Source of the DNA: a virus
Length of the DNA stretch: 44,962 nt
Virus record (IMG/VR): IMGVR_UViG_3300036860_000505
Location: 1 to 44,962 of that record
Reading direction: 5' to 3' (one strand)
In this document: piece after piece, positions 1 through 44,962 of the stretch
How positions within the stretch are numbered: the first letter of the stretch is position 1
Layout of the letters: each line of letters starts with the position of its first letter
Program-made: the position numbers and the translations under genes
The notes under the pieces: generated by a model
Databases searched by the model: none
Told to the model about the DNA's origin: nothing
Seen by the model: the letters and a program-made list of their open reading frames with translations, nothing else

Positions 1-165
1 GGCGGCGTCCCCGGCGGCGGCCCCGGCGGCGGCCCAGGCGGCGGCCCCGGCGGCGGCCCCGGCGGCGTCCCCGGCGGCGGCCCCGGCGGCGTCCCAGGCG
101 GCGGCCCCGGCGGCGTCCCCGGCGGCGTCCCCGGCGGCGTCCCCGGCGGCGTCCCCGGCGGCGGT
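1..165. repeat. 12-bp tandem repeat array (left end)
   Basis: Thirteen consecutive 12-bp units, GGCGGCGTCCCC or GGCGGCGGCCCC/A, fill positions 1-156 and are followed by ggcggcggt. On the minus strand each unit encodes G-D-A-A, G-A-A-A, W-D-A-A or W-A-A-A. The same repeat type fills the right end of the window. True copy number may be collapsed in the assembly. Confidence 0.95.
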
Positions 166-588
166 GCTCGCCTTCCTGGCCGTCTTGAGCGCCGGCAGCA
201 GCGCATCCGAGGACGCACCGTCCACCAGGGGCTCGCCCCGCTCCAGCGCCGCCGCTTCCTGCTCCAGGCCAGCCAGCCGCATGAACGCCGGGGCGCAGAC
301 CCGGGCGAGCCAGTCGGTCAGCAGCCACGCGCGGGCCTCGTCGTGGCCGTCGCCGGCGGTGCCCACCATGAGCGGGATGTAGGGGCGCAGCCGCTGGCGG
401 GTGGTGTCGTCCAGGGCGTCGTTCCACGCGCGGCCGAACACGCCGAGGACGGGGGAGACGCAGGTCGGGTGGTCGGTGAACGGCTCGGCGGCGAAGTAGC
501 TGACGGCTTCCAGGAAGCAGGCGCCCTGTTCCCAGGAGTCGTGGGCGCCGTGGGCGAGGGTGAGGGTGTCGAGGTCGAGATGGTTCAC
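1..588 (-). CDS. Tetrapeptide-repeat protein, N-terminal part (gene split by window edge)
   Basis: Starts at GTG 588 behind an AAGGAG site and reads MNHLDLDTLTLAHGAHDS, giving 196 codons that run off the window edge. Residues 1 to about 140 form a globular acidic domain with conserved-looking patches (WEQGACFLEAVSYFAAEP, HPTCVSPVLGVF, LVDGASSDALLPALKTARK). After that the protein becomes (A-A-G-D/A)n, encoded by 13 copies of a 12-bp repeat. From memory, this matches a widespread uncharacterised actinobacterial and phage family with an Ala-rich repeat tail and a conserved C-terminus. The missing C-terminus is at 44794-44961. Function is unknown. It lies in the early operon just upstream of the RecT-like gene. 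Confidence 0.8.
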   Translation of the reverse strand, partial: MNHLDLDTLTLAHGAHDSWEQGACFLEAVSYFAAEPFTDHPTCVSPVLGVFGRAWNDALDDTTRQRLRPYIPLMVGTAGDGHDEARAWLLTDWLARVCAPAFMRLAGLEQEAAALERGEPLVDGASSDALLPALKTARKASTAAGDAAGDAAGDAAGDAAGAAAWDAAGAAAGDAAGAAAGAAAWAAAGAAAGDAA

Positions 589-601
589 AGTGGTGCTCCT
601 T

Positions 602-994
602 TCAGACGGCGGGCAGGGTCTCGGCGGCCCGCTGCAAGCGTGGGGTGGCTTCGCGGTCGTGCATCAGCATCCAGACCGCGGCGGCGGCCAGGCCGTGGCT
701 GCAGGCGTCGCCGTCGCGCTGGTGGTCGTGCACGCCGCCGCGGGAGCATGCTGCCGCCCATGGCTGCCGGCCAGGCGCGAGCCAGACGGTGTAGGGGTGG
801 CGCGGGTCGGTATCGCCGCGGACGGTGAAGACCTTGTAGCTGGCGGTCGACTCGTCGGGGCGGTAGATCACCCGGGGGATTCCCTCGACCTTGGTGCTGG
901 CCAGACGGGCGGCTTTCCTCAGCAGGAATTCGGTGTGGACCTTCTCTTCGGACAGGTCGATAAAGTCGCCGAGGTTCGGCCGCCAGCGCCTCAC
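602..994 (-). CDS. Hypothetical protein with SWIM-like Cys/His cluster
   Basis: 130 aa from a GTG at 994 whose GTGA overlaps the stop of the upstream WhiB-like gene, so the two are probably translationally coupled. The body is a basic and acidic alpha/beta-type sequence (VRRWRPNLGDFIDLSEEK, YRPDESTASYKVFTV). Near residues 80-100 there is a Cys/His cluster, PWAAACSRGG then DACSHGLAAAAV, which resembles the second half of a SWIM zinc finger (CxH). The first CxC is incomplete, so the domain call is tentative. No function can be assigned. Confidence 0.6.
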   Translation of the reverse strand: MRRWRPNLGDFIDLSEEKVHTEFLLRKAARLASTKVEGIPRVIYRPDESTASYKVFTVRGDTDPRHPYTVWLAPGRQPWAAACSRGGVHDHQRDGDACSHGLAAAAVWMLMHDREATPRLQRAAETLPAV

Positions 995-1356
995 GACGAC
1001 CCCCTGCGGGTGCGGCTCGACGGCCACCGGCCGGTGATGGCGGCGCGGTCGGCCTCGTCGAGGCCGCCCCAGATGCCGCTGGGCAGGTTGTCGACCGCCC
1101 AGTCGCGGCATTCCTCCAGGACCGGGCACGCCGGCCGGCCCGGGCCGCCGGTGCACAGCGCCTTGGCGGCGTCGACCCGCCGCTGGTGGTCGCGGCGGGC
1201 CCGGTCGGACTGCGCCTGCCCGCCGACCGGGAAGAACGTCTCCGGGTCGACGTCGTGGCAGGGCAGCCGGCCGCTGGCGCGGGCGAAGAACGGCACCAGC
1301 GCGCGGGCGAGGTGGCGGGTGCTCGCCACGGTCATCGGCAGCGGGCCGAGGTCCAC
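991..1356 (-). CDS. WhiB-like Fe-S regulator with expanded Cys spacing
   Basis: 121 aa from GTG 1356, which overlaps the upstream TAG by one base. WhiB-like proteins are actinobacterial 4Fe-4S transcription factors that bind sigma factor. Candidate cluster ligands are C33, C68, C77 and C83, followed by the family's G-[VI]-W-G-G turn (SGIWGGL, residues 93-99). FFPV at residues 41-44 also matches the family. The odd point is that the central pair is C-x8-C instead of the usual C-x2-C, through an inserted TGGPGRPA. It lies in the early leftward operon, so it may reprogramme host or phage transcription early. An inner ATG (MTVAS) is an alternative start. Confidence 0.85.
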   Translation of the reverse strand: MDLGPLPMTVASTRHLARALVPFFARASGRLPCHDVDPETFFPVGGQAQSDRARRDHQRRVDAAKALCTGGPGRPACPVLEECRDWAVDNLPSGIWGGLDEADRAAITGRWPSSRTRRGSS

Positions 1357-1718
1357 TACGACCGCCCCCCGCCGCGGTCGCGCTGCTGCCGTGCCACCGC
1401 GGCGGCGTCGCCCAGGCGAGCGTTGGTGAGGTCGCGGATGATCCATTCCGCCTCCGCGAGCTGGATTTCGAGGCGGGTGGCGTAGTCGCGGTACTGGGCA
1501 AGGTCCTTGCCGAGTTGCAGGACCTCGTCGAGCAGGCCACGGACCGTGGGCGGGTCGAAGTAGGCGATCCAGTCGGCGTCAGCGTCCCGGACGGCGGTGG
1601 CGATCTCCGGGAAGGCGGCATCGTCCAGACCGCGAACGACCCCGAACGCGGCTTCCCAGCGGCAGTCGCTCACATACTTGCCGAGCTTGTTGACGGCTGC
1701 CGGGTCGACGGGGCTCAT
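1356..1718 (-). CDS. Hypothetical early protein, helical
   Basis: 120 aa from ATG 1718, overlapping the upstream stop as ATGA. Sequence features are an N-terminal stretch with tryptophans (DCRWEAAFGVV, DADWIAYFDPPTV) and a long charged, probably coiled helix near residues 68-110 (LDEVLQLGKDLAQYRDYATR and onward). No recognisable catalytic motif. The gene sits in a run of coupled small genes ending at the WhiB-like gene. Function unknown. Confidence 0.7.
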   Translation of the reverse strand: MSPVDPAAVNKLGKYVSDCRWEAAFGVVRGLDDAAFPEIATAVRDADADWIAYFDPPTVRGLLDEVLQLGKDLAQYRDYATRLEIQLAEAEWIIRDLTNARLGDAAAVARQQRDRGGGRS

Positions 1719-2038
1719 GGGGCGCGCCTGCCCGTCTCGGCCAGCCCGCACCAGCGTCGGGACAGCCGCCCCGACGCGAGCTCCTGGAGGTGCCGGACGG
1801 GATGCGCCCAGCCGCCGCGAACACGGACGAACCCGCGGCGGTAGCGCCGCGGCGGGGCGACGTCGTCGGTGAGGACGTAGGAGACCCCGACCACGCGGCC
1901 GCACAGTGGGCAGAGGATCCGCTCAGGCCAGTACAGGTCAGTGGCCGGGGTGCCGCCGAGTGGCTCGCCGAGCGGGCCGGCCAGCACGGCATCGCTGACG
2001 CGGAGGTCGCCCGTCTCCGGCGCCGGGCGGGCGGTCAC
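1715..2038 (-). CDS. Hypothetical protein with CPLC zinc-knuckle-like motif
   Basis: 107 aa, GTG start overlapping the upstream stop (GTGA). The central segment carries LYWPERILCPLCGRVVGV, a CxxC typical of small zinc ribbons, and a late single Cys (RRWCGLAE). The rest is Arg-rich (APPRRYRRGFVRVRGGWAHP). It could be a small nucleic-acid-binding protein, but only the CxxC is directly visible. No functional family recognised. Confidence 0.65.
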   Translation of the reverse strand: MTARPAPETGDLRVSDAVLAGPLGEPLGGTPATDLYWPERILCPLCGRVVGVSYVLTDDVAPPRRYRRGFVRVRGGWAHPVRHLQELASGRLSRRWCGLAETGRRAP

Positions 2039-2784
2039 GCCAGGACCTCGACGACGATCGCGGTGGCGGTCTCCTGGTCGAGCTCGCGGAAGGTGTCGGA
2101 GCGCAGCAGCCGCCACGTCAGCGCCATCGCCGCGGCGGCGCCCTCGACGTAGCCGTCGTAGCGGGCGTCGGCCAGCCGCTCCTCGTCGTCCCGGTAGGGC
2201 GGCGGCGGCGGGGGCGGCGGGTCGGCTGGTGGATCCGGCTCGGCCACCGGGGCACCCCCTTGGGGTTCCCCGGACCCCTCCGGCTCAGGGTCGGGCTCGG
2301 GGTCCGGGGGGCCGGCCGCCGGCGACGCCGTGGTCGCAACCGGGTTCTTGACGCGCATACAGACCAGCGAGCAGTACCGCGACGTCCACCCGGTCTTGCT
2401 GGGCTTGAACGGCTTGGTGCAGGTCGCGCACGGCCGTTGCCGCTCGGCGTCCGAGATGGGCTCGACCCGGCCGAGGTCGCCGTCGAGCGCCGCGGCGATC
2501 TCCGCGGGGCCTGCCGCGGCGCCGACCTGCGCGCGGCGCTGCGCCACCATCTCGGCGCACTCGATCGAGCAGGCCTTGAACCCGGGCCGCGCGGACTTGT
2601 GGCAGGTGGGGTTCTCACATGGCGGCTCGGCGGGCTGCAGGACCGTGACGCCGGCGGCGCGCTCGCACCGCTCCGAGCAGAACCGCTCCCCCGGCCGCTT
2701 GGGGACGAACACGGTGGCGCAGCGGGGGCCGTCGCAGAGCTTCTCGCGGCTGGCGATGAACCGGTCGGCGGCCTGGGCGGTCAT
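2035..2784 (-). CDS. Cys-rich multi-zinc-finger protein with proline-rich linker
   Basis: 249 aa from ATG 2784 (ATGA overlap upstream, GTGA overlap downstream). At least three Cys clusters are visible: CDGPRCATVF..FCSERCERAA (residues 17-42), CENPTCH..ACSIECAEM (about 55-75) and CATCTKPF..RYCSLVCMRV (about 118-145). All look like treble-clef or FCS-type zinc knuckles. A Pro/Glu-rich linker with eight consecutive prolines follows, then a helical C-terminus (ADARYDGYVEGAAAAMALTW). Such proteins usually bind nucleic acid or other proteins; the role here is unknown. It is the largest gene in this part of the early operon. Confidence 0.75.
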   Translation of the reverse strand: MTAQAADRFIASREKLCDGPRCATVFVPKRPGERFCSERCERAAGVTVLQPAEPPCENPTCHKSARPGFKACSIECAEMVAQRRAQVGAAAGPAEIAAALDGDLGRVEPISDAERQRPCATCTKPFKPSKTGWTSRYCSLVCMRVKNPVATTASPAAGPPDPEPDPEPEGSGEPQGGAPVAEPDPPADPPPPPPPPYRDDEERLADARYDGYVEGAAAAMALTWRLLRSDTFRELDQETATAIVVEVLA

Positions 2785-3011
2785 CCGGTCACCGCCGCGA
2801 CCGCCTCGACGCCGGCGCGGTGGCCGGCCAGGAACAACCGGGTGACCTCGGCGTCGCCGAACGTCTCGCCGCAGCCGCACTCGCGGCAGCCGGCCCGGTA
2901 GCGGCCGTCGCCGAGCGGCTGCACCCAGACGGGACCGTGCGGGTCGGGGCGGGGCGTGGTGGCGGCCAGCAGCCCGTGCAGCCACCGCAGCGGCCACGCC
3001 AGCGCACTCAT
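2781..3011 (-). CDS. Small zinc-finger-like protein
   Basis: 76 aa from ATG 3011, coupled by ATGA overlaps on both sides. The N-terminus is amphipathic (MSALAWPLRWLHGLLAAT). The second half carries CRECGCGETF and then HRAG, a C-x2-C-x-C...H pattern that could bind one zinc. The sequence around it (GDAEVTRLFLAGHRAGVEA) resembles small phage or plasmid zinc-binding proteins of unknown role. Confidence 0.65.
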   Translation of the reverse strand: MSALAWPLRWLHGLLAATTPRPDPHGPVWVQPLGDGRYRAGCRECGCGETFGDAEVTRLFLAGHRAGVEAVAAVTG

Positions 3012-3436
3012 GGTGCATCATCCCAGGCCCGGACCGCCCGGGCGGTCAGGGCGTTCTCCGCCTGGGCCAGCTCCAGCCGCGCCTGCTGGACGACGACCGC
3101 CAGGGCCAGCAGGTCCTTGGCGAGCGCCCGCGCGTCGGCGAGCTCGGGCAGCCGGCCCCCGCCGGTGCCGACGTAGCGGCCGCCGGGGAGGTGCACGGTG
3201 ACCCGCCACCCGGCCGGGCCGTCGGCCGGGATGCTGGGGGCGGCGAGGTCGTCGGGGGGGAGCCACTCGCAGACGACGTCGACGTCAGTGGCGGGGTCGC
3301 GGAGCAGCAGCCGGGTGACCTGCTCGACGACGTCGACGTCGGGCAGGACGAAGGCGACCTCGGCGTCGCTGGCTCGCTGCCCGGCGTCCTCCGCGTCGAC
3401 CGAGGTCAGAGGGGCACCGTCACGGTCGGTCCTCAC
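3008..3436 (-). CDS. Hypothetical early protein
   Basis: 142 aa starting at GTG 3436, which overlaps the upstream stop. The middle looks like a small beta-rich domain (EVAFVLPDVDVVEQVTRLLL, GWRVTVHLPGGRYVGTGGG) and the last 50 residues form a predicted helix rich in Ala, Leu and Gln. No motif recognised. It is embedded in the coupled early operon. Confidence 0.7.
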   Translation of the reverse strand: MRTDRDGAPLTSVDAEDAGQRASDAEVAFVLPDVDVVEQVTRLLLRDPATDVDVVCEWLPPDDLAAPSIPADGPAGWRVTVHLPGGRYVGTGGGRLPELADARALAKDLLALAVVVQQARLELAQAENALTARAVRAWDDAP

Positions 3437-3747
3437 GATCCGCCTCCATTGCGTCCCTGCGCCTGGAGGACCTCGCCGGCGAGCTGGTAGGGGTCGAGGC
3501 GGCCGACCGGCTGCGCGGCCGCGATGGTCTGTTCGACCGCGGCCAGCACCAGATGGGCGTCGCGGTCGGTGGCGCCGAGGTCGCGGGCGGCGGTGAGGTA
3601 GGCGGCCAGGCGCTGCTGGGCGCGGCCGGTGGGGATGCGGGCCAGCACGGCGAGGAACTGCTGCGGTGTGATGCCGAGGCCGGCGAGGCGGCGGCCGGCG
3701 CCGCCCTCGGTGGGTGGGCGCTGGGTCGAAGTGGGTGCCTTGGGCAT
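3433..3747 (-). CDS. Hypothetical early protein
   Basis: 104 aa from ATG 3747 behind GGGGGAG. Predicted all-helical (ITPQQFLAVLARIP, RAQQRLAAYLTAARDLGAT, DAHLVLAAVEQTIAAAQPV). No catalytic motif. It starts a new translational unit after a 61-bp gap that contains an inverted repeat, so the operon may be attenuated or processed just upstream. Confidence 0.7.
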   Translation of the reverse strand: MPKAPTSTQRPPTEGGAGRRLAGLGITPQQFLAVLARIPTGRAQQRLAAYLTAARDLGATDRDAHLVLAAVEQTIAAAQPVGRLDPYQLAGEVLQAQGRNGGGS

Positions 3748-3767
3748 ATACTCCCCCTAGTGTCGTG

Positions 3768-3810
3768 GCGCCGCCTGTCCGCTCCCGTGGTCTGGCGGCG
3801 CTTCGGTTTT
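3768..3810 (+). terminator. 8-bp GC stem with downstream T-rich run
   Basis: GCGCCGCC (3768-3775) pairs perfectly with GGCGGCGC (3794-3801) around an 18-nt loop. On the plus strand it is followed by TTCGGTTTT. No plus-strand gene reads into it, so it may act as an mRNA structure in the leftward early transcript, or as a weak terminator facing antisense transcription. Function is inferred only from base pairing. Confidence 0.35.
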
Positions 3811-3967
3811 ACGGACCGGTTGTGTGCTTGTGCACCTCCCTCATGCGGTAGCGGCCCCGCAGCGTGGCGGCTCCGCCCCTGGCCAGCTCAACGGCGAGCT
3901 TGCCGAGCGCCCACCCGCACACCGCCGCGGCGGCGACCTGGACGAACCACTGCTGGGTCGAGGTCAT
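3809..3967 (-). CDS. Small protein, possible membrane anchor
   Basis: 52 aa from ATG 3967 (ATGA overlap with the upstream gene). Reads MTSTQQWFVQVAAAAVCGWA then a basic C-terminus (RGRYRMREVHKHTTGP). Residues 7-30 are moderately hydrophobic and could be one membrane segment. It is the last of three tiny coupled genes after the Cro-like regulator. Confidence 0.55.
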   Translation of the reverse strand: MTSTQQWFVQVAAAAVCGWALGKLAVELARGGAATLRGRYRMREVHKHTTGP

Positions 3968-4125
3968 CGGCCACCGACCAGCATCGCCACCACGAACAGC
4001 ACCCCGACCGCCAGGCCGAACAGCGCGGCCTTCCACGCCTGCCACTGCGCGTTCAGGTCGGCCAGGACCCGCAGGTAGGCATCCGACGGTGCCGTGGGAC
4101 GCTGGGTGGGCGGGGTGGTCGCCAT
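3964..4125 (-). CDS. Small single-span membrane protein
   Basis: 53 aa from ATG 4125, overlapping the stop of the upstream 30-aa gene (TGATG). The N-terminus is polar (MATTPPTQRPTAPSDAYLRV) and the C-terminal third is a clear transmembrane segment (WKAALFGLAVGVLFVVAMLV). Short early phage membrane proteins of this kind are often superinfection-exclusion or host-takeover factors; that is inference only. Confidence 0.6.
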   Translation of the reverse strand: MATTPPTQRPTAPSDAYLRVLADLNAQWQAWKAALFGLAVGVLFVVAMLVGGR

Positions 4126-4217
4126 CAGAAGTCCCTCTGGTTGAGCCAGTCGGCCACCAGCACGCCGACGACGACCGCGACGGTGGCGAGCAGCAGGGCC
4201 ACGGCGAGGGCGCCCAT
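4125..4217 (-). CDS. Tiny single-span membrane protein
   Basis: 30 aa from ATG 4217, overlapping the stop of the XRE gene. Almost the whole peptide is one hydrophobic helix (MGALAVALLLATVAVVVGVL) with a charged end (ADWLNQRDF). Tight coupling on both sides supports translation despite its size. Confidence 0.55.
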   Translation of the reverse strand: MGALAVALLLATVAVVVGVLVADWLNQRDF

Positions 4218-4489
4218 CAGCCGGCCACCTTGCTCGGCATCTGCTCGGCCGCCTCGCCGTTCTCCACCCCGATCAGGTAGCCGACGGTGACCTGCCTTGC
4301 CAGCCTGCGGGTGAACGCTCCGGCCAGGCCGATCACGGTAGAGATGGGCGGATCGGTGACCTTCCCGTTCTCGATGCGGCTGACCACCTCCGGCCGGACG
4401 CCGGCGTCCTTCGCCAGCTCGTACTGGGTGATGCCCGCTTCGTGGCGGAGCCGATGCAGTCGCTCGGCGAGGGGGTGGTCACTGAGCAC
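4217..4489 (-). CDS. XRE/Cro-family HTH regulator (Cro candidate)
   Basis: 90 aa from ATG 4489. Residues 7-60 are a classic Cro/C1-type helix-turn-helix: LHRLRHEAGITQYELAKDAG, VRPEVVSRIENGK, then PPISTVIGLAGAF. It is the first gene of the leftward early operon and is divergent from the repressor candidate at 4643. A sigma-A-like promoter (TTGACA at 4551-4546) and an inverted repeat lie between them, so it most likely plays the Cro/antirepressor role of a lysis-lysogeny switch. Which of the two proteins maintains lysogeny cannot be decided from sequence. Confidence 0.85.
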   Translation of the reverse strand: MLSDHPLAERLHRLRHEAGITQYELAKDAGVRPEVVSRIENGKVTDPPISTVIGLAGAFTRRLARQVTVGYLIGVENGEAAEQMPSKVAG

Positions 4490-4521
4490 CGTTGCTTGCC
4501 TCCAGTCATGGTCAGGCGAGG

Positions 4522-4551
4522 AAGATATGTTCGCTCACGCCAGCCTGTCAA
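4522..4551 (-). promoter_or_regulatory. Leftward early promoter (sigma-A-like)
   Basis: Reading leftward, a perfect TTGACA (4551-4546) is followed after 18 bases by TATCTT (4527-4522), or after 16 by CATATC. Predicted start is about 25-30 bases upstream of the XRE gene's ATG. This is a consensus-quality promoter in a very GC-rich genome. Confidence 0.65.
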
Positions 4552-4561
4552 TACCCGACAG
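4545..4561. promoter_or_regulatory. Switch operator candidate
   Basis: Perfect inverted repeat CTGTC-N7-GACAG. It overlaps the -35 box of the leftward promoter and ends 3 bases before the -35 of the rightward one, where one repressor could control both directions. Confidence 0.55.
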
Positions 4562-4563
4562 TC

Positions 4564-4592
4564 TTGCACAGCCATGCGCCACTCGCTAGACT
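4564..4592 (+). promoter_or_regulatory. Rightward repressor/integrase promoter
   Basis: TTGCAC (4564-4569), a 17-base spacer, then TAGACT (4587-4592). Spacing and boxes fit an actinobacterial housekeeping promoter. The next gene starts at 4643 behind AAGGAAGG (4623-4630). Confidence 0.6.
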
Positions 4593-4642
4593 CAGCCCGC
4601 AAGCTCTGGCGAACCGTCACGCAAGGAAGGCGGGCCACCAAC

Positions 4643-5080
4643 ATGGGCAGGGAAGAGTTCGGCCAACTGGCCGAGCGGAGCCGGAAGGGGCTCCGCTACA
4701 CCCGGGGCTTCGTCGCCACCAGGCTGGTCATGGCCTCAGGTGGGGACTACTTCGACACGACCAGCATCCGCAATATCGAGGAAGGCAAGCGGGAAATCAC
4801 CGACGAGCTGTATGAGTGGCTGATCGGCATCCTCGGCCTGGACCGCGACGAGGCGCACGCGGCCCTCTGGGGGCTGCCCGAGGGCATCACCCTGGAGGAC
4901 ATCCGCGAGCTGCGGAGGACCGCCTCGGAACGACGTGCGGCCCGCCAGAAGGCGGCGACCCGGGCCGCAACGCCTGAGGGGGCTGCCGCCTCCGCACCTG
5001 GTGCTTCTTCTGACCTGGGCAAAGCGTCTGAACTGTACCTAACGATTTCCCCTGCAACGGCCGAACCCGAGGCCGCGTGA
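4643..5080 (+). CDS. HTH repressor candidate (immunity repressor)
   Basis: 145 aa from ATG 4643; upstream in-frame ATGs were rejected because they lie in the divergent promoter and the AAGGAAGG site fits 4643. Residues 5-65 look like an XRE-type DNA-binding domain with an insertion (LAERSRKGLRYTRGFVATRL, FDTTSIRNIEEGKREITDEL). A helical arm (LEDIRELRRTASERRAARQK) and a low-complexity Ala-rich tail follow. It lies between the switch operator and the integrase, overlapping the integrase start by GTGA, which is the usual place for a phage repressor. No peptidase (LexA/CI) domain is visible. Confidence 0.7.
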   Translation: MGREEFGQLAERSRKGLRYTRGFVATRLVMASGGDYFDTTSIRNIEEGKREITDELYEWLIGILGLDRDEAHAALWGLPEGITLEDIRELRRTASERRAARQKAATRAATPEGAAASAPGASSDLGKASELYLTISPATAEPEAA

Positions 5081-6195
5081 CCGCGTTGACCAGGGGCGAT
5101 CCCGCAATTGCGGCCGCACTTGCGGCGGTTCGGGTGTCTCGGCCGGAGGTACATCGCTCGGCGGTAGCGTCCGCTGCGGCGGATGTGCCAAATTCGGCTG
5201 CTGACGGCATGTCCGGCCGGGATGCGGGGAATGGCGGCGGCATGCTCGGCTTCCCGGCGCTGTGGGGCGCCTACCGGGAGTGGGCGCTGCTGTCCGGCGT
5301 CGACGCGGTCACCGTCGATCAGTACCGCTTCGCCGCTTGGGCGTTCTGCTCGCCGGAGGGCGGCTACCTCGCCCGGCTGCACCGCCCCAAGCCCTGGCAC
5401 AAGGCCACCGCCGACGACGCGCGCCGCTGGCTGGACCGCGAGGCCCTGGCCGGCCCGCGCCGCGGGCAGCCCCTGTCGGCCCGGACCCGCCGGAACTACA
5501 TCACCGCGCTGCGGGTGTTGTACGCCTACGCCTACGCCACCGGTGTGCTACGCCGCGACCCGATGGCGCTGCTGCGCCACCCACGGGTCCGCGACGGCGC
5601 CCCGCGGAGCCTTGAGCCCGACCAGCTCCGCTCGGTGCTGCTGGCCGCTGAGCCCGACGACCGGCTGGCGCTGCTGTGCGACCTCGGCTATTTCGGCTGC
5701 CTGCGGTGCATCGAGATGGCCCGGCTGCGGCTAGAAGATTTCTATCGCTCGCCCCGCCCGGGCCGGCTGCACGTGGTCGGCAAGGGCGGATGGGAGCGGT
5801 GGGTGCCGATCCACCAGGCGCTACGGGAGACAATCGAGCGCTACCTGCTCCATCGGCGGCTGCTGCCGGGCGCGCCGCTGGTGGAGAACCGCCGGTTCCC
5901 CGGCGAGCCGCTGTCGGCGGCGGCGGTCAGCCGGTTGATCGCCGATCTGATGCACCAGGTCGACGTCCCCGATGGTCTCGGCGGGATGCGGAAACTCGAC
6001 GAGAGCGCGCATGCGCTGCGCCACACGGGCGCCACCGCAGCGCTCACCGCCGCTGAGGGCGCCAACCTCGAGGAAGTCCGGGAGCTGCTCGGCCACCACT
6101 CCGACCAGCCGACCCGCCGCTACGTCTCCGGCTATGCGTGGCAGGTCGCCAGCCGGGCAGTCGCGCTCATCCCCGACCCGCTCAGGAGGTCCTGA
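5077..6195 (+). CDS. int: Tyrosine site-specific integrase
   Basis: 372 aa from GTG 5077 (GTGA overlap with the repressor gene). Catalyses attP x attB recombination through a covalent phosphotyrosine. An N-terminal core-binding (SAM-like) domain covers about residues 60-165. The catalytic domain carries R210 (GCLRCIEMARL), K236 (VVGKGGWERW), H312-x2-R315 (HALRHTGAT), H340 (ELLGHHSD) and the nucleophile Y349 (TRRYVS). All expected residues are present, so the enzyme should be active. The first 50 residues are low-complexity and may be a translational lead-in. Expression appears coupled to the repressor candidate, and the Xis candidate follows 2 bases later. Confidence 0.95.
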   Translation: MTALTRGDPAIAAALAAVRVSRPEVHRSAVASAAADVPNSAADGMSGRDAGNGGGMLGFPALWGAYREWALLSGVDAVTVDQYRFAAWAFCSPEGGYLARLHRPKPWHKATADDARRWLDREALAGPRRGQPLSARTRRNYITALRVLYAYAYATGVLRRDPMALLRHPRVRDGAPRSLEPDQLRSVLLAAEPDDRLALLCDLGYFGCLRCIEMARLRLEDFYRSPRPGRLHVVGKGGWERWVPIHQALRETIERYLLHRRLLPGAPLVENRRFPGEPLSAAAVSRLIADLMHQVDVPDGLGGMRKLDESAHALRHTGATAALTAAEGANLEEVRELLGHHSDQPTRRYVSGYAWQVASRAVALIPDPLRRS

Positions 6196-6197
6196 CC

Positions 6198-6419
6198 ATG
6201 CCACCGCACCCGTACAACGTCGCCGAGGGCTACCTGCGCACCGGCGAAGTCGCCGAGATCCTGTACGTCTCGCCCAAGACGGTCTCCCGCTGGGCCAAGG
6301 AGGGCCGACTGCCGTTCCTCAAGACGCTCGGCGGGCACCGCCGCTACCCGGAGGGCAAGATCCGCGAACTCGCGGCCGACCTCACCGTCGCGGCGACCTC
6401 CGGGCCGGTGACCCGGTGA
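6198..6419 (+). CDS. xis: BldC-like MerR-type HTH protein (excisionase candidate)
   Basis: 73 aa from ATG 6198 behind AGGAGG (6184-6189). Residues 14-50 read LRTGEVAEILYVSPKTVSRW then AKEGRLPFLKTLGGHRRY, the winged HTH shared by BldC and phage Xis/AlpA-like proteins. No effector-binding domain follows. Its position right after the integrase makes a recombination directionality factor the best guess, but small BldC-like transcription factors look identical at this level. Confidence 0.8.
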   Translation: MPPHPYNVAEGYLRTGEVAEILYVSPKTVSRWAKEGRLPFLKTLGGHRRYPEGKIRELAADLTVAATSGPVTR

Positions 6420-6715
6420 CCGGGCCCGAACTGGACCTGCTGGAGCACGGCAACCGCGGCCAGCCCGACTGCTTCGACCCCGGCGGCCGGATCGACATGG
6501 CCATGTCGTGCGAGAACGCGCACCACCGGCAGCACGGGTCGCTGCGGCCGTGGGCCGGCTACATCATCACCGGCAACGCCGACTACGTCAGCGGCCTGGC
6601 GCTGCGGGCCCAGTTCTGGGCCCGCGGCATCTACCGTGCGGGCTACTGCTACGAACGCTACTACCAGCTTGTCAGCGTTGAGCCCCGCACCACCGTTTGG
6701 AGGTCGGCCCGGTGA
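6416..6715 (+). CDS. Hypothetical accessory protein
   Basis: 99 aa from GTG 6416, overlapping the previous stop as GTGA. Aromatic-rich C-terminal half (WARGIYRAGYCYERYYQLVS) and a His/Cys patch (SCENAHHRQHGSLRPWAGYI). No family recognised. Confidence 0.65.
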   Translation: MTGPELDLLEHGNRGQPDCFDPGGRIDMAMSCENAHHRQHGSLRPWAGYIITGNADYVSGLALRAQFWARGIYRAGYCYERYYQLVSVEPRTTVWRSAR

Positions 6716-6942
6716 CCGCGGCGTGGATCGGCTCCAGCGTCTGTCTGCACCTGGAGGGCACCAACGCGCCCCGGGTCGATGCCCGCTGGGTCGACGCCGA
6801 CCACGTCAGCGTGTCGTTCGAGGGCGAACCCGGCCAGAGCATCAGCTTCCGCGGCACCCCGGCCGAGGTCCGGGTGGCGCTCGCCAACGGCCTGGCCGCG
6901 GTCGACCGGGTCGTCGCCGAGCAGGCGGGCCGGCAGCCATGA
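6712..6942 (+). CDS. Hypothetical small beta-rich protein
   Basis: 76 aa from GTG 6712 (GTGA overlap, GGAGG at 6699-6703). A TTG at 6697 is possible but lacks a site. Alternating hydrophobic strands (DARWVDADHVSVSFEGEPGQ, SISFRGTPAEVRVALANGL) suggest a small beta domain. Function unknown. Confidence 0.65.
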   Translation: MTAAWIGSSVCLHLEGTNAPRVDARWVDADHVSVSFEGEPGQSISFRGTPAEVRVALANGLAAVDRVVAEQAGRQP

Positions 6943-7133
6943 AGGTCCGGCTGATAGGCACCACCGGCGAGTGCGCTCGCCTGGCGGCGCTGCTGGCGCT
7001 GGGCCCGCCCGAGGGCCCAGCCGGCGTGGAGGTCCTGGAGGTCACAGGGCCCTATCCCAACCGGGGCGACAGCACCTTGGTGCGGCTGTACCTGCAGGTG
7101 CGAGTGACCGCCGAGGCGGAGGCGAGGACCTGA
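6939..7133 (+). CDS. Hypothetical small protein
   Basis: 64 aa from ATG 6939 (ATGA overlap). Reads MKVRLIGTTGECARLAALLA and ends with VRLYLQVRVTAEAEART, a beta-alpha-beta-like pattern. Resembles short uncharacterised phage proteins starting MKVRLxGT; no function known. Confidence 0.65.
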   Translation: MKVRLIGTTGECARLAALLALGPPEGPAGVEVLEVTGPYPNRGDSTLVRLYLQVRVTAEAEART

Positions 7134-7426
7134 TGGCCACCCGACCCGACGTCGACCAGACCTGGCAGCCGCTGGCCGTCTCGACCCGCCAGGCGCTGCG
7201 CCTGCTCGGCTGGGACGGGCCCGACTGTCTGCCCGACGAGCCGGAAGCCTGCGGCGGCGGCTACGCCGAGCACGCGGCAGCGCACCTGGCGGCGTTGCGT
7301 GCCGTGGTCGAGCACCGCATCGGCCACCTCGGCGCCGACGCTGGCCCGCTGGTCGAGCAGGTCTACGCCTCCACGGCGGCGACGCTGCGCGCCGGCATCG
7401 CCTGCGACCAGGGACATCAGCCATGA
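7133..7426 (+). CDS. Hypothetical accessory protein
   Basis: 97 aa, ATG sharing one base with the previous stop. Mostly helical, Ala-rich second half (YAEHAAAHLAALRAVVEHRI). No metal site or catalytic motif visible. Part of the coupled run 6198-8574. Confidence 0.6.
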   Translation: MATRPDVDQTWQPLAVSTRQALRLLGWDGPDCLPDEPEACGGGYAEHAAAHLAALRAVVEHRIGHLGADAGPLVEQVYASTAATLRAGIACDQGHQP

Positions 7427-7683
7427 GCGAGGCCTGCCGTTCCTGCCAAGCCCCCGTGCTGTGGCTGGAGAACACCACGACCGGCAAGCGCGCCCCGATC
7501 GACGCCGCGCCCACCCCCGACGGCAACATCGTCGTGGTCGACGGCGAGCGCTACCAGGTCATCGGTGGCGAGGAGCGGCAGGATGCCATCGCCCAGGGCG
7601 TGGCGCTGCACCTCAACCATTTCGTCACCTGCCCGCAGGCGCCGGCGTGGAAGCAGCGGGGCGCCAAGGCGGCGCGAACCTGA
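7423..7683 (+). CDS. Zinc-ribbon-like small protein
   Basis: 86 aa from ATG 7423 (ATGA overlap). An N-terminal CRSCQAPVLWLENTTTGKRA and a distal HFVTCPQA give C-x2-C...H-x3-C, a plausible zinc site bracketing a small beta domain. Proteins with this layout recur in actinophage accessory regions; the role is unknown. Confidence 0.7.
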   Translation: MSEACRSCQAPVLWLENTTTGKRAPIDAAPTPDGNIVVVDGERYQVIGGEERQDAIAQGVALHLNHFVTCPQAPAWKQRGAKAART

Positions 7684-8135
7684 TGGCCGACTACGCCCAC
7701 CGCACTCCGGTCGAGGTCATCCGCACCCGCACCCAGATCGAGGAAGAACTACGCCACCGCGGCGCCACCTCGTTCGGCTACAACATCGACGACGCCACCG
7801 GCGAGGCCATGGTCGCGTTCACCATCGCCGGCCTCCAGGTCCGCATGACCCTGCTGCTGCCCGACTTCGACGACGACGCCTTCCGCTACACGCCGTCCGG
7901 GCGCTACCAGCGCGCCCCCGCCGAGCACGCCAAGGCCTACAACCAAGAGGTCCGCCGGTGCTGGCGGGCACTCCACCTGATCGTCAAGGCGAAGCTGGTC
8001 GCCGTCGACAACGGCATCACCACGCTGGAGAAGGAGTTCCTCGGCGACATTCAGGTCGGCGACGCCACAGTGTTCGAGCGCATCCGTCCGGAGCTCGAGC
8101 GGGCCCGGCAGGCGATCACCGGCAGGTCGGCATGA
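7683..8135 (+). CDS. Conserved phage protein of unknown function
   Basis: 150 aa from ATG 7683. Reads YAHRTPVEVIRTRTQIEEEL, then FTIAGLQVRMTLLLPDFDDD, then RRCWRALHLIVKAKLVAVDN. From memory this layout (RTPV...RT..EIE, RWRAL.L.VKAKLEAV.SGI.T.E.EFL) is a common uncharacterised family in phages and mobile elements of diverse bacteria. The predicted fold is alpha+beta with no obvious catalytic residues. Confidence 0.75.
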   Translation: MADYAHRTPVEVIRTRTQIEEELRHRGATSFGYNIDDATGEAMVAFTIAGLQVRMTLLLPDFDDDAFRYTPSGRYQRAPAEHAKAYNQEVRRCWRALHLIVKAKLVAVDNGITTLEKEFLGDIQVGDATVFERIRPELERARQAITGRSA

Positions 8136-8401
8136 GCGGCCCTGTGACCCCTGACCAGCAGGCCGGCCTAGAGCTGCTGGAGGCGGCCTGGAAGGCGCAG
8201 CCCGCGCTGCTGCTGCCGGCGATGGCGGCGCTCTGGCGCGCCAAGAAGGGCCACCGCTGCGCCAACTGCGGCGAGCCGATCGAGCTGTCCCCGGCCGGCG
8301 GCGACCCCTACTGGTGGCACCCGGGCGGGCAGCACAGCACGATCTGGTGCGACGGCTGGGGAGACCCCGGCCAGACGGGGCGGGAGGCGACGCCGGCATG
8401 A
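8132..8401 (+). CDS. Small zinc-binding protein
   Basis: 89 aa from ATG 8132 (ATGA overlap). RCANCGEPIELSPAGG and a downstream WWHPGG..H..WC form a C-x2-C...H...C site. An N-terminal helix precedes it. Probably a small structural zinc protein; function unknown. Confidence 0.65.
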   Translation: MSGPVTPDQQAGLELLEAAWKAQPALLLPAMAALWRAKKGHRCANCGEPIELSPAGGDPYWWHPGGQHSTIWCDGWGDPGQTGREATPA

Positions 8402-8574
8402 TCGAACATCCGTTCGAGGACGGCTACCGCTGGGGCGACCAGCTCATCTGCACCCACGTCGAGGGTAGCCGGGTGTGCGGCAAGGCCGAGGCTGAGCACG
8501 CCTCAGCGGAGGTCGGTGGCGAGCCGGTCCAGGATGGCGAGCGCGTCGGGCCCGACGGCGGCGAGGTCGAGTAG
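8398..8574 (+). CDS. Hypothetical small protein, overlaps convergent gene
   Basis: 58 aa from ATG 8398 (ATGA overlap). The first 40 residues (MIEHPFEDGYRWGDQLICTH, then CGKAEAEH) look coding, with Cys/His residues that could bind metal. The last 24 residues overlap the 3' end of the convergent XRE/DUF5753 gene and are low-complexity Gly/Glu, so the natural C-terminus may have been altered when the leftward cassette inserted. Confidence 0.5.
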   Translation: MIEHPFEDGYRWGDQLICTHVEGSRVCGKAEAEHASAEVGGEPVQDGERVGPDGGEVE

Positions 8575-9363
8575 CGCCTTGAACGCCTGCCCGTAGCGGG
8601 CGACGTCGGCGGCGTTACGGACGGTCAGCGCGGCCGTCAGCGTCTCGACCAGCACCAGGTCGTCGGCGCCGTCGGCGCGCTCCAGGAACGCCGCGAAGCC
8701 CTGCCAGCCCCACGCCGCCGCCTCGACCTCCATCGGGATGATGCCGAGCAGCACGCCCGGCATCCTGGTGGCTTGGGCGAGCCGGTCGACCTGGGCGGCG
8801 AGCACCTCGCGCGGCACGAACCGCCAGCGCAGGCCGGCCTCGGTCAGCAGGAACTCGAACCGCCGGCCCGGCTCATACAGCAGGGTCTGCCGCGCCATCC
8901 GCTCGGTGACCCCCTCGGCGATCTCGGTGTCGCTCTGCCCGTACACCGCCGCGCGGGCCCGGTAGACGGCCAGCGCGTAGCCGGGCACCTGGAGCAGCCC
9001 CGGCACCAGCACCGGGTAATACGCGCGGTTCAGGCCGGCAGAGGCCTCCAGGCCGGCGGTGTCGCGCTGGAGCTCGGCCAGCCGTTCGGGTCGACCCCGC
9101 CAGGCGTAGACCTCGGTAGCAGCCGCCTCGGCAAGGTGGTCGAGGTCGATGCGCTGCTGGGTGGTGGCGCCGATGGCGGCCGCCCAGCGGTCGAGCAGGT
9201 CGGGCGAGGGGAACTGCCGGCCCGTCTCCATCCGGCTGACAGTGGACTGCGCCACGCCGAGCCGCTCGGCGAGCTGCGGCTGGGAGAGATGGGCGGCGGC
9301 GCGGAGGTCACGCAGCGCCTGCCCAAGCTGGGCACGTCTCGACGGCGAGTCCAGGACGCTCAT
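8503..9363 (-). CDS. XRE-family regulator with DUF5753 domain
   Basis: 286 aa from ATG 9363 (ATGA overlap with the DUF6879 gene). Residues 12-65 are the HTH (LGQALRDLRAAAHLSQPQLA, ERLGVAQSTVSRMETGRQF). About residues 95-280 match the DUF5753 ligand-like domain (VLVPGLLQVPGYALAVYRAR, then VTERMARQTLLYE). This architecture is typical of Streptomyces and related hosts, where many paralogues act with small partner proteins, but is uncommon as a phage core gene. Transcribed against its flanking genes, so probably an acquired lysogenic cassette. Confidence 0.9.
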   Translation of the reverse strand: MSVLDSPSRRAQLGQALRDLRAAAHLSQPQLAERLGVAQSTVSRMETGRQFPSPDLLDRWAAAIGATTQQRIDLDHLAEAAATEVYAWRGRPERLAELQRDTAGLEASAGLNRAYYPVLVPGLLQVPGYALAVYRARAAVYGQSDTEIAEGVTERMARQTLLYEPGRRFEFLLTEAGLRWRFVPREVLAAQVDRLAQATRMPGVLLGIIPMEVEAAAWGWQGFAAFLERADGADDLVLVETLTAALTVRNAADVARYGQAFKALLDLAAVGPDALAILDRLATDLR

Positions 9364-9848
9364 GCCGGCAGCAGGAACTCCTGGAGCGGCACTGAGGCGG
9401 CCATGGCCAGGTCGCGCTGCCGGCGCCGGTAGGTCAGCATCGCCGGGTCGCGGTAGGTGCTCATGCCGAGGTAGCGGCCGGCGTGGTCGAAGGCCAGCGT
9501 CCAGGTGACCCGGTCGTCGAACAGCCAGAAGTCGTCGACGTTGACGGGCAATCCTGGGACGTCGCCAGCGACCGCAACGCGGATGTCCTCGCCGACGGCC
9601 ACATGCCCGCGGGCCGTCTCCAGCCGCCAGCGCCAGTATGGGTTGAGCGGTGACGGCACCAGCAGCACGCGGCCGATGCTGCGGCCAGCCGCAGTTGCCG
9701 CGGCGACCTGCTCGACCCAGCGTGCCCGCATGCTGCTGATCGCGACGAGGCCCTGCTGCCAGCGGCGGAACTCTTCGGCGTCGGGCTGGTAGAACGGCTG
9801 CACCTCCAGCCGCCACGCCGACTGCTCGAACTGATCGAAGAAGCTCAC
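9360..9848 (-). CDS. DUF6879 family protein
   Basis: 162 aa from GTG 9848. Key features are FFDQFEQSAWRLEVQPFYQP, a central VLLVPSPLNPYWRWRLETAR, and DFWLFDDRVTWTLAFDHAGR near the C-terminus, the hallmark of DUF6879. The family is encoded next to XRE/DUF5753 regulators in actinobacteria. Biochemical role unknown. The tight overlaps on both sides (GTGA and ATGA) mean the three cassette genes are made together. Confidence 0.85.
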   Translation of the reverse strand: MSFFDQFEQSAWRLEVQPFYQPDAEEFRRWQQGLVAISSMRARWVEQVAAATAAGRSIGRVLLVPSPLNPYWRWRLETARGHVAVGEDIRVAVAGDVPGLPVNVDDFWLFDDRVTWTLAFDHAGRYLGMSTYRDPAMLTYRRRQRDLAMAASVPLQEFLLPA

Positions 9849-10027
9849 CCCTGACGCAGCCGCTCGGCGGCCTCCCGCACCATCGCGGCCGGCAGCCGCA
9901 CGACGCCCTCGCCGTCCTGGCGCGCTGTCGTCGCCTGGTCGACCAGGTCGCCGCGGACCACAACCTGGTCGCCGTCCAGCCACATCCCCGGGCAGTTGTC
10001 GGCGCTGCATCCACTGAGCTGCTGCAT
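9845..10027 (-). CDS. Small CxxxxCP protein of the XRE/DUF6879 cassette
   Basis: 60 aa from ATG 10027 behind GGGAGG. Reads LSGCSADNCPGMWLDGDQVV and later GVVRLPAAMVREAAERL. The C-x4-CP start followed by a small beta domain and a terminal helix is the pattern of short partner proteins beside XRE/DUF5753 regulators in Streptomyces. Likely part of the same regulatory unit; whether it binds the regulator is inference. Confidence 0.75.
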   Translation of the reverse strand: MQQLSGCSADNCPGMWLDGDQVVVRGDLVDQATTARQDGEGVVRLPAAMVREAAERLRQG

Positions 10028-10050
10028 GGCCCGCCTCCCTGACGCGCGGA

Positions 10051-10068
10051 TATCCCGTACTAGGGATA
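10051..10068. promoter_or_regulatory. Operator candidate of the XRE cassette
   Basis: Perfect inverted repeat TATCCC-GTACTA-GGGATA, 24 bases upstream of the cassette's first ATG and in the -10 region of its leftward promoter. This is a good candidate for autoregulation by the XRE protein. Confidence 0.55.
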
Positions 10069-10111
10069 GTCGGCCGCGGCGGGTGCGGGGTCAAGGGGGT
10101 CACCTCGGTGC

Positions 10112-10155
10112 TTGCAATCCGTGGTTGTGCATGTATCCTCACCCTTGCATAGTAC
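10112..10155 (+). promoter_or_regulatory. Possible rightward promoter for the 10179-12966 operon
   Basis: Two candidate box pairs: TTGCAA (10112-10117) with TATCCT (10134-10139) at 16 bases, and TTGTGC (10125-10130) with CATAGT (10148-10153) at 17 bases. The first gene starts at 10179 behind AAGGAAGG. Neither pair is strong. Confidence 0.35.
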
Positions 10156-10178
10156 AGCTCGGGTCAAGGAAGGAACGG

Positions 10179-10283
10179 ATGCCCGACCCGACCACCGTGG
10201 CCCGGTCATCGCCCCCGCTGGATGTTGCATGGAGCCCCAGCAGGGATGGCGGCCGGGCCACCCGACGCTCCAGGAGCCGCTGA
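10179..10283 (+). CDS. 34-aa leader peptide or small ORF
   Basis: ATG 10179 follows AAGGAAGG (10167-10174) at good spacing and its TGA overlaps the next ATG (TGATG). The peptide MPDPTTVARSSPPLDVAWSP ends Arg/Ser-rich and has no recognisable domain. It may serve mainly to couple translation of the next gene. Confidence 0.4.
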   Translation: MPDPTTVARSSPPLDVAWSPSRDGGRATRRSRSR

Positions 10284-10456
10284 TGGATGCAGGCTGGGCC
10301 GGCCTCACCGCTGACGAGCAGAGCTCGGCCATCTACGGCGGCGTCATCGGCGGCGGCGGCGTCATGGTGGTCTACACGCTGTTCGGGTTCCGCTACCTGC
10401 GCCGCCAGTGGCGCACCCGCAAACGCCACAAGGTCCGGGCCCGGAGGCGGCGCTGA
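10283..10456 (+). CDS. Small single-span membrane protein
   Basis: 57 aa. An N-terminal acidic stretch is followed by a hydrophobic segment, about residues 16-36 (AIYGGVIGGGGVMVVYTLFG), and a strongly basic tail (RYLRRQWRTRKRHK). By the positive-inside rule the tail is cytoplasmic. Coupled on both sides. Function unknown. Confidence 0.6.
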   Translation: MDAGWAGLTADEQSSAIYGGVIGGGGVMVVYTLFGFRYLRRQWRTRKRHKVRARRRR

Positions 10457-10635
10457 TGGCCACCTACATCGTCCAGGTCCGCGAGACGCCACGCGGGCGG
10501 TGGCTGCCGCTCTCAGGCGGAGAGACGAACTTCCTGCTGGTGGCCAAGCACCGCATGGAGCGGGCGGCGGATGAGTTCCCCTCCGCCCGCGTGGTCGACC
10601 AGCGCGGCAAGGTCCTCCTCAAGGCGCGGCGCTGA
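10456..10635 (+). CDS. Hypothetical small protein
   Basis: 59 aa from ATG 10456. Reads MATYIVQVRETPRGRWLPLS and ends KVLLKARR. Alternating strands and one helix (AKHRMERAADEF). No family recognised; coupled to its neighbours by one-base overlaps. Confidence 0.6.
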   Translation: MATYIVQVRETPRGRWLPLSGGETNFLLVAKHRMERAADEFPSARVVDQRGKVLLKARR

Positions 10636-10820
10636 TGGGCGGCGCGTTCCGCAGCCGGTTCACCGATGACGAGTGGCGGATCTACAAGGCCGGCAAGTGC
10701 TGCTGGCAGACCGCCTACGGCATGCCGTGGATCAAGTACTGCCGCAAGCGCAGCAAGCCAGGCCAGCCGTTCGGCTACTGCCGACAGCACGACCGCGAGC
10801 TGCGGGAGCAGTACGGATGA
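10635..10820 (+). CDS. Small Cys-rich protein
   Basis: 61 aa from ATG 10635. Cysteines at KCCWQTAYG, KYCRKRS and GYCRQHDREL plus the terminal His suggest a single zinc site. Basic, with likely nucleic-acid contact, but function is not known. Overlaps the transglycosylase start by ATGA. Confidence 0.6.
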   Translation: MGGAFRSRFTDDEWRIYKAGKCCWQTAYGMPWIKYCRKRSKPGQPFGYCRQHDRELREQYG

Positions 10821-11485
10821 GCCCCGACCGGCCCCGCAGCGCCGGCACGACCTCGGCGCTGCTGCTGATCGTGCTGCTGGCCGCCGACCTCCGCGGCCTG
10901 GTCGACGTCGGCGCGGTCGCGCGCCAAGGCGGCATCGTGCTGGCGACTGTCGCGCTCGAGGGCGGTGGCGTGCTGGCGAGCATGATGCCGACCCCGCCGA
11001 AGGCCAAGCCCCGGCGGCGGCGGGCCAAGGTTGTACGGTCGGATTCGCCGCCGCCGAACTCACCAACCTCTGCAGGCATCCCCCCCCTGTACCTGCGCCT
11101 GTACCGGGAGGCGGGCGCGGGCGAGTCGTGGCCGGACCGGTCGGGCCGCCGCTATCCCGCATGGGCGGTGCTGGCGGGCATCGGCGCGGTCGAGTCCGGC
11201 CACGGCCGCTCGAGCGCGCCGGGGGTGCGGTCGGGCGTCAACGCCTTCGGCTGCTGCGCCGGCCCCATGCAGTTCAACCTGCGCAACGGGCCGCCGTCGA
11301 CCTGGGACACCTGGGGCCGCGGCAACGTCTACGACCCGCGCGACGCCATCCCCGCGGCCACACGGAAGCTGCGGGGCGACGGCGCCCGCCGCGACCTCGA
11401 TGGCGCCCTGCTCGCCTACAACGCGAGCTGGTCCTACGTGAACGGTGTCAAGGCGCAGGCGCGCCGCTACCAGCAAGGAGCATGA
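10817..11485 (+). CDS. Lytic transglycosylase-like muramidase, membrane-anchored
   Basis: 222 aa from ATG 10817. Residues 13-55 are hydrophobic and could be a signal anchor; a Pro/Arg-rich linker (about 58-85) follows. The SLT/lysozyme-like domain starts near residue 90, with the likely catalytic Glu at E126 (GIGAVESGHG), GPMQF at residues 149-153, DPRDAIPAATRKL, and a terminal LLAYNASWSYVNGV. It would cleave the peptidoglycan glycan strand. It lies apart from the lysis cassette and beside a DUF2637 gene, so it resembles cell-wall-opening enzymes of conjugative elements more than an endolysin. Confidence 0.8.
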   Translation: MSPDRPRSAGTTSALLLIVLLAADLRGLVDVGAVARQGGIVLATVALEGGGVLASMMPTPPKAKPRRRRAKVVRSDSPPPNSPTSAGIPPLYLRLYREAGAGESWPDRSGRRYPAWAVLAGIGAVESGHGRSSAPGVRSGVNAFGCCAGPMQFNLRNGPPSTWDTWGRGNVYDPRDAIPAATRKLRGDGARRDLDGALLAYNASWSYVNGVKAQARRYQQGA

Positions 11486-11949
11486 CGATGCACCCTTCCC
11501 AGCTCTACGACCCCGGGGGCCGTCCTGTCGGTGGTCGCCTCGGTCGCCTCAGCGTGCGCCGCAACCAGCTTACCGGTGCGCTGGCGCTGGTCATTGGCGG
11601 CTTGGTGATGATGACCCTCGGCCCCGGCCTCGGCCTGCTCGTGCTCGGGCTGCTGTGGGTGCTGATCCGCGCGCTCGCCGCCCACCTGGACGACGGCGGC
11701 CGCCGCCAGTGGTTCAAGGTGCTGGTGCAGTACGCCGCCGTCGCGGCGCTGGTGGTCGCGGTGATGAGTGTTGCCCCGGCCCCCGACCCGCCGAAGGCCA
11801 AGGCGCCGGCGCGCCGGCCGCCGGCCGCCGAGCGTGGCCAGGCCGACTCGTTGGTCAAGCTGCGCGCCCGTTGGGACCGGCTGGTCAAGCGGGTCAGCGC
11901 CGAGGCGCCCGTGATCCAGTTCGGCACCGACGCCAAGAAGGGCCGCTGA
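11482..11949 (+). CDS. Two-to-three-span membrane protein
   Basis: 155 aa from ATG 11482 (ATGA overlap). Hydrophobic segments at about residues 32-64 (LTGALALVIGGLVMMTLGPG and onward) and 80-98 (VQYAAVAALVVAVMSVA). A Lys/Pro/Ala linker and a basic helical C-terminus (LVKLRARWDRLVKRVSAEAP) follow. No homologue recognised. Context suggests a membrane partner of the transglycosylase/DUF2637 pair. Confidence 0.65.
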   Translation: MTMHPSQLYDPGGRPVGGRLGRLSVRRNQLTGALALVIGGLVMMTLGPGLGLLVLGLLWVLIRALAAHLDDGGRRQWFKVLVQYAAVAALVVAVMSVAPAPDPPKAKAPARRPPAAERGQADSLVKLRARWDRLVKRVSAEAPVIQFGTDAKKGR

Positions 11950-11999
11950 TGCGCGGCCATGTAATTACGCCGCTGTCCTTCGACCTGGGAGGCCGCTGA
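11949..11999 (+). CDS. 16-aa micro-ORF linking two membrane genes
   Basis: ATG 11949 overlaps the preceding TGA and its own TGA overlaps the next ATG (TGATG). It encodes MRGHVITPLSFDLGGR, and the GGGAGG ribosome site of the DUF2637 gene lies inside it. Probably a coupling peptide rather than a functional protein. Confidence 0.3.
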   Translation: MRGHVITPLSFDLGGR

Positions 12000-12724
12000 T
12001 GCGCCGCTTCGCTGATCTCAACCCGCTCGGCCGCGCCATCATCATCGCGGTCGCGCTCGGCACCCTCGGCATCGCCGCCGGGGCGTTCTTCCTCTCCTAC
12101 GGCGCCCTGTACGCCTGGGTGCAGGCAACCGGCATCTACGCCGACGCCGGCCCCTACGCCGACCGCCTCGAGCAGCTCTGGCCGCTGATGCTGGACGCCG
12201 CGTTCATCATCGCCGAGCTCGCCGCGATCCTCGGCGGCATCCTCCGCGGCCCACGCGGCTGGCCCATCCTGGTAATGGTTCTCACCGGAACGCTCACGGT
12301 GGTGTTCAACGTCCTGCACGTCACCACGCCGGCCGCACGGGTCGCGGCAGCGTTGCCGCCGGTGCTGATGATGGCGTGTTTCCAGATCGACCTGGCCATC
12401 GTGGGGTGGGTGATGCGGGCGCTGGGGCGGTCGGATGGGGGAGTTCCGCCGGGCGCGTTCCTGGTCGACCCGCGGGCGCAGACGTCCTGGCCGGCATACA
12501 CGGAAGACGGTCAAACTGGACATGGGCGGGGGAGTGGGGGAGAGGGCTCCAAGCGCCAGACGGTCGAGGCGTACCTAGCCCGGCTCGGCCCCGACCGCGC
12601 CGCCACGCTGACCGCCCGCGAGATTTCCGCGGACCTCGCGGAAGAGGGCACGCCGGTGTCCGAGCGGTACGTGCACGACCTGCTGGGTGGCCGCTCCGGG
12701 CGCAACGGCCAGCGGCACCCATGA
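11999..12724 (+). CDS. DUF2637 membrane protein with C-terminal HTH-like tail
   Basis: 241 aa from ATG 11999 behind GGGAGG. Four hydrophobic segments lie between residues 11 and 140: AIIIAVALGTLGIAAGAFFL, LWPLMLDAAFIIAELAAIL, WPILVMVLTGTLTVVFNVL and LPPVLMMACFQIDLAIVGW. This matches DUF2637, a family linked to spread proteins of actinobacterial conjugative plasmids. The last 60 residues (VEAYLARLGPDRAATLTARE, then YVHDLLGG) resemble a winged or HTH segment often fused to these proteins. No conjugative translocase is present in the window. Confidence 0.8.
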   Translation: MRRFADLNPLGRAIIIAVALGTLGIAAGAFFLSYGALYAWVQATGIYADAGPYADRLEQLWPLMLDAAFIIAELAAILGGILRGPRGWPILVMVLTGTLTVVFNVLHVTTPAARVAAALPPVLMMACFQIDLAIVGWVMRALGRSDGGVPPGAFLVDPRAQTSWPAYTEDGQTGHGRGSGGEGSKRQTVEAYLARLGPDRAATLTAREISADLAEEGTPVSERYVHDLLGGRSGRNGQRHP

Positions 12725-12966
12725 GCGGCCCGGCCCTGCCCGTGGAGCTCCAGCCCTGGTACGCCAAGGCGGCCTGTCTCGGCAAGGACGCCGACTGCTT
12801 CTTCCCGGAGAAGGGCGGCAGCACCCGGGCCGCCAAGCGCATCTGCCAGACCTGCCAGGTGACCGCCGAGTGCCTGGACTACGCGCTCGACAACGACGAG
12901 CGGTTCGGCATCTGGGGCGGCCTGTCCGAGCGCGAACGGCGGCGGCTGAAGCGGCGCGCGTCCTAG
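12721..12966 (+). CDS. WhiB-family transcriptional regulator
   Basis: 81 aa from ATG 12721 (ATGA overlap). Cluster cysteines C19, C42, C45 and C51 follow the canonical C-xn-C-x2-C-x5-C, with FFPE at residues 27-30 and GIWGGLSERERRRLKRR at the end, the turn and basic DNA-binding tail of the family. An extra C26 lies just before FFPE. It is the last gene of the rightward block. This is the window's second WhiB-like gene and, unlike the one at 991-1356, has standard spacing. Confidence 0.93.
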   Translation: MSGPALPVELQPWYAKAACLGKDADCFFPEKGGSTRAAKRICQTCQVTAECLDYALDNDERFGIWGGLSERERRRLKRRAS

Positions 12967-13076
12967 CGGAGAAGGCCCTTCCGTGCAATCCCCATAAATT
13001 AGATTATGTCGACCTGTCGGACATTTCGCCTGGTCAGGCGCTCCCCCCTTGGTGAACATCCACAGCCGGCCGACGG
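12967..13076. other. Convergent intergenic region with AT-rich core and inverted repeats
   Basis: Between the 3' ends of the WhiB and holin-like genes. Contains an imperfect palindrome GAAGGCCCTTC, an AT-rich patch ATAAATTAGATTATG (about 12995-13009), a perfect CGCCTG-GT-CAGGCG (13027-13040) followed by CTCCCCCCTT, and AGCCG-N5-CGGCT (13064-13078). These probably terminate both operons. The AT-rich patch could alternatively be an attP core; no tRNA-like end was recognised. Confidence 0.45.
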
Positions 13077-13295
13077 CTACTCCCGCGGTGGGGCCGCCTT
13101 GGTGGCGTTCGGGTCCGGCAGGGTCCGCTTGGTCCGCACCGCTGAGCGGGCCAGCAGCGACCCGGCCGCGAGGATCCACCCGGCGGCGACGGTGGCCTGG
13201 GTCGGGGTGAGGTCGAAGCCGTAGCGGGTCGCCAGCCAGGTCACCAGCGGCGCCAGGACCGTGGCCAGGACGACCGGTTCGGTGGCGGGGCTCAT
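13077..13295 (-). CDS. Holin candidate (small membrane protein)
   Basis: 72 aa from ATG 13295 behind GGAGGTG. Two hydrophobic stretches (PVVLATVLAPLVTWLATRYG and TVAAGWILAAGSLLARSAV) and a charged C-terminus (RTKRTLPDPNATKAAPPRE), the size and layout of a class II holin. It is the last gene of the late operon, downstream of amidase and HNH genes, supporting a lysis role. A second holin-like candidate lies at 15207-15464. Confidence 0.65.
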   Translation of the reverse strand: MSPATEPVVLATVLAPLVTWLATRYGFDLTPTQATVAAGWILAAGSLLARSAVRTKRTLPDPNATKAAPPRE

Positions 13296-13299
13296 CGGT

Positions 13300-13659
13300 T
13301 CACCTCCCTTGCGCGGTGCCGGCCGCCCACGCCGGCAGGACGGGCAGCATGTGGGCGTTGATCGCGTTGGCGCCGAGCTGGGCGAGCTCGACCACCCGCC
13401 GCGCGTAGGTGCTGATGTGGGCCTCGGTGAGTACCCAGCCGTTGTCGCGGGCCAGCTCCAGCAGCACGTGCACGTCGTTGTGGCACGCGCCGCAGATCCC
13501 GGCCTGCGGGCCGTTCTCGGGGCCGCCGTCGCCCTTGGGCCAGATGTGGTGGCGCTCGCGGACGTGCGGCGTCGGCCGGTGGATCCGCACGACCGGGCAG
13601 CGCCACCCGGCCGGGGTCGCCAGCGCCAGGTCGCGGACCACCCGGGGGTCGGTGCTCAC
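13300..13659 (-). CDS. HNH-motif protein in lysis cassette
   Basis: 119 aa from GTG 13659 (GTGA overlap with the amidase gene). CPVVRIHRPTPHVRERHHIW, then PKGDGGPENG and ICGACHNDVHVLL, give the ERHH..N..C-x2-C-H core of an HNH/McrA-like fold. HNH enzymes nick or cut DNA and in phages often assist packaging, but this one sits between endolysin and holin candidates, far from terminase, so its role is uncertain. Confidence 0.75.
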   Translation of the reverse strand: MSTDPRVVRDLALATPAGWRCPVVRIHRPTPHVRERHHIWPKGDGGPENGPQAGICGACHNDVHVLLELARDNGWVLTEAHISTYARRVVELAQLGANAINAHMLPVLPAWAAGTAQGR

Positions 13660-14561
13660 TGCGCTGGGGCGGCGTTGAGGGTGACCTGCCAGGTCCCGGT
13701 GCCGTTCATGGTGGGATGGCCCTTGATCTCGAGCTGGTCGGCGATCGCCTTGCCGAGCGCCTGCACCTGGTCGGGGCTGGCGTTGGCGAGGTCCAGCCGC
13801 ACCACCAGTTCGCGGCCGGCCAGCTCGCGGACGATGCCCTCAACGTCGCGGATGTTGTTGGCGGCCGACTCCACGACCTGCGCGGCGTTGGTGGTGCCGA
13901 GGATGCTGGGGATCTCCTCCCCGACACCACCCCAGAGCGCCTTGCGGAGTGCCTTGACGGCCTCGGGGTCTTTGAGGGCGGTGATGACGTCGGCTGCGCT
14001 CACGGTGTCCTCCTCCGGCACCTGGCCGGCTTGGATGGCGGGCAGGACCTGCTCGTGCCACTGGCGGATGCGGATGGCGCCCGGGCAGGTCTTGGCGACC
14101 GGGGTCCAGTCGCTGGGGGCGCCGAACAGGGTGTGGAACCCTTGCCCGGGATCGGCCGGCGAGCGGCATTGCCGCCGCGGCACCCCGTGGACCTGCTCGG
14201 CCCACAGCGCCAGCCGCACCAGCGTGGCGACCTGCTGCGGGGTCCACGGCAGGGTGTCGGGGTGGCCGATGTTGTCCTCGGTCTCGATCGAGATCGCCCC
14301 GGTCCCGTCCGGGCGGAGGTTGGCGTGGTAGTTCGCGTCGGCGGACCGCGAGGTGTCGATGAGCTGGTAGGCGCGGCCGTCGCGGCCGACGATGAAGTGG
14401 CTCTCCAGCGGCGTCCCCGGCTGGCTCCAGCGGGCGATCAGGTCCAGCGGGGTGGCGCCCGGGATCGCCATCGAGTGCATGATCACCTGGGTCGCCCGCA
14501 TCGTCGGCTGCCCAGCCTGGTCAGGCAGGATATGCTGCTCCGCGAAGTCGCAGCGCGCCAT
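13656..14561 (-). CDS. N-acetylmuramoyl-L-alanine amidase (endolysin)
   Basis: 301 aa from ATG 14561 (overlap with the previous TGA). Residues 20-150 match the Amidase_2/PGRP fold: first zinc His in QVIMHSMA (H29), SHFIVGRDGRAYQLID, a third ligand region around VAKTCPG, and ISIETEDNIGH. Cleaves the amide bond between MurNAc and the stem peptide. The C-terminal half is helical (DTVSAADVITALKDPEAVKA) and may be a binding or multimerisation domain. Located in the late operon with holin candidates. Confidence 0.9.
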   Translation of the reverse strand: MARCDFAEQHILPDQAGQPTMRATQVIMHSMAIPGATPLDLIARWSQPGTPLESHFIVGRDGRAYQLIDTSRSADANYHANLRPDGTGAISIETEDNIGHPDTLPWTPQQVATLVRLALWAEQVHGVPRRQCRSPADPGQGFHTLFGAPSDWTPVAKTCPGAIRIRQWHEQVLPAIQAGQVPEEDTVSAADVITALKDPEAVKALRKALWGGVGEEIPSILGTTNAAQVVESAANNIRDVEGIVRELAGRELVVRLDLANASPDQVQALGKAIADQLEIKGHPTMNGTGTWQVTLNAAPAQ

Positions 14562-14731
14562 CAGCCCGCCCGCTTCCTGCGGTTGTCGACCCAGCGGGCG
14601 CCGTCGTCGGAGCCCCACGACTGGCACTGCTGGCAGACCGCCCACGTGCACCCTGCCGACTCGCAGTGGATGCGGAGCGCCTTGGCGCCGCAGGATGGGC
14701 AGATCCGCGTCTTGAGCAGGCTCGCCATCAT
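14561..14731 (-). CDS. Small zinc-ribbon protein
   Basis: 56 aa from ATG 14731 behind AAGGAGG. ICPSCGAKALRIHCESAGCT and AVCQQCQSWGSD form a CxxC...C...CxxC zinc ribbon. Similar tiny ribbons are common in phage late operons (Lar or Com-like folds look alike). Below the usual size cut-off but coupled to both neighbours. Confidence 0.65.
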   Translation of the reverse strand: MMASLLKTRICPSCGAKALRIHCESAGCTWAVCQQCQSWGSDDGARWVDNRRKRAG

Positions 14732-15210
14732 CGTCCTCCTTGCTCGTGGCAGGTCTGAACCGGTGGGATGCCCGCCACGGCCTCGACGCAGGCGCCGGCG
14801 GGCCGGATCCGGACCCGCACCAGCACCCGCCGCGGCGGGCCGGGTGGCCAGCGCGGAGCCGCGTCCGAGGTCGTCGTCGCAGCAGGCCGTGCTGGGCCCT
14901 GCTGGCCCGTTGCCGGGCGCCCAGGGCCCGGCGGGTGTCCCGACATCCCGGAGGACGGCACAGCGCCTCCTGTGGCCGTGACGGTGGTGGCGGGGCCGGT
15001 GGACGGCTGGCCAGGGGTCTGGGTGGTCGGCGGTGCGGTCGAGGGGACAGCCGCGGCGGGTGCGAGCTCCACCGACAGCATCCCGGTCGCCAGCATCCCC
15101 ACCACCACGATCGTGACGACGCCGCTGGCGAACAGCAGGTCGACGCGGCGCCACCGGCGGCCGAATGCATCGGGCCGCAGGGCGCGGGGGGTCGACCATG
15201 GCGGCTTCAA
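14728..15210 (-). CDS. Membrane-anchored Pro/Thr-rich protein
   Basis: 160 aa from a TTG at 15210 that overlaps the previous TGA. After a basic start comes one membrane segment at about residues 23-44 (VDLLFASGVVTIVVVGMLAT), then a long Pro/Ser/Thr-rich extracytoplasmic stretch and a small C-terminal domain with two cysteines (GACVEAVAG..QTCHEQ). Position between the holin-like and endolysin genes suggests a lysis accessory. Confidence 0.6.
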   Translation of the reverse strand: MKPPWSTPRALRPDAFGRRWRRVDLLFASGVVTIVVVGMLATGMLSVELAPAAAVPSTAPPTTQTPGQPSTGPATTVTATGGAVPSSGMSGHPPGPGRPATGQQGPARPAATTTSDAAPRWPPGPPRRVLVRVRIRPAGACVEAVAGIPPVQTCHEQGGR

Positions 15211-15464
15211 TGGGTCAGGCTCCAGACGATGGCGAACAGCACCCCAGCGGCGGAGACGATCGTGGTGACGGCCCACCGGTAGATCCCCGAGCGCCAGTCC
15301 CGCTCGCGCTCATGCTCGACGGTATGGGTGGCGAGACGGGCATCGACCTTGGCCTCCAGGCTTCGAAGCTCGGCGAGGACGTCGCGGCGGGACTGCTCGA
15401 CCAGGACCATGACCTCACGGATGGTCGCGCGGGCGCCGTTGTGCTCCTCATCGGTGGTCGCCAC
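15207..15464 (-). CDS. Holin-like protein with coiled coil and C-terminal TM
   Basis: 85 aa from GTG 15464 behind GGGGGAG. Residues 10-55 are a charged coiled coil (VMVLVEQSRRDVLAELRSLE, then VDARLATHTVEHERERD) and residues 62-82 one transmembrane helix (WAVTTIVSAAGVLFAIVW). This is the layout of XhlA/hemolysin-type accessory holins. Directly downstream of tail-tip genes. Confidence 0.7.
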   Translation of the reverse strand: MATTDEEHNGARATIREVMVLVEQSRRDVLAELRSLEAKVDARLATHTVEHERERDWRSGIYRWAVTTIVSAAGVLFAIVWSLTH

Positions 15465-15476
15465 CGGTCTCCCCCA

Positions 15477-15965
15477 TCATGGCCACTTGAACAGGTCCAG
15501 GAACGACGGCGCGAACACGCGGGTGGCGGTCGCGGAGGAGGCGTTCTGCGCCCACTGGAGCTGGAACGTCCCGGCGGTCGAGCTGATGACCAGGATGCCC
15601 TGGATGGGGACGACCAGGGTGGTGCCGGCACCGACCGCGCCCACCCCGAGGGTGTCGGTCTCCGCAAAGGCCGAGTTGTTGACGGTGTTCCCGGCCGCGG
15701 TGGTGGCGGCAGTCGGGGCGATGGTGGCGGCGTAGTCGAAGCTGTACCCCGACGGCCCCGTGAAGGAGAACTTGAAATCGCCGGCGGTGGCGCCGTCGTA
15801 GAACAGGCACGCCACCACGGTGTAGATGGCGTTGGCCTCCACCGAGACGAACAGCTCGTCGTCGTTTTGGAGTGTGGCCGAGGAGGTGACCGACTCGGTG
15901 GCGGTCTTGCGTGCCTGCGGCCGGTCGACGTCGGAGGCGCGGACCAGGGCACCGGCGGCGGGCAT
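15477..15965 (-). CDS. Minor tail / tail-tip accessory protein
   Basis: 162 aa from ATG 15965, 12 bases after the large tail protein. Beta-rich throughout (NDDELFVSVEANAIYTVVAC, YDGATAGDFKFSFTGPSGY, GTTLVVPIQGILVISSTAG) with the conserved-looking end LQWAQNASSATATRVFAPSF. From memory, many actinophage and metagenomic siphophage tail modules have a protein of this type, probably a small jelly-roll exposed at the tail tip. Confidence 0.7.
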   Translation of the reverse strand: MPAAGALVRASDVDRPQARKTATESVTSSATLQNDDELFVSVEANAIYTVVACLFYDGATAGDFKFSFTGPSGYSFDYAATIAPTAATTAAGNTVNNSAFAETDTLGVGAVGAGTTLVVPIQGILVISSTAGTFQLQWAQNASSATATRVFAPSFLDLFKWP

Positions 15966-15977
15966 CTCAGCGGCTCC

Positions 15978-18704
15978 TCATGGGACGTACACGGCGGGTT
16001 CGGCCAGCGCCACCTCGGCCCCGGTCGAGTGGGTTTTCACAACCGAATTGACCGAGCGGGTGCACGTGAAGGTCTGCGGGCTGGCGGCGCCCGAGATGGC
16101 GGTAACGGTCATCCGCTCGCCGCCGACGATGATGTCGAAGTCGCCGTCGGCGTGGGTCCACAGCGGCCCCGACGGGGTGGCCACATCGACCCCCGTCTCA
16201 ACGGTGGTCAGGTCCTCCGCCAGCGTCGACCCGTCGGAGCTGTAGCGGCTGGAGTCGTAGACGCCGGCCTGGTCGAACGGCGCCGATGGCGCGCAATTGA
16301 CCTCGATGGCGTGGTTGAAGTTCGAGCAGGTCTCGGTGAAGCCTTGGGCGAGCTGGGCGATGTCGTCGGGTGGCAGCCACGCCGGCGGGTTCGCCACCAG
16401 CAGCCGGTCGCCGACCTCCAAATCGGCGGCGGCCAGCGCTAGCGCCGAGGAGGCGACGAACGGGGCGCGGTGCAGCTCGACCTTCAGCACCGGGTAGCGC
16501 GTCTGGTCGACGGTGCCGAGATGCACCCGCCAGCCGGCCATGTCCTCGAGCTGCCCGTCGAGCTGGAGATTGAGGCTGACCTGCTCGTCGTAGACGCCGA
16601 CCCCGTCCGGCGGCGGCAGGATCGACAGGGCCCCCGTCTCCTTGACCGCCCGGGCTGATGAGCCGCCAGGGCGGGTGGTGGTGACGTCATTGCGGAGATG
16701 CTGGTCGTCGTCGGTCGGCTCAACCGGCTCCGACAGGTGGAACGCCGCGTAGTCCAGCTCGAGGTAGGCGGTCTGGGCGCACAGCGAGTCGCGGGTGCGG
16801 TACGCCAAGCCGAGCAGGTCACGGGGCTCATACAGGATGCCACCGTCGGCGGTCGCGCACTCGCGGAGCAGGTCGACCAGCTTGGCGGGGGTCTGCGGCC
16901 CCATCGGCGACGCGGCATCCAGGCCGCCGACGCCGCGGAAGGCGATGCCCTCTTCGCCGCAGAGCCGCTGGACCCGGCGGGCGGCTGTCTCCCCGGCATA
17001 GGCGTCCACCTCATCCTTCAGGACGTCCAGCCCGCGGATCTGGTCGCTCACGCTCACATGGCCGGCCACCACGTCGTCAAGGTCGGCGCCCGGGTTGATG
17101 ACCACCGCAACCGCGCGGCCGGCGGTCTCGGAGCTGATCGTGCCACCGTTGCCGACGGCGTAGGCGCTGCCGACCTCGCGGACATCAACGCCCCAGTCGA
17201 TGTTGGCGCCATTCTGTTCCAGGTCGACCGCGACCCGCACCAGCAGGCCGTCGAGGTCGAAGCCGATGACGCTGGACAGGACGATGTTGTCGGCGTTGTC
17301 GGTCACCCGCAGCTCCAGGTCGCCGACGGTCTGGTACACCAGGTCGACAAACTGCAAGGTGCTGGTGCCGCCCATGTGCATGCGGAAGATGCCCTGGTCG
17401 TCGGTGGTGCCGGCGGCGGGGATGCGCAGCAGCAGCCAGACCTGGGTGTTCCCGGTCACCGTGTAGGCGGGGATGAGGCCCGTCCACTGCGACAGGCTCA
17501 TGGTCGGCAGCGGCGCCGAGCATTTGAACTCGTCTGAGGCGGCGAAGTCGGGGGTGCCGATCAGCGTCATCGGCGGGTGGCCAGGAAACGCCGACGCGAT
17601 CTGGGTAGCATCGGTGCCGTCCTCGCACGGCCAGTACGCCTTGGGTGGGCTGGCCAGGGTGGTCATGCCGCGGTAGATGGTCGACTTCAACGCCGCGGCG
17701 CCCTGCCCGAGCCGCCGCAGCACCCCCGACGCCTCCACCGGCACATACACGTCGGTGCCGGAGACATCCCAGCGTTGCGGCAGATCGGACAGCTCCCCGC
17801 TGAAGCGGATGTCGGGGCGGACGATGCTGGCATCGGCGACCAGTGTCCAGGAAACGCTCTGGCCGTCGGTGAATGGGCCCGGCCCGGGTTCCTCGTCGGA
17901 CAGGTCGACGTCGGCGCGGAGCGTCCCGGCGATGCCCTGGTAGAGCTGGAAGGCGTACAGACGTCCGACGATGCCCGTCCCGAAGTTGGAGCGGCCGATC
18001 TGCACCGAGGCGGTCGAGTCGAAGATGCTCGTTGTCGTGGCGGTGGTGACGGTGGAGCCGAGCTGCGTCCAGGACCCGTCGATGCTGCTGGCCGTGTAGA
18101 ACTTGACGTCCTTGCCGGCGGCGCCGTTGTCGACGTCGAGGCTGACCCGCACCGCCAGCCGCCCGGAGGCGGGGACCACCACCGCCGTGGTGGAGGTCGC
18201 GGTGAGCAACGCCGAGCCGTCCGCCGACCACGCGAAGGTGAGGGTGCCAGAAGCGTTCTTGTAGAACGCCCAGGACCGCTGGCTGGCACCGGAGAGCTTG
18301 TTGGCCAGGCCACCGAAGGTGTCCCAGTCGTCAAAACGCACGTCCACGCGGACGTCGATGTCGCCGGTGATCGACAGGTTCGCCGAGTCGGGGGTTTCGG
18401 CGCCATCCAGTTCCACGGGCATCAGCAGATACCCCGTCGGCCCCGGGGTGACCCGCACCCGGCAGGGGGTGTTGCGGCCAAGCTGCCCGTAGTAGCTGCC
18501 GGTCGGGTTGCGCGGCGACAGGTTCCCGGAGCGATTGTTGGCGGTGAACCGGCAGGTTGAGCGGTCGACCTCGGCGCCCTCCCCCGACCGGCCGCGGGTG
18601 ATCACCAGCGGGTCGCGGCCGTAGGTCAGGCTGGTGACGTCGGTCCACGCGCCCGACAGGTACAGCTCGACGGTGAGGTCAAGCGGGGTCGCGGGGAACG
18701 TCAT
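15978..18704 (-). CDS. Large tail-tip protein with LamG-like domains
   Basis: 908 aa from ATG 18704 (ATGA overlap). The N-terminus (DLTVELYLSGAWTDVTSLTY, then TCRFTANNRSGNLSPRNPTG) is typical of actinophage minor tail proteins. About residues 100-240 look like a concanavalin/LamG-like beta sandwich (DIDVRVDVRFDDWDTFGGLA, IGRSNFGTGIVGRLYAFQLY), with a second one after about 400 (QVWLLLRIPAAGTTDDQGIF). The C-terminal third (LEVGDRLLVANPPAWLPPDD) resembles tail-hub regions. Likely the main host-contact or baseplate protein. Confidence 0.8.
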   Translation of the reverse strand: MTFPATPLDLTVELYLSGAWTDVTSLTYGRDPLVITRGRSGEGAEVDRSTCRFTANNRSGNLSPRNPTGSYYGQLGRNTPCRVRVTPGPTGYLLMPVELDGAETPDSANLSITGDIDVRVDVRFDDWDTFGGLANKLSGASQRSWAFYKNASGTLTFAWSADGSALLTATSTTAVVVPASGRLAVRVSLDVDNGAAGKDVKFYTASSIDGSWTQLGSTVTTATTTSIFDSTASVQIGRSNFGTGIVGRLYAFQLYQGIAGTLRADVDLSDEEPGPGPFTDGQSVSWTLVADASIVRPDIRFSGELSDLPQRWDVSGTDVYVPVEASGVLRRLGQGAAALKSTIYRGMTTLASPPKAYWPCEDGTDATQIASAFPGHPPMTLIGTPDFAASDEFKCSAPLPTMSLSQWTGLIPAYTVTGNTQVWLLLRIPAAGTTDDQGIFRMHMGGTSTLQFVDLVYQTVGDLELRVTDNADNIVLSSVIGFDLDGLLVRVAVDLEQNGANIDWGVDVREVGSAYAVGNGGTISSETAGRAVAVVINPGADLDDVVAGHVSVSDQIRGLDVLKDEVDAYAGETAARRVQRLCGEEGIAFRGVGGLDAASPMGPQTPAKLVDLLRECATADGGILYEPRDLLGLAYRTRDSLCAQTAYLELDYAAFHLSEPVEPTDDDQHLRNDVTTTRPGGSSARAVKETGALSILPPPDGVGVYDEQVSLNLQLDGQLEDMAGWRVHLGTVDQTRYPVLKVELHRAPFVASSALALAAADLEVGDRLLVANPPAWLPPDDIAQLAQGFTETCSNFNHAIEVNCAPSAPFDQAGVYDSSRYSSDGSTLAEDLTTVETGVDVATPSGPLWTHADGDFDIIVGGERMTVTAISGAASPQTFTCTRSVNSVVKTHSTGAEVALAEPAVYVP

Positions 18705-18979
18705 CGTGGGCCCCGCAGCACCAGCCAGCCGCGGCGCCACCACGGCAGCGCCGCGGCCTCGATGTGGAACAGCAGCGCTATCAGCTCGAGCTTGCTGGCG
18801 TCCGCCCAGCCAGGATGGCGGGCGAACGCCTCCAGCAGCGCCCGCACGTCGCGGGCGGCCTTTGACATGCCCTCGTTCCGGGACGCGGCCTCGGCGTGGC
18901 AGCCGGCGATCCATCCCGCTTCCCATTGCGGCCCGCGCTCGCGGAACTGCTCGCGGGTCGGGATGATCGGCGCGCTCAT
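18701..18979 (-). CDS. Small protein between tape measure and tail tip
   Basis: 92 aa from ATG 18979 (ATGA overlaps both sides). Helical, with IPTREQFRERGPQWEAGWIA near the start and LIALLFHIEAAALPWWRRGW near the end. No family recognised. Position suggests a tail-assembly or distal tail role. Confidence 0.6.
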   Translation of the reverse strand: MSAPIIPTREQFRERGPQWEAGWIAGCHAEAASRNEGMSKAARDVRALLEAFARHPGWADASKLELIALLFHIEAAALPWWRRGWLVLRGPR

Positions 18980-20592
18980 CGACCGCTCCCCAGCGCAACC
19001 TGGACGTCGCCGCCGAGGCTGCGGATTTCCTTGCGGAGCGGGTCGACCAGCACCTGGGCGAGCTGGCGGCCACCGATGCTGATGTGCAGCACCAGCGGCC
19101 CCCCGCCGCCGAGGCCGCGACCAGGGAGTGGGCTGTTGCCGGGCGAGCGGCCAAGCGGGACGACGGCCTCCGGTCCCGCCTCCCCGATCAGCGCCATCGT
19201 CGGCCGCCGCACGATGCCGCCGTGCTGGCCGACGATCCCGTGCCGGGACGTTCCGGGCGGGGCGCCGATGGTGACGAACCGGGAGAAGATGTTGATCGTC
19301 TTGCCGTGCATCCGGTCGATCGCGGCCTGGGCCCTGCGGGCGTCGCCCTGGATCTCTTGGAGCTGCTGGCGGGCGCTGCGCTTGAGATCCTCCCCGAACG
19401 CGACCATGGCGTCGCCGGCGTGGCCGGTGCCACCAGAGAGCCGGTCGACGACGTTGATCGCATGGCCGCCTGCGGTGATGAACGACGCGAACCCCGAGAT
19501 GAGGTGGGCGAGGAACTTCTCGGCCTGGAGCCACCCCAGCACCAGCCGCAGCACGCCCTCCAGGAGCACGCTGAGGACCCCGGCGAGGGTCATGCTGGAC
19601 AGGCGGAGCCCGTCGGTCTGGCGGTTGGCGTTCTTGGCGGCCGGGACGAAGATGCTCTGGAGCGTCTGCGCGAGCAGTTTGACCGAGTCGCGGTTGTTGT
19701 CGAACCACGTCTGCGCGTTCTTGAGGCCCGGCAGCAGGGTGCCGTCCACGAACGCCATCAGGCCGGCCAGCGCGCGGTCCTTCAGGTCCAGCAGGGCGGC
19801 GCCCAGGCGTTCCTTCACGTTGCCGGCCCAGACGTTGAACTTCTTATCGGCGTCGACCGCCGCCGCCGCCGACCCGCCGAACTCCTTGGTCAGTTCGGCG
19901 AGGATGAGCTTCTGCGCGCCCACCACGTCGCCGGCCTCGACCATGGTCTTGATCTGGTCCTTCTGCTGCTGGGTGAAGTTCACCCCGACCCTGCTCAGGG
20001 CGGTGACGCCCTTGATGGGGTCCTGCAGGGCCTTGCCGAGCTGGATGTTGGCCTTCTGGAGGTTGCTGGTGGTGACCTCGCCCTGGTTCAGCGCCGCCGC
20101 CATGTCCACGGCGGCAAACGTCGCCTTGTCGAAGATCCGGTCGGCCCCGACGTTTCTGATATTGGTGAAGGTCAGCAGGATGTTCTCGCCGCTCTGGATG
20201 ACCTCGTCGTCGACGGCGACCAGCTTGGACAGCCGCCCGGCGAGCCCTTCGACATCGCGGCCCGACACCCGAGCTGCGCCACCGGTCGACTTGATCACGG
20301 CCTGGGTCTGACGGCCGACCTTGGCGGCATCGCGGGCCTCGCCGATGAAGTCGTTGGCGGCCTTGGTCAACGCACCGATCCCGACGGCGGCGACCAGCGT
20401 GGGACCGAACCCGCGGACCAGCCCGCGGATCGGGCCGAACCCGGCGCGCAGGCTGCCATGCATCCGCGACGAGAACCCGCGGCCGGCCTTGTCACCCGCA
20501 GTGGTGACCTCCCGCACGATTCGCCGGCTCTGCCCGGTCGCCTGATCCTTCGTCTTGACGACGATCTCGACTTCGTTGCCCCGTGCGGCCAT
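18976..20592 (-). CDS. Tape measure protein
   Basis: 538 aa from ATG 20592, directly after the GT chaperone stop. Starts EVEIVVKTKDQATGQSRRIV, has a glycine/alanine-rich membrane-like stretch (FGPTLVAAVGIGALTKAAND), long helical regions (AAALNQGEVTTSNLQKANIQ) and hydrophobic segments near residues 340-390. It ends with GLGGGGPLVLHISIGGRQLA. Size and position identify it. At roughly 1.5 angstrom per residue it would set a short tail of about 80 nm. Confidence 0.9.
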   Translation of the reverse strand: MAARGNEVEIVVKTKDQATGQSRRIVREVTTAGDKAGRGFSSRMHGSLRAGFGPIRGLVRGFGPTLVAAVGIGALTKAANDFIGEARDAAKVGRQTQAVIKSTGGAARVSGRDVEGLAGRLSKLVAVDDEVIQSGENILLTFTNIRNVGADRIFDKATFAAVDMAAALNQGEVTTSNLQKANIQLGKALQDPIKGVTALSRVGVNFTQQQKDQIKTMVEAGDVVGAQKLILAELTKEFGGSAAAAVDADKKFNVWAGNVKERLGAALLDLKDRALAGLMAFVDGTLLPGLKNAQTWFDNNRDSVKLLAQTLQSIFVPAAKNANRQTDGLRLSSMTLAGVLSVLLEGVLRLVLGWLQAEKFLAHLISGFASFITAGGHAINVVDRLSGGTGHAGDAMVAFGEDLKRSARQQLQEIQGDARRAQAAIDRMHGKTINIFSRFVTIGAPPGTSRHGIVGQHGGIVRRPTMALIGEAGPEAVVPLGRSPGNSPLPGRGLGGGGPLVLHISIGGRQLAQVLVDPLRKEIRSLGGDVQVALGSGR

Positions 20593-21179
20593 CTACCCGG
20601 CCATCCCCTCGGGCGGGGCGCCGAGCGCCTCGATGTTCAGCAGCCGCAGCAGCTCGGCATCCTCCTCGAGCAGTTGGCTGGGTAGGCAGCCGAACCGCTC
20701 GCAGCAGCGGAGGATGAGCCGCGCCATCGCTAGCTCGCCCGGCTCGGCGACAACGGCTCCATTGGGAGCGATAGCGCCGCCGACGGCCCGCCAGCGGATG
20801 ATGTCGCTGGTAAAGGGGCCGGAGGCTGCGTCACCGCCTGGAACCACACCCGCATGATGTCCATGACGAAGTCGCCATCCTGGCTGCGGACGCCCTCCAG
20901 CGTCGCCGGCACCGGCTGCCCCTTGTTGGGACCGTCGGCATACAGGACGTTCCACTCCTCCAGGACCTCGGCGAACGACTCGAAGAGGGCGGCGAACTTC
21001 TCGACGTCCTCGGTGGTCAGGTCGTCGTCGCTGAGGCCGGCCAGGAAGCGCATGAACTCCAGCAGTCGGCCGACGCTGGCCGAGCGGACCTTGACGACCA
21101 GGCCGTCGAGTTCCTCATCCTCGAACCGCAGCCGGTAGACCCGCCGCTTACGGACGTAGCCGCCGTTGCTCTCGCTCAC
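20593..21179 (-). CDS. Tail assembly chaperone GT (-1 frameshift product)
   Basis: 195 aa made by a -1 slip on CCCTTTA (20817-20811 on the minus strand). Zero frame reads GCC CCT TTA; after the slip it reads CCC TTT ACC, giving GPFTSDIIRWRAVGG and the T domain (ARLILRCCERFGCLPSQLLE, LLNIEALGAPPEGMAG). G/GT chaperones coat the tape measure and recruit tail-tube subunits. The T frame has no start of its own in the right place, and its stop sits one base before the tape measure ATG. This is the canonical siphophage arrangement. Confidence 0.88.
20730..21179 (-). CDS. Tail assembly chaperone G
   Basis: 149 aa from GTG 21179 (site GGAG 9 bases upstream; TTG 21194 is less likely). Reads YRLRFEDEELDGLVVKVRSA, then SVGRLLEFMRFLAGLSDDDL and a helical FAALFESFAEVLEEWNV. 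The zero-frame end after the slippery site is low-complexity Ser/Pro. Made in excess over GT. Lies between the second tail-tube-like gene and the tape measure, as expected. Confidence 0.85.
   Translation of the reverse strand: MSESNGGYVRKRRVYRLRFEDEELDGLVVKVRSASVGRLLEFMRFLAGLSDDDLTTEDVEKFAALFESFAEVLEEWNVLYADGPNKGQPVPATLEGVRSQDGDFVMDIMRVWFQAVTQPPAPLPATSSAGGPSAALSLPMEPLSPSRAS
20811..20817 (-). promoter_or_regulatory. Programmed -1 frameshift slippery heptamer
   Basis: CCCTTTA on the minus strand, phased C_CCT_TTA in the G frame, matches X_XXY_YYZ exactly. Slippage joins G to the T frame and restores a typical T domain. Confidence 0.85.
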
Positions 21180-21184
21180 GACGC

Positions 21185-21592
21185 CTAACTCCAAGCTGGC
21201 ACAATGCCGTCCGCCAGGACGCCAGGCGCCGCCCAGGTGAGCGCCCCATTCTCGGCGCGGGTCATCTGGTAGTCGGTGAACAGCGCCTCATTGGCCAGGG
21301 TCTGCCCGGAGATATTCAAGCTCACGGTCCTGGCCACCGAGGTCGATGGGACCGTCTTGAACACCGCGTGGCTGGCGGCCGCGGCATCGTTGAACACCCC
21401 GTTCAGCCCGATCGAGAAGTCCGCCAGCAGCAGCAGCCGCTCCTTGGCCGACTTGTCGACGCCGGTGACGTCCTGCTCCTCCCGCGGGGTCGCGAACTCG
21501 AAGTTGGTGACGTCGTTGCGGATGTCCCGCGCGGTCCCGCCCGAGTCGTCCACCGACAGGGTGGTGATGGCAAGGCCTGTCTCTTTCGCCAA
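21185..21592 (-). CDS. Tail tube protein-like (paralogue 2)
   Basis: 135 aa from a TTG at 21592 behind GAGGAG. Reads ETGLAITTLSVDDSGGTARD, then VTGVDKSAKERLLLLADFSI, HAVFKTVPSTSVARTVSLNI and ends APGVLADGIVPAWS. Aligns by eye to 22336-23073 (KSA-ERL, FNDA, P-T-RVVS/RTVS, ADG/ANG). From memory, such proteins are widespread in actinophage and metagenomic siphophages at this tail position. Sitting right before G/GT, it is the better candidate for the main tube subunit. Confidence 0.75.
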   Translation of the reverse strand: MAKETGLAITTLSVDDSGGTARDIRNDVTNFEFATPREEQDVTGVDKSAKERLLLLADFSIGLNGVFNDAAAASHAVFKTVPSTSVARTVSLNISGQTLANEALFTDYQMTRAENGALTWAAPGVLADGIVPAWS

Positions 21593-21612
21593 GGCACTCA
21601 GCTCCTCTCTCT

Positions 21613-21896
21613 CTACCGCTGCTGCAGCCCGTTGGGGAGGCCGAACGGGACCGTGAGCCCGCCCTGCACGACCTGCCGCTTGGCGACCGGGTCACCCAGC
21701 CGCCACACCGCGATCAGGTCGCCGCGGACCCAGATCGGGTCGGGCCGCGCGGGGTCGTCGCGGATGGCGAGCTGGCGGACGCCGCCGTCGGGTTCCTCGA
21801 GGACCTCGGCGACTTCGCCGCTGATGCCGCTGAGGCCCGTGATGAGGTCGAACGTGATCCGGTCGCCGGCCTTGACGCCGAGCCGCGGTACTCCAT
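21613..21896 (-). pseudogene. Head-tail/tail small protein with apparent frameshift near its start
   Basis: The coupled ATG at 21896 opens MEYRGS and then falls into a frame that looks non-coding (SASRPATGSRSTSS). The -1 frame from the same point gives a well-formed protein to 21613: GVKAGDRITFDLITGLSG, EVAEVLEEPDGGVRQLAIRD, DPIWVRGDLIAVWRLGDPVA. That frame has a TAG just upstream and no ATG, GTG or TTG start. Either one base is missing in the assembly or the gene needs a frameshift within its first seven codons; no slippery heptamer is visible. About 94 aa if joined. Confidence 0.65.
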
Positions 21897-22336
21897 CAGC
21901 CCTCTACCCTTCTCCTGGTCGCGTCCAGGCTCTGCTGCATGTCCTCGACCCAGTCCTCCGCCCGCTGGTGCACGCGGGCCGGGGTGCCGCGGGGGTTGCC
22001 GCGCCAGTCGCCGCCGCGGACCAGCAGCAGCGGCGGCCGCTCCAGCGGCACCTGATGCGCGGCGAAGCACGCCTGGCCGGCCGGGAAGACGAACACGGTC
22101 AGGCCGGCCTCGCGCTGCTCGGTGAACGCCCGGCCACTCTCCGCGCGGATGTAGTGCGCCTGCCGCTGGCCGAGGTCGGTGGCCTCGTCGACCCTGGTGA
22201 TCCACCCGCCGGCCTGCGTCTGGCAGTCGACCTCGCCGCAGGTCGCCGACCGCCAGTGGCTCGCAAGCGGCACCAGTGCCGCGTAGGTCTGCATCCCCGC
22301 GGCGGGCAGCGCAGGCTCCAGCCGGTGCAGCACCAT
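21896..22336 (-). CDS. Conserved tail-region protein
   Basis: 146 aa from ATG 22336, overlapping the previous stop. Notable parts are TYAALVPLASHWRSATCGEV, then CQTQAGGWITRV, and a conserved-looking C-terminus LVRGGDWRGNPRGTPARVHQ, RAEDWVEDMQQSLDATR. From memory, the R-GDWRG...H-R..DWVED-xQ motif marks a common uncharacterised siphophage gene in the tail module. Likely a virion assembly factor. Confidence 0.7.
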   Translation of the reverse strand: MVLHRLEPALPAAGMQTYAALVPLASHWRSATCGEVDCQTQAGGWITRVDEATDLGQRQAHYIRAESGRAFTEQREAGLTVFVFPAGQACFAAHQVPLERPPLLLVRGGDWRGNPRGTPARVHQRAEDWVEDMQQSLDATRRRVEG

Positions 22337-23073
22337 CAGAATGCCACCGCCGTGAGGTTGCGGGTGAAGACCACGGCGAAGACGGCGTTGGAGAAGGTGC
22401 CGGAGGTGATGGCCCGCAGGTAGCGCCGCACCGTGGCGGTGCGGCCGCCCTCCAGCCGCTGGCTGGTCTGCCCCGTCGCCGCGGTGAACGCCCCACCCGA
22501 GAGGTTGGCGAAGGCGGCGTCGTCGGCGGAGTCCTGGATGGTCACCGTCACGCTGGTGCCGGTGAAGGCGAAGACGTGCAGGAACGCCTGCCAGCCGAAC
22601 GCCGTGGTCACGTCGGTGTGGTCGACGCTGGCGCCGTTGGTCGGCGCCCCGTCGGTGCGCTTGCCGGCCGTCAGCGACCGCCCCCAGTCCAGGCCGAACC
22701 CATTGGCCAGCGCCTGCACCTTGAACGTCAGCGAGCCGTCCTCGCCGCGGGTGGCGTCGTAGTTGAGCTGCTTGGCGACCACGCTCGCGGCCGGCCCGCC
22801 GAGGGCGGTGCCGCGGAAGTAGCTCACCACGCGGTCGGTGGTCGGTAGCCCACGCAGCGCGAGGTGCTCCTGGTCGGTCGCGTCGTTGAAAAAGCTGGTG
22901 AACTCGAGCGCCCCGTCGCGTTGGCCGCCGAGGCGCTCCATCGCGCTCTTGTTGATCGCGGTCACGCCGAACGCCGCCGGCCCGCCGCCGATCTGGTCGA
23001 TGGCGCCCACGTCGCCGGACAGATCGAAGCCGTCGACGTAGCAGTTGTCGCCCAGCCCGGTACTTTTGGCCAT
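22336..23073 (-). CDS. Major tail tube protein-like (paralogue 1)
   Basis: 245 aa from ATG 23073. Reads AKSTGLGDNCYVDGFDLSGD, then FGVTAINKSAMERLGGQRDG, LEFTSFFNDATDQEHLALRG and LPTTDRVVSYFRG. The rest is beta-rich (HVFAFTGTSVTVTIQDSADD). The core resembles 21185-21592, with an extra C-terminal domain of about 100 residues that could decorate the tube. Follows the tail-completion genes. Confidence 0.75.
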   Translation of the reverse strand: MAKSTGLGDNCYVDGFDLSGDVGAIDQIGGGPAAFGVTAINKSAMERLGGQRDGALEFTSFFNDATDQEHLALRGLPTTDRVVSYFRGTALGGPAASVVAKQLNYDATRGEDGSLTFKVQALANGFGLDWGRSLTAGKRTDGAPTNGASVDHTDVTTAFGWQAFLHVFAFTGTSVTVTIQDSADDAAFANLSGGAFTAATGQTSQRLEGGRTATVRRYLRAITSGTFSNAVFAVVFTRNLTAVAF

Positions 23074-23076
23074 CGC

Positions 23077-23367
23077 CTACACCTCCGCCTGGACGGGGAT
23101 GAGCTGGTCGCCGTGGCGGCGGTGGGTCACGACATGGTCGACGTTGGCGCGCGGGTTCTGGGCGAGCTGGCGGTGCACGTCCATGGCCAGCGCGACCCAC
23201 TCCTGCGGCAGCGTCTGATACTCGTCGTCGTGGATGCTCACCCGGGCGCGGGAGGCACTCACCGATACCTGATGGTGGCGGACGGCGGCCATGGACCGGT
23301 ACCAGCGGACCACCGTCCCATCGATCACGGTCGGCGTGGCCACGACCACGGGCTGATCGGTGCTCAT
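23077..23367 (-). CDS. Hypothetical tail-region protein
   Basis: 96 aa from ATG 23367 (ATGA overlap). Beta-rich N-terminus (DQPVVVATPTVIDGTVVRWY), then helical (LPQEWVALAMDVHRQLAQNP) and HVVTHRRHGDQLIPVQAEV. No family recognised; neighbours are a tail terminator-like gene and the tail tube. Confidence 0.65.
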   Translation of the reverse strand: MSTDQPVVVATPTVIDGTVVRWYRSMAAVRHHQVSVSASRARVSIHDDEYQTLPQEWVALAMDVHRQLAQNPRANVDHVVTHRRHGDQLIPVQAEV

Positions 23368-23825
23368 GGGCTCTGGCTCCAGAGGTCGTTGATCAGCAGG
23401 GGGAGGGTGATGACCATGACGCGGTACCACTTGCTGTCCTGCGGCAGATAGCCGGCGGCGGCGCTCAGCGGGTCGCCGTGGGCGCCGAGCAGGTCGACGT
23501 TGCGGACCAGGCCGCCGAGCTCGAAATCGCCGGAGTAGGCCGCCATCAGCGCGTCGACCGCCGCCAGGATGTTGGCGTCGAGGGCGTCCAGCGGCTCCTG
23601 CAGCAGGTTGGCGTACACCCGCACGCTGACCTCCAGGCGGGCGCTCGTCGACGCCAGCCCCGACCCGGCCGCGATCGGGCGGAGGTCCTGCACCCAGATC
23701 GCCGCCACCAGCCCGCCGCCGGCGGGCGCCGACTTCGGCTCATGGCCGAGGACCTGCTCGAACAGGCCGAGGCTCTGCGCGTGGCTGCGGACGGCGGCGA
23801 GGATCGCGGCGGCACCCAGCGCCAT
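23364..23825 (-). CDS. Tail terminator / tail completion-like protein
   Basis: 153 aa from ATG 23825 (overlaps the previous stop). Pattern of an N-terminal helix (ALGAAAILAAVRSHAQSLGL), beta strands (GLVAAIWVQDLRPIAA, ARLEVSVRVYANLL) and a long helix (LDANILAAVDALMAAYSG), matching the size and position of siphophage tail terminators that cap the tube. Assignment rests mainly on position. Confidence 0.65.
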   Translation of the reverse strand: MALGAAAILAAVRSHAQSLGLFEQVLGHEPKSAPAGGGLVAAIWVQDLRPIAAGSGLASTSARLEVSVRVYANLLQEPLDALDANILAAVDALMAAYSGDFELGGLVRNVDLLGAHGDPLSAAAGYLPQDSKWYRVMVITLPLLINDLWSQSP

Positions 23826-24226
23826 CAGTGGCCCCCGAGCTGCGCGACGGCGCGGTCGAGCAGGCCCTGGACGAGCTCGCCGCATCGCTTGCGGAGCCGG
23901 GGACGGGTGAGCTTGAACATCCGGTAGCCCTTGAACCGAGTCGAGGTGTTGCGCTGGCTGGTGCCCTCCAGCCACGGCCCGTAGAGGACCTCGGGGTAGT
24001 CGGTGATGATGGTGCGGCCCTTGGCGAAGTCCCGGACGACGATGGCGCCGGCGGTCGCGCCGGTCGGATGCTTGGGCTTGCTGGTGGCGCGCTTGCGGAG
24101 CTCGTCGCGGCCGGCCTCGGCGACCAGCTTGGTGGCATCGTCGAAGAACTGCTGGAGGATCGCCGGGCCGCGGCCCTCCATGAGCGGCCCCGCCACGGTC
24201 ACGTAGGCGCTGATGCGGGTCGCCAT
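23825..24226 (-). CDS. HK97 gp10-like head-tail joining protein
   Basis: 133 aa from ATG 24226. ISAYVTVAGPLMEGRGPAIL, QQFFDDATKLVAEAGRDELR and PTGATAGAIVVRDFAKGRTI fit the gp10/HK97-type completion family by layout, followed by a basic C-terminal helix. Encoded between the connector and the tail terminator candidate. Probably a neck protein; moderate certainty. Confidence 0.65.
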   Translation of the reverse strand: MATRISAYVTVAGPLMEGRGPAILQQFFDDATKLVAEAGRDELRKRATSKPKHPTGATAGAIVVRDFAKGRTIITDYPEVLYGPWLEGTSQRNTSTRFKGYRMFKLTRPRLRKRCGELVQGLLDRAVAQLGGH

Positions 24227-25278
24227 CAGACCGCCCGGCTCCTGGCCTGGCGGCCGTAGCGGGCCAGGGCGTCGCGGCGCAGGTCGAACAGGCCGCGGCC
24301 GGTGCCCTCCCGGGCCGCCTCGCCCTCCCCGATCACCCGCGCATACCCGGCAGTCTCCTGCTGAAGCTGGTTGATCGCCTCGGCGACGGCGAGGTCGCGG
24401 ATCAGCGCCGGCACGCGGTGGCGGAAGATGTCGGCGCCGGAGTCGTGGGCGGCGATAGTGGTGCCGAGCTCGCCGCGGTCCAGCTCCACCCCGGTCAGCG
24501 TGTACACATCCGCGCCGATGGAGTGCGCGGCCAGCACGGTGCCGTCCCAGGCGCGCTTCACCGTCAGGTTGTTGCCGGCCTTGTCGACGATCAGCATCCG
24601 CTCCGAGTCGATCCCCAGGATCTCCTCGACCGCGAACGCGGCGCCGTTGGTCACCTGCACGGTCACGTCACTGGAGGCGGCGGTCAGGGTGTTGCCGAGG
24701 TTCTGGGTGGAGTCGACCATCGTCTTGGCGGTGACGATCATCCGCTCGGAGTCGATCCGCAGGATGGCCCCGACGCCGATCCGCGCGGTCGACCAGGTCG
24801 CCGAGGAGGCCGCGCCCTCCGACGCGGCCAGGCTCGCGGTGAGGTCGCCGACCTGGTCCTCGTCGGCGGTGGAGCCGAATAGGCCGGTCACGGCGATGGC
24901 GCGCTGGTGGGTCGCGCCCGGCGCGAACGCCGAGCTGGACGCCAGGTCGATCTCGATGCGGGTGTAGGGCGGCCCGGAGTTCGCGGGCTCCAGGAAGTAG
25001 TCGCTGGCCGGGATCACGACGCCGCCGGCGACCAGGCTGGAGACGCTGATGACCTCGTCGGCGTCCAGCCACAGCCGCCACGGCCGCGCGTACTGGTGGT
25101 TCGGCCAGTCGAAGTAGCGGGTCGCGAGCTGCGGGTAGAACCGGCGGTGGGTCAGGCCGTAGATCGCGTCGGTGGCCGCCTCGATGGCCCGGTCGACCTG
25201 CGCGTCGTTGCGGGCTGTCTCTGCTACGTCCAGCGCGGCCTTGACCTGCTCACGCGCGCAGTAGAACACGCTGGCCAT
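24226..25278 (-). CDS. Head-tail connector/adaptor protein with internal repeat domain
   Basis: 350 aa from ATG 25278. The N-terminal helical bundle (FYCAREQVKAALDVAETARN, VDRAIEAATDAIYGLTHRRF) is the gp6-like adaptor fold, with RYFDWPNHQYARPWRLWLDA next. The middle (about residues 170-270) holds two similar blocks, AILRIDSERMIVTAKTMV and ILGIDSERMLIVDKAGNN, a beta insertion. It ends with a helix (DLAVAEAINQLQQETAGYA). Expected to ring the portal and receive the tail. Confidence 0.8.
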   Translation of the reverse strand: MASVFYCAREQVKAALDVAETARNDAQVDRAIEAATDAIYGLTHRRFYPQLATRYFDWPNHQYARPWRLWLDADEVISVSSLVAGGVVIPASDYFLEPANSGPPYTRIEIDLASSSAFAPGATHQRAIAVTGLFGSTADEDQVGDLTASLAASEGAASSATWSTARIGVGAILRIDSERMIVTAKTMVDSTQNLGNTLTAASSDVTVQVTNGAAFAVEEILGIDSERMLIVDKAGNNLTVKRAWDGTVLAAHSIGADVYTLTGVELDRGELGTTIAAHDSGADIFRHRVPALIRDLAVAEAINQLQQETAGYARVIGEGEAAREGTGRGLFDLRRDALARYGRQARSRAV

Positions 25279-25341
25279 CGGTCCCTCGCCCTTGCTTTCT
25301 AGGCCAGCCACCCTCGGGTGACGGGACTTATCTGCTGCTGC

Positions 25342-26808
25342 TTAGCTGATACTACCTGCGAGCGCGACCGCTTGCGTCGTGATCGCCCCGACCTCGTCCG
25401 GTCCTTCGGGGTTGATGTTGATCCCTGCGGGTGGGCCGACCCGCTCGGGCAGCGGCAGCGCCACCACCACGGCGATCACCGCCGGGGCAGCGCCGGCGCC
25501 GATAGCGGACTGCGGGACTGCGGCGATGGCGGCGATGGCGGCGGGCTGCGCTAGGGCATGGATGACGATCATGGCCAGCGGCAGCGCCACGACGGCCGGA
25601 ACCACGGCCGGCGCGGCGCCGACCCCCACCGCAGCTTGCGGCAGGGCGGCCACTGCGGCCAGGACCGCCGCGCCGGCGCCGACCCCGATGGCTGCGGCGG
25701 GCAGGGCCACCACCGCGGCGACCGCGGCTGGCGTGACAGTGGCGTCCCCGCTCTGCCCAACCGAGGTCGGAAGCGGCAGCGCCACGACCACGCCGATGAC
25801 AGCCGGGACGGCTCCCACCCCGACCCCGGGCTGCGGCAGCGCCGCCAGCGCCTGAAGGACCGCTGGGGCGGCGCCGACGCTGACCGCGGCTTGTGGGGCC
25901 GCCACGGTGGCGGCGATCGCGGCCGGGGCGGCGCCGACGCCCACGCTGGCCTGCGGCAGCGCCCCGGCTGTCTGCACCACCGCCGGCGCCGCGCCCACCC
26001 CGACACCAGCCTGCGGCAGCGCCGCGGTGCAGGCGATCGCCGCCGGGGTGACCGTCGCGTCGCCGCCACCCCCCTGCCCGACCGAAGCCGGAGCAGGAAG
26101 CGCGACGGTCACACCGATGGCCGCCGGGGCGGCACCGATGCCGACGCCCGGCTGGGGGAGGCTCGCGGCCGCAGCGATCGCCGCCGGGGTCGTCGTCTCG
26201 TTCTTGAACGTCAGGGTGGCGGAGAACTCCAGCCAGGGGACCGTGCCGGTGGTGTCGTTGTTGGCTGCGGTGCCGTGATCGGTACCAGTGCCCCCCAGCA
26301 CCATCTCCCAGTTCGGCGTGGTCCCGGTGCCCGACTCGCGGTAGCCGATCTCCACCACGATCCGGTCGCCATCGAGCGCGCTCACCGATGTGATGCCGCC
26401 GTTGGTCATGTGCTGCTGGCCGGAGAGGCTGGTCGACAGCTCCGTCGTCGACGCCGGGACGGTGTACGCCTCTGCGACACCCCGATCGGTCAGGTCCGGC
26501 TTGACGACGCGAATGGCCCGCGGGCGGCTGTTGATGTTGTCGGTCCCGGCCAGCTCCCGCCCACGGGACACGATCGTCACAGTCCCGGAGACGGTCTGAT
26601 CGCCCGAGAGCGGCGGCGAGATGAGCTGAACGATCAGGTCCTCATCGTCAGCGGTCCCGGCCAAGCTCCCCGAGAGGGTCTCGGTGGCCGACGCTTGAGC
26701 GAACCCCAGCTTGCGACGGACCGCCTGCGCGGTCGATGCCCAGTTGCTATCGAATGCTGGGCTGACCGGCGCCGCATCGGTGGCGACGAAGTACAGGTGG
26801 GTGACCAT
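25342..26808 (-). CDS. Repeat-containing structural protein (20-residue Ala/Val/Pro repeats)
   Basis: 488 aa from ATG 26808. Residues 1-200 form a beta-sandwich-like domain (DLIVQLISPPLSGDQTVSGT, VTIVSRGRELAGTDNINSRP, DRIVVEIGYRESGTGTTPNW). Residues about 208-460 are twelve repeats with consensus ALPQAxVGVGAAPAVIxxVV, mostly exactly 20 residues, three extended to 22-27 by inserts such as GDATVT. A short C-terminal tail follows. Encoded between head genes and the connector, so probably a virion surface fibre or decoration. I recognise no family for the repeat. Confidence 0.75.
   Translation of the reverse strand: MVTHLYFVATDAAPVSPAFDSNWASTAQAVRRKLGFAQASATETLSGSLAGTADDEDLIVQLISPPLSGDQTVSGTVTIVSRGRELAGTDNINSRPRAIRVVKPDLTDRGVAEAYTVPASTTELSTSLSGQQHMTNGGITSVSALDGDRIVVEIGYRESGTGTTPNWEMVLGGTGTDHGTAANNDTTGTVPWLEFSATLTFKNETTTPAAIAAAASLPQPGVGIGAAPAAIGVTVALPAPASVGQGGGGDATVTPAAIACTAALPQAGVGVGAAPAVVQTAGALPQASVGVGAAPAAIAATVAAPQAAVSVGAAPAVLQALAALPQPGVGVGAVPAVIGVVVALPLPTSVGQSGDATVTPAAVAAVVALPAAAIGVGAGAAVLAAVAALPQAAVGVGAAPAVVPAVVALPLAMIVIHALAQPAAIAAIAAVPQSAIGAGAAPAVIAVVVALPLPERVGPPAGININPEGPDEVGAITTQAVALAGSIS
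25429..26187. repeat. ~60-bp tandem coding repeats
   Basis: DNA counterpart of the twelve 20-residue repeats in the 25342-26808 gene. Units have diverged in third positions and in inserts, so the array is old and under protein-level selection rather than freshly expanded. Confidence 0.8.
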
Positions 26809-26823
26809 GGCCGGCCGCCGCCG

Positions 26824-27273
26824 CTATGGGGTGTAGTCGACCGTGAAGATCCCGGAGGCCGAACGCTGGATGAGGAACGTGCCACCCGACGAGCTGGCCG
26901 CGTTCACGAAATCGGACAGGAAGATCAGCATGTCGGTGGTGTCGGCACCGACGACGAAGTAGCCGATCTCGGCCATGGCGTTGGCGATCGTCGAGCTGGC
27001 CCAGGAGGAGTCGGCCGCGTCGTAGGTGAGCACCCCACCGGAGATGGTGACCTCCGTCGCGGTCAGCACGACGCCGCCGGCGGTGTAGCCGGTCCCTGAT
27101 GCCTCATTGGCGGTGACATCGTTGCGGAAGTCGTGCGCGTTGTAGTCGTGGGTGTAGGCGTCCAGCTCCAGCAGGCCCTTGACCGCCGTCTCCGACTCCA
27201 GCGACAACGCGGCCGTGTCGATGAGCATCTTCTCCAGCGTCAGCCCATAGAGGCCGCTGGCGGTGATCGCCAC
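26824..27273 (-). CDS. Hypothetical virion-region protein
   Basis: 149 aa, GTG start sharing a base with the upstream TAG. Reads MAITASGLYGLTLEKMLIDT, then DFRNDVTANEASGTGYTAGG, VVLTATEVTISGGVLTYDAA and AMAEIGYFVVGADTTDMLIF. From memory, this beta-rich family recurs in siphophage head modules. Likely a minor capsid or decoration component. Confidence 0.7.
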   Translation of the reverse strand: MAITASGLYGLTLEKMLIDTAALSLESETAVKGLLELDAYTHDYNAHDFRNDVTANEASGTGYTAGGVVLTATEVTISGGVLTYDAADSSWASSTIANAMAEIGYFVVGADTTDMLIFLSDFVNAASSSGGTFLIQRSASGIFTVDYTP

Positions 27274-27527
27274 TACCCATCACCTCCCGGCCGCTTCACG
27301 CTGCTGGTGGCCTTGACGGTCGCGGGGCGGGCGACGGCATCACCGGCGGCGGCCTCCGGCGGAGCAGCCTCCCGCAGCGTCCGGTGCACCTGGCGGGCCT
27401 CCCGCAGCGCCAGCTTGCACGCCTGGAGATCCTCCGGGGCGACGGCTGGGTCGGCCTTCAGCTCAACCAGACGCTCCTCCAGCTCGAGCACCAGCAGCTC
27501 CGCGCGGAGCTCATCGGCCCGGCCCAT
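27273..27527 (-). CDS. Small coiled-coil head-region protein
   Basis: 84 aa from ATG 27527. Two long amphipathic helices (ADELRAELLVLELEERLVEL and CKLALREARQVHRTLREAA) and a basic tail. Could be an assembly factor; nothing more specific visible. Confidence 0.65.
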   Translation of the reverse strand: MGRADELRAELLVLELEERLVELKADPAVAPEDLQACKLALREARQVHRTLREAAPPEAAAGDAVARPATVKATSSVKRPGGDG

Positions 27528-27783
27528 ACCTGCCCTCCTTCCCCCGCAGCGGGCCCTCCGGATCGGGATGCCCGTGCGGGCCCCAGAACCGCCGCACCTT
27601 GATACGGATGACGTCGGGCCGCACGATCGCGTCCAGGACCTCGCCGTGCTCGACGTGGGTCACGGTCCCGGAGTCATCCACCGTGACCAGGGCGCGCTCC
27701 CCCGAGGGGAGTATCACGGTGCGCCTGCGGGCCTGGTGGCGCAGCTGCGCCACGCCGGCGGGTGGGGTCCACAGCCCGCTCAT
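27511..27783 (-). CDS. Hypothetical head-region protein
   Basis: 90 aa from ATG 27783 (ATGA overlap). Small beta domain (RTVILPSGERALVTVDDSGT, VTHVEHGEVLDAIVRPDVIR) and a Pro/Gly-rich end. Resembles short uncharacterised proteins encoded near the capsid in actinophages. Confidence 0.6.
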   Translation of the reverse strand: MSGLWTPPAGVAQLRHQARRRTVILPSGERALVTVDDSGTVTHVEHGEVLDAIVRPDVIRIKVRRFWGPHGHPDPEGPLRGKEGRYGPGR

Positions 27784-27953
27784 TGGTTGGCCTTGCGTCG
27801 GACGACAAGCGCATGCACCGGCGGCAGCGGCCAGCCGAACGCGAAGTGCAACGCGATGAACCCAAGCCACCACCACAGCAGCTCGGCGCCGGAGGCGATA
27901 TTCAGGATCGCCAGCAGCGCGACCACCGCGGCGCACAACGCGAAGACGCTCAC
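27780..27953 (-). CDS. Small two-span membrane protein
   Basis: 57 aa from GTG 27953 (GTGA overlap). Almost entirely hydrophobic: VFALCAAVVALLAILNIASG and LLWWWLGFIALHFAFGWPLP, ending RRKANQ. A membrane protein inside the head operon is odd; it could be an accessory holin or exclusion protein. Confidence 0.6.
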   Translation of the reverse strand: MSVFALCAAVVALLAILNIASGAELLWWWLGFIALHFAFGWPLPPVHALVVRRKANQ

Positions 27954-28126
27954 AAGCGGCCATCCCTGGGCCATTGGTAGCCGTCGTAGGGGCAGAACAG
28001 CTCCCCGTCGGGGCCGGCGCGGAGCGGCTCGCCGTCGTTGGGGCACGCCGCCGGCGGCGCCGCCAGCTCCGCCCGGGCGGTCTCGACCTGTTCCCGGCGG
28101 AGGGTCAGCAGGTGCTCCCAGCCCAC
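27950..28126 (-). CDS. Small zinc-binding head-region protein
   Basis: 58 aa from GTG 28126. A helical start (LLTLRREQVETARAELAAPP) and then ACPNDGEPLRAGPDGELFCP with YDGYQWPRDG. The CPNDGEPL...G.L.CP.DG pattern is, from memory, very common next to capsid genes of actinophages. Two cysteines only, so any zinc site would need a dimer or other ligands. Confidence 0.65.
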   Translation of the reverse strand: MGWEHLLTLRREQVETARAELAAPPAACPNDGEPLRAGPDGELFCPYDGYQWPRDGRL

Positions 28127-28129
28127 GGG

Positions 28130-28531
28130 CTACTCCCCGGCCTCGGCCGCCGCGGCGTCGTCGGCGTCGTCGTCGGCTTCCAGCCGCGCGACCAGCTCGG
28201 CCTTGGTGCCGCTGGTGGGGAGCTTGCGGAGCCGCAGCACCTCGCGGAGCTCCTCGACGGTGCTGGCCGCATACTCCTCGACCAACGTTCCCGCCTCGGC
28301 CTCGGCGGTCGGCTGCGGGGCCCCGTCAGCGGTCTGTTCGGTTTCCGGCTCGGTGGCCGCCGGGGCGGGCGCGGGGGATTCGCCCACCCCGGCGGCGTTG
28401 CTCGGGCCGCCATGCACGGTGGTCTTCGCCATCGCGCCGTCCTCCTCATGGTCGGTGGAGGTGCACTGCGGGCAGTACGGCAACCCGACCGCGAACCGGG
28501 TGCCGCACCGCCGGCAACGCCAGAGCGCCAT
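28130..28531 (-). CDS. Zinc-ribbon plus SAP-domain protein
   Basis: 133 aa from ATG 28531. An N-terminal zinc ribbon WRCRRCGTRFAVGLPYCPQC, a low-complexity Pro/Ala/Glu linker, then a SAP-like DNA-binding helix pair (STVEELREVLRLRKLPTSGT, KAELVARLEA) and an acidic tail. SAP-domain proteins sit near capsid genes in many actinophages and may link DNA to head assembly. Confidence 0.7.
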   Translation of the reverse strand: MALWRCRRCGTRFAVGLPYCPQCTSTDHEEDGAMAKTTVHGGPSNAAGVGESPAPAPAATEPETEQTADGAPQPTAEAEAGTLVEEYAASTVEELREVLRLRKLPTSGTKAELVARLEADDDADDAAAAEAGE

Positions 28532-28536
28532 CAGGC

Positions 28537-29058
28537 TCAGGCGTTGAGCTGGGCCAGGTTCTCCGGGGCCCGCTGGACGTTGAGGTTGAACAGGATCGCC
28601 AGGATGCCGCCGGCGCGGGTGCCGCCGGCGCCGGGATCGGCCATGTCGACCGACACCCACTCGAACCCGTCGGCGAGCTGGCTGGCCAGCACCTCGATGA
28701 CCACGATCATCTGCAGCGCGGCATAGGTCGCGCCAGTGAGCGAGACCTCGCTGGCGGCAGCCTGGGTGACCTTGGTCCAGGTCTCGTCGCCGTCGAGGGT
28801 GGCCTCGCTCTTGTGGTACCAGGTGGTCACGGCGTCCAGGTCCTGGCTGGTGCCACCGGTGGCGGCGTTGGCCTGCTGCACATCCGGCACGAAGGTGTCG
28901 GTCCCGGCGGAGACCGCGCCCATGAAGAGCACGAACGCGACGCCGTCGTAGTTCTTCAGGTGGATGCGGTGGCCGGTCTGGGCGCCGGCGGCGAGGTCGG
29001 CGACCGGGACGACGACCGAGCCGATGTCGAAGACCCGTCCGAGCCCTCTGACTCCCAT
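28537..29058 (-). CDS. Putative head decoration or minor structural protein
   Basis: 173 aa from ATG 29058 behind AAAGGAG. LKNYDGVAFVLFMGAVSAGT, ATLDGDETWTKVTQAAASEV and FEWVSVDMADPGAGGTRAGG form a compact beta-rich domain with an internal helix. From memory, similar proteins follow major capsid genes in siphophages. Structural role inferred from position. Confidence 0.7.
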   Translation of the reverse strand: MGVRGLGRVFDIGSVVVPVADLAAGAQTGHRIHLKNYDGVAFVLFMGAVSAGTDTFVPDVQQANAATGGTSQDLDAVTTWYHKSEATLDGDETWTKVTQAAASEVSLTGATYAALQMIVVIEVLASQLADGFEWVSVDMADPGAGGTRAGGILAILFNLNVQRAPENLAQLNA

Positions 29059-29171
29059 GATGGTGCTCCTTTCCCGGCCGGGGCGTTACTGCCGGCCTTT
29101 GAGCCACGCTGGGCGGGTTGAGCCGCCACCGGCCAGCGTGAGCCGGCGGCGGCCAGGATCAGGCGGACCAG

Positions 29172-29387
29172 TTAATCGAGATCCAGCACCCCCAAGGACC
29201 GAACGATCTCGGTGACGGCATCCTCGGCCTCGGTCTGGTTGGCGTACACCACGTCGAAGCGGTTGGCGGTCACCCCGTCGCTGATGGACCATCCGACGCC
29301 GGCGAAGTTCTCTGCTCGGAGGAGGTTGTAAGCCTCCAGCCTGCGGTAGCCACCGGCGGCTACCTTGACCCACTTCTCGTCTGCCAC
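29172..29387 (-). CDS. Small structural-region protein
   Basis: 71 aa from GTG 29387 behind AAGGAG. Reads MADEKWVKVAAGGYRRLEAY and ends with AVTEIVRSLGVLDLD. Located just after the major capsid gene. A 113-bp gap with GC-rich imperfect hairpins separates it from the next gene. Confidence 0.6.
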   Translation of the reverse strand: MADEKWVKVAAGGYRRLEAYNLLRAENFAGVGWSISDGVTANRFDVVYANQTEAEDAVTEIVRSLGVLDLD

Positions 29388-29401
29388 ATCGGCTCCTTGG
29401 C

Positions 29402-30787
29402 CTACAGGCTCAGCAGCGTCACGAACGGCGACAGGGTCGCGGTGCTGTTCTTGGGGGTGATGGCTGAGTTCAGCCACGGCCGCCCATCGAGCCGCTCGAT
29501 GATGCGGTAGGCCGTCTGGTCGTTCTGGAACTTGAAGTGCGGGCTGGACATGGCGGACATGACCTGCCGGTCGCCCAGCAGGTAGAAGCCGAAGTCGATG
29601 AAGTTGAGCGCGCCGGTGGTGCCGAGGCCGGGGACCTTCTCGGTGAGCAGGACGGGGCGGCCGAGCAGCGACAGTTGCGGGTTGCCGTGCATGTCGGTCG
29701 TCCAGGCACCGGCGCCGCCGACGTTCTCGGTCCCGGCGACGTTCTTGACCGGGAGTGTCATCCGGGCGAGCTGCGGGAAGGTGTCGATGCTGGCCACCCA
29801 GACCGCCCGGTTGAGCGACCCGGGCAGCATCCGGGCGTACATGGCGACGACGTCGTCCCAGAGGATGAGGTTGGCGGTGGTCTCGGTGACGGTGATCCTG
29901 GCGGCCCCGTTGAGGACCCCCAGCGGCTCACCGACCCCGGAGCCGCGCAGGAACGCGTAGTCCTCGTAGAACCCGAGCGCCTCGGGGAAGATCTCGTCGA
30001 TGAACGCCTGGAAGCTGATCAGGCTGTCGGAGATCAGCTCGTTGGGGACCTCGGTGTAGGCGGTGAGCTTCTTGGCGTCCAGCACGACCCGCCCGAAGCT
30101 GGCCTGGCTGGCGGTGAGCGCGGCGCCCTCCTCGGTCCAGTAGCCGACGATCCCGCCGAACACCGAGGAGACGTTGCTGGTGGCGTCGATGGCGGGGAAC
30201 GGGACCCGCAGCGTCTCCATCGGGATGACTCGGGCCCGCGGGCGGACGATGGCGGTCTCCAGCGCCACCCTGAGCAGCTCGGAGCGGAGCTGCTCGGGGA
30301 TGAGGAAGCCGCCCTCGCTGGGCACCGTCGAGCTGAACGCCGCGCGGATCCGGTGGAGCTTGGCCTGCGCGGAGGCATCGCGCTGACGGTTGTGCCAGAT
30401 CAGCGAGAAGAACTCCGAGCTGTCCTTGAACTCCTTGTCGATCGCCGCGCCCATGGCCCGGGGGTTGAACAGGCCACCGCGGGCGGTGGCGCGGTCCCGG
30501 ACCTCCAGCGGGTTGGTGAAGCCGAGGTTGACGGGGACGGCGCCGTCGGCGTCGCGCTGCTCCCGCAGCCAGTCGGCCAGGACCCGCTGGGTCTCCTCGC
30601 GGACCTGGGTGGCGATCGACTGGTCCTGGTCGTGCACGGCCTTGGCGTAGTTGCGCACGAACGACGCGAAGCCGTCCTTCTGGGAGAACAGCGCGCGCAT
30701 CTTCGTGGCGTCGCGCATGAACTCCTCGAGCTCGGCCGGCGTGGTCGGGATCGTGAGGTCCTCGACCTCGGTGGCGGTGGCGGTCAT
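29402..30787 (-). CDS. HK97-fold major capsid protein
   Basis: 461 aa from ATG 30787 (ATGA overlap with the protease gene). Residues 1-140 are a helical delta/scaffold domain (LEEFMRDATKMRALFSQKDG, THQ-like coil, WLREQRDADG), probably removed by the protease. From about 155 the HK97 core appears: VPSEGGFLIPEQLRSELLRV, IVGYWTEEGAALTASQASFG, KKLTAYTEVPNELISDSLIS, and near the end RIIERLDGRPWL. Forms the icosahedral shell. Confidence 0.92.
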   Translation of the reverse strand: MTATATEVEDLTIPTTPAELEEFMRDATKMRALFSQKDGFASFVRNYAKAVHDQDQSIATQVREETQRVLADWLREQRDADGAVPVNLGFTNPLEVRDRATARGGLFNPRAMGAAIDKEFKDSSEFFSLIWHNRQRDASAQAKLHRIRAAFSSTVPSEGGFLIPEQLRSELLRVALETAIVRPRARVIPMETLRVPFPAIDATSNVSSVFGGIVGYWTEEGAALTASQASFGRVVLDAKKLTAYTEVPNELISDSLISFQAFIDEIFPEALGFYEDYAFLRGSGVGEPLGVLNGAARITVTETTANLILWDDVVAMYARMLPGSLNRAVWVASIDTFPQLARMTLPVKNVAGTENVGGAGAWTTDMHGNPQLSLLGRPVLLTEKVPGLGTTGALNFIDFGFYLLGDRQVMSAMSSPHFKFQNDQTAYRIIERLDGRPWLNSAITPKNSTATLSPFVTLLSL

Positions 30788-31923
30788 GGCCGCGCTCCCT
30801 CCTGGATGGCGTCGACGAGCTCGTCGATCGAGATGGACGTGGGCGGCGGCGCTGGCCGCTTGGGCAGGGTGGGCGGGGCGGGGGCGTTGCTGTACACGTC
30901 GAGGATCGCGGCGCTGACCGTCTGCGGGTCGTAGCCGCCCAGCGGATCCAGGGCGTCGGCGACGGCGTCGCCGACGCCGGCGAACACCTCATCGGGCAGC
31001 TCGGCGAACACGTCATCGTGCGCAGGCTCGCCGGCGATGGTGGCCGGGGGCGCATCGGCGGTCGGGCCGGGCGGGGTGGGTGGCGCCGCGGGTGCGATGG
31101 CCGCCGGGCGCAACCTCGGCGCGGGTGCCTGCCGCCGGCCGGCGTAGCGGAACACCGACAGGTCCCAGCGGTCGGACGGCTGGTCCCCCTGCCCGTCGTC
31201 GCCCTGGTCGCCGCTGGCCTTGCGGCTACGGACCTCGTCGGCCAAGCCGGCCTGGACGGCCTCATCGGCGTCATACCAGGACTCCTCGACCATCGCCGCC
31301 CGCCAGTAGTCCACCGGGCCGCCGGCACGCTCGGCGTAGACCCCCGCGATCACGTTGGAGATCTTGTCCAGGTTGGTGGCCATGTCCCGCATGTCCGCGG
31401 CGTTGCCGATCACCAGCCCCCAGGCGTCATGGATCATCAGCATGGCGGCGCGGCCCATCACGACCCGCTCGCCGGCCATGGCGATGACCGACGCCGCCGA
31501 CGCGGCCAGCCCGTCGACCAGTGTGGTCACCTCGGCCTTGTGGTCGACCAGCGCCTGGTAGATCGCGTGGGCGTCGAACACGTCCCCGCCCGGGCTGTTC
31601 AGATGCAGATCGATCCGCGGGGCGGTGATCTCACGGAGCTCGTCGACGAGCTGCTGGGCGGTGATGCCCCACCAGGAGATCTCGTCGTAGATGTAGACCT
31701 CGGCGACCTCGCCGGCCTTGTTGGCGATGCGGTACCAGGACTGGCCCTGCCGCGCGACCGGGCGGGCCAGCCGGCGCCGCCTATCCGACATCGCGTCGTC
31801 CGTGCACTGCCCCTCCGTCTGGCGCATCAGCTCCGCGCACCACGCCTCCGGGTCGTCCTTGTCCTGGTTGCGGCGCACGCAGTCGGCCATGTCCGCGTAC
31901 TCGCAGTTCGGACCAAACGGCAC
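30784..31923 (-). CDS. ClpP-like head maturation protease
   Basis: 379 aa from GTG 31923. An N-terminal Cys motif (CEYADMADC, then DDPEAWCAELMRQTEGQC) typical of phage prohead proteases precedes a ClpP-like S14/S49-type domain: LHLNSPGGDVFDAHAIYQAL, nucleophile S142 in GLAASAASVIAMAG, and His 165 in MLMIHDAWG. A Pro-rich C-terminal extension of about 150 residues follows and may act in scaffolding. First gene of the leftward late operon and divergent from the terminase genes 93 bp away. Confidence 0.9.
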   Translation of the reverse strand: MPFGPNCEYADMADCVRRNQDKDDPEAWCAELMRQTEGQCTDDAMSDRRRRLARPVARQGQSWYRIANKAGEVAEVYIYDEISWWGITAQQLVDELREITAPRIDLHLNSPGGDVFDAHAIYQALVDHKAEVTTLVDGLAASAASVIAMAGERVVMGRAAMLMIHDAWGLVIGNAADMRDMATNLDKISNVIAGVYAERAGGPVDYWRAAMVEESWYDADEAVQAGLADEVRSRKASGDQGDDGQGDQPSDRWDLSVFRYAGRRQAPAPRLRPAAIAPAAPPTPPGPTADAPPATIAGEPAHDDVFAELPDEVFAGVGDAVADALDPLGGYDPQTVSAAILDVYSNAPAPPTLPKRPAPPPTSISIDELVDAIQEGARP

Positions 31924-32016
31924 GGGTTGCCGCCCTTTCCGCCCTCGGATGGCTGAGAGAATACTCTATAGCTCGGGTGCGCGTGATAGACCACGTCGAT
32001 AGCCGGAGGCCGGAGG
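31924..32016. promoter_or_regulatory. Bidirectional late promoter region
   Basis: 93 bp between the divergent protease and small terminase genes. It contains the AT-rich core GAATACTCTATAGC (about 31959-31972), which could supply a -10 box in either direction (CTATAG rightward, TATTCT leftward). No convincing -35 seen, as expected if an activator or phage factor is used. Confidence 0.4.
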
Positions 32017-32397
32017 ATGCTTCGGGACGCTGACGAACTCCTCGCCCCAGCCGTCGCCGCCACCGTTGGCGCCCTGCAGCTCACCGACGACCGCGACGCC
32101 GCCGTGGTACGGCTCACCCAGCGGTACGCCGCCGCGATCGACCTGGCCGCCGACTTGGCCGCCGAGGCCGACCAGGTGCAGCTCGACCCCGACGACCCCA
32201 TCGGCCACATCCAGCTCTCCCGGCTCGCCGCCCAGGTCGAGGCCGTGGCCGTCCTCGGGACGCTCGGGCCCAAGCTGCTGGCCGCCCTGCAGGCCCTCCA
32301 GGCCACGCCGGCGGCCCGGGCCCGGCGGAAGGGCGGAGGGGGTGACCGTGCCGAGCCGAACCGGCTCCAGGCGCTCCGCGCGGCACGGCGCGCCTAG
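32017..32397 (+). CDS. Small terminase subunit candidate
   Basis: 126 aa from ATG 32017 behind GGAGG. Helical, with DADELLAPAVAATVGALQLT, AAVVRLTQRYAAAIDLAADL and IGHIQLSRLAAQVEAVAVLG, and a basic tail (ARARRKGG). Size and position directly before the large subunit fit a small terminase (recognises the packaging site). The 3' end overlaps the large subunit start by 56 bases. Confidence 0.75.
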   Translation: MLRDADELLAPAVAATVGALQLTDDRDAAVVRLTQRYAAAIDLAADLAAEADQVQLDPDDPIGHIQLSRLAAQVEAVAVLGTLGPKLLAALQALQATPAARARRKGGGGDRAEPNRLQALRAARRA

Positions 32398-33868
32398 TCG
32401 CCGACGGCTCATCGGCAACAAGCGGCCGCGGCTGTTCACCCCGCCGCTGCGACCGCTGAGCAGCACGACCAGCCGCGGCTATGAGGTCGTCGAGTTCGCC
32501 GAGATGATCGGCGCGCCGCTCCTTCCCTGGCAGCAGTGGCTGGTCAAGCACGCGCTGGAGCTCAACCCGGATGGCACCTATCGCTTTCGGACCGTCCTGG
32601 TGCTGGTCGCCAGGCAGAACGGCAAGTCGAGCGTCAAGCGTCTCGTGAGCCTCTGGCGGCTCTACATGGACGGTGCCCGGACCGTGCTCGGCACCGCGCA
32701 GGATGTCGCGCTGGCGCGCGAGCAGATGAACCTCACCAAGCTGCACATTCACGGCTGCCACGACCTACGGGCCGAATGGGGCGGCGAGCGCAACACCAAC
32801 GGCGATGAGATGTTCTGGCTACAGGACGAGGCCCTCCCGCCGAATGCGCCGCGGGAGGCATTCCCGCGGTACGTCATCCGGGCGACCACCCGCCAAGCCG
32901 GCCGCGGTCTCTCCATCGACGAACTCAACATCGACGAGCTGCGCGAGCAACGAAAGTGGGACGCCTGGGCGGCGCTGTCAGCGACGACGATGGCGCGGCC
33001 CCGGGCCCAAATCTGGGCACTGTCCAACGCCGGCGACGACGAGTCAGTGGTGCTCAACCAGCTCCACGACGCCGCCCTGGCCGCCATCGACGACCCCGCA
33101 AAGGGCGACCCCTCGATCGGCCTGTTCGAGTGGTCGGCGCCGGACGGCTGCGAGCTCGATGACCCCCGCGCCTGGCAGCAGGCCAACCCCGGCCTCGGCC
33201 ACACGATCAGCGAGCAGGCAATCCGCTCGGCGCTCGGCATCGACCCGCCGGAGGTGTTCCGCACCGAGGTCCTCTGCCAACGGGTCGCGCACCTCGACGC
33301 CGCCATCGACATGGGCGCATGGAAGGCCTGCGCCGACACGCAGGGATCGCTCCGCGGCCAAAAAGATCGCATCGCCGCCTGCTTCGATGTCGCCGAGGAC
33401 GGCGGGCACGCCACCCTCGCCGCCGCCGCGGTGCTGGCCGATGGGCGGGTGCGGGTGCAGATCATCAAGGCGTGGCGGTCCGCCGACGAAGCCAGGTTCC
33501 ACCTCGCCGGCGTCCTCGACCAGCTCGCCCCCGTCCAGTTCGCCTGGTACTCCAACGGTCCCGCTGCCGCGCTCGCGCCAATCCTGCGGGCCCGCCCGAA
33601 CAGCCTGGAGCTGACCGGCGCCAAGGTCGGGGAGGCGTGCCAGGGCCTGGCCAACCTCACCACCAGCCGCCAGATCGTCCACACCGGCGACCCGCTGCTG
33701 AACGCCCACATCGCCAGCTCGAGCAAGCTCCACACCGGCGACGGATGGCGGTTCACCCGCCGCGGCGCCGGCCACTGCGACGCCGCCTACGCTGCCGCCG
33801 GTGCCGCCTACCTCGCCCAGACCATGCCCGCGCCGTCCAAGCAGGGGCTGCGCATCCTGCGATACTGA
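32342..33868 (+). CDS. terL: Large terminase subunit (ATPase/nuclease)
   Basis: 508 aa from GTG 32342 behind GGCGGAGGG. Packages DNA into the prohead. The ATPase domain has Walker A ARQNGKSS (residues 90-97) and an acidic Walker-B-like GLSIDELNIDE (189-199); GWGGER and ATTRQAGRG (181-189) lie between. The nuclease domain begins near 345 (AACFDVAEDGGHATL, D349 as likely metal ligand) and ends RRGAGHCDAAYAAAGAAYLA. Complete and apparently functional. Headful versus cos packaging cannot be told from sequence. Confidence 0.93.
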   Translation: MTVPSRTGSRRSARHGAPSRRRLIGNKRPRLFTPPLRPLSSTTSRGYEVVEFAEMIGAPLLPWQQWLVKHALELNPDGTYRFRTVLVLVARQNGKSSVKRLVSLWRLYMDGARTVLGTAQDVALAREQMNLTKLHIHGCHDLRAEWGGERNTNGDEMFWLQDEALPPNAPREAFPRYVIRATTRQAGRGLSIDELNIDELREQRKWDAWAALSATTMARPRAQIWALSNAGDDESVVLNQLHDAALAAIDDPAKGDPSIGLFEWSAPDGCELDDPRAWQQANPGLGHTISEQAIRSALGIDPPEVFRTEVLCQRVAHLDAAIDMGAWKACADTQGSLRGQKDRIAACFDVAEDGGHATLAAAAVLADGRVRVQIIKAWRSADEARFHLAGVLDQLAPVQFAWYSNGPAAALAPILRARPNSLELTGAKVGEACQGLANLTTSRQIVHTGDPLLNAHIASSSKLHTGDGWRFTRRGAGHCDAAYAAAGAAYLAQTMPAPSKQGLRILRY

Positions 33869-33889
33869 CCAGCCAAGGAGGAGCCCCAC

Positions 33890-34126
33890 ATGTTCGACCT
33901 GACCGGCCGCCATCCCGCCACCGTGCACCTGGCGCGGTTCTTCGCCTATGACCACCTGCCCGAGCCGCTGGCGACCGTCTCGGCGTACAGCCACCACCTG
34001 GCCGAGGCGATGATCCGCGACCTCCCCGACGGCCCCGAGCTCACCACCGGCCTCCGGAAGCTGCTGGAGGCCAAGGACGCATTCGTCCGCGCCGCGCTCG
34101 ACCTGCCCGAGCAGGTGACCCGGTGA
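33890..34126 (+). CDS. Acb2/Tad1-like hairpin protein (possible anti-CBASS sponge)
   Basis: 78 aa from ATG 33890 behind AAGGAGG. Sequence is FFAYDHLPEPLATVSAYSHH, LAEAMIRDLPDGPELT, GLRKLLEAKDAFVRAALDL: two long helices with the pattern Y..LP..L..VS, LA..I...P.GPE, LRKLLEAKDAAVRA. From memory this is the signature of the small Acb2/Tad1 hairpin proteins in tailed phages, some of which sequester cyclic oligonucleotides and block CBASS. Its location right after large terminase fits a virion-cotranscribed counter-defence gene. Function here is inferred. Confidence 0.6.
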   Translation: MFDLTGRHPATVHLARFFAYDHLPEPLATVSAYSHHLAEAMIRDLPDGPELTTGLRKLLEAKDAFVRAALDLPEQVTR

Positions 34127-34488
34127 GCACGACGCTCGCGATCGACTTCGACGGCGTCGTGCACGGCTACTCCCGCGGCTGGGTGGACGGCAGCATCTAC
34201 GACCCACCTGTCCACGGCGCCCGTGAGGCGCTGCTGCGGCTGAACGCCGCTGGCTACCGCCTCGTGCTGCATACCACGCGCGTGCGTGACGTCGACCAGG
34301 CCGCCGCGGTGCTGGCATGGCTGGAGGGCAACGGCCTGGACGGCCTGTTCGCCGAGGTCACCGACCGCAAGCCGCTGGCTGCCGCCTACATCGACGACCG
34401 GGCCATCCACTTCACGACCTGGCCGGAGGCCCTCCACGCCGTCGCGATCCTGCATCCACCCAAGCCGCCCAATGAGGAGTCCGCATGA
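34123..34488 (+). CDS. HAD-superfamily phosphatase-like protein
   Basis: 121 aa from GTG 34123 (GTGA overlap). Motif I is [11 protein letters not shown] (D8 and D10), motif II-like [10 protein letters not shown], and the C-terminal [10 protein letters not shown] supplies motifs III and IV. Compact, capless HAD proteins of this size occur in many phages as nucleotide or polynucleotide phosphatases. Substrate unknown. Sits between the Acb2-like gene and portal. Confidence 0.8.
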
Positions 34489-34727
34489 GCACCATGGAGC
34501 TCATCGGGGTCGGCTTCAGGGCCGCCCGCCAGGCACGAGCGCAACGGCGAGACCTCCGGGCCGGCACCCGAACCCGCGGCCGGCTGCTGACCGCCGTCGT
34601 CGAGCACGGCCTGGCCGTCGCTGGGCTGGGGTGCTTCACCGCCGCGGCCGCCATGGTCGCGGCCCCGCTCGGCCTGGCCGTCGCCGGCGTCAGCCTGTTC
34701 GTCCTCGAGCTGCGGGCCGGCGAATGA
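34485..34727 (+). CDS. Small membrane protein in packaging module
   Basis: 80 aa from ATG 34485 (ATGA overlap). A basic N-terminal helix ([20 protein letters not shown]) is followed by about 45 hydrophobic residues ([36 protein letters not shown]), one or two membrane spans. Function unknown; tightly coupled to the portal gene. Confidence 0.6.
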
Positions 34728-36181
34728 GGTCGACGCTCAAACTGCTGCGCAACCGCGCGCCGGTGCCCATGGCCAGCCGGATGCTGCAGCTCCCGCTGTT
34801 CCACCCCAACACCGCCGAGACGCAGATGCGCGCCTACGGCGCCGTCGGCACCCTGTTCGCCATCGTCCACCGCCTCTCGGAGGCCACCAGCCAGGTCGAC
34901 TGGCACCTGTACCGCACCACCAGCGACGGGCGGCGCCGCTACGAAGGCGAGGAGACCCGCACCGAGGTCACCCGCCACGCCGCCCTCGACCTCCTCAACC
35001 GGCCCAACCCGTGGGTGACCCGCCAGGAGTTCGTCGAGGCCACCGAGCAGCACCTGGAGCTCACCGGGGAGGGCTGGTGGGTCGTCGCCCGCGACGAGCG
35101 GTTCCCGGCCGCGGGGCCGCTGGAGCTGTGGTGCATCCGCCCCGACCGGATGGCCCCCGTCCCCCACCCGACCCGGTTCCTGTCCGGGTACGTCTACACC
35201 GGGCCCGACGGCGAGCAGGTCCCCCTCCAGCTCGACGAGGTCATCCAGATCAAGCTCCCCAACCCGCTGGACCCCTACCGCGGCCTCGGGCCTGTCCAGG
35301 CCGTCCTGGTCGACCTCGACGCCGCCCGCTACAGCGCCGAGTGGAACCGCAATTTCTTCCTCAACAGCGCCGAGCCGGGTGGGATCATCGAGGCCCCGGA
35401 GAAGCTCACCGAGGCCGAGTTCGACGAGTTCACTGAACGGTGGCGCGAGCAGCACCAGGGCGTCTCCGGCGCCCACCGCGTCGCCATCCTCGAGAAGATG
35501 AAGTGGGTCGACCGGTCCATCAGCCAGCGCGACATGCAGTTCGTCGAGCTCCGCAAGGTCGCCCGCGAGGTCATCCGCGAGGCCTTCGGCATCCACGGCC
35601 ACATGATCGGCCAGTCCGAGAACGTCAACAAGGCCAACGCCGAGGCCGCCGACACCGGGTTCGGCAAGTGGATGCTCCGTCCCCGCCTCGGCCGCATCAA
35701 GGGCGCCCTCAACGCCCGGCTCCTGCCCATGTTCGGCGCCACCTCGGGCGGGCTGGAGTTCGACCACGCCGACCCCGAGCCGCCCGACCGCCAGGCCAAC
35801 GACCGCGAACGCACCAGCAAGGCCAGCGCGTTCAAGACGCTCGTGGACGCCGGGGTCGACCCCGACGACGCCGCCATGCTGTGCGGGTGGCCGGCGGTCA
35901 AGATGGCCCCCAAGCCGAAGCCGGCGCCCCCTTCCCCAGCGCCCGAGCAGAAGCCGGGGCCGCCAGGACCAGAAGGGCGAGCAGGGCCGCCGGGACCATC
36001 AGGGGCACCTGGGACGCCAGGGGCACCAGGTCCATCGGGACCAGCAGGGCCGCCAGGGCTACCAGGGCTACCGGGGCTACCGGGGCTGCAGGGACACCGG
36101 GGACCACGGGGACCACGGGGACGGGAGTCGATGCGCCCATCTTCGGCGCCCGAACCGGAGCCAGCCTCGGCAGCGCCATGA
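34724..36181 (+). CDS. Phage portal protein with collagen-like C-terminal tail
   Basis: 485 aa from ATG 34724. Residues 1 to about 385 are an HK97-type portal: [80 protein letters not shown] and [20 protein letters not shown]. After a Pro-rich linker, residues 412-468 are nineteen uninterrupted G-X-Y triplets ([20 protein letters not shown] and on to [12 protein letters not shown]), then a short Ser/Pro tail. Triple-helix propensity is unexpected for a 12-mer ring, so the tail may bundle or protrude. Confidence 0.9.
35957..36127 (+). repeat. Collagen-like (G-X-Y)19 coding repeat
   Basis: Nineteen consecutive triplets starting with Gly within the portal gene. The nucleotide pattern (GGxCCx / GGGxCA) is uneven, and codon use (GGA, CCA, ACG) departs from the surrounding GGC/GCC preference, which hints at recent or distinct origin. 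Confidence 0.9.
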
Positions 36182-36384
36182 ACGCGACCCTCGCTGCCAT
36201 CGGCGAGGGCTTCTGCCCCTATGGGCACGGCAGGCTGGAGATCACCGACCTACATGGCCGACGGCACGGCACCTGCTGGCCCTGCGGTTGTAGCTGGTAC
36301 GTCGAAGCTGGCCAGGTGTGGGGTTGCGCCTGCACGCCCGAGGATCACACGTGCGGACAGGAACCGACCAATAACCAGCCCTAA
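36178..36384 (+). CDS. Small Cys-rich zinc-binding protein
   Basis: 68 aa from ATG 36178 (ATGA overlap with portal). Contains [20 protein letters not shown], then [12 protein letters not shown] and [11 protein letters not shown]: eight or so Cys/His that could bind one or two zincs. Last gene of the packaging module. Confidence 0.65.
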
Positions 36385-36744
36385 TTCCCGCCTGACCGGG
36401 GGCTAATTCGCACCCACCCGGCCGCTAATTCCCGCCCAGGGCCGGGGCTATTTCGCACCACCGGGAGGCTAATTCGCGGCTGGTATGTCCGGTTCGGGAC
36501 GCAGGAGAAAGCGGGAACAGGCCGAATCGGGCACTCCGGGCACCGCAAGCCCCTGACCTGGGGGTTTGCGGGGGGAGAGAAAGGAGAACCCCCGCCCTGT
36601 CCACCCCCTTGGTCGCGAGGTAATTTTCCGCGCGCCGCGAATTCTTCCGAGCCCTCCGTTTATTTCCACGTCGGCCCCTCGGTTATTTCCCATCGGCCCA
36701 TGGTTATTTACCACCGGCAGGGCTGGTGCCGTGGTTGAATTAGC
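36365..36744. repeat. Iteron-like array flanking a hairpin (origin or partition-site candidate)
   Basis: A 355-bp non-coding gap between convergent operons. Left cluster: CTAATTCCCGCC (36381), CTAATTCGCACC (36403), CTAATTCCCGCC (36425), CTATTTCGCACC (36448) and CTAATTCGCGGC (36469), at 22, 22, 23 and 21 bp. Right cluster: related TAATTTTCC, GAATTCTTCC, TTATTTCC, TTATTTCC and TTATTTACC motifs between 36620 and 36715, 19-23 bp apart. Inverted copies lie at both edges (near 36371 and GCTAATTC at 36744-36737). Helical phasing is typical of iterons bound by a replication or partition protein. Confidence 0.7.
36543..36571. terminator. Strong 11-bp hairpin between convergent operons
   Basis: CCGCAAGCCCC (36543-36553) pairs with GGGGTTTGCGG (36561-36571) across a 7-nt loop, with one G-T wobble. 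Well placed to terminate both the packaging and the early transcripts, but its central position between two repeat clusters also fits an origin structure. Confidence 0.6.
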
Positions 36745-36982
36745 TCTTGCGAATAAGGCGGTTGGGGTACTGGCGACCCATGGCTTGGTCGTGGCGGCGC
36801 TGGGCAGCCGGGGAGCGGGGCACCAGCCGGGCCACCCAGATCGGTAGGCCGACCGCGCCGACCACCAGGCCGATGGCGCTGATGGTGCCGACCGTGCCGG
36901 TGGCCATGTCGACCAGCGCCCCGACGACGGCACCGATGGCTGCACCGATGATGACGCTGGCCAGGATGGCGATGACACGCAT
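36740..36982 (-). CDS. Small two-span membrane protein
   Basis: 80 aa from ATG 36982 behind GGAGG at 5 bases; an in-frame ATG at 37009 lacks a site. Two hydrophobic segments (VIAILASVIIGAAIGAVVGA and ISAIGLVVGAVGLPIWVARL) and a basic tail. Last gene of the leftward early operon. Function unknown. Confidence 0.65.
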   Translation of the reverse strand: MRVIAILASVIIGAAIGAVVGALVDMATGTVGTISAIGLVVGAVGLPIWVARLVPRSPAAQRRHDQAMGRQYPNRLIRKS

Positions 36983-37060
36983 GTCGACCTCCGTGGTTGC
37001 GGTGGCCACCGACGATACGCCGCCCGGTTGTGGCCTCCATCTGCATTCGGCCTACGCCGC

Positions 37061-37327
37061 TCACCATCCGGCCCAGGGTTTGGGCTCGGGGTCGGCCTTG
37101 CGTGGGTCGCCGATATGCAGGTTGCACGGCTGGCAGGCGGCCACGAGGTAGCGCGGGTCGTCGCCGGTGACGGACTTGCCGACGGTGTGGTGGGCGGTCG
37201 TGGCGATCTTGGTGCAGACGCCCTCGATCCTGAGTTGGCAGCGCCCGCCGTCCCGCTTGATGACCTCGGCCTTGCGCCGCAGCCATGCCCGGGTGCTGCC
37301 GCCCTGGCCTGCCCACCCTTGGGGCAT
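37061..37327 (-). CDS. HNH endonuclease-like protein
   Basis: 88 aa from ATG 37327. CQLRIEGVCTKIATTAHHTV, GKSVTGDDPRYLVAACQPCN and LHIGDP give C...C, AHH, N/D and C-x2-CN, the compact HNH fold. Second HNH protein of the genome. Near the end of the replication operon, it may act in recombination or packaging. Confidence 0.85.
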   Translation of the reverse strand: MPQGWAGQGGSTRAWLRRKAEVIKRDGGRCQLRIEGVCTKIATTAHHTVGKSVTGDDPRYLVAACQPCNLHIGDPRKADPEPKPWAGW

Positions 37328-37328
37328 G

Positions 37329-37637
37329 TCACTGCTCGCCCGCCCAGACCTTGGCCATCTCCTCGTCGCCGAGCCAGCAGCAGGTCGGCGTCGTCCAGTT
37401 GGCCATGTAGCTGTTCATCGCGATCGCCCCTCGGCGACGGACGCTGGCAGGGATGCGATCCAGCGCTCGCTGCATCAGCTCGATCGAGGCGGCGATGCCG
37501 TTGCGGCCCTCGACCGGGCACGGTGCCCAGTGCTTGGCGCACCAGTTCGGGTTGGCGTCGAAGTGGTCGACCGCCCATGCCTGGAAGTCGCCGGGCTTGC
37601 CGTGGAAGTGCTCGGGGTCGACAGGTGCGCCGGTCAT
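37329..37637 (-). CDS. Conserved phage protein, Cys/Trp-rich
   Basis: 102 aa from ATG 37637 (ATGA overlap). Reads PGDFQAWAVDHFDANPNWCA, KHWAPCPVEGRNGIAASIEL and NSYMANWTTPTCCWLGDEEM. From memory, the WC..HWAPCP..G.NG...S..L pattern is common in actinophage replication regions. Function unknown. Confidence 0.7.
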   Translation of the reverse strand: MTGAPVDPEHFHGKPGDFQAWAVDHFDANPNWCAKHWAPCPVEGRNGIAASIELMQRALDRIPASVRRRGAIAMNSYMANWTTPTCCWLGDEEMAKVWAGEQ

Positions 37638-37921
37638 AGCACCTGCGATCCGTAGCGGGCGACCAGCGCACGGGTGGCGGTCTCCAGCGCCGCCAGCGAG
37701 GTCTGCGCGATGGCGACCCGGCCGTCGGGCAGGTCGACGCGGATGGCGACCGATGGCTTGCCGGAGCCCATGCCGGCCTCCAAGCCGGCCATGTGGATGG
37801 TGGCGCCGCAATCGAGGATCTCGCGGTCGGTGAGGTCGGGCCAGGCGGCGTCGCCGTCGAGCTTGAGGTCGATCACGGGCATGCCACCAAGGCGTTGCAG
37901 GAAGATGCGGTCGTCGGCCAT
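37634..37921 (-). CDS. Hypothetical early protein
   Basis: 95 aa from ATG 37921 (overlaps the upstream stop). Beta-alpha pattern (MPVIDLKLDGDAAWPDLTDR, KPSVAIRVDLPDGRVAIAQT, SLAALETATRALVARYG). No motif recognised. Confidence 0.65.
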   Translation of the reverse strand: MADDRIFLQRLGGMPVIDLKLDGDAAWPDLTDREILDCGATIHMAGLEAGMGSGKPSVAIRVDLPDGRVAIAQTSLAALETATRALVARYGSQVL

Positions 37922-38289
37922 CAGAAGGGGGCCTCCGGGTCGTCGTCATCGTCGTCCAGGTCCTCGCCGGATGCGGCGAGGGCGAGCTGGCTGCCCGATT
38001 CCCGGAACATCTCGCGGGCGCTCCAGACGCTGACTGGGCTGGCGGGCGGGTGCAGCTTGGCGGCCAGCCGGGCGGTCTCCTCGTCGACCGGTTCCAGGTC
38101 GTACACCGCGTCGGGGCTGTACAGGACGGTGCGGGCCTGGCGGCCGTCGACCTCGGGGACATCGATGCGGAGGAAGTCCTTGCCGGCGATCTTCTGCTCG
38201 CTGGCCTTCCCGGCGACGGTGTGGCGGCCGAACAGGTGGACGACCACCCAGGCATCGAAGGTGTCAGCGGTGCGGTCGGTCTCGGTCAT
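37921..38289 (-). CDS. Conserved hypothetical replication-region protein
   Basis: 122 aa from ATG 38289 behind AAAGGAG. Contains DAWVVVHLFGRHTVAGKASE, QKIAGKDFLRIDVPEVDG and YSPDAVYDLEPVDEETARLA, ending in an acidic Asp-rich tail. From memory, the VELFGH..AGK.....G..FLRIDVPE pattern is shared by many phage and prophage proteins with no assigned role. The acidic tail recalls single-stranded DNA-binding proteins but no OB fold is obvious. Confidence 0.7.
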   Translation of the reverse strand: MTETDRTADTFDAWVVVHLFGRHTVAGKASEQKIAGKDFLRIDVPEVDGRQARTVLYSPDAVYDLEPVDEETARLAAKLHPPASPVSVWSAREMFRESGSQLALAASGEDLDDDDDDPEAPF

Positions 38290-38305
38290 GTTGCTCCTTT
38301 CGTGG

Positions 38306-38515
38306 TCATCGGCCGTCGTCGGTTGGCCGTCGGGCGGCGCGCTTGAGGTCGGCCCAGCCGGCGCCGATGGCGATGTCGGCGAGGACGTCGGCGGCGTCGA
38401 GGACGCTGGGCCAGTGCTCGGCCCAGCCAGCGGCCTCGAGGCGGTCGCGCAAGGCCCGGGCGGCGGCCGCGGTGGCCCGGGCCAAGTCCAGGTCGACGTG
38501 GGTGCCGAGGGTCAC
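38306..38515 (-). CDS. Hypothetical small helical protein
   Basis: 69 aa from GTG 38515, GTGA overlap with the ParB-like gene. Helical (LARATAAAARALRDRLEAAG, VLDAADVLADIAIGAGWADL) with a basic tail. Function unknown. Confidence 0.6.
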   Translation of the reverse strand: MTLGTHVDLDLARATAAAARALRDRLEAAGWAEHWPSVLDAADVLADIAIGAGWADLKRAARRPTDDGR

Positions 38516-40173
38516 GGCACCGCCGCGGCGTCGACGTCGCCGGCGGCGGCCTCGGCGGCGGGTTCGAGGTCCTCAGCGTCGGGCCGGTAGGCAGGGCACT
38601 CGCAGTCGTCGAAGGTGCACCGACCCTCGAGGTCCTCGTCGAGGTCGTGGTCATCCGCCTCGTCGCCGCAACGGCAGATCCGCAGCTCCTCGCCGTCGGG
38701 CCCGCCGGGCCCGGCCGGCTCCGCCGAGGCCTCGGCGCGGTCGGCCTCCAGCTTCGCCTGCTCGGCCTCGCTGAGCTCGTGGCCGGCGGCCTGCAGGGTG
38801 GCCAGGTGCCGATCGGCGACCCGGCCAATCCAGCGGCCCCAGCCGACCCGGAGGTGCTCCTCGGCATGCGCGAGCACGACCGCGCGGGCGACACGGCCGC
38901 GGATGGCCGGGTCCTCGGCGAGTTGCTCCAGGGCGCGGCGGTAGTTCTTGTACGTCCCGCCGTAGGACTGGGCCTCCTCGACCGGGTCCAGCTCCAGGAG
39001 CTTGCAGGCGGCCTTGGCGACGTTGGCCTCCAGCCTGGCCAGCAGCGTGCACAGCACGTCGTCGACCTGCTGGATGGGCTGGTAGGTCGCCAGCACCTCG
39101 GGGGCCAGCAGCGCGCGGCAGCGCTCAACGCGGATCCGCGCCGCGACGGTGAGGGCGCGGTCGTGCTGGCGGCGTTCGGCCTCCTCGCGCTCCCGCTTGG
39201 CCTGGTAGTCGGCCTCGCGCTCCCGCTTGGCGTGGTAGTCGGCGTCGGCGGCCGCGCGGGGGTCCTGGTCGGCGTGCAGCTTGGGGTCGCGGCACATCCA
39301 CACCCGCTCGCCGTGGGGGCAGACCGCGGCCGCGTGGCAGGCCCGGGCGGCATGCTCCTGGAGGGGGACCTGGACCAGCGGGTGGACGTAGAGGCAGCCC
39401 TGGTGGTCGTCGCCGGCCAGCGGCCGCGGGACGCGGTTGTACCAGCCACCCTTCGGCTCCTGCAGCAGCGTGATCCCCTGGGCCTTGAGGTCGGCGCGGG
39501 TCTGCTCAGCCTTGCGCTCGAGCGCCAGCCGGTCGAGGTCCTCCTTGACGGCCTGCTCGAGCGGCTGCCAGGCCGGCAGCTTGCCGTGGGCCTGCTGAAC
39601 GGCGAGCTCGGCGGCACGGTCGGCCAGGCCGGCGTCGACGAGCTTGTGGAGCTGCTCGGCGTTCGCCAGCGTGATACGACTCGTATCAAGCGCCTCCAGC
39701 GCCTCGATGGGGAGCTCCAGGAGCGCCAGCCGCGCGGAGACGGTCCGCTGGCTCACGCCGGTCAGCTTGGCGAGGTCGCGTTGGGTGGCGTCCGGATCCA
39801 CCTCCAGGAGGCGGGCGTACGCCGAGGCCTCCTCCAGCGGGGTCAGATCGGACCGCTGGACGTTCTCGATGATCATCGCCGCGACCCGCTCCGGCTCGGT
39901 GAGCTCCCGGATGACCGCGGGGACGGTCCGGAGCTCCAGGAACCGCGCGGCCGCGAGCCGTCGCGCGCCGCAGACCAGCAGGTAGTAGTCCTCGCGGGGG
40001 GTGACGAGCAGGGGCTCCAGGATGCCGTGGGCCTTGACGGAGTCGATCAGCTCCTCGAGGTCGCCGAGATCTCGGCGGGGGTTGTCGGGGGCGACGCGGA
40101 GCCGTTCGTCGGTGGGGAGCTGCGCCCAGCCGGGCGTCGAGGCCTCGGCGGTGGTGGGGGTGGTGAGGGTCAT
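38512..40173 (-). CDS. ParB/Spo0J-like protein with long zinc-rich C-terminal extension
   Basis: 553 aa from ATG 40173. The N-terminal ParB/Srx domain has NPR at residues 31-33, VCGARRLAAARFLEL (around 68-82) and IIENVQRSDLTPLEEASAYA (around 101-120). The HTH domain follows (ATQRDLAKLTGVSQRTVSAR). The remaining 330 residues are unusual: a Cys/His region (HAAAVCPHGERVWMCRDPKL), a coiled coil (YHAKREREADYQAKREREEA), and an acidic C-terminus with CRCGDEAD...CTFDDCECPAY. No ParA is seen. It may bind one of the two iteron arrays as partition or replication regulator. Confidence 0.82.
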   Translation of the reverse strand: MTLTTPTTAEASTPGWAQLPTDERLRVAPDNPRRDLGDLEELIDSVKAHGILEPLLVTPREDYYLLVCGARRLAAARFLELRTVPAVIRELTEPERVAAMIIENVQRSDLTPLEEASAYARLLEVDPDATQRDLAKLTGVSQRTVSARLALLELPIEALEALDTSRITLANAEQLHKLVDAGLADRAAELAVQQAHGKLPAWQPLEQAVKEDLDRLALERKAEQTRADLKAQGITLLQEPKGGWYNRVPRPLAGDDHQGCLYVHPLVQVPLQEHAARACHAAAVCPHGERVWMCRDPKLHADQDPRAAADADYHAKREREADYQAKREREEAERRQHDRALTVAARIRVERCRALLAPEVLATYQPIQQVDDVLCTLLARLEANVAKAACKLLELDPVEEAQSYGGTYKNYRRALEQLAEDPAIRGRVARAVVLAHAEEHLRVGWGRWIGRVADRHLATLQAAGHELSEAEQAKLEADRAEASAEPAGPGGPDGEELRICRCGDEADDHDLDEDLEGRCTFDDCECPAYRPDAEDLEPAAEAAAGDVDAAAVP

Positions 40174-40559
40174 GTGCGTCCTCCCGTTGACGCGGTGCTG
40201 GTGGGTCGGCCGCGGCGGCGGAGCTCGGCGACGACCCGGTCGACGTCGCGCGGTCGCCAGATGCCGGCGTCGGCGCCGGCGGCGCGGAGCTGCTCGAGGA
40301 TCCGGCGTTGCGCCGGCCGGATCGGGCCGCGGTCGGTCTTGAGCTCCCGCCACAGGATCCGGTCGCGGATCAGCAGCAGGTCGGGCAGTCCGGCGGCCTG
40401 GGCGTCGCCGACCAGGTGGCGGCCGCCGTCGTGGTCGACGACCTCGCGGCGGGCGTCGCCGACGTGCAGGACCGTCCAGCGGTACAGCGCGGCGAGCTCC
40501 AGGACCTGGGTCTGCCAGTCGGCCTCCGACAGCTTGGGCATGGCCCGGGTGGCCTTCAC
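40170..40559 (-). CDS. VRR-NUC domain nuclease
   Basis: 129 aa from GTG 40559, whose GTGA overlaps the corrected stop of the frameshifted upstream gene. SEADWQTQVLELAALYRWTV, then GLPDLLLIRDRILWRELKTD and IRPAQRRILEQLRAAGADAG with IWRP match VRR-NUC, a PD-(D/E)xK fold; D60, E72, K74 and Q84 are the expected active-site set. Probably a Holliday-junction or structure-specific nuclease serving phage replication and recombination. Confidence 0.88.
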   Translation of the reverse strand: MKATRAMPKLSEADWQTQVLELAALYRWTVLHVGDARREVVDHDGGRHLVGDAQAAGLPDLLLIRDRILWRELKTDRGPIRPAQRRILEQLRAAGADAGIWRPRDVDRVVAELRRRGRPTSTASTGGRT

Positions 40560-41069
40560 GACCCACCGCCGGAGCTGGAGGCCTCCAGGGCACGCCGCCG
40601 AGCGGCCCAGCCGCCGCAGACCTCGGCCGGAGTGCCGTCGGCGCGGTAGGGGACGCCGTCGATGCGGGGGCGGGCCGTAGCCGTCGACCTCGACCGGGAC
40701 GGTGACGCCGGACGGATGCCGGTAGGCGACCACCTTGCGCATGCCCTGATGGCACCAGAACCGTTCGCCCGTGGCGACGATGCGGTCCAGCAGCTCCTGG
40801 TCGCCGGCGTAGCCGTCCTCGCCGCGGCGTTCCGGCGACCCGGGCCGGTAGGCGCAGTCGTGGCAGGGCGCGGGGCGGGTGACGGGCTGGACGCCGGCGG
40901 CCAGGAGCTTGACCGCGGTCGGGTCGGGGTCGACCTGGTCGAGGTCGTAGACCGGCTCCCAGCAGGTGCACCGCTGCGGGCCCATGAAGGCGGCACCATC
41001 GCAGCACATGCCCCCGCCGGCGTCGGGCAGCTCGACCGTGGTGGGCAGGCTGAGGCCGCAGAGGTTCAC
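40556..41069 (-). pseudogene. Conserved Cys-rich phage protein with one-base frameshift
   Basis: Starts at GTG 41069. The first frame gives CHDCAYRPGSPERRGEDGYA, FWCHQGMRKVVAYRHPSGVT and EVDGYGPP; the expected continuation, RIDGVPYRADGTPAEVCGGW and AARRRALEAS, is in another frame and ends at 40556. Deleting one base from the G5 run at 40666-40670 joins them into a normal 170-aa protein. From memory, the C.DCAYRPGSPE...FWCH.GM...DGVPY.ADG...C.GWAAR pattern is a common actinophage protein. The next gene overlaps the corrected stop, supporting an indel (assembly or real). Confidence 0.75.
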
Positions 41070-41131
41070 GACCCACCACCGGCGATCGAGACGGCGCGGA
41101 CGGCCTCAGCCTGCTGAGGTCCCACGTTCAC
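41066..41131 (-). CDS. 21-aa leader ORF
   Basis: GTG 41131 behind GGGGAGGGG encodes MNVGPQQAEAVRAVSIAGGG then Ser, and its TGA overlaps the next GTG. Low size and composition; it may only couple translation. Confidence 0.3.
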   Translation of the reverse strand: MNVGPQQAEAVRAVSIAGGGS

Positions 41132-41325
41132 CGCCCCTCCCCCCTTCTAGAGGGGGGGAGGGGGGCGTGAATACACGCCGTGATTTCCTGACCAGCCGAA
41201 ACGAAGGCAGCCGTGATTTGCCGTGATTTGGATTCGTGAATAGGCCCCTGGTCCCTGACCTGCCGGAACGCCACAGCACCGTGAATAGGCGAGGCCGTTC
41301 GTGAATACCCGAGATTACGGCTCAT
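41128..41325 (-). CDS. 65-aa ORF spanning the CGTGAWTW array (coding status doubtful)
   Basis: ATG 41325 overlaps the helicase stop (ATGA) and the TGA at 41128 overlaps the following GTG. The peptide (MSRNLGYSRTASPIHGAVAF, then IHESKSRQITAAFVSAGQEI) has no recognised domain and its Ile-His/Ile-Thr periodicity comes from the DNA motif repeated within it. The stretch may be mainly a DNA site, with translation keeping ribosomes moving. Confidence 0.35.
   Translation of the reverse strand: MSRNLGYSRTASPIHGAVAFRQVRDQGPIHESKSRQITAAFVSAGQEITACIHAPLPPSRRGEGR
41166..41307. repeat. CGTGAWTW motif array downstream of helicase (origin candidate)
   Basis: Four copies of CGTGAATA (41166, 41235, 41280, 41300) and three of CGTGATTT (41179, 41212, 41222), all in the same orientation on the plus strand. 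AT content is locally raised. Next to a DnaB-like helicase gene this resembles a DnaA-box-like or iteron origin. Confidence 0.55.
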
Positions 41326-42782
41326 GGCGGCAGCTCCGTCGCCATGGTGACCGGATGATACGTCGAAGGGTTGCGTCCCTGCGCGCCACGGCCGCCGGGC
41401 TTGCAGTGAACCAGCCCCAGGCGCACCTGCGCGTCCAGCTTGCGTCTGGCCTTCTCGACCTCCTTGGCCTCGGGGGAACGCCCCTGGACGTCGAACATGA
41501 GGCGGGCGGCGTCGGCGGCGGTGAGCCCCGCCGGGTGCGCCTTGACCAGGTCGAGGACGTCGCTGCCGTGCAGCACGGTGGTGGTGCCGCCCTCGGCGTC
41601 GTGCAGCAGCTTGGCGGGGCCGATCTCCTCCATCGGCTGCTTCAGGTGATGCAGCTCGACCACGGGGTCGCCGGGGTCGCCCCACAGCAGCAGCACGCTG
41701 CCGGCGCCGGCGGTCAGCCAGATCGACCCGTACACGTCGGCGAGCGCGCGGGGGCGGCGGCCGTCGGAGCCGGCCTTGCGCTGGTGGTGGAGCTCGACCA
41801 GCTCGATCCCGGCGACCAGGGCGGCCTGGCGGGCGCGGTTGAACCCGGCGCCGGCTTCGTCCTTGACCAGGTCGGCGGCGACGTCCTTGAGGGAGTCGAC
41901 GATGACGGTGTCGGCGCCGGCGCGGCGGGCGAGGTCGATCAGCAGCGCCGGCGTCTTGGCGAGGTCGGAGGTTGGTGGGCCCTGCCAGACGACCAGCCGC
42001 TCCGCCAGCGCCCGGCGGTCGTCCTCGGTGACCATGCGGCGCAGCGAGCGGCGGATCTGCGAGGGCCGGTCGCACGCCAGGTACAGCACCCGCGAGCTGG
42101 TCGGGACGACGGGCATGCCGAGCAGGGTGTCTCGTAGGCCGATACGGGCCAGGGTGAGCTGCCCGGCGAGGGTGGTCTTGCCGACGCCTTGGGGTCCGAC
42201 CAGCATCAGCGACTCCCCCTGCGCCCAGGCGATCTCGCCGTCGCGGCCCCAGATCGCGGTGGGGGTGGCGGGGGTGTCCAGCGCGAAGGTGGCGCCGTCG
42301 ACGGACCGGTCGCGCTCGGGGCCGCCGTCGGTGGCGGCGTGGAGCTTGGCGGCCAGCAGCGTGGCGACCTGGTCCAGCGGCACCGACTGGTCGGCGGCGA
42401 GCTGGACGGCCTGGTAGCCGGCGTCGGCGAGGCGGCGGCGGGCGCCGAGGTCCCGCAGCCTGGCGGCGTCGGCGGCGACCCACTCGGCGGGGGCGCGCTG
42501 CTCGTAGAGGTGGGCGAGATAGGCGGGCCCGCCGGCCTGGTCGAGCTCGGCGCGGTCGCGGTCCAGGGCCTCGAGCTCGCGGCGGACGTCGAGGGGGCCG
42601 TGCGGCAGGCCGAGGTGGTGCAGCTCCAGGATCCGCCGGTAGATGGCGCGGTGGACGGGCCGGTACAGGTCCTCGGGTTGCAGGCCGGCGTCGCGGGCGT
42701 GATCGACCGCGGCGGTGGAGTCCAGCAGCGCCGATAGCAGCCGCTCCTCGAGGTCGGGCGCGCTGGGCGGGGCCGGGAACAC
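41322..42782 (-). CDS. DnaB/RepA-like replicative helicase
   Basis: 486 aa from GTG 42782; TTG 42794 behind a G-run is an equal alternative. The N-terminal DnaB-type domain covers about residues 5-115 (APDLEERLLSALLDSTAAVD, LYRPVHRAIYRRILELHHLG). The RecA-like ATPase has Walker A GPQGVGKT (196-203), Walker B TVIVDS (292-297), LACDRPSQIRRSL, and ELHHQRK. A winged-helix-like end follows (LVKAHPAGLTAADAARLMFD). Likely the phage replicative helicase; no separate loader or primase was recognised. Confidence 0.88.
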   Translation of the reverse strand: MFPAPPSAPDLEERLLSALLDSTAAVDHARDAGLQPEDLYRPVHRAIYRRILELHHLGLPHGPLDVRRELEALDRDRAELDQAGGPAYLAHLYEQRAPAEWVAADAARLRDLGARRRLADAGYQAVQLAADQSVPLDQVATLLAAKLHAATDGGPERDRSVDGATFALDTPATPTAIWGRDGEIAWAQGESLMLVGPQGVGKTTLAGQLTLARIGLRDTLLGMPVVPTSSRVLYLACDRPSQIRRSLRRMVTEDDRRALAERLVVWQGPPTSDLAKTPALLIDLARRAGADTVIVDSLKDVAADLVKDEAGAGFNRARQAALVAGIELVELHHQRKAGSDGRRPRALADVYGSIWLTAGAGSVLLLWGDPGDPVVELHHLKQPMEEIGPAKLLHDAEGGTTTVLHGSDVLDLVKAHPAGLTAADAARLMFDVQGRSPEAKEVEKARRKLDAQVRLGLVHCKPGGRGAQGRNPSTYHPVTMATELPP

Positions 42783-42783
42783 G

Positions 42784-42984
42784 TCATTGCCCAACCGGCC
42801 CCCCCTGCGGGTCGAGCAGCCCGACGCCGTGCGCCCGGGCGGCGCCACGCAGCCGCGCCGCGACGTCGGCGAGCTCGCTGCCCACGGTGGCCCGGTCCAG
42901 CGCGTACCGGGCGACGAGCAGGAGGTCGGCGACATCGCGGCCGGCGAGCAGCAGCACGTCGGGATCGGACCGGACGACCGTCAT
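42784..42984 (-). CDS. Hypothetical small helical protein
   Basis: 66 aa from ATG 42984 (ATGA overlap). Reads DPDVLLLAGRDVADLLLVAR, YALDRATVGSELADVAARLR. All-helical, no motif. Directly precedes the helicase gene and could be a loader-like partner, but that is only positional. Confidence 0.6.
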   Translation of the reverse strand: MTVVRSDPDVLLLAGRDVADLLLVARYALDRATVGSELADVAARLRGAARAHGVGLLDPQGGPVGQ

Positions 42985-43289
42985 CGACCACCTGCCTCGG
43001 ACCGGTCGGGGGTGCGGGTGCGGCCGGCGGTGCGGTCCAGGAGCTGCCGGGGCGCGGACCACATGTGCGGGTAGCCATGCTGCTCGTGGCCGGCCATCTC
43101 GACGCAGTAGGCGGTGCCGGCCTGGTCGCGACGTGCCCCGCACCAAACCTCGCCGCCCTTGCCGTAGCGGCCGCGGAGTTCCCGCAGTTCGGCAACCGCC
43201 GCTGCGGCGTCCTCGGCTCGGACCCAGATGTGGTCGTCGTGTGGGTCGGCGGGCGTGATGGCGTCCAGGTCGACCCGCTCGGCGGCCAT
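42981..43289 (-). CDS. Small zinc-binding protein
   Basis: 102 aa from ATG 43289. A helical first half (DHIWVRAEDAAAAVAELREL) is followed by VWCGARRDQAGTAYCVEMAG and HEQHGYPHMW, a C...C...H...H site common in small phage proteins (C....C..xxGH.g.H). Function unknown. Confidence 0.65.
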   Translation of the reverse strand: MAAERVDLDAITPADPHDDHIWVRAEDAAAAVAELRELRGRYGKGGEVWCGARRDQAGTAYCVEMAGHEQHGYPHMWSAPRQLLDRTAGRTRTPDRSEAGGR

Positions 43290-43444
43290 CACGCCACCTC
43301 CCGGAGCCGGTCGATAGCGTCGGGGGCGGTCGGGTCGTCGTACTCGAACGGTCCGGCCAGCCCGAGCACAGCGCGGCAGGTGCACGTGCAGCCATCGGCT
43401 TGGCAGAGGTCGCCGTGGCAGCGGCCGCGGCAGTGGCCGCACAT
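43289..43444 (-). CDS. 51-aa Cys-cluster protein
   Basis: ATG 43444 overlaps the RecT-like stop and TGA overlaps the next ATG. The first 23 residues carry eight cysteines and two His (MCGHCRGRCHGDLC, then DGCTCTC), a dense metal-binding or metallothionein-like cluster; the remainder is acidic. Missed by a 60-aa size cut-off. Confidence 0.6.
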   Translation of the reverse strand: MCGHCRGRCHGDLCQADGCTCTCRAVLGLAGPFEYDDPTAPDAIDRLREVA

Positions 43445-44532
43445 CAGTCCCGCCACCCGTCCGGCTCGAACGTCTTGGCCTCCAGCGCCGCCTGCAGGTA
43501 GGCGACGGCCCGGTCAGCCCAGCCGCCGCCGAGGGCCATGAGGTCGTTGGTGATGGCGAGCGGGTGGTCGCCGTCGGGGCCGAACTCCTCGGCGTGGGAG
43601 TCGGCGAGGTACTTGCGGGCCTGGCCGGCGGGCACATGGTTGGCCAGGCACCATGCGACCACCGCCGACCGCTGCTCGACCGGCTGGTCGGGCTCGTCGA
43701 GGGTGGCCTGGGTGGGCTCGGCAAGGGGTGGGTCGCTGGACGCTGGCTCCCTCCCCGGAACGGCTCGTCCAGCTTTCCGCCCCTTGCCGGCCGGGTGGGC
43801 CCCGCCGTCGGGGGAAGGCGACGGCGGGGCCGTTGGTGCCGCAGCCTTGGGCGGTTCGTGACCGGCGCTGGCGACGTCGGTGTAGCCAGGGCCCGCCGCT
43901 GCGGCGTCATGGTCCGAGGCGGCAGGGTGGGGACCTGCCGCCTCGGACGTCTGTTCGACCCGGCGGGCGACCTCGACCACGGGGCCAGGTGCGGCGGTGG
44001 GGTCGCCGTCGTCGCCGAGCAGGTGCGCCAGCTCCGGGAAGATGGACAGCGGGAACTGCCGGCGGAGCGCGCGGCGTTCGGCGCGCTGCAGGCACATCTC
44101 GTCGGCGTGCTCGTCGATGTAGTGCCCGCCACCGGCCTTGCCCTGCTTCCACTTGTACCAGGCTCTGCCTTCGACGTCGGGGTGGCCCTTGCGGCGGCAC
44201 ACGACCCGGCAGAAGTAGATGCCGTCGGGTGGGCCGCCGCCGTCGTCCTCCTCGAGCAGGTCCATGCCGGCCCATTGGGGATGCTGGAGGGCCTTGAAGA
44301 GGTAGCCGTCGCGGGGGATCCAGATGGTCGCGGGTTGGCTGCCCTTGCCGGGGATGATCTTGATGTGGCCGAGCAGCGGGTCAAGGCCGTAGGTGTTGGC
44401 CAGCAGCAACGCCGCATGCGTCAGCGGGTTGTTGGGGTGCAGCCCGAGCGCGAGCATGGCGCGCTCGGGGTCGGGGGTGAACTGCGCGAGGCTGGTGCCG
44501 GCCTGCTCGGCAGGGCGGGCGAGCTCGCTCAA
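43444..44532 (-). CDS. RecT-like single-strand annealing protein with long C-terminal extension
   Basis: 362 aa from TTG 44532 (TTGA overlap with the upstream gene). Residues 20-180 show the RecT signature: LLLANTYGLDPLLGHIKIIP, IWIPRDGYLFKALQHPQWAG, then HYIDEHADEMCLQRAERRAL and RRQFPLSIFPEL. RecT proteins anneal single strands in phage recombination and replication. The last 160 residues are a Pro/Ala-rich linker and a helical C-terminus (AVVAWCLANHVPAGQARKYL). No RecE/exonuclease partner was recognised; the VRR-NUC gene is the nearest nuclease. Confidence 0.85.
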   Translation of the reverse strand: MSELARPAEQAGTSLAQFTPDPERAMLALGLHPNNPLTHAALLLANTYGLDPLLGHIKIIPGKGSQPATIWIPRDGYLFKALQHPQWAGMDLLEEDDGGGPPDGIYFCRVVCRRKGHPDVEGRAWYKWKQGKAGGGHYIDEHADEMCLQRAERRALRRQFPLSIFPELAHLLGDDGDPTAAPGPVVEVARRVEQTSEAAGPHPAASDHDAAAAGPGYTDVASAGHEPPKAAAPTAPPSPSPDGGAHPAGKGRKAGRAVPGREPASSDPPLAEPTQATLDEPDQPVEQRSAVVAWCLANHVPAGQARKYLADSHAEEFGPDGDHPLAITNDLMALGGGWADRAVAYLQAALEAKTFEPDGWRD

Positions 44533-44801
44533 GGGGCCGCCTCCTCCGGGTCGGGTTGCAGGTCGTCGGAGCGGAGCAGGGTGCAGTCGCTGGACAGCAC
44601 CCACGCCTGCCCGTGGGGTGGGCCGGCGTCCACCAGGACGCGGGTGTAGGCGCCGTCCTGCCACACCCCTCGGACCTGGCTCTGCTGGCCGGTGGGGTCG
44701 TAGCGGACGACGTTGCCGATCTCGATGCGGCGGCGCGCCCCGGAGTTCCAGGAGCGGAGGACCTGGCGCAGCTTCCGGCGGTCGGCGAGGTCGTCAGGCA
44801 T
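44529..44801 (-). CDS. Hypothetical early protein
   Basis: 90 aa from ATG 44801, which overlaps the 3' end of the repeat protein by 8 bases. A basic N-terminus (RRKLRQVLRSWNSGARRRIE) and a beta-rich core (IGNVVRYDPTGQQSQVRGVW, YTRVLVDAGPPHGQAWVLSS). Could be a small KOW/SH3-like barrel. Function unknown. Confidence 0.65.
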   Translation of the reverse strand: MPDDLADRRKLRQVLRSWNSGARRRIEIGNVVRYDPTGQQSQVRGVWQDGAYTRVLVDAGPPHGQAWVLSSDCTLLRSDDLQPDPEEAAP

Positions 44802-44961
44802 TGGCGGAGGCCGGTTGGTTGAGGGAGCACATGCGGTCGAGCAGGTCGAACGCGGACTCCTGGAGCGCTTCGACGGTCGGTCGAAGCGCGTCCCGGGCGG
44901 CGTCCCGGGCGGCGTCCCGGGCGGCGGCCCCGGCGGCGTCCCGGGCGGCGTCCCCGGCGGC
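44794..44961 (-). CDS. Tetrapeptide-repeat protein, C-terminal part (gene split by window edge)
   Basis: Continues the gene that starts at 588. In frame from 44961 it reads further AARD/AAGD repeats and then the conserved-looking end ALRPTVEALQESAFDLLDRM, CSLNQPASANA, TGA at 44794. The sharp switch from repeats to this helix is what the family's C-terminus looks like from memory. 55 residues here plus 196 at the other end, with repeat number uncertain. Confidence 0.8.
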   Translation of the reverse strand, partial: AAGDAARDAAGAAARDAARDAARDALRPTVEALQESAFDLLDRMCSLNQPASANA

Positions 44962-44962
44962 G
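44889..44962. repeat. 12-bp tandem repeat array (right end)
   Basis: About six 12-bp units of the form GGCGGCGTCCCG or GGCGGCGGCCCC. The last seven bases GGCGGCG equal the first seven of the window, and merging them gives an in-frame continuous array. Confidence 0.9.

Follow-up and report, generated by a model that had tools for sequence, protein, structure and literature searches.

A phage protein with a predicted jelly-roll domain and a tail of 20-residue repeats, encoded between the major capsid protein and the head-tail adaptor

Surface proteins of phage heads and the setting of the repeat gene

Capsid decoration and head-fibre proteins such as Hoc of T4, pb10 of T5 and gp8.5 of phi29 have been reviewed, and those of other phages are thought to bind cell surfaces weakly and non-essentially (PMC7602432). 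Among actinophages, weak binding to the cell surface has been suggested for Rosebush gp17 (PMC7150772). The gene analysed here resembles the genes of such proteins in that it lies in a head block beside the capsid gene and encodes a domain with an extension. The window, by which we mean the whole stretch of 44,962 nucleotides, is a tailed phage genome of soil type with a G+C content of 69-76%. A 12-bp repeat array (GGCGGCGTCCCC) is found at both contig ends (1-163 and 44888-44962), and since both ends lie inside one array the sequence probably represents a single circular genome opened within it. Intergenic direct repeats of 22/44 bp, of the TAATTCCCGCC / TTATTTCC type, are located at 36373-36475 and 36652-36718 close to a ParB-like gene (38512-41079, minus strand) and are possible iterons or partition sites. 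The portal protein (34286-36181, plus strand) carries a collagen-like Gly-X-Y stretch at its C-terminus (residues ~556-613), which is unusual for a portal.

The repeat gene is the ORF at 25342-26808 on the minus strand and encodes 488 amino acids. On the same strand and in order of transcription, its surroundings comprise the head maturation protease (30784-31923), an HK97-type major capsid protein (MCP; PF05065, 29402-30787, assigned by Pfam and PHROG), an ORF with a SAP domain (Pfam), a phrog_644 protein of unknown function (26824-27273), the repeat gene itself, the head-tail adaptor (phrog_442, 24226-25311), the major tail protein (22336-23073) and the tape measure protein (18976-20592, PHROG). 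A gap of 15 bp lies between the phrog_644 gene upstream and the repeat gene, and about 30 bp separate the repeat gene from the adaptor. The initial annotation had assigned the gene to the virion region, which agrees with its position between MCP and adaptor in one block. A gene of the same family is found near the MCP gene, in the MCP-to-adaptor interval, also in the metagenomic locus L012 and in the Streptomyces phages Muntaha and Wakanda.

The plus-strand frame at 25342-26808 contains a stop and is meaningless. That the minus-strand ORF is itself an antisense artefact was rejected, because the N-terminal domain is conserved together with its start codon, which agrees with the start M-[AV]-T-[RHK]-x-Y of the relatives, and because the tail shares the same open frame. 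The encoded protein is modular. An N-terminal jelly-roll domain (residues 1-205; 26194-26808), supported by the family HMM, AlphaFold2 (AF2) and Foldseek, is followed by a tail in which short inserts interrupt a series of twelve 20-residue units at three places (residues 206-458; 25435-26193), recognized by autocorrelation, anchors, a DNA pattern and composition, and by a non-repetitive C-terminal end that was read from the sequence (residues 459-488; 25345-25434).

The conserved N-terminal domain

Residues 1-200 were predicted by AF2 with 27 sequences to be all beta with pLDDT mostly above 85, in line with the beta domain of about 200 residues described initially. In a Foldseek search of the PDB, the domain matched the C-terminal jelly-roll of cocaine esterase (CocE) and X-Pro peptidase-type enzymes (probability 1.00, E 2.7e-5); the TM-score to CocE is 0.27 over the 488-residue query and, by our own arithmetic, roughly 0.66 when rescaled to a domain of ~200 residues. 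Independently of Foldseek, the PepX_C profile gave a weak sequence match (E 0.016) in one of ten family members, and the window protein does not match PepX_C (PF08530) at the Pfam cut-off. Similar domains among the BFVD predicted structures belong to proteins of uncultured Caudovirales, several of which are annotated as collagen, S74-chaperone or RCC1. Searches with the window protein returned no match in Pfam, PHROG, NCBIfam or the PDB sequences, in accordance with the earlier statement that the repeat resembles neither collagen nor Ig-like domains nor a recognizable fibre repeat. Judged from these searches, the N-terminal domain appears to represent an uncatalogued and unnamed family.

Relatives were gathered stepwise from IMG/VR, and the profile built from them matched about 40 distinct proteins among the fetched loci, one of them (L054) weakly; the window domain, itself a seed member, matches with E 2e-64. 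Most carriers are metagenomic phages. Muntaha and Wakanda are the nearest relatives among named phages, and in a phage collection of 50,697 records the domain was found only in these two and in one environmental phage from Manatee Spring. The closest syntenic relative is L012, with 51-55% identity to the window domain in the alignment. A final viral scan for nearer relatives recovered only known ones, and a tblastn viral scan with the window frame gave zero relatives.

The protein of L012, at the same MCP-adaptor position as in the window, consists nearly of the N-terminal domain alone, and gp27 of Muntaha, encoded between MCP and adaptor, has little beyond it; the tail must therefore be accessory. 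Besides these two, L016 and L028 are tailless, and L006 and L030 contain the domain twice. The capsid site is not general, since some relatives are located in tail-fibre regions: the gene of L002 follows a minor tail protein and that of L007 a central fibre J protein. Two proteins of uncultured bacteria, both derived from MAGs, are pilin-associated. In L039 (6933-8951) the domain stands behind a pilin-like N-terminus with an N_methyl match below the Pfam cut-off, and in L041 (2403-4925) it is part of a secreted protein whose neighbours we read from their sequences as pilus-like genes.

The arrangement in L039 would fit ligand binding rather than anchoring by the domain. The polarity of the protein could accordingly be the reverse of the one we prefer, with the jelly-roll as exposed ligand-binding head and the hydrophobic tail oligomerizing or docking into the virion. 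The resemblance of the jelly-roll to galactose-binding-like domains points in the same direction, and a tail nearly free of charge would suit burial. However, the tail cannot serve as a general anchor, because it varies completely or, in several relatives, is missing, in contrast to the conserved domain; in addition, lectin-like or hydrolase domains occur within tails. We therefore regard reversed polarity as unlikely.

The 20-residue repeat and the tails of relatives

The initial annotation had described twelve repeats of one consensus after the N-terminal domain, with an exact 20-residue period and rare inserts, and the analysis of the tail confirms this description. At lag 20 the identity autocorrelation of the tail reaches 0.331, whereas shuffles give 0.163 and the highest of 500 gives 0.221 (z 8.1); a harmonic follows at 40, and z exceeds 3 only at lags 20, 40 and 42. 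The twelve units are marked by P-A-[VA]-[IV] anchors at residues 208, 228, 255, 275, 295, 315, 335, 360, 380, 400, 422 and 442, the one at 380 with A in place of P. Their spacings (20, 27, 20, 20, 20, 20, 25, 20, 20, 22 and 20) are exactly 20 in eight of eleven cases, and the inserts comprise 7, 5 and 2 residues. A DNA pattern spanning two consecutive units has four matches in the window, all within the gene, and none in 100 shuffles. The 253 residues of the tail (206-458) are rich in A, V, G and P; only 4 are charged, and K, N and F/W/Y are missing entirely. Pentapeptide-repeat coils are also 20 residues long, but a pentapeptide-repeat beta-helix was rejected because neither a 5- nor a 10-residue period stands out from shuffles in the window tail.

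In the eight clean units of the window tail, residues identical between units share the same codon in 53% of cases (0.535), close to the 46% (0.455) expected from codon usage. This argues that the repeat is maintained at the protein level and rules out recent DNA duplication as its origin. On the evidence of the codons, the copies are of long standing and have been preserved by selection at the protein level.

The fold of the tail is less clear than its period. In the full-length AF2 monomer, the structure prediction that the initial annotation had named as a check, the N-terminal domain is confident and residues 250-410 reach a pLDDT of about 30-37 with no confident fold. Multiple alignments of the unlike tails were messy or staggered and were left out of folding. 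A single-sequence model of the L002 tail shows two strands per 20 residues in its first part (strands 2-8, 12-15, 23-28, 32-35, 43-48, 52-55 and onward) and is less regular afterwards, with block-mean pLDDT not above 77 and pTM 0.54. Foldseek found no significant match to this model in the PDB; several of the sub-significant entries are, we presume, beta-helix proteins. A repeat with two strands per rung is the best available model of the tail, at modest confidence. The earlier suggestion of a beta-solenoid thus finds indirect support in the modelled tail of this relative, and such a fold is putative for the window tail itself; a solenoid is defined by one coil per repeat with parallel stacked strands, compared with two strands per 20 residues in the modest model of L002.

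Low pLDDT, together with an A/V/G/P-rich and nearly chargeless composition, could also mean that the tail lacks a fixed fold and acts as a hydrophobic linker, intrinsically disordered or elastin-like. We consider this unlikely, as the 20-residue spacing is strictly kept while synonymous sites are nearly randomized, the same spacing recurs in relatives with different-looking sequences, and ordered beta structure is predicted for the tail of L002. Failure of a monomer prediction would be expected, too, if the tail formed a trimeric beta fibre similar to a triple beta-spiral instead of a monomeric solenoid; the protein would then be a fibre of the neck or tail. Trimeric fibres often consist of short strands that recur with prolines at the turns, and relatives are found in tail-fibre regions. 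On the other hand, triple beta-spirals have repeats of about 15 residues compared with 20 in the window tail, the L002 tail already shows regular strands when modelled as a monomer, and no trimerization domain was recognized in the window protein. We judge the trimeric fibre to be somewhat unlikely. These readings overlap in part with the one we prefer, a surface protein with a projecting stalk, because a decoration protein could own a trimeric stalk, and the confidences we attach to them do not sum to one.

Tail content varies from relative to relative. Among the 29 tails of at least 70 amino acids, eight are strongly periodic at a threshold of z 7, with a period of exactly 20 in five, 18 in two and 6 in one. 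Repeats of 20 residues with unlike sequences occur in the window, L002, L014, L031 and L102, and repeats of 18 residues in L027 and L029. In L002 the repeats are interrupted by a lectin-like LamG domain, the tail of L009 is a GDSL hydrolase, and that of L040 consists of Ser/Pro/Ala repeats, in which SLSPSA repeats extend over about 1,100 residues after the N-terminal domain (L040:7554-11648). Adjoining the domain gene of L028 is a gene (7327-8955) whose product is made up of 14-residue RITATTLRTITGVA repeats that are nearly perfect. No shared sequence was detected among the periodic tails, and profiles of the four tails compared were no more alike than column-permuted controls; sequence homology between the tails is not supported on this basis, leaving the period alone in common.

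L102 was reached by a period-60 DNA pattern and not by the domain search, the match being antisense to a real protein with the N-terminal domain and a 20-residue tail, and it is therefore a partly independent instance. Phage contigs also encode tails with the 20-residue period that follow other N-termini, among the background ORFs of the same loci (L005:3479-4963 and L009:3836-5428) as well as in L048:3163-7188 and L054:9012-11813; thus, this type of repeat is not bound to the domain. Other searches for the repeat gave less. The VTPAxVA DNA pattern with period 60 mostly matched collagen and other genes read in antisense, its matches in L048 and L054 being antisense to real 20-residue-repeat genes. 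Among the matches listed for a three-unit PA-P pattern, most are pentapeptide repeats and antisense artefacts, and L102 is real. Whether the query was the repeat by itself or an actinophage-like VTPATV consensus, tblastn gave no matches, most likely because low-complexity filtering masks the repeat, and a search of one literature library found no papers on such 20-residue repeats.

A proposed surface stalk and its comparison with known systems

On balance, we favor the view that the gene encodes a modular, surface-exposed protein of the virion head or neck, in which a conserved jelly-roll bears a projecting stalk; this stalk, composed of 20-residue beta repeats with two strands each, would make weak, non-essential host contacts. 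The N-terminal jelly-roll, similar to the C-terminal domain of CocE and PepX with its galactose-binding-like fold, would act as the common unit. The stalk at its C-terminus would project outward from the particle and might touch the host cell surface or the surroundings. Stalks would be exchangeable, such that the same virion surface unit could display different extensions. Presence of the protein in virions is predicted, and outward projection is inferred; the adhesion role, the beta fold of the window's own tail, and the oligomeric state and ligand of the protein are putative. A conserved domain with swapped or absent extensions, genes in head blocks as well as fibre regions, and adhesin- or enzyme-like modules in other tails (LamG in L002, GDSL hydrolase in L009) fit such a stalk-displaying unit. 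Against it stand the window tail without a confident AF2 fold and the modest model of the L002 tail. The initial annotation, made from the sequence alone, could not reveal that conservation lies in the N-terminal domain and that the repeat is an extension which relatives exchange or lack.

More tentatively, we speculate that environmental phages combine one jelly-roll with freely exchangeable stalks in which selection holds the length of the 20-residue beta rung and not its sequence, which would constitute a new class of beta fibre. If real, this class would extend to other N-termini in the same phages, for example those of L005:3479-4963, L048 and L054. If our reading is true, an uncatalogued family of phage surface domains would receive a name, odd repeat proteins would be explained as stalks that replace one another on a common platform, and a 20-residue beta repeat with fixed period would tolerate widely variable sequence. 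Because the domain occurs in two cultured Streptomyces phages, the surface-protein reading is testable now.

Among known systems, collagen-like phage fibres share with the window protein a regular low-complexity extension; a collagen-like reading was rejected since the tail has no Gly-X-Y period of 3, and the true collagen-like tail of this genome sits on the portal. Pentapeptide, triple beta-spiral and HET-s repeats, as examples of beta-solenoids and trimeric fibres, may resemble the tail in their short beta strands and fixed repeat length, as far as the model of L002 can be transferred, whereas the tail has no sequence match to them. The N-terminal domain shares its predicted jelly-roll fold with the non-catalytic C-terminal domain of CocE (PepX_C, PF08530), but it is free-standing, with no alpha/beta hydrolase attached. 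By analogy with decoration proteins, an optional and likely cell-surface contact role may be assumed for the window protein, for which capsid binding is putative. It differs from them in having no Ig-like domain or coiled coil; an Ig-like reading was rejected in the absence of a Pfam Ig match, and the protein falls outside the Hoc-type subclass. Instead, its jelly-roll resembles the C-terminal domain of CocE and appears to be joined to a tail of 20-residue beta repeats.
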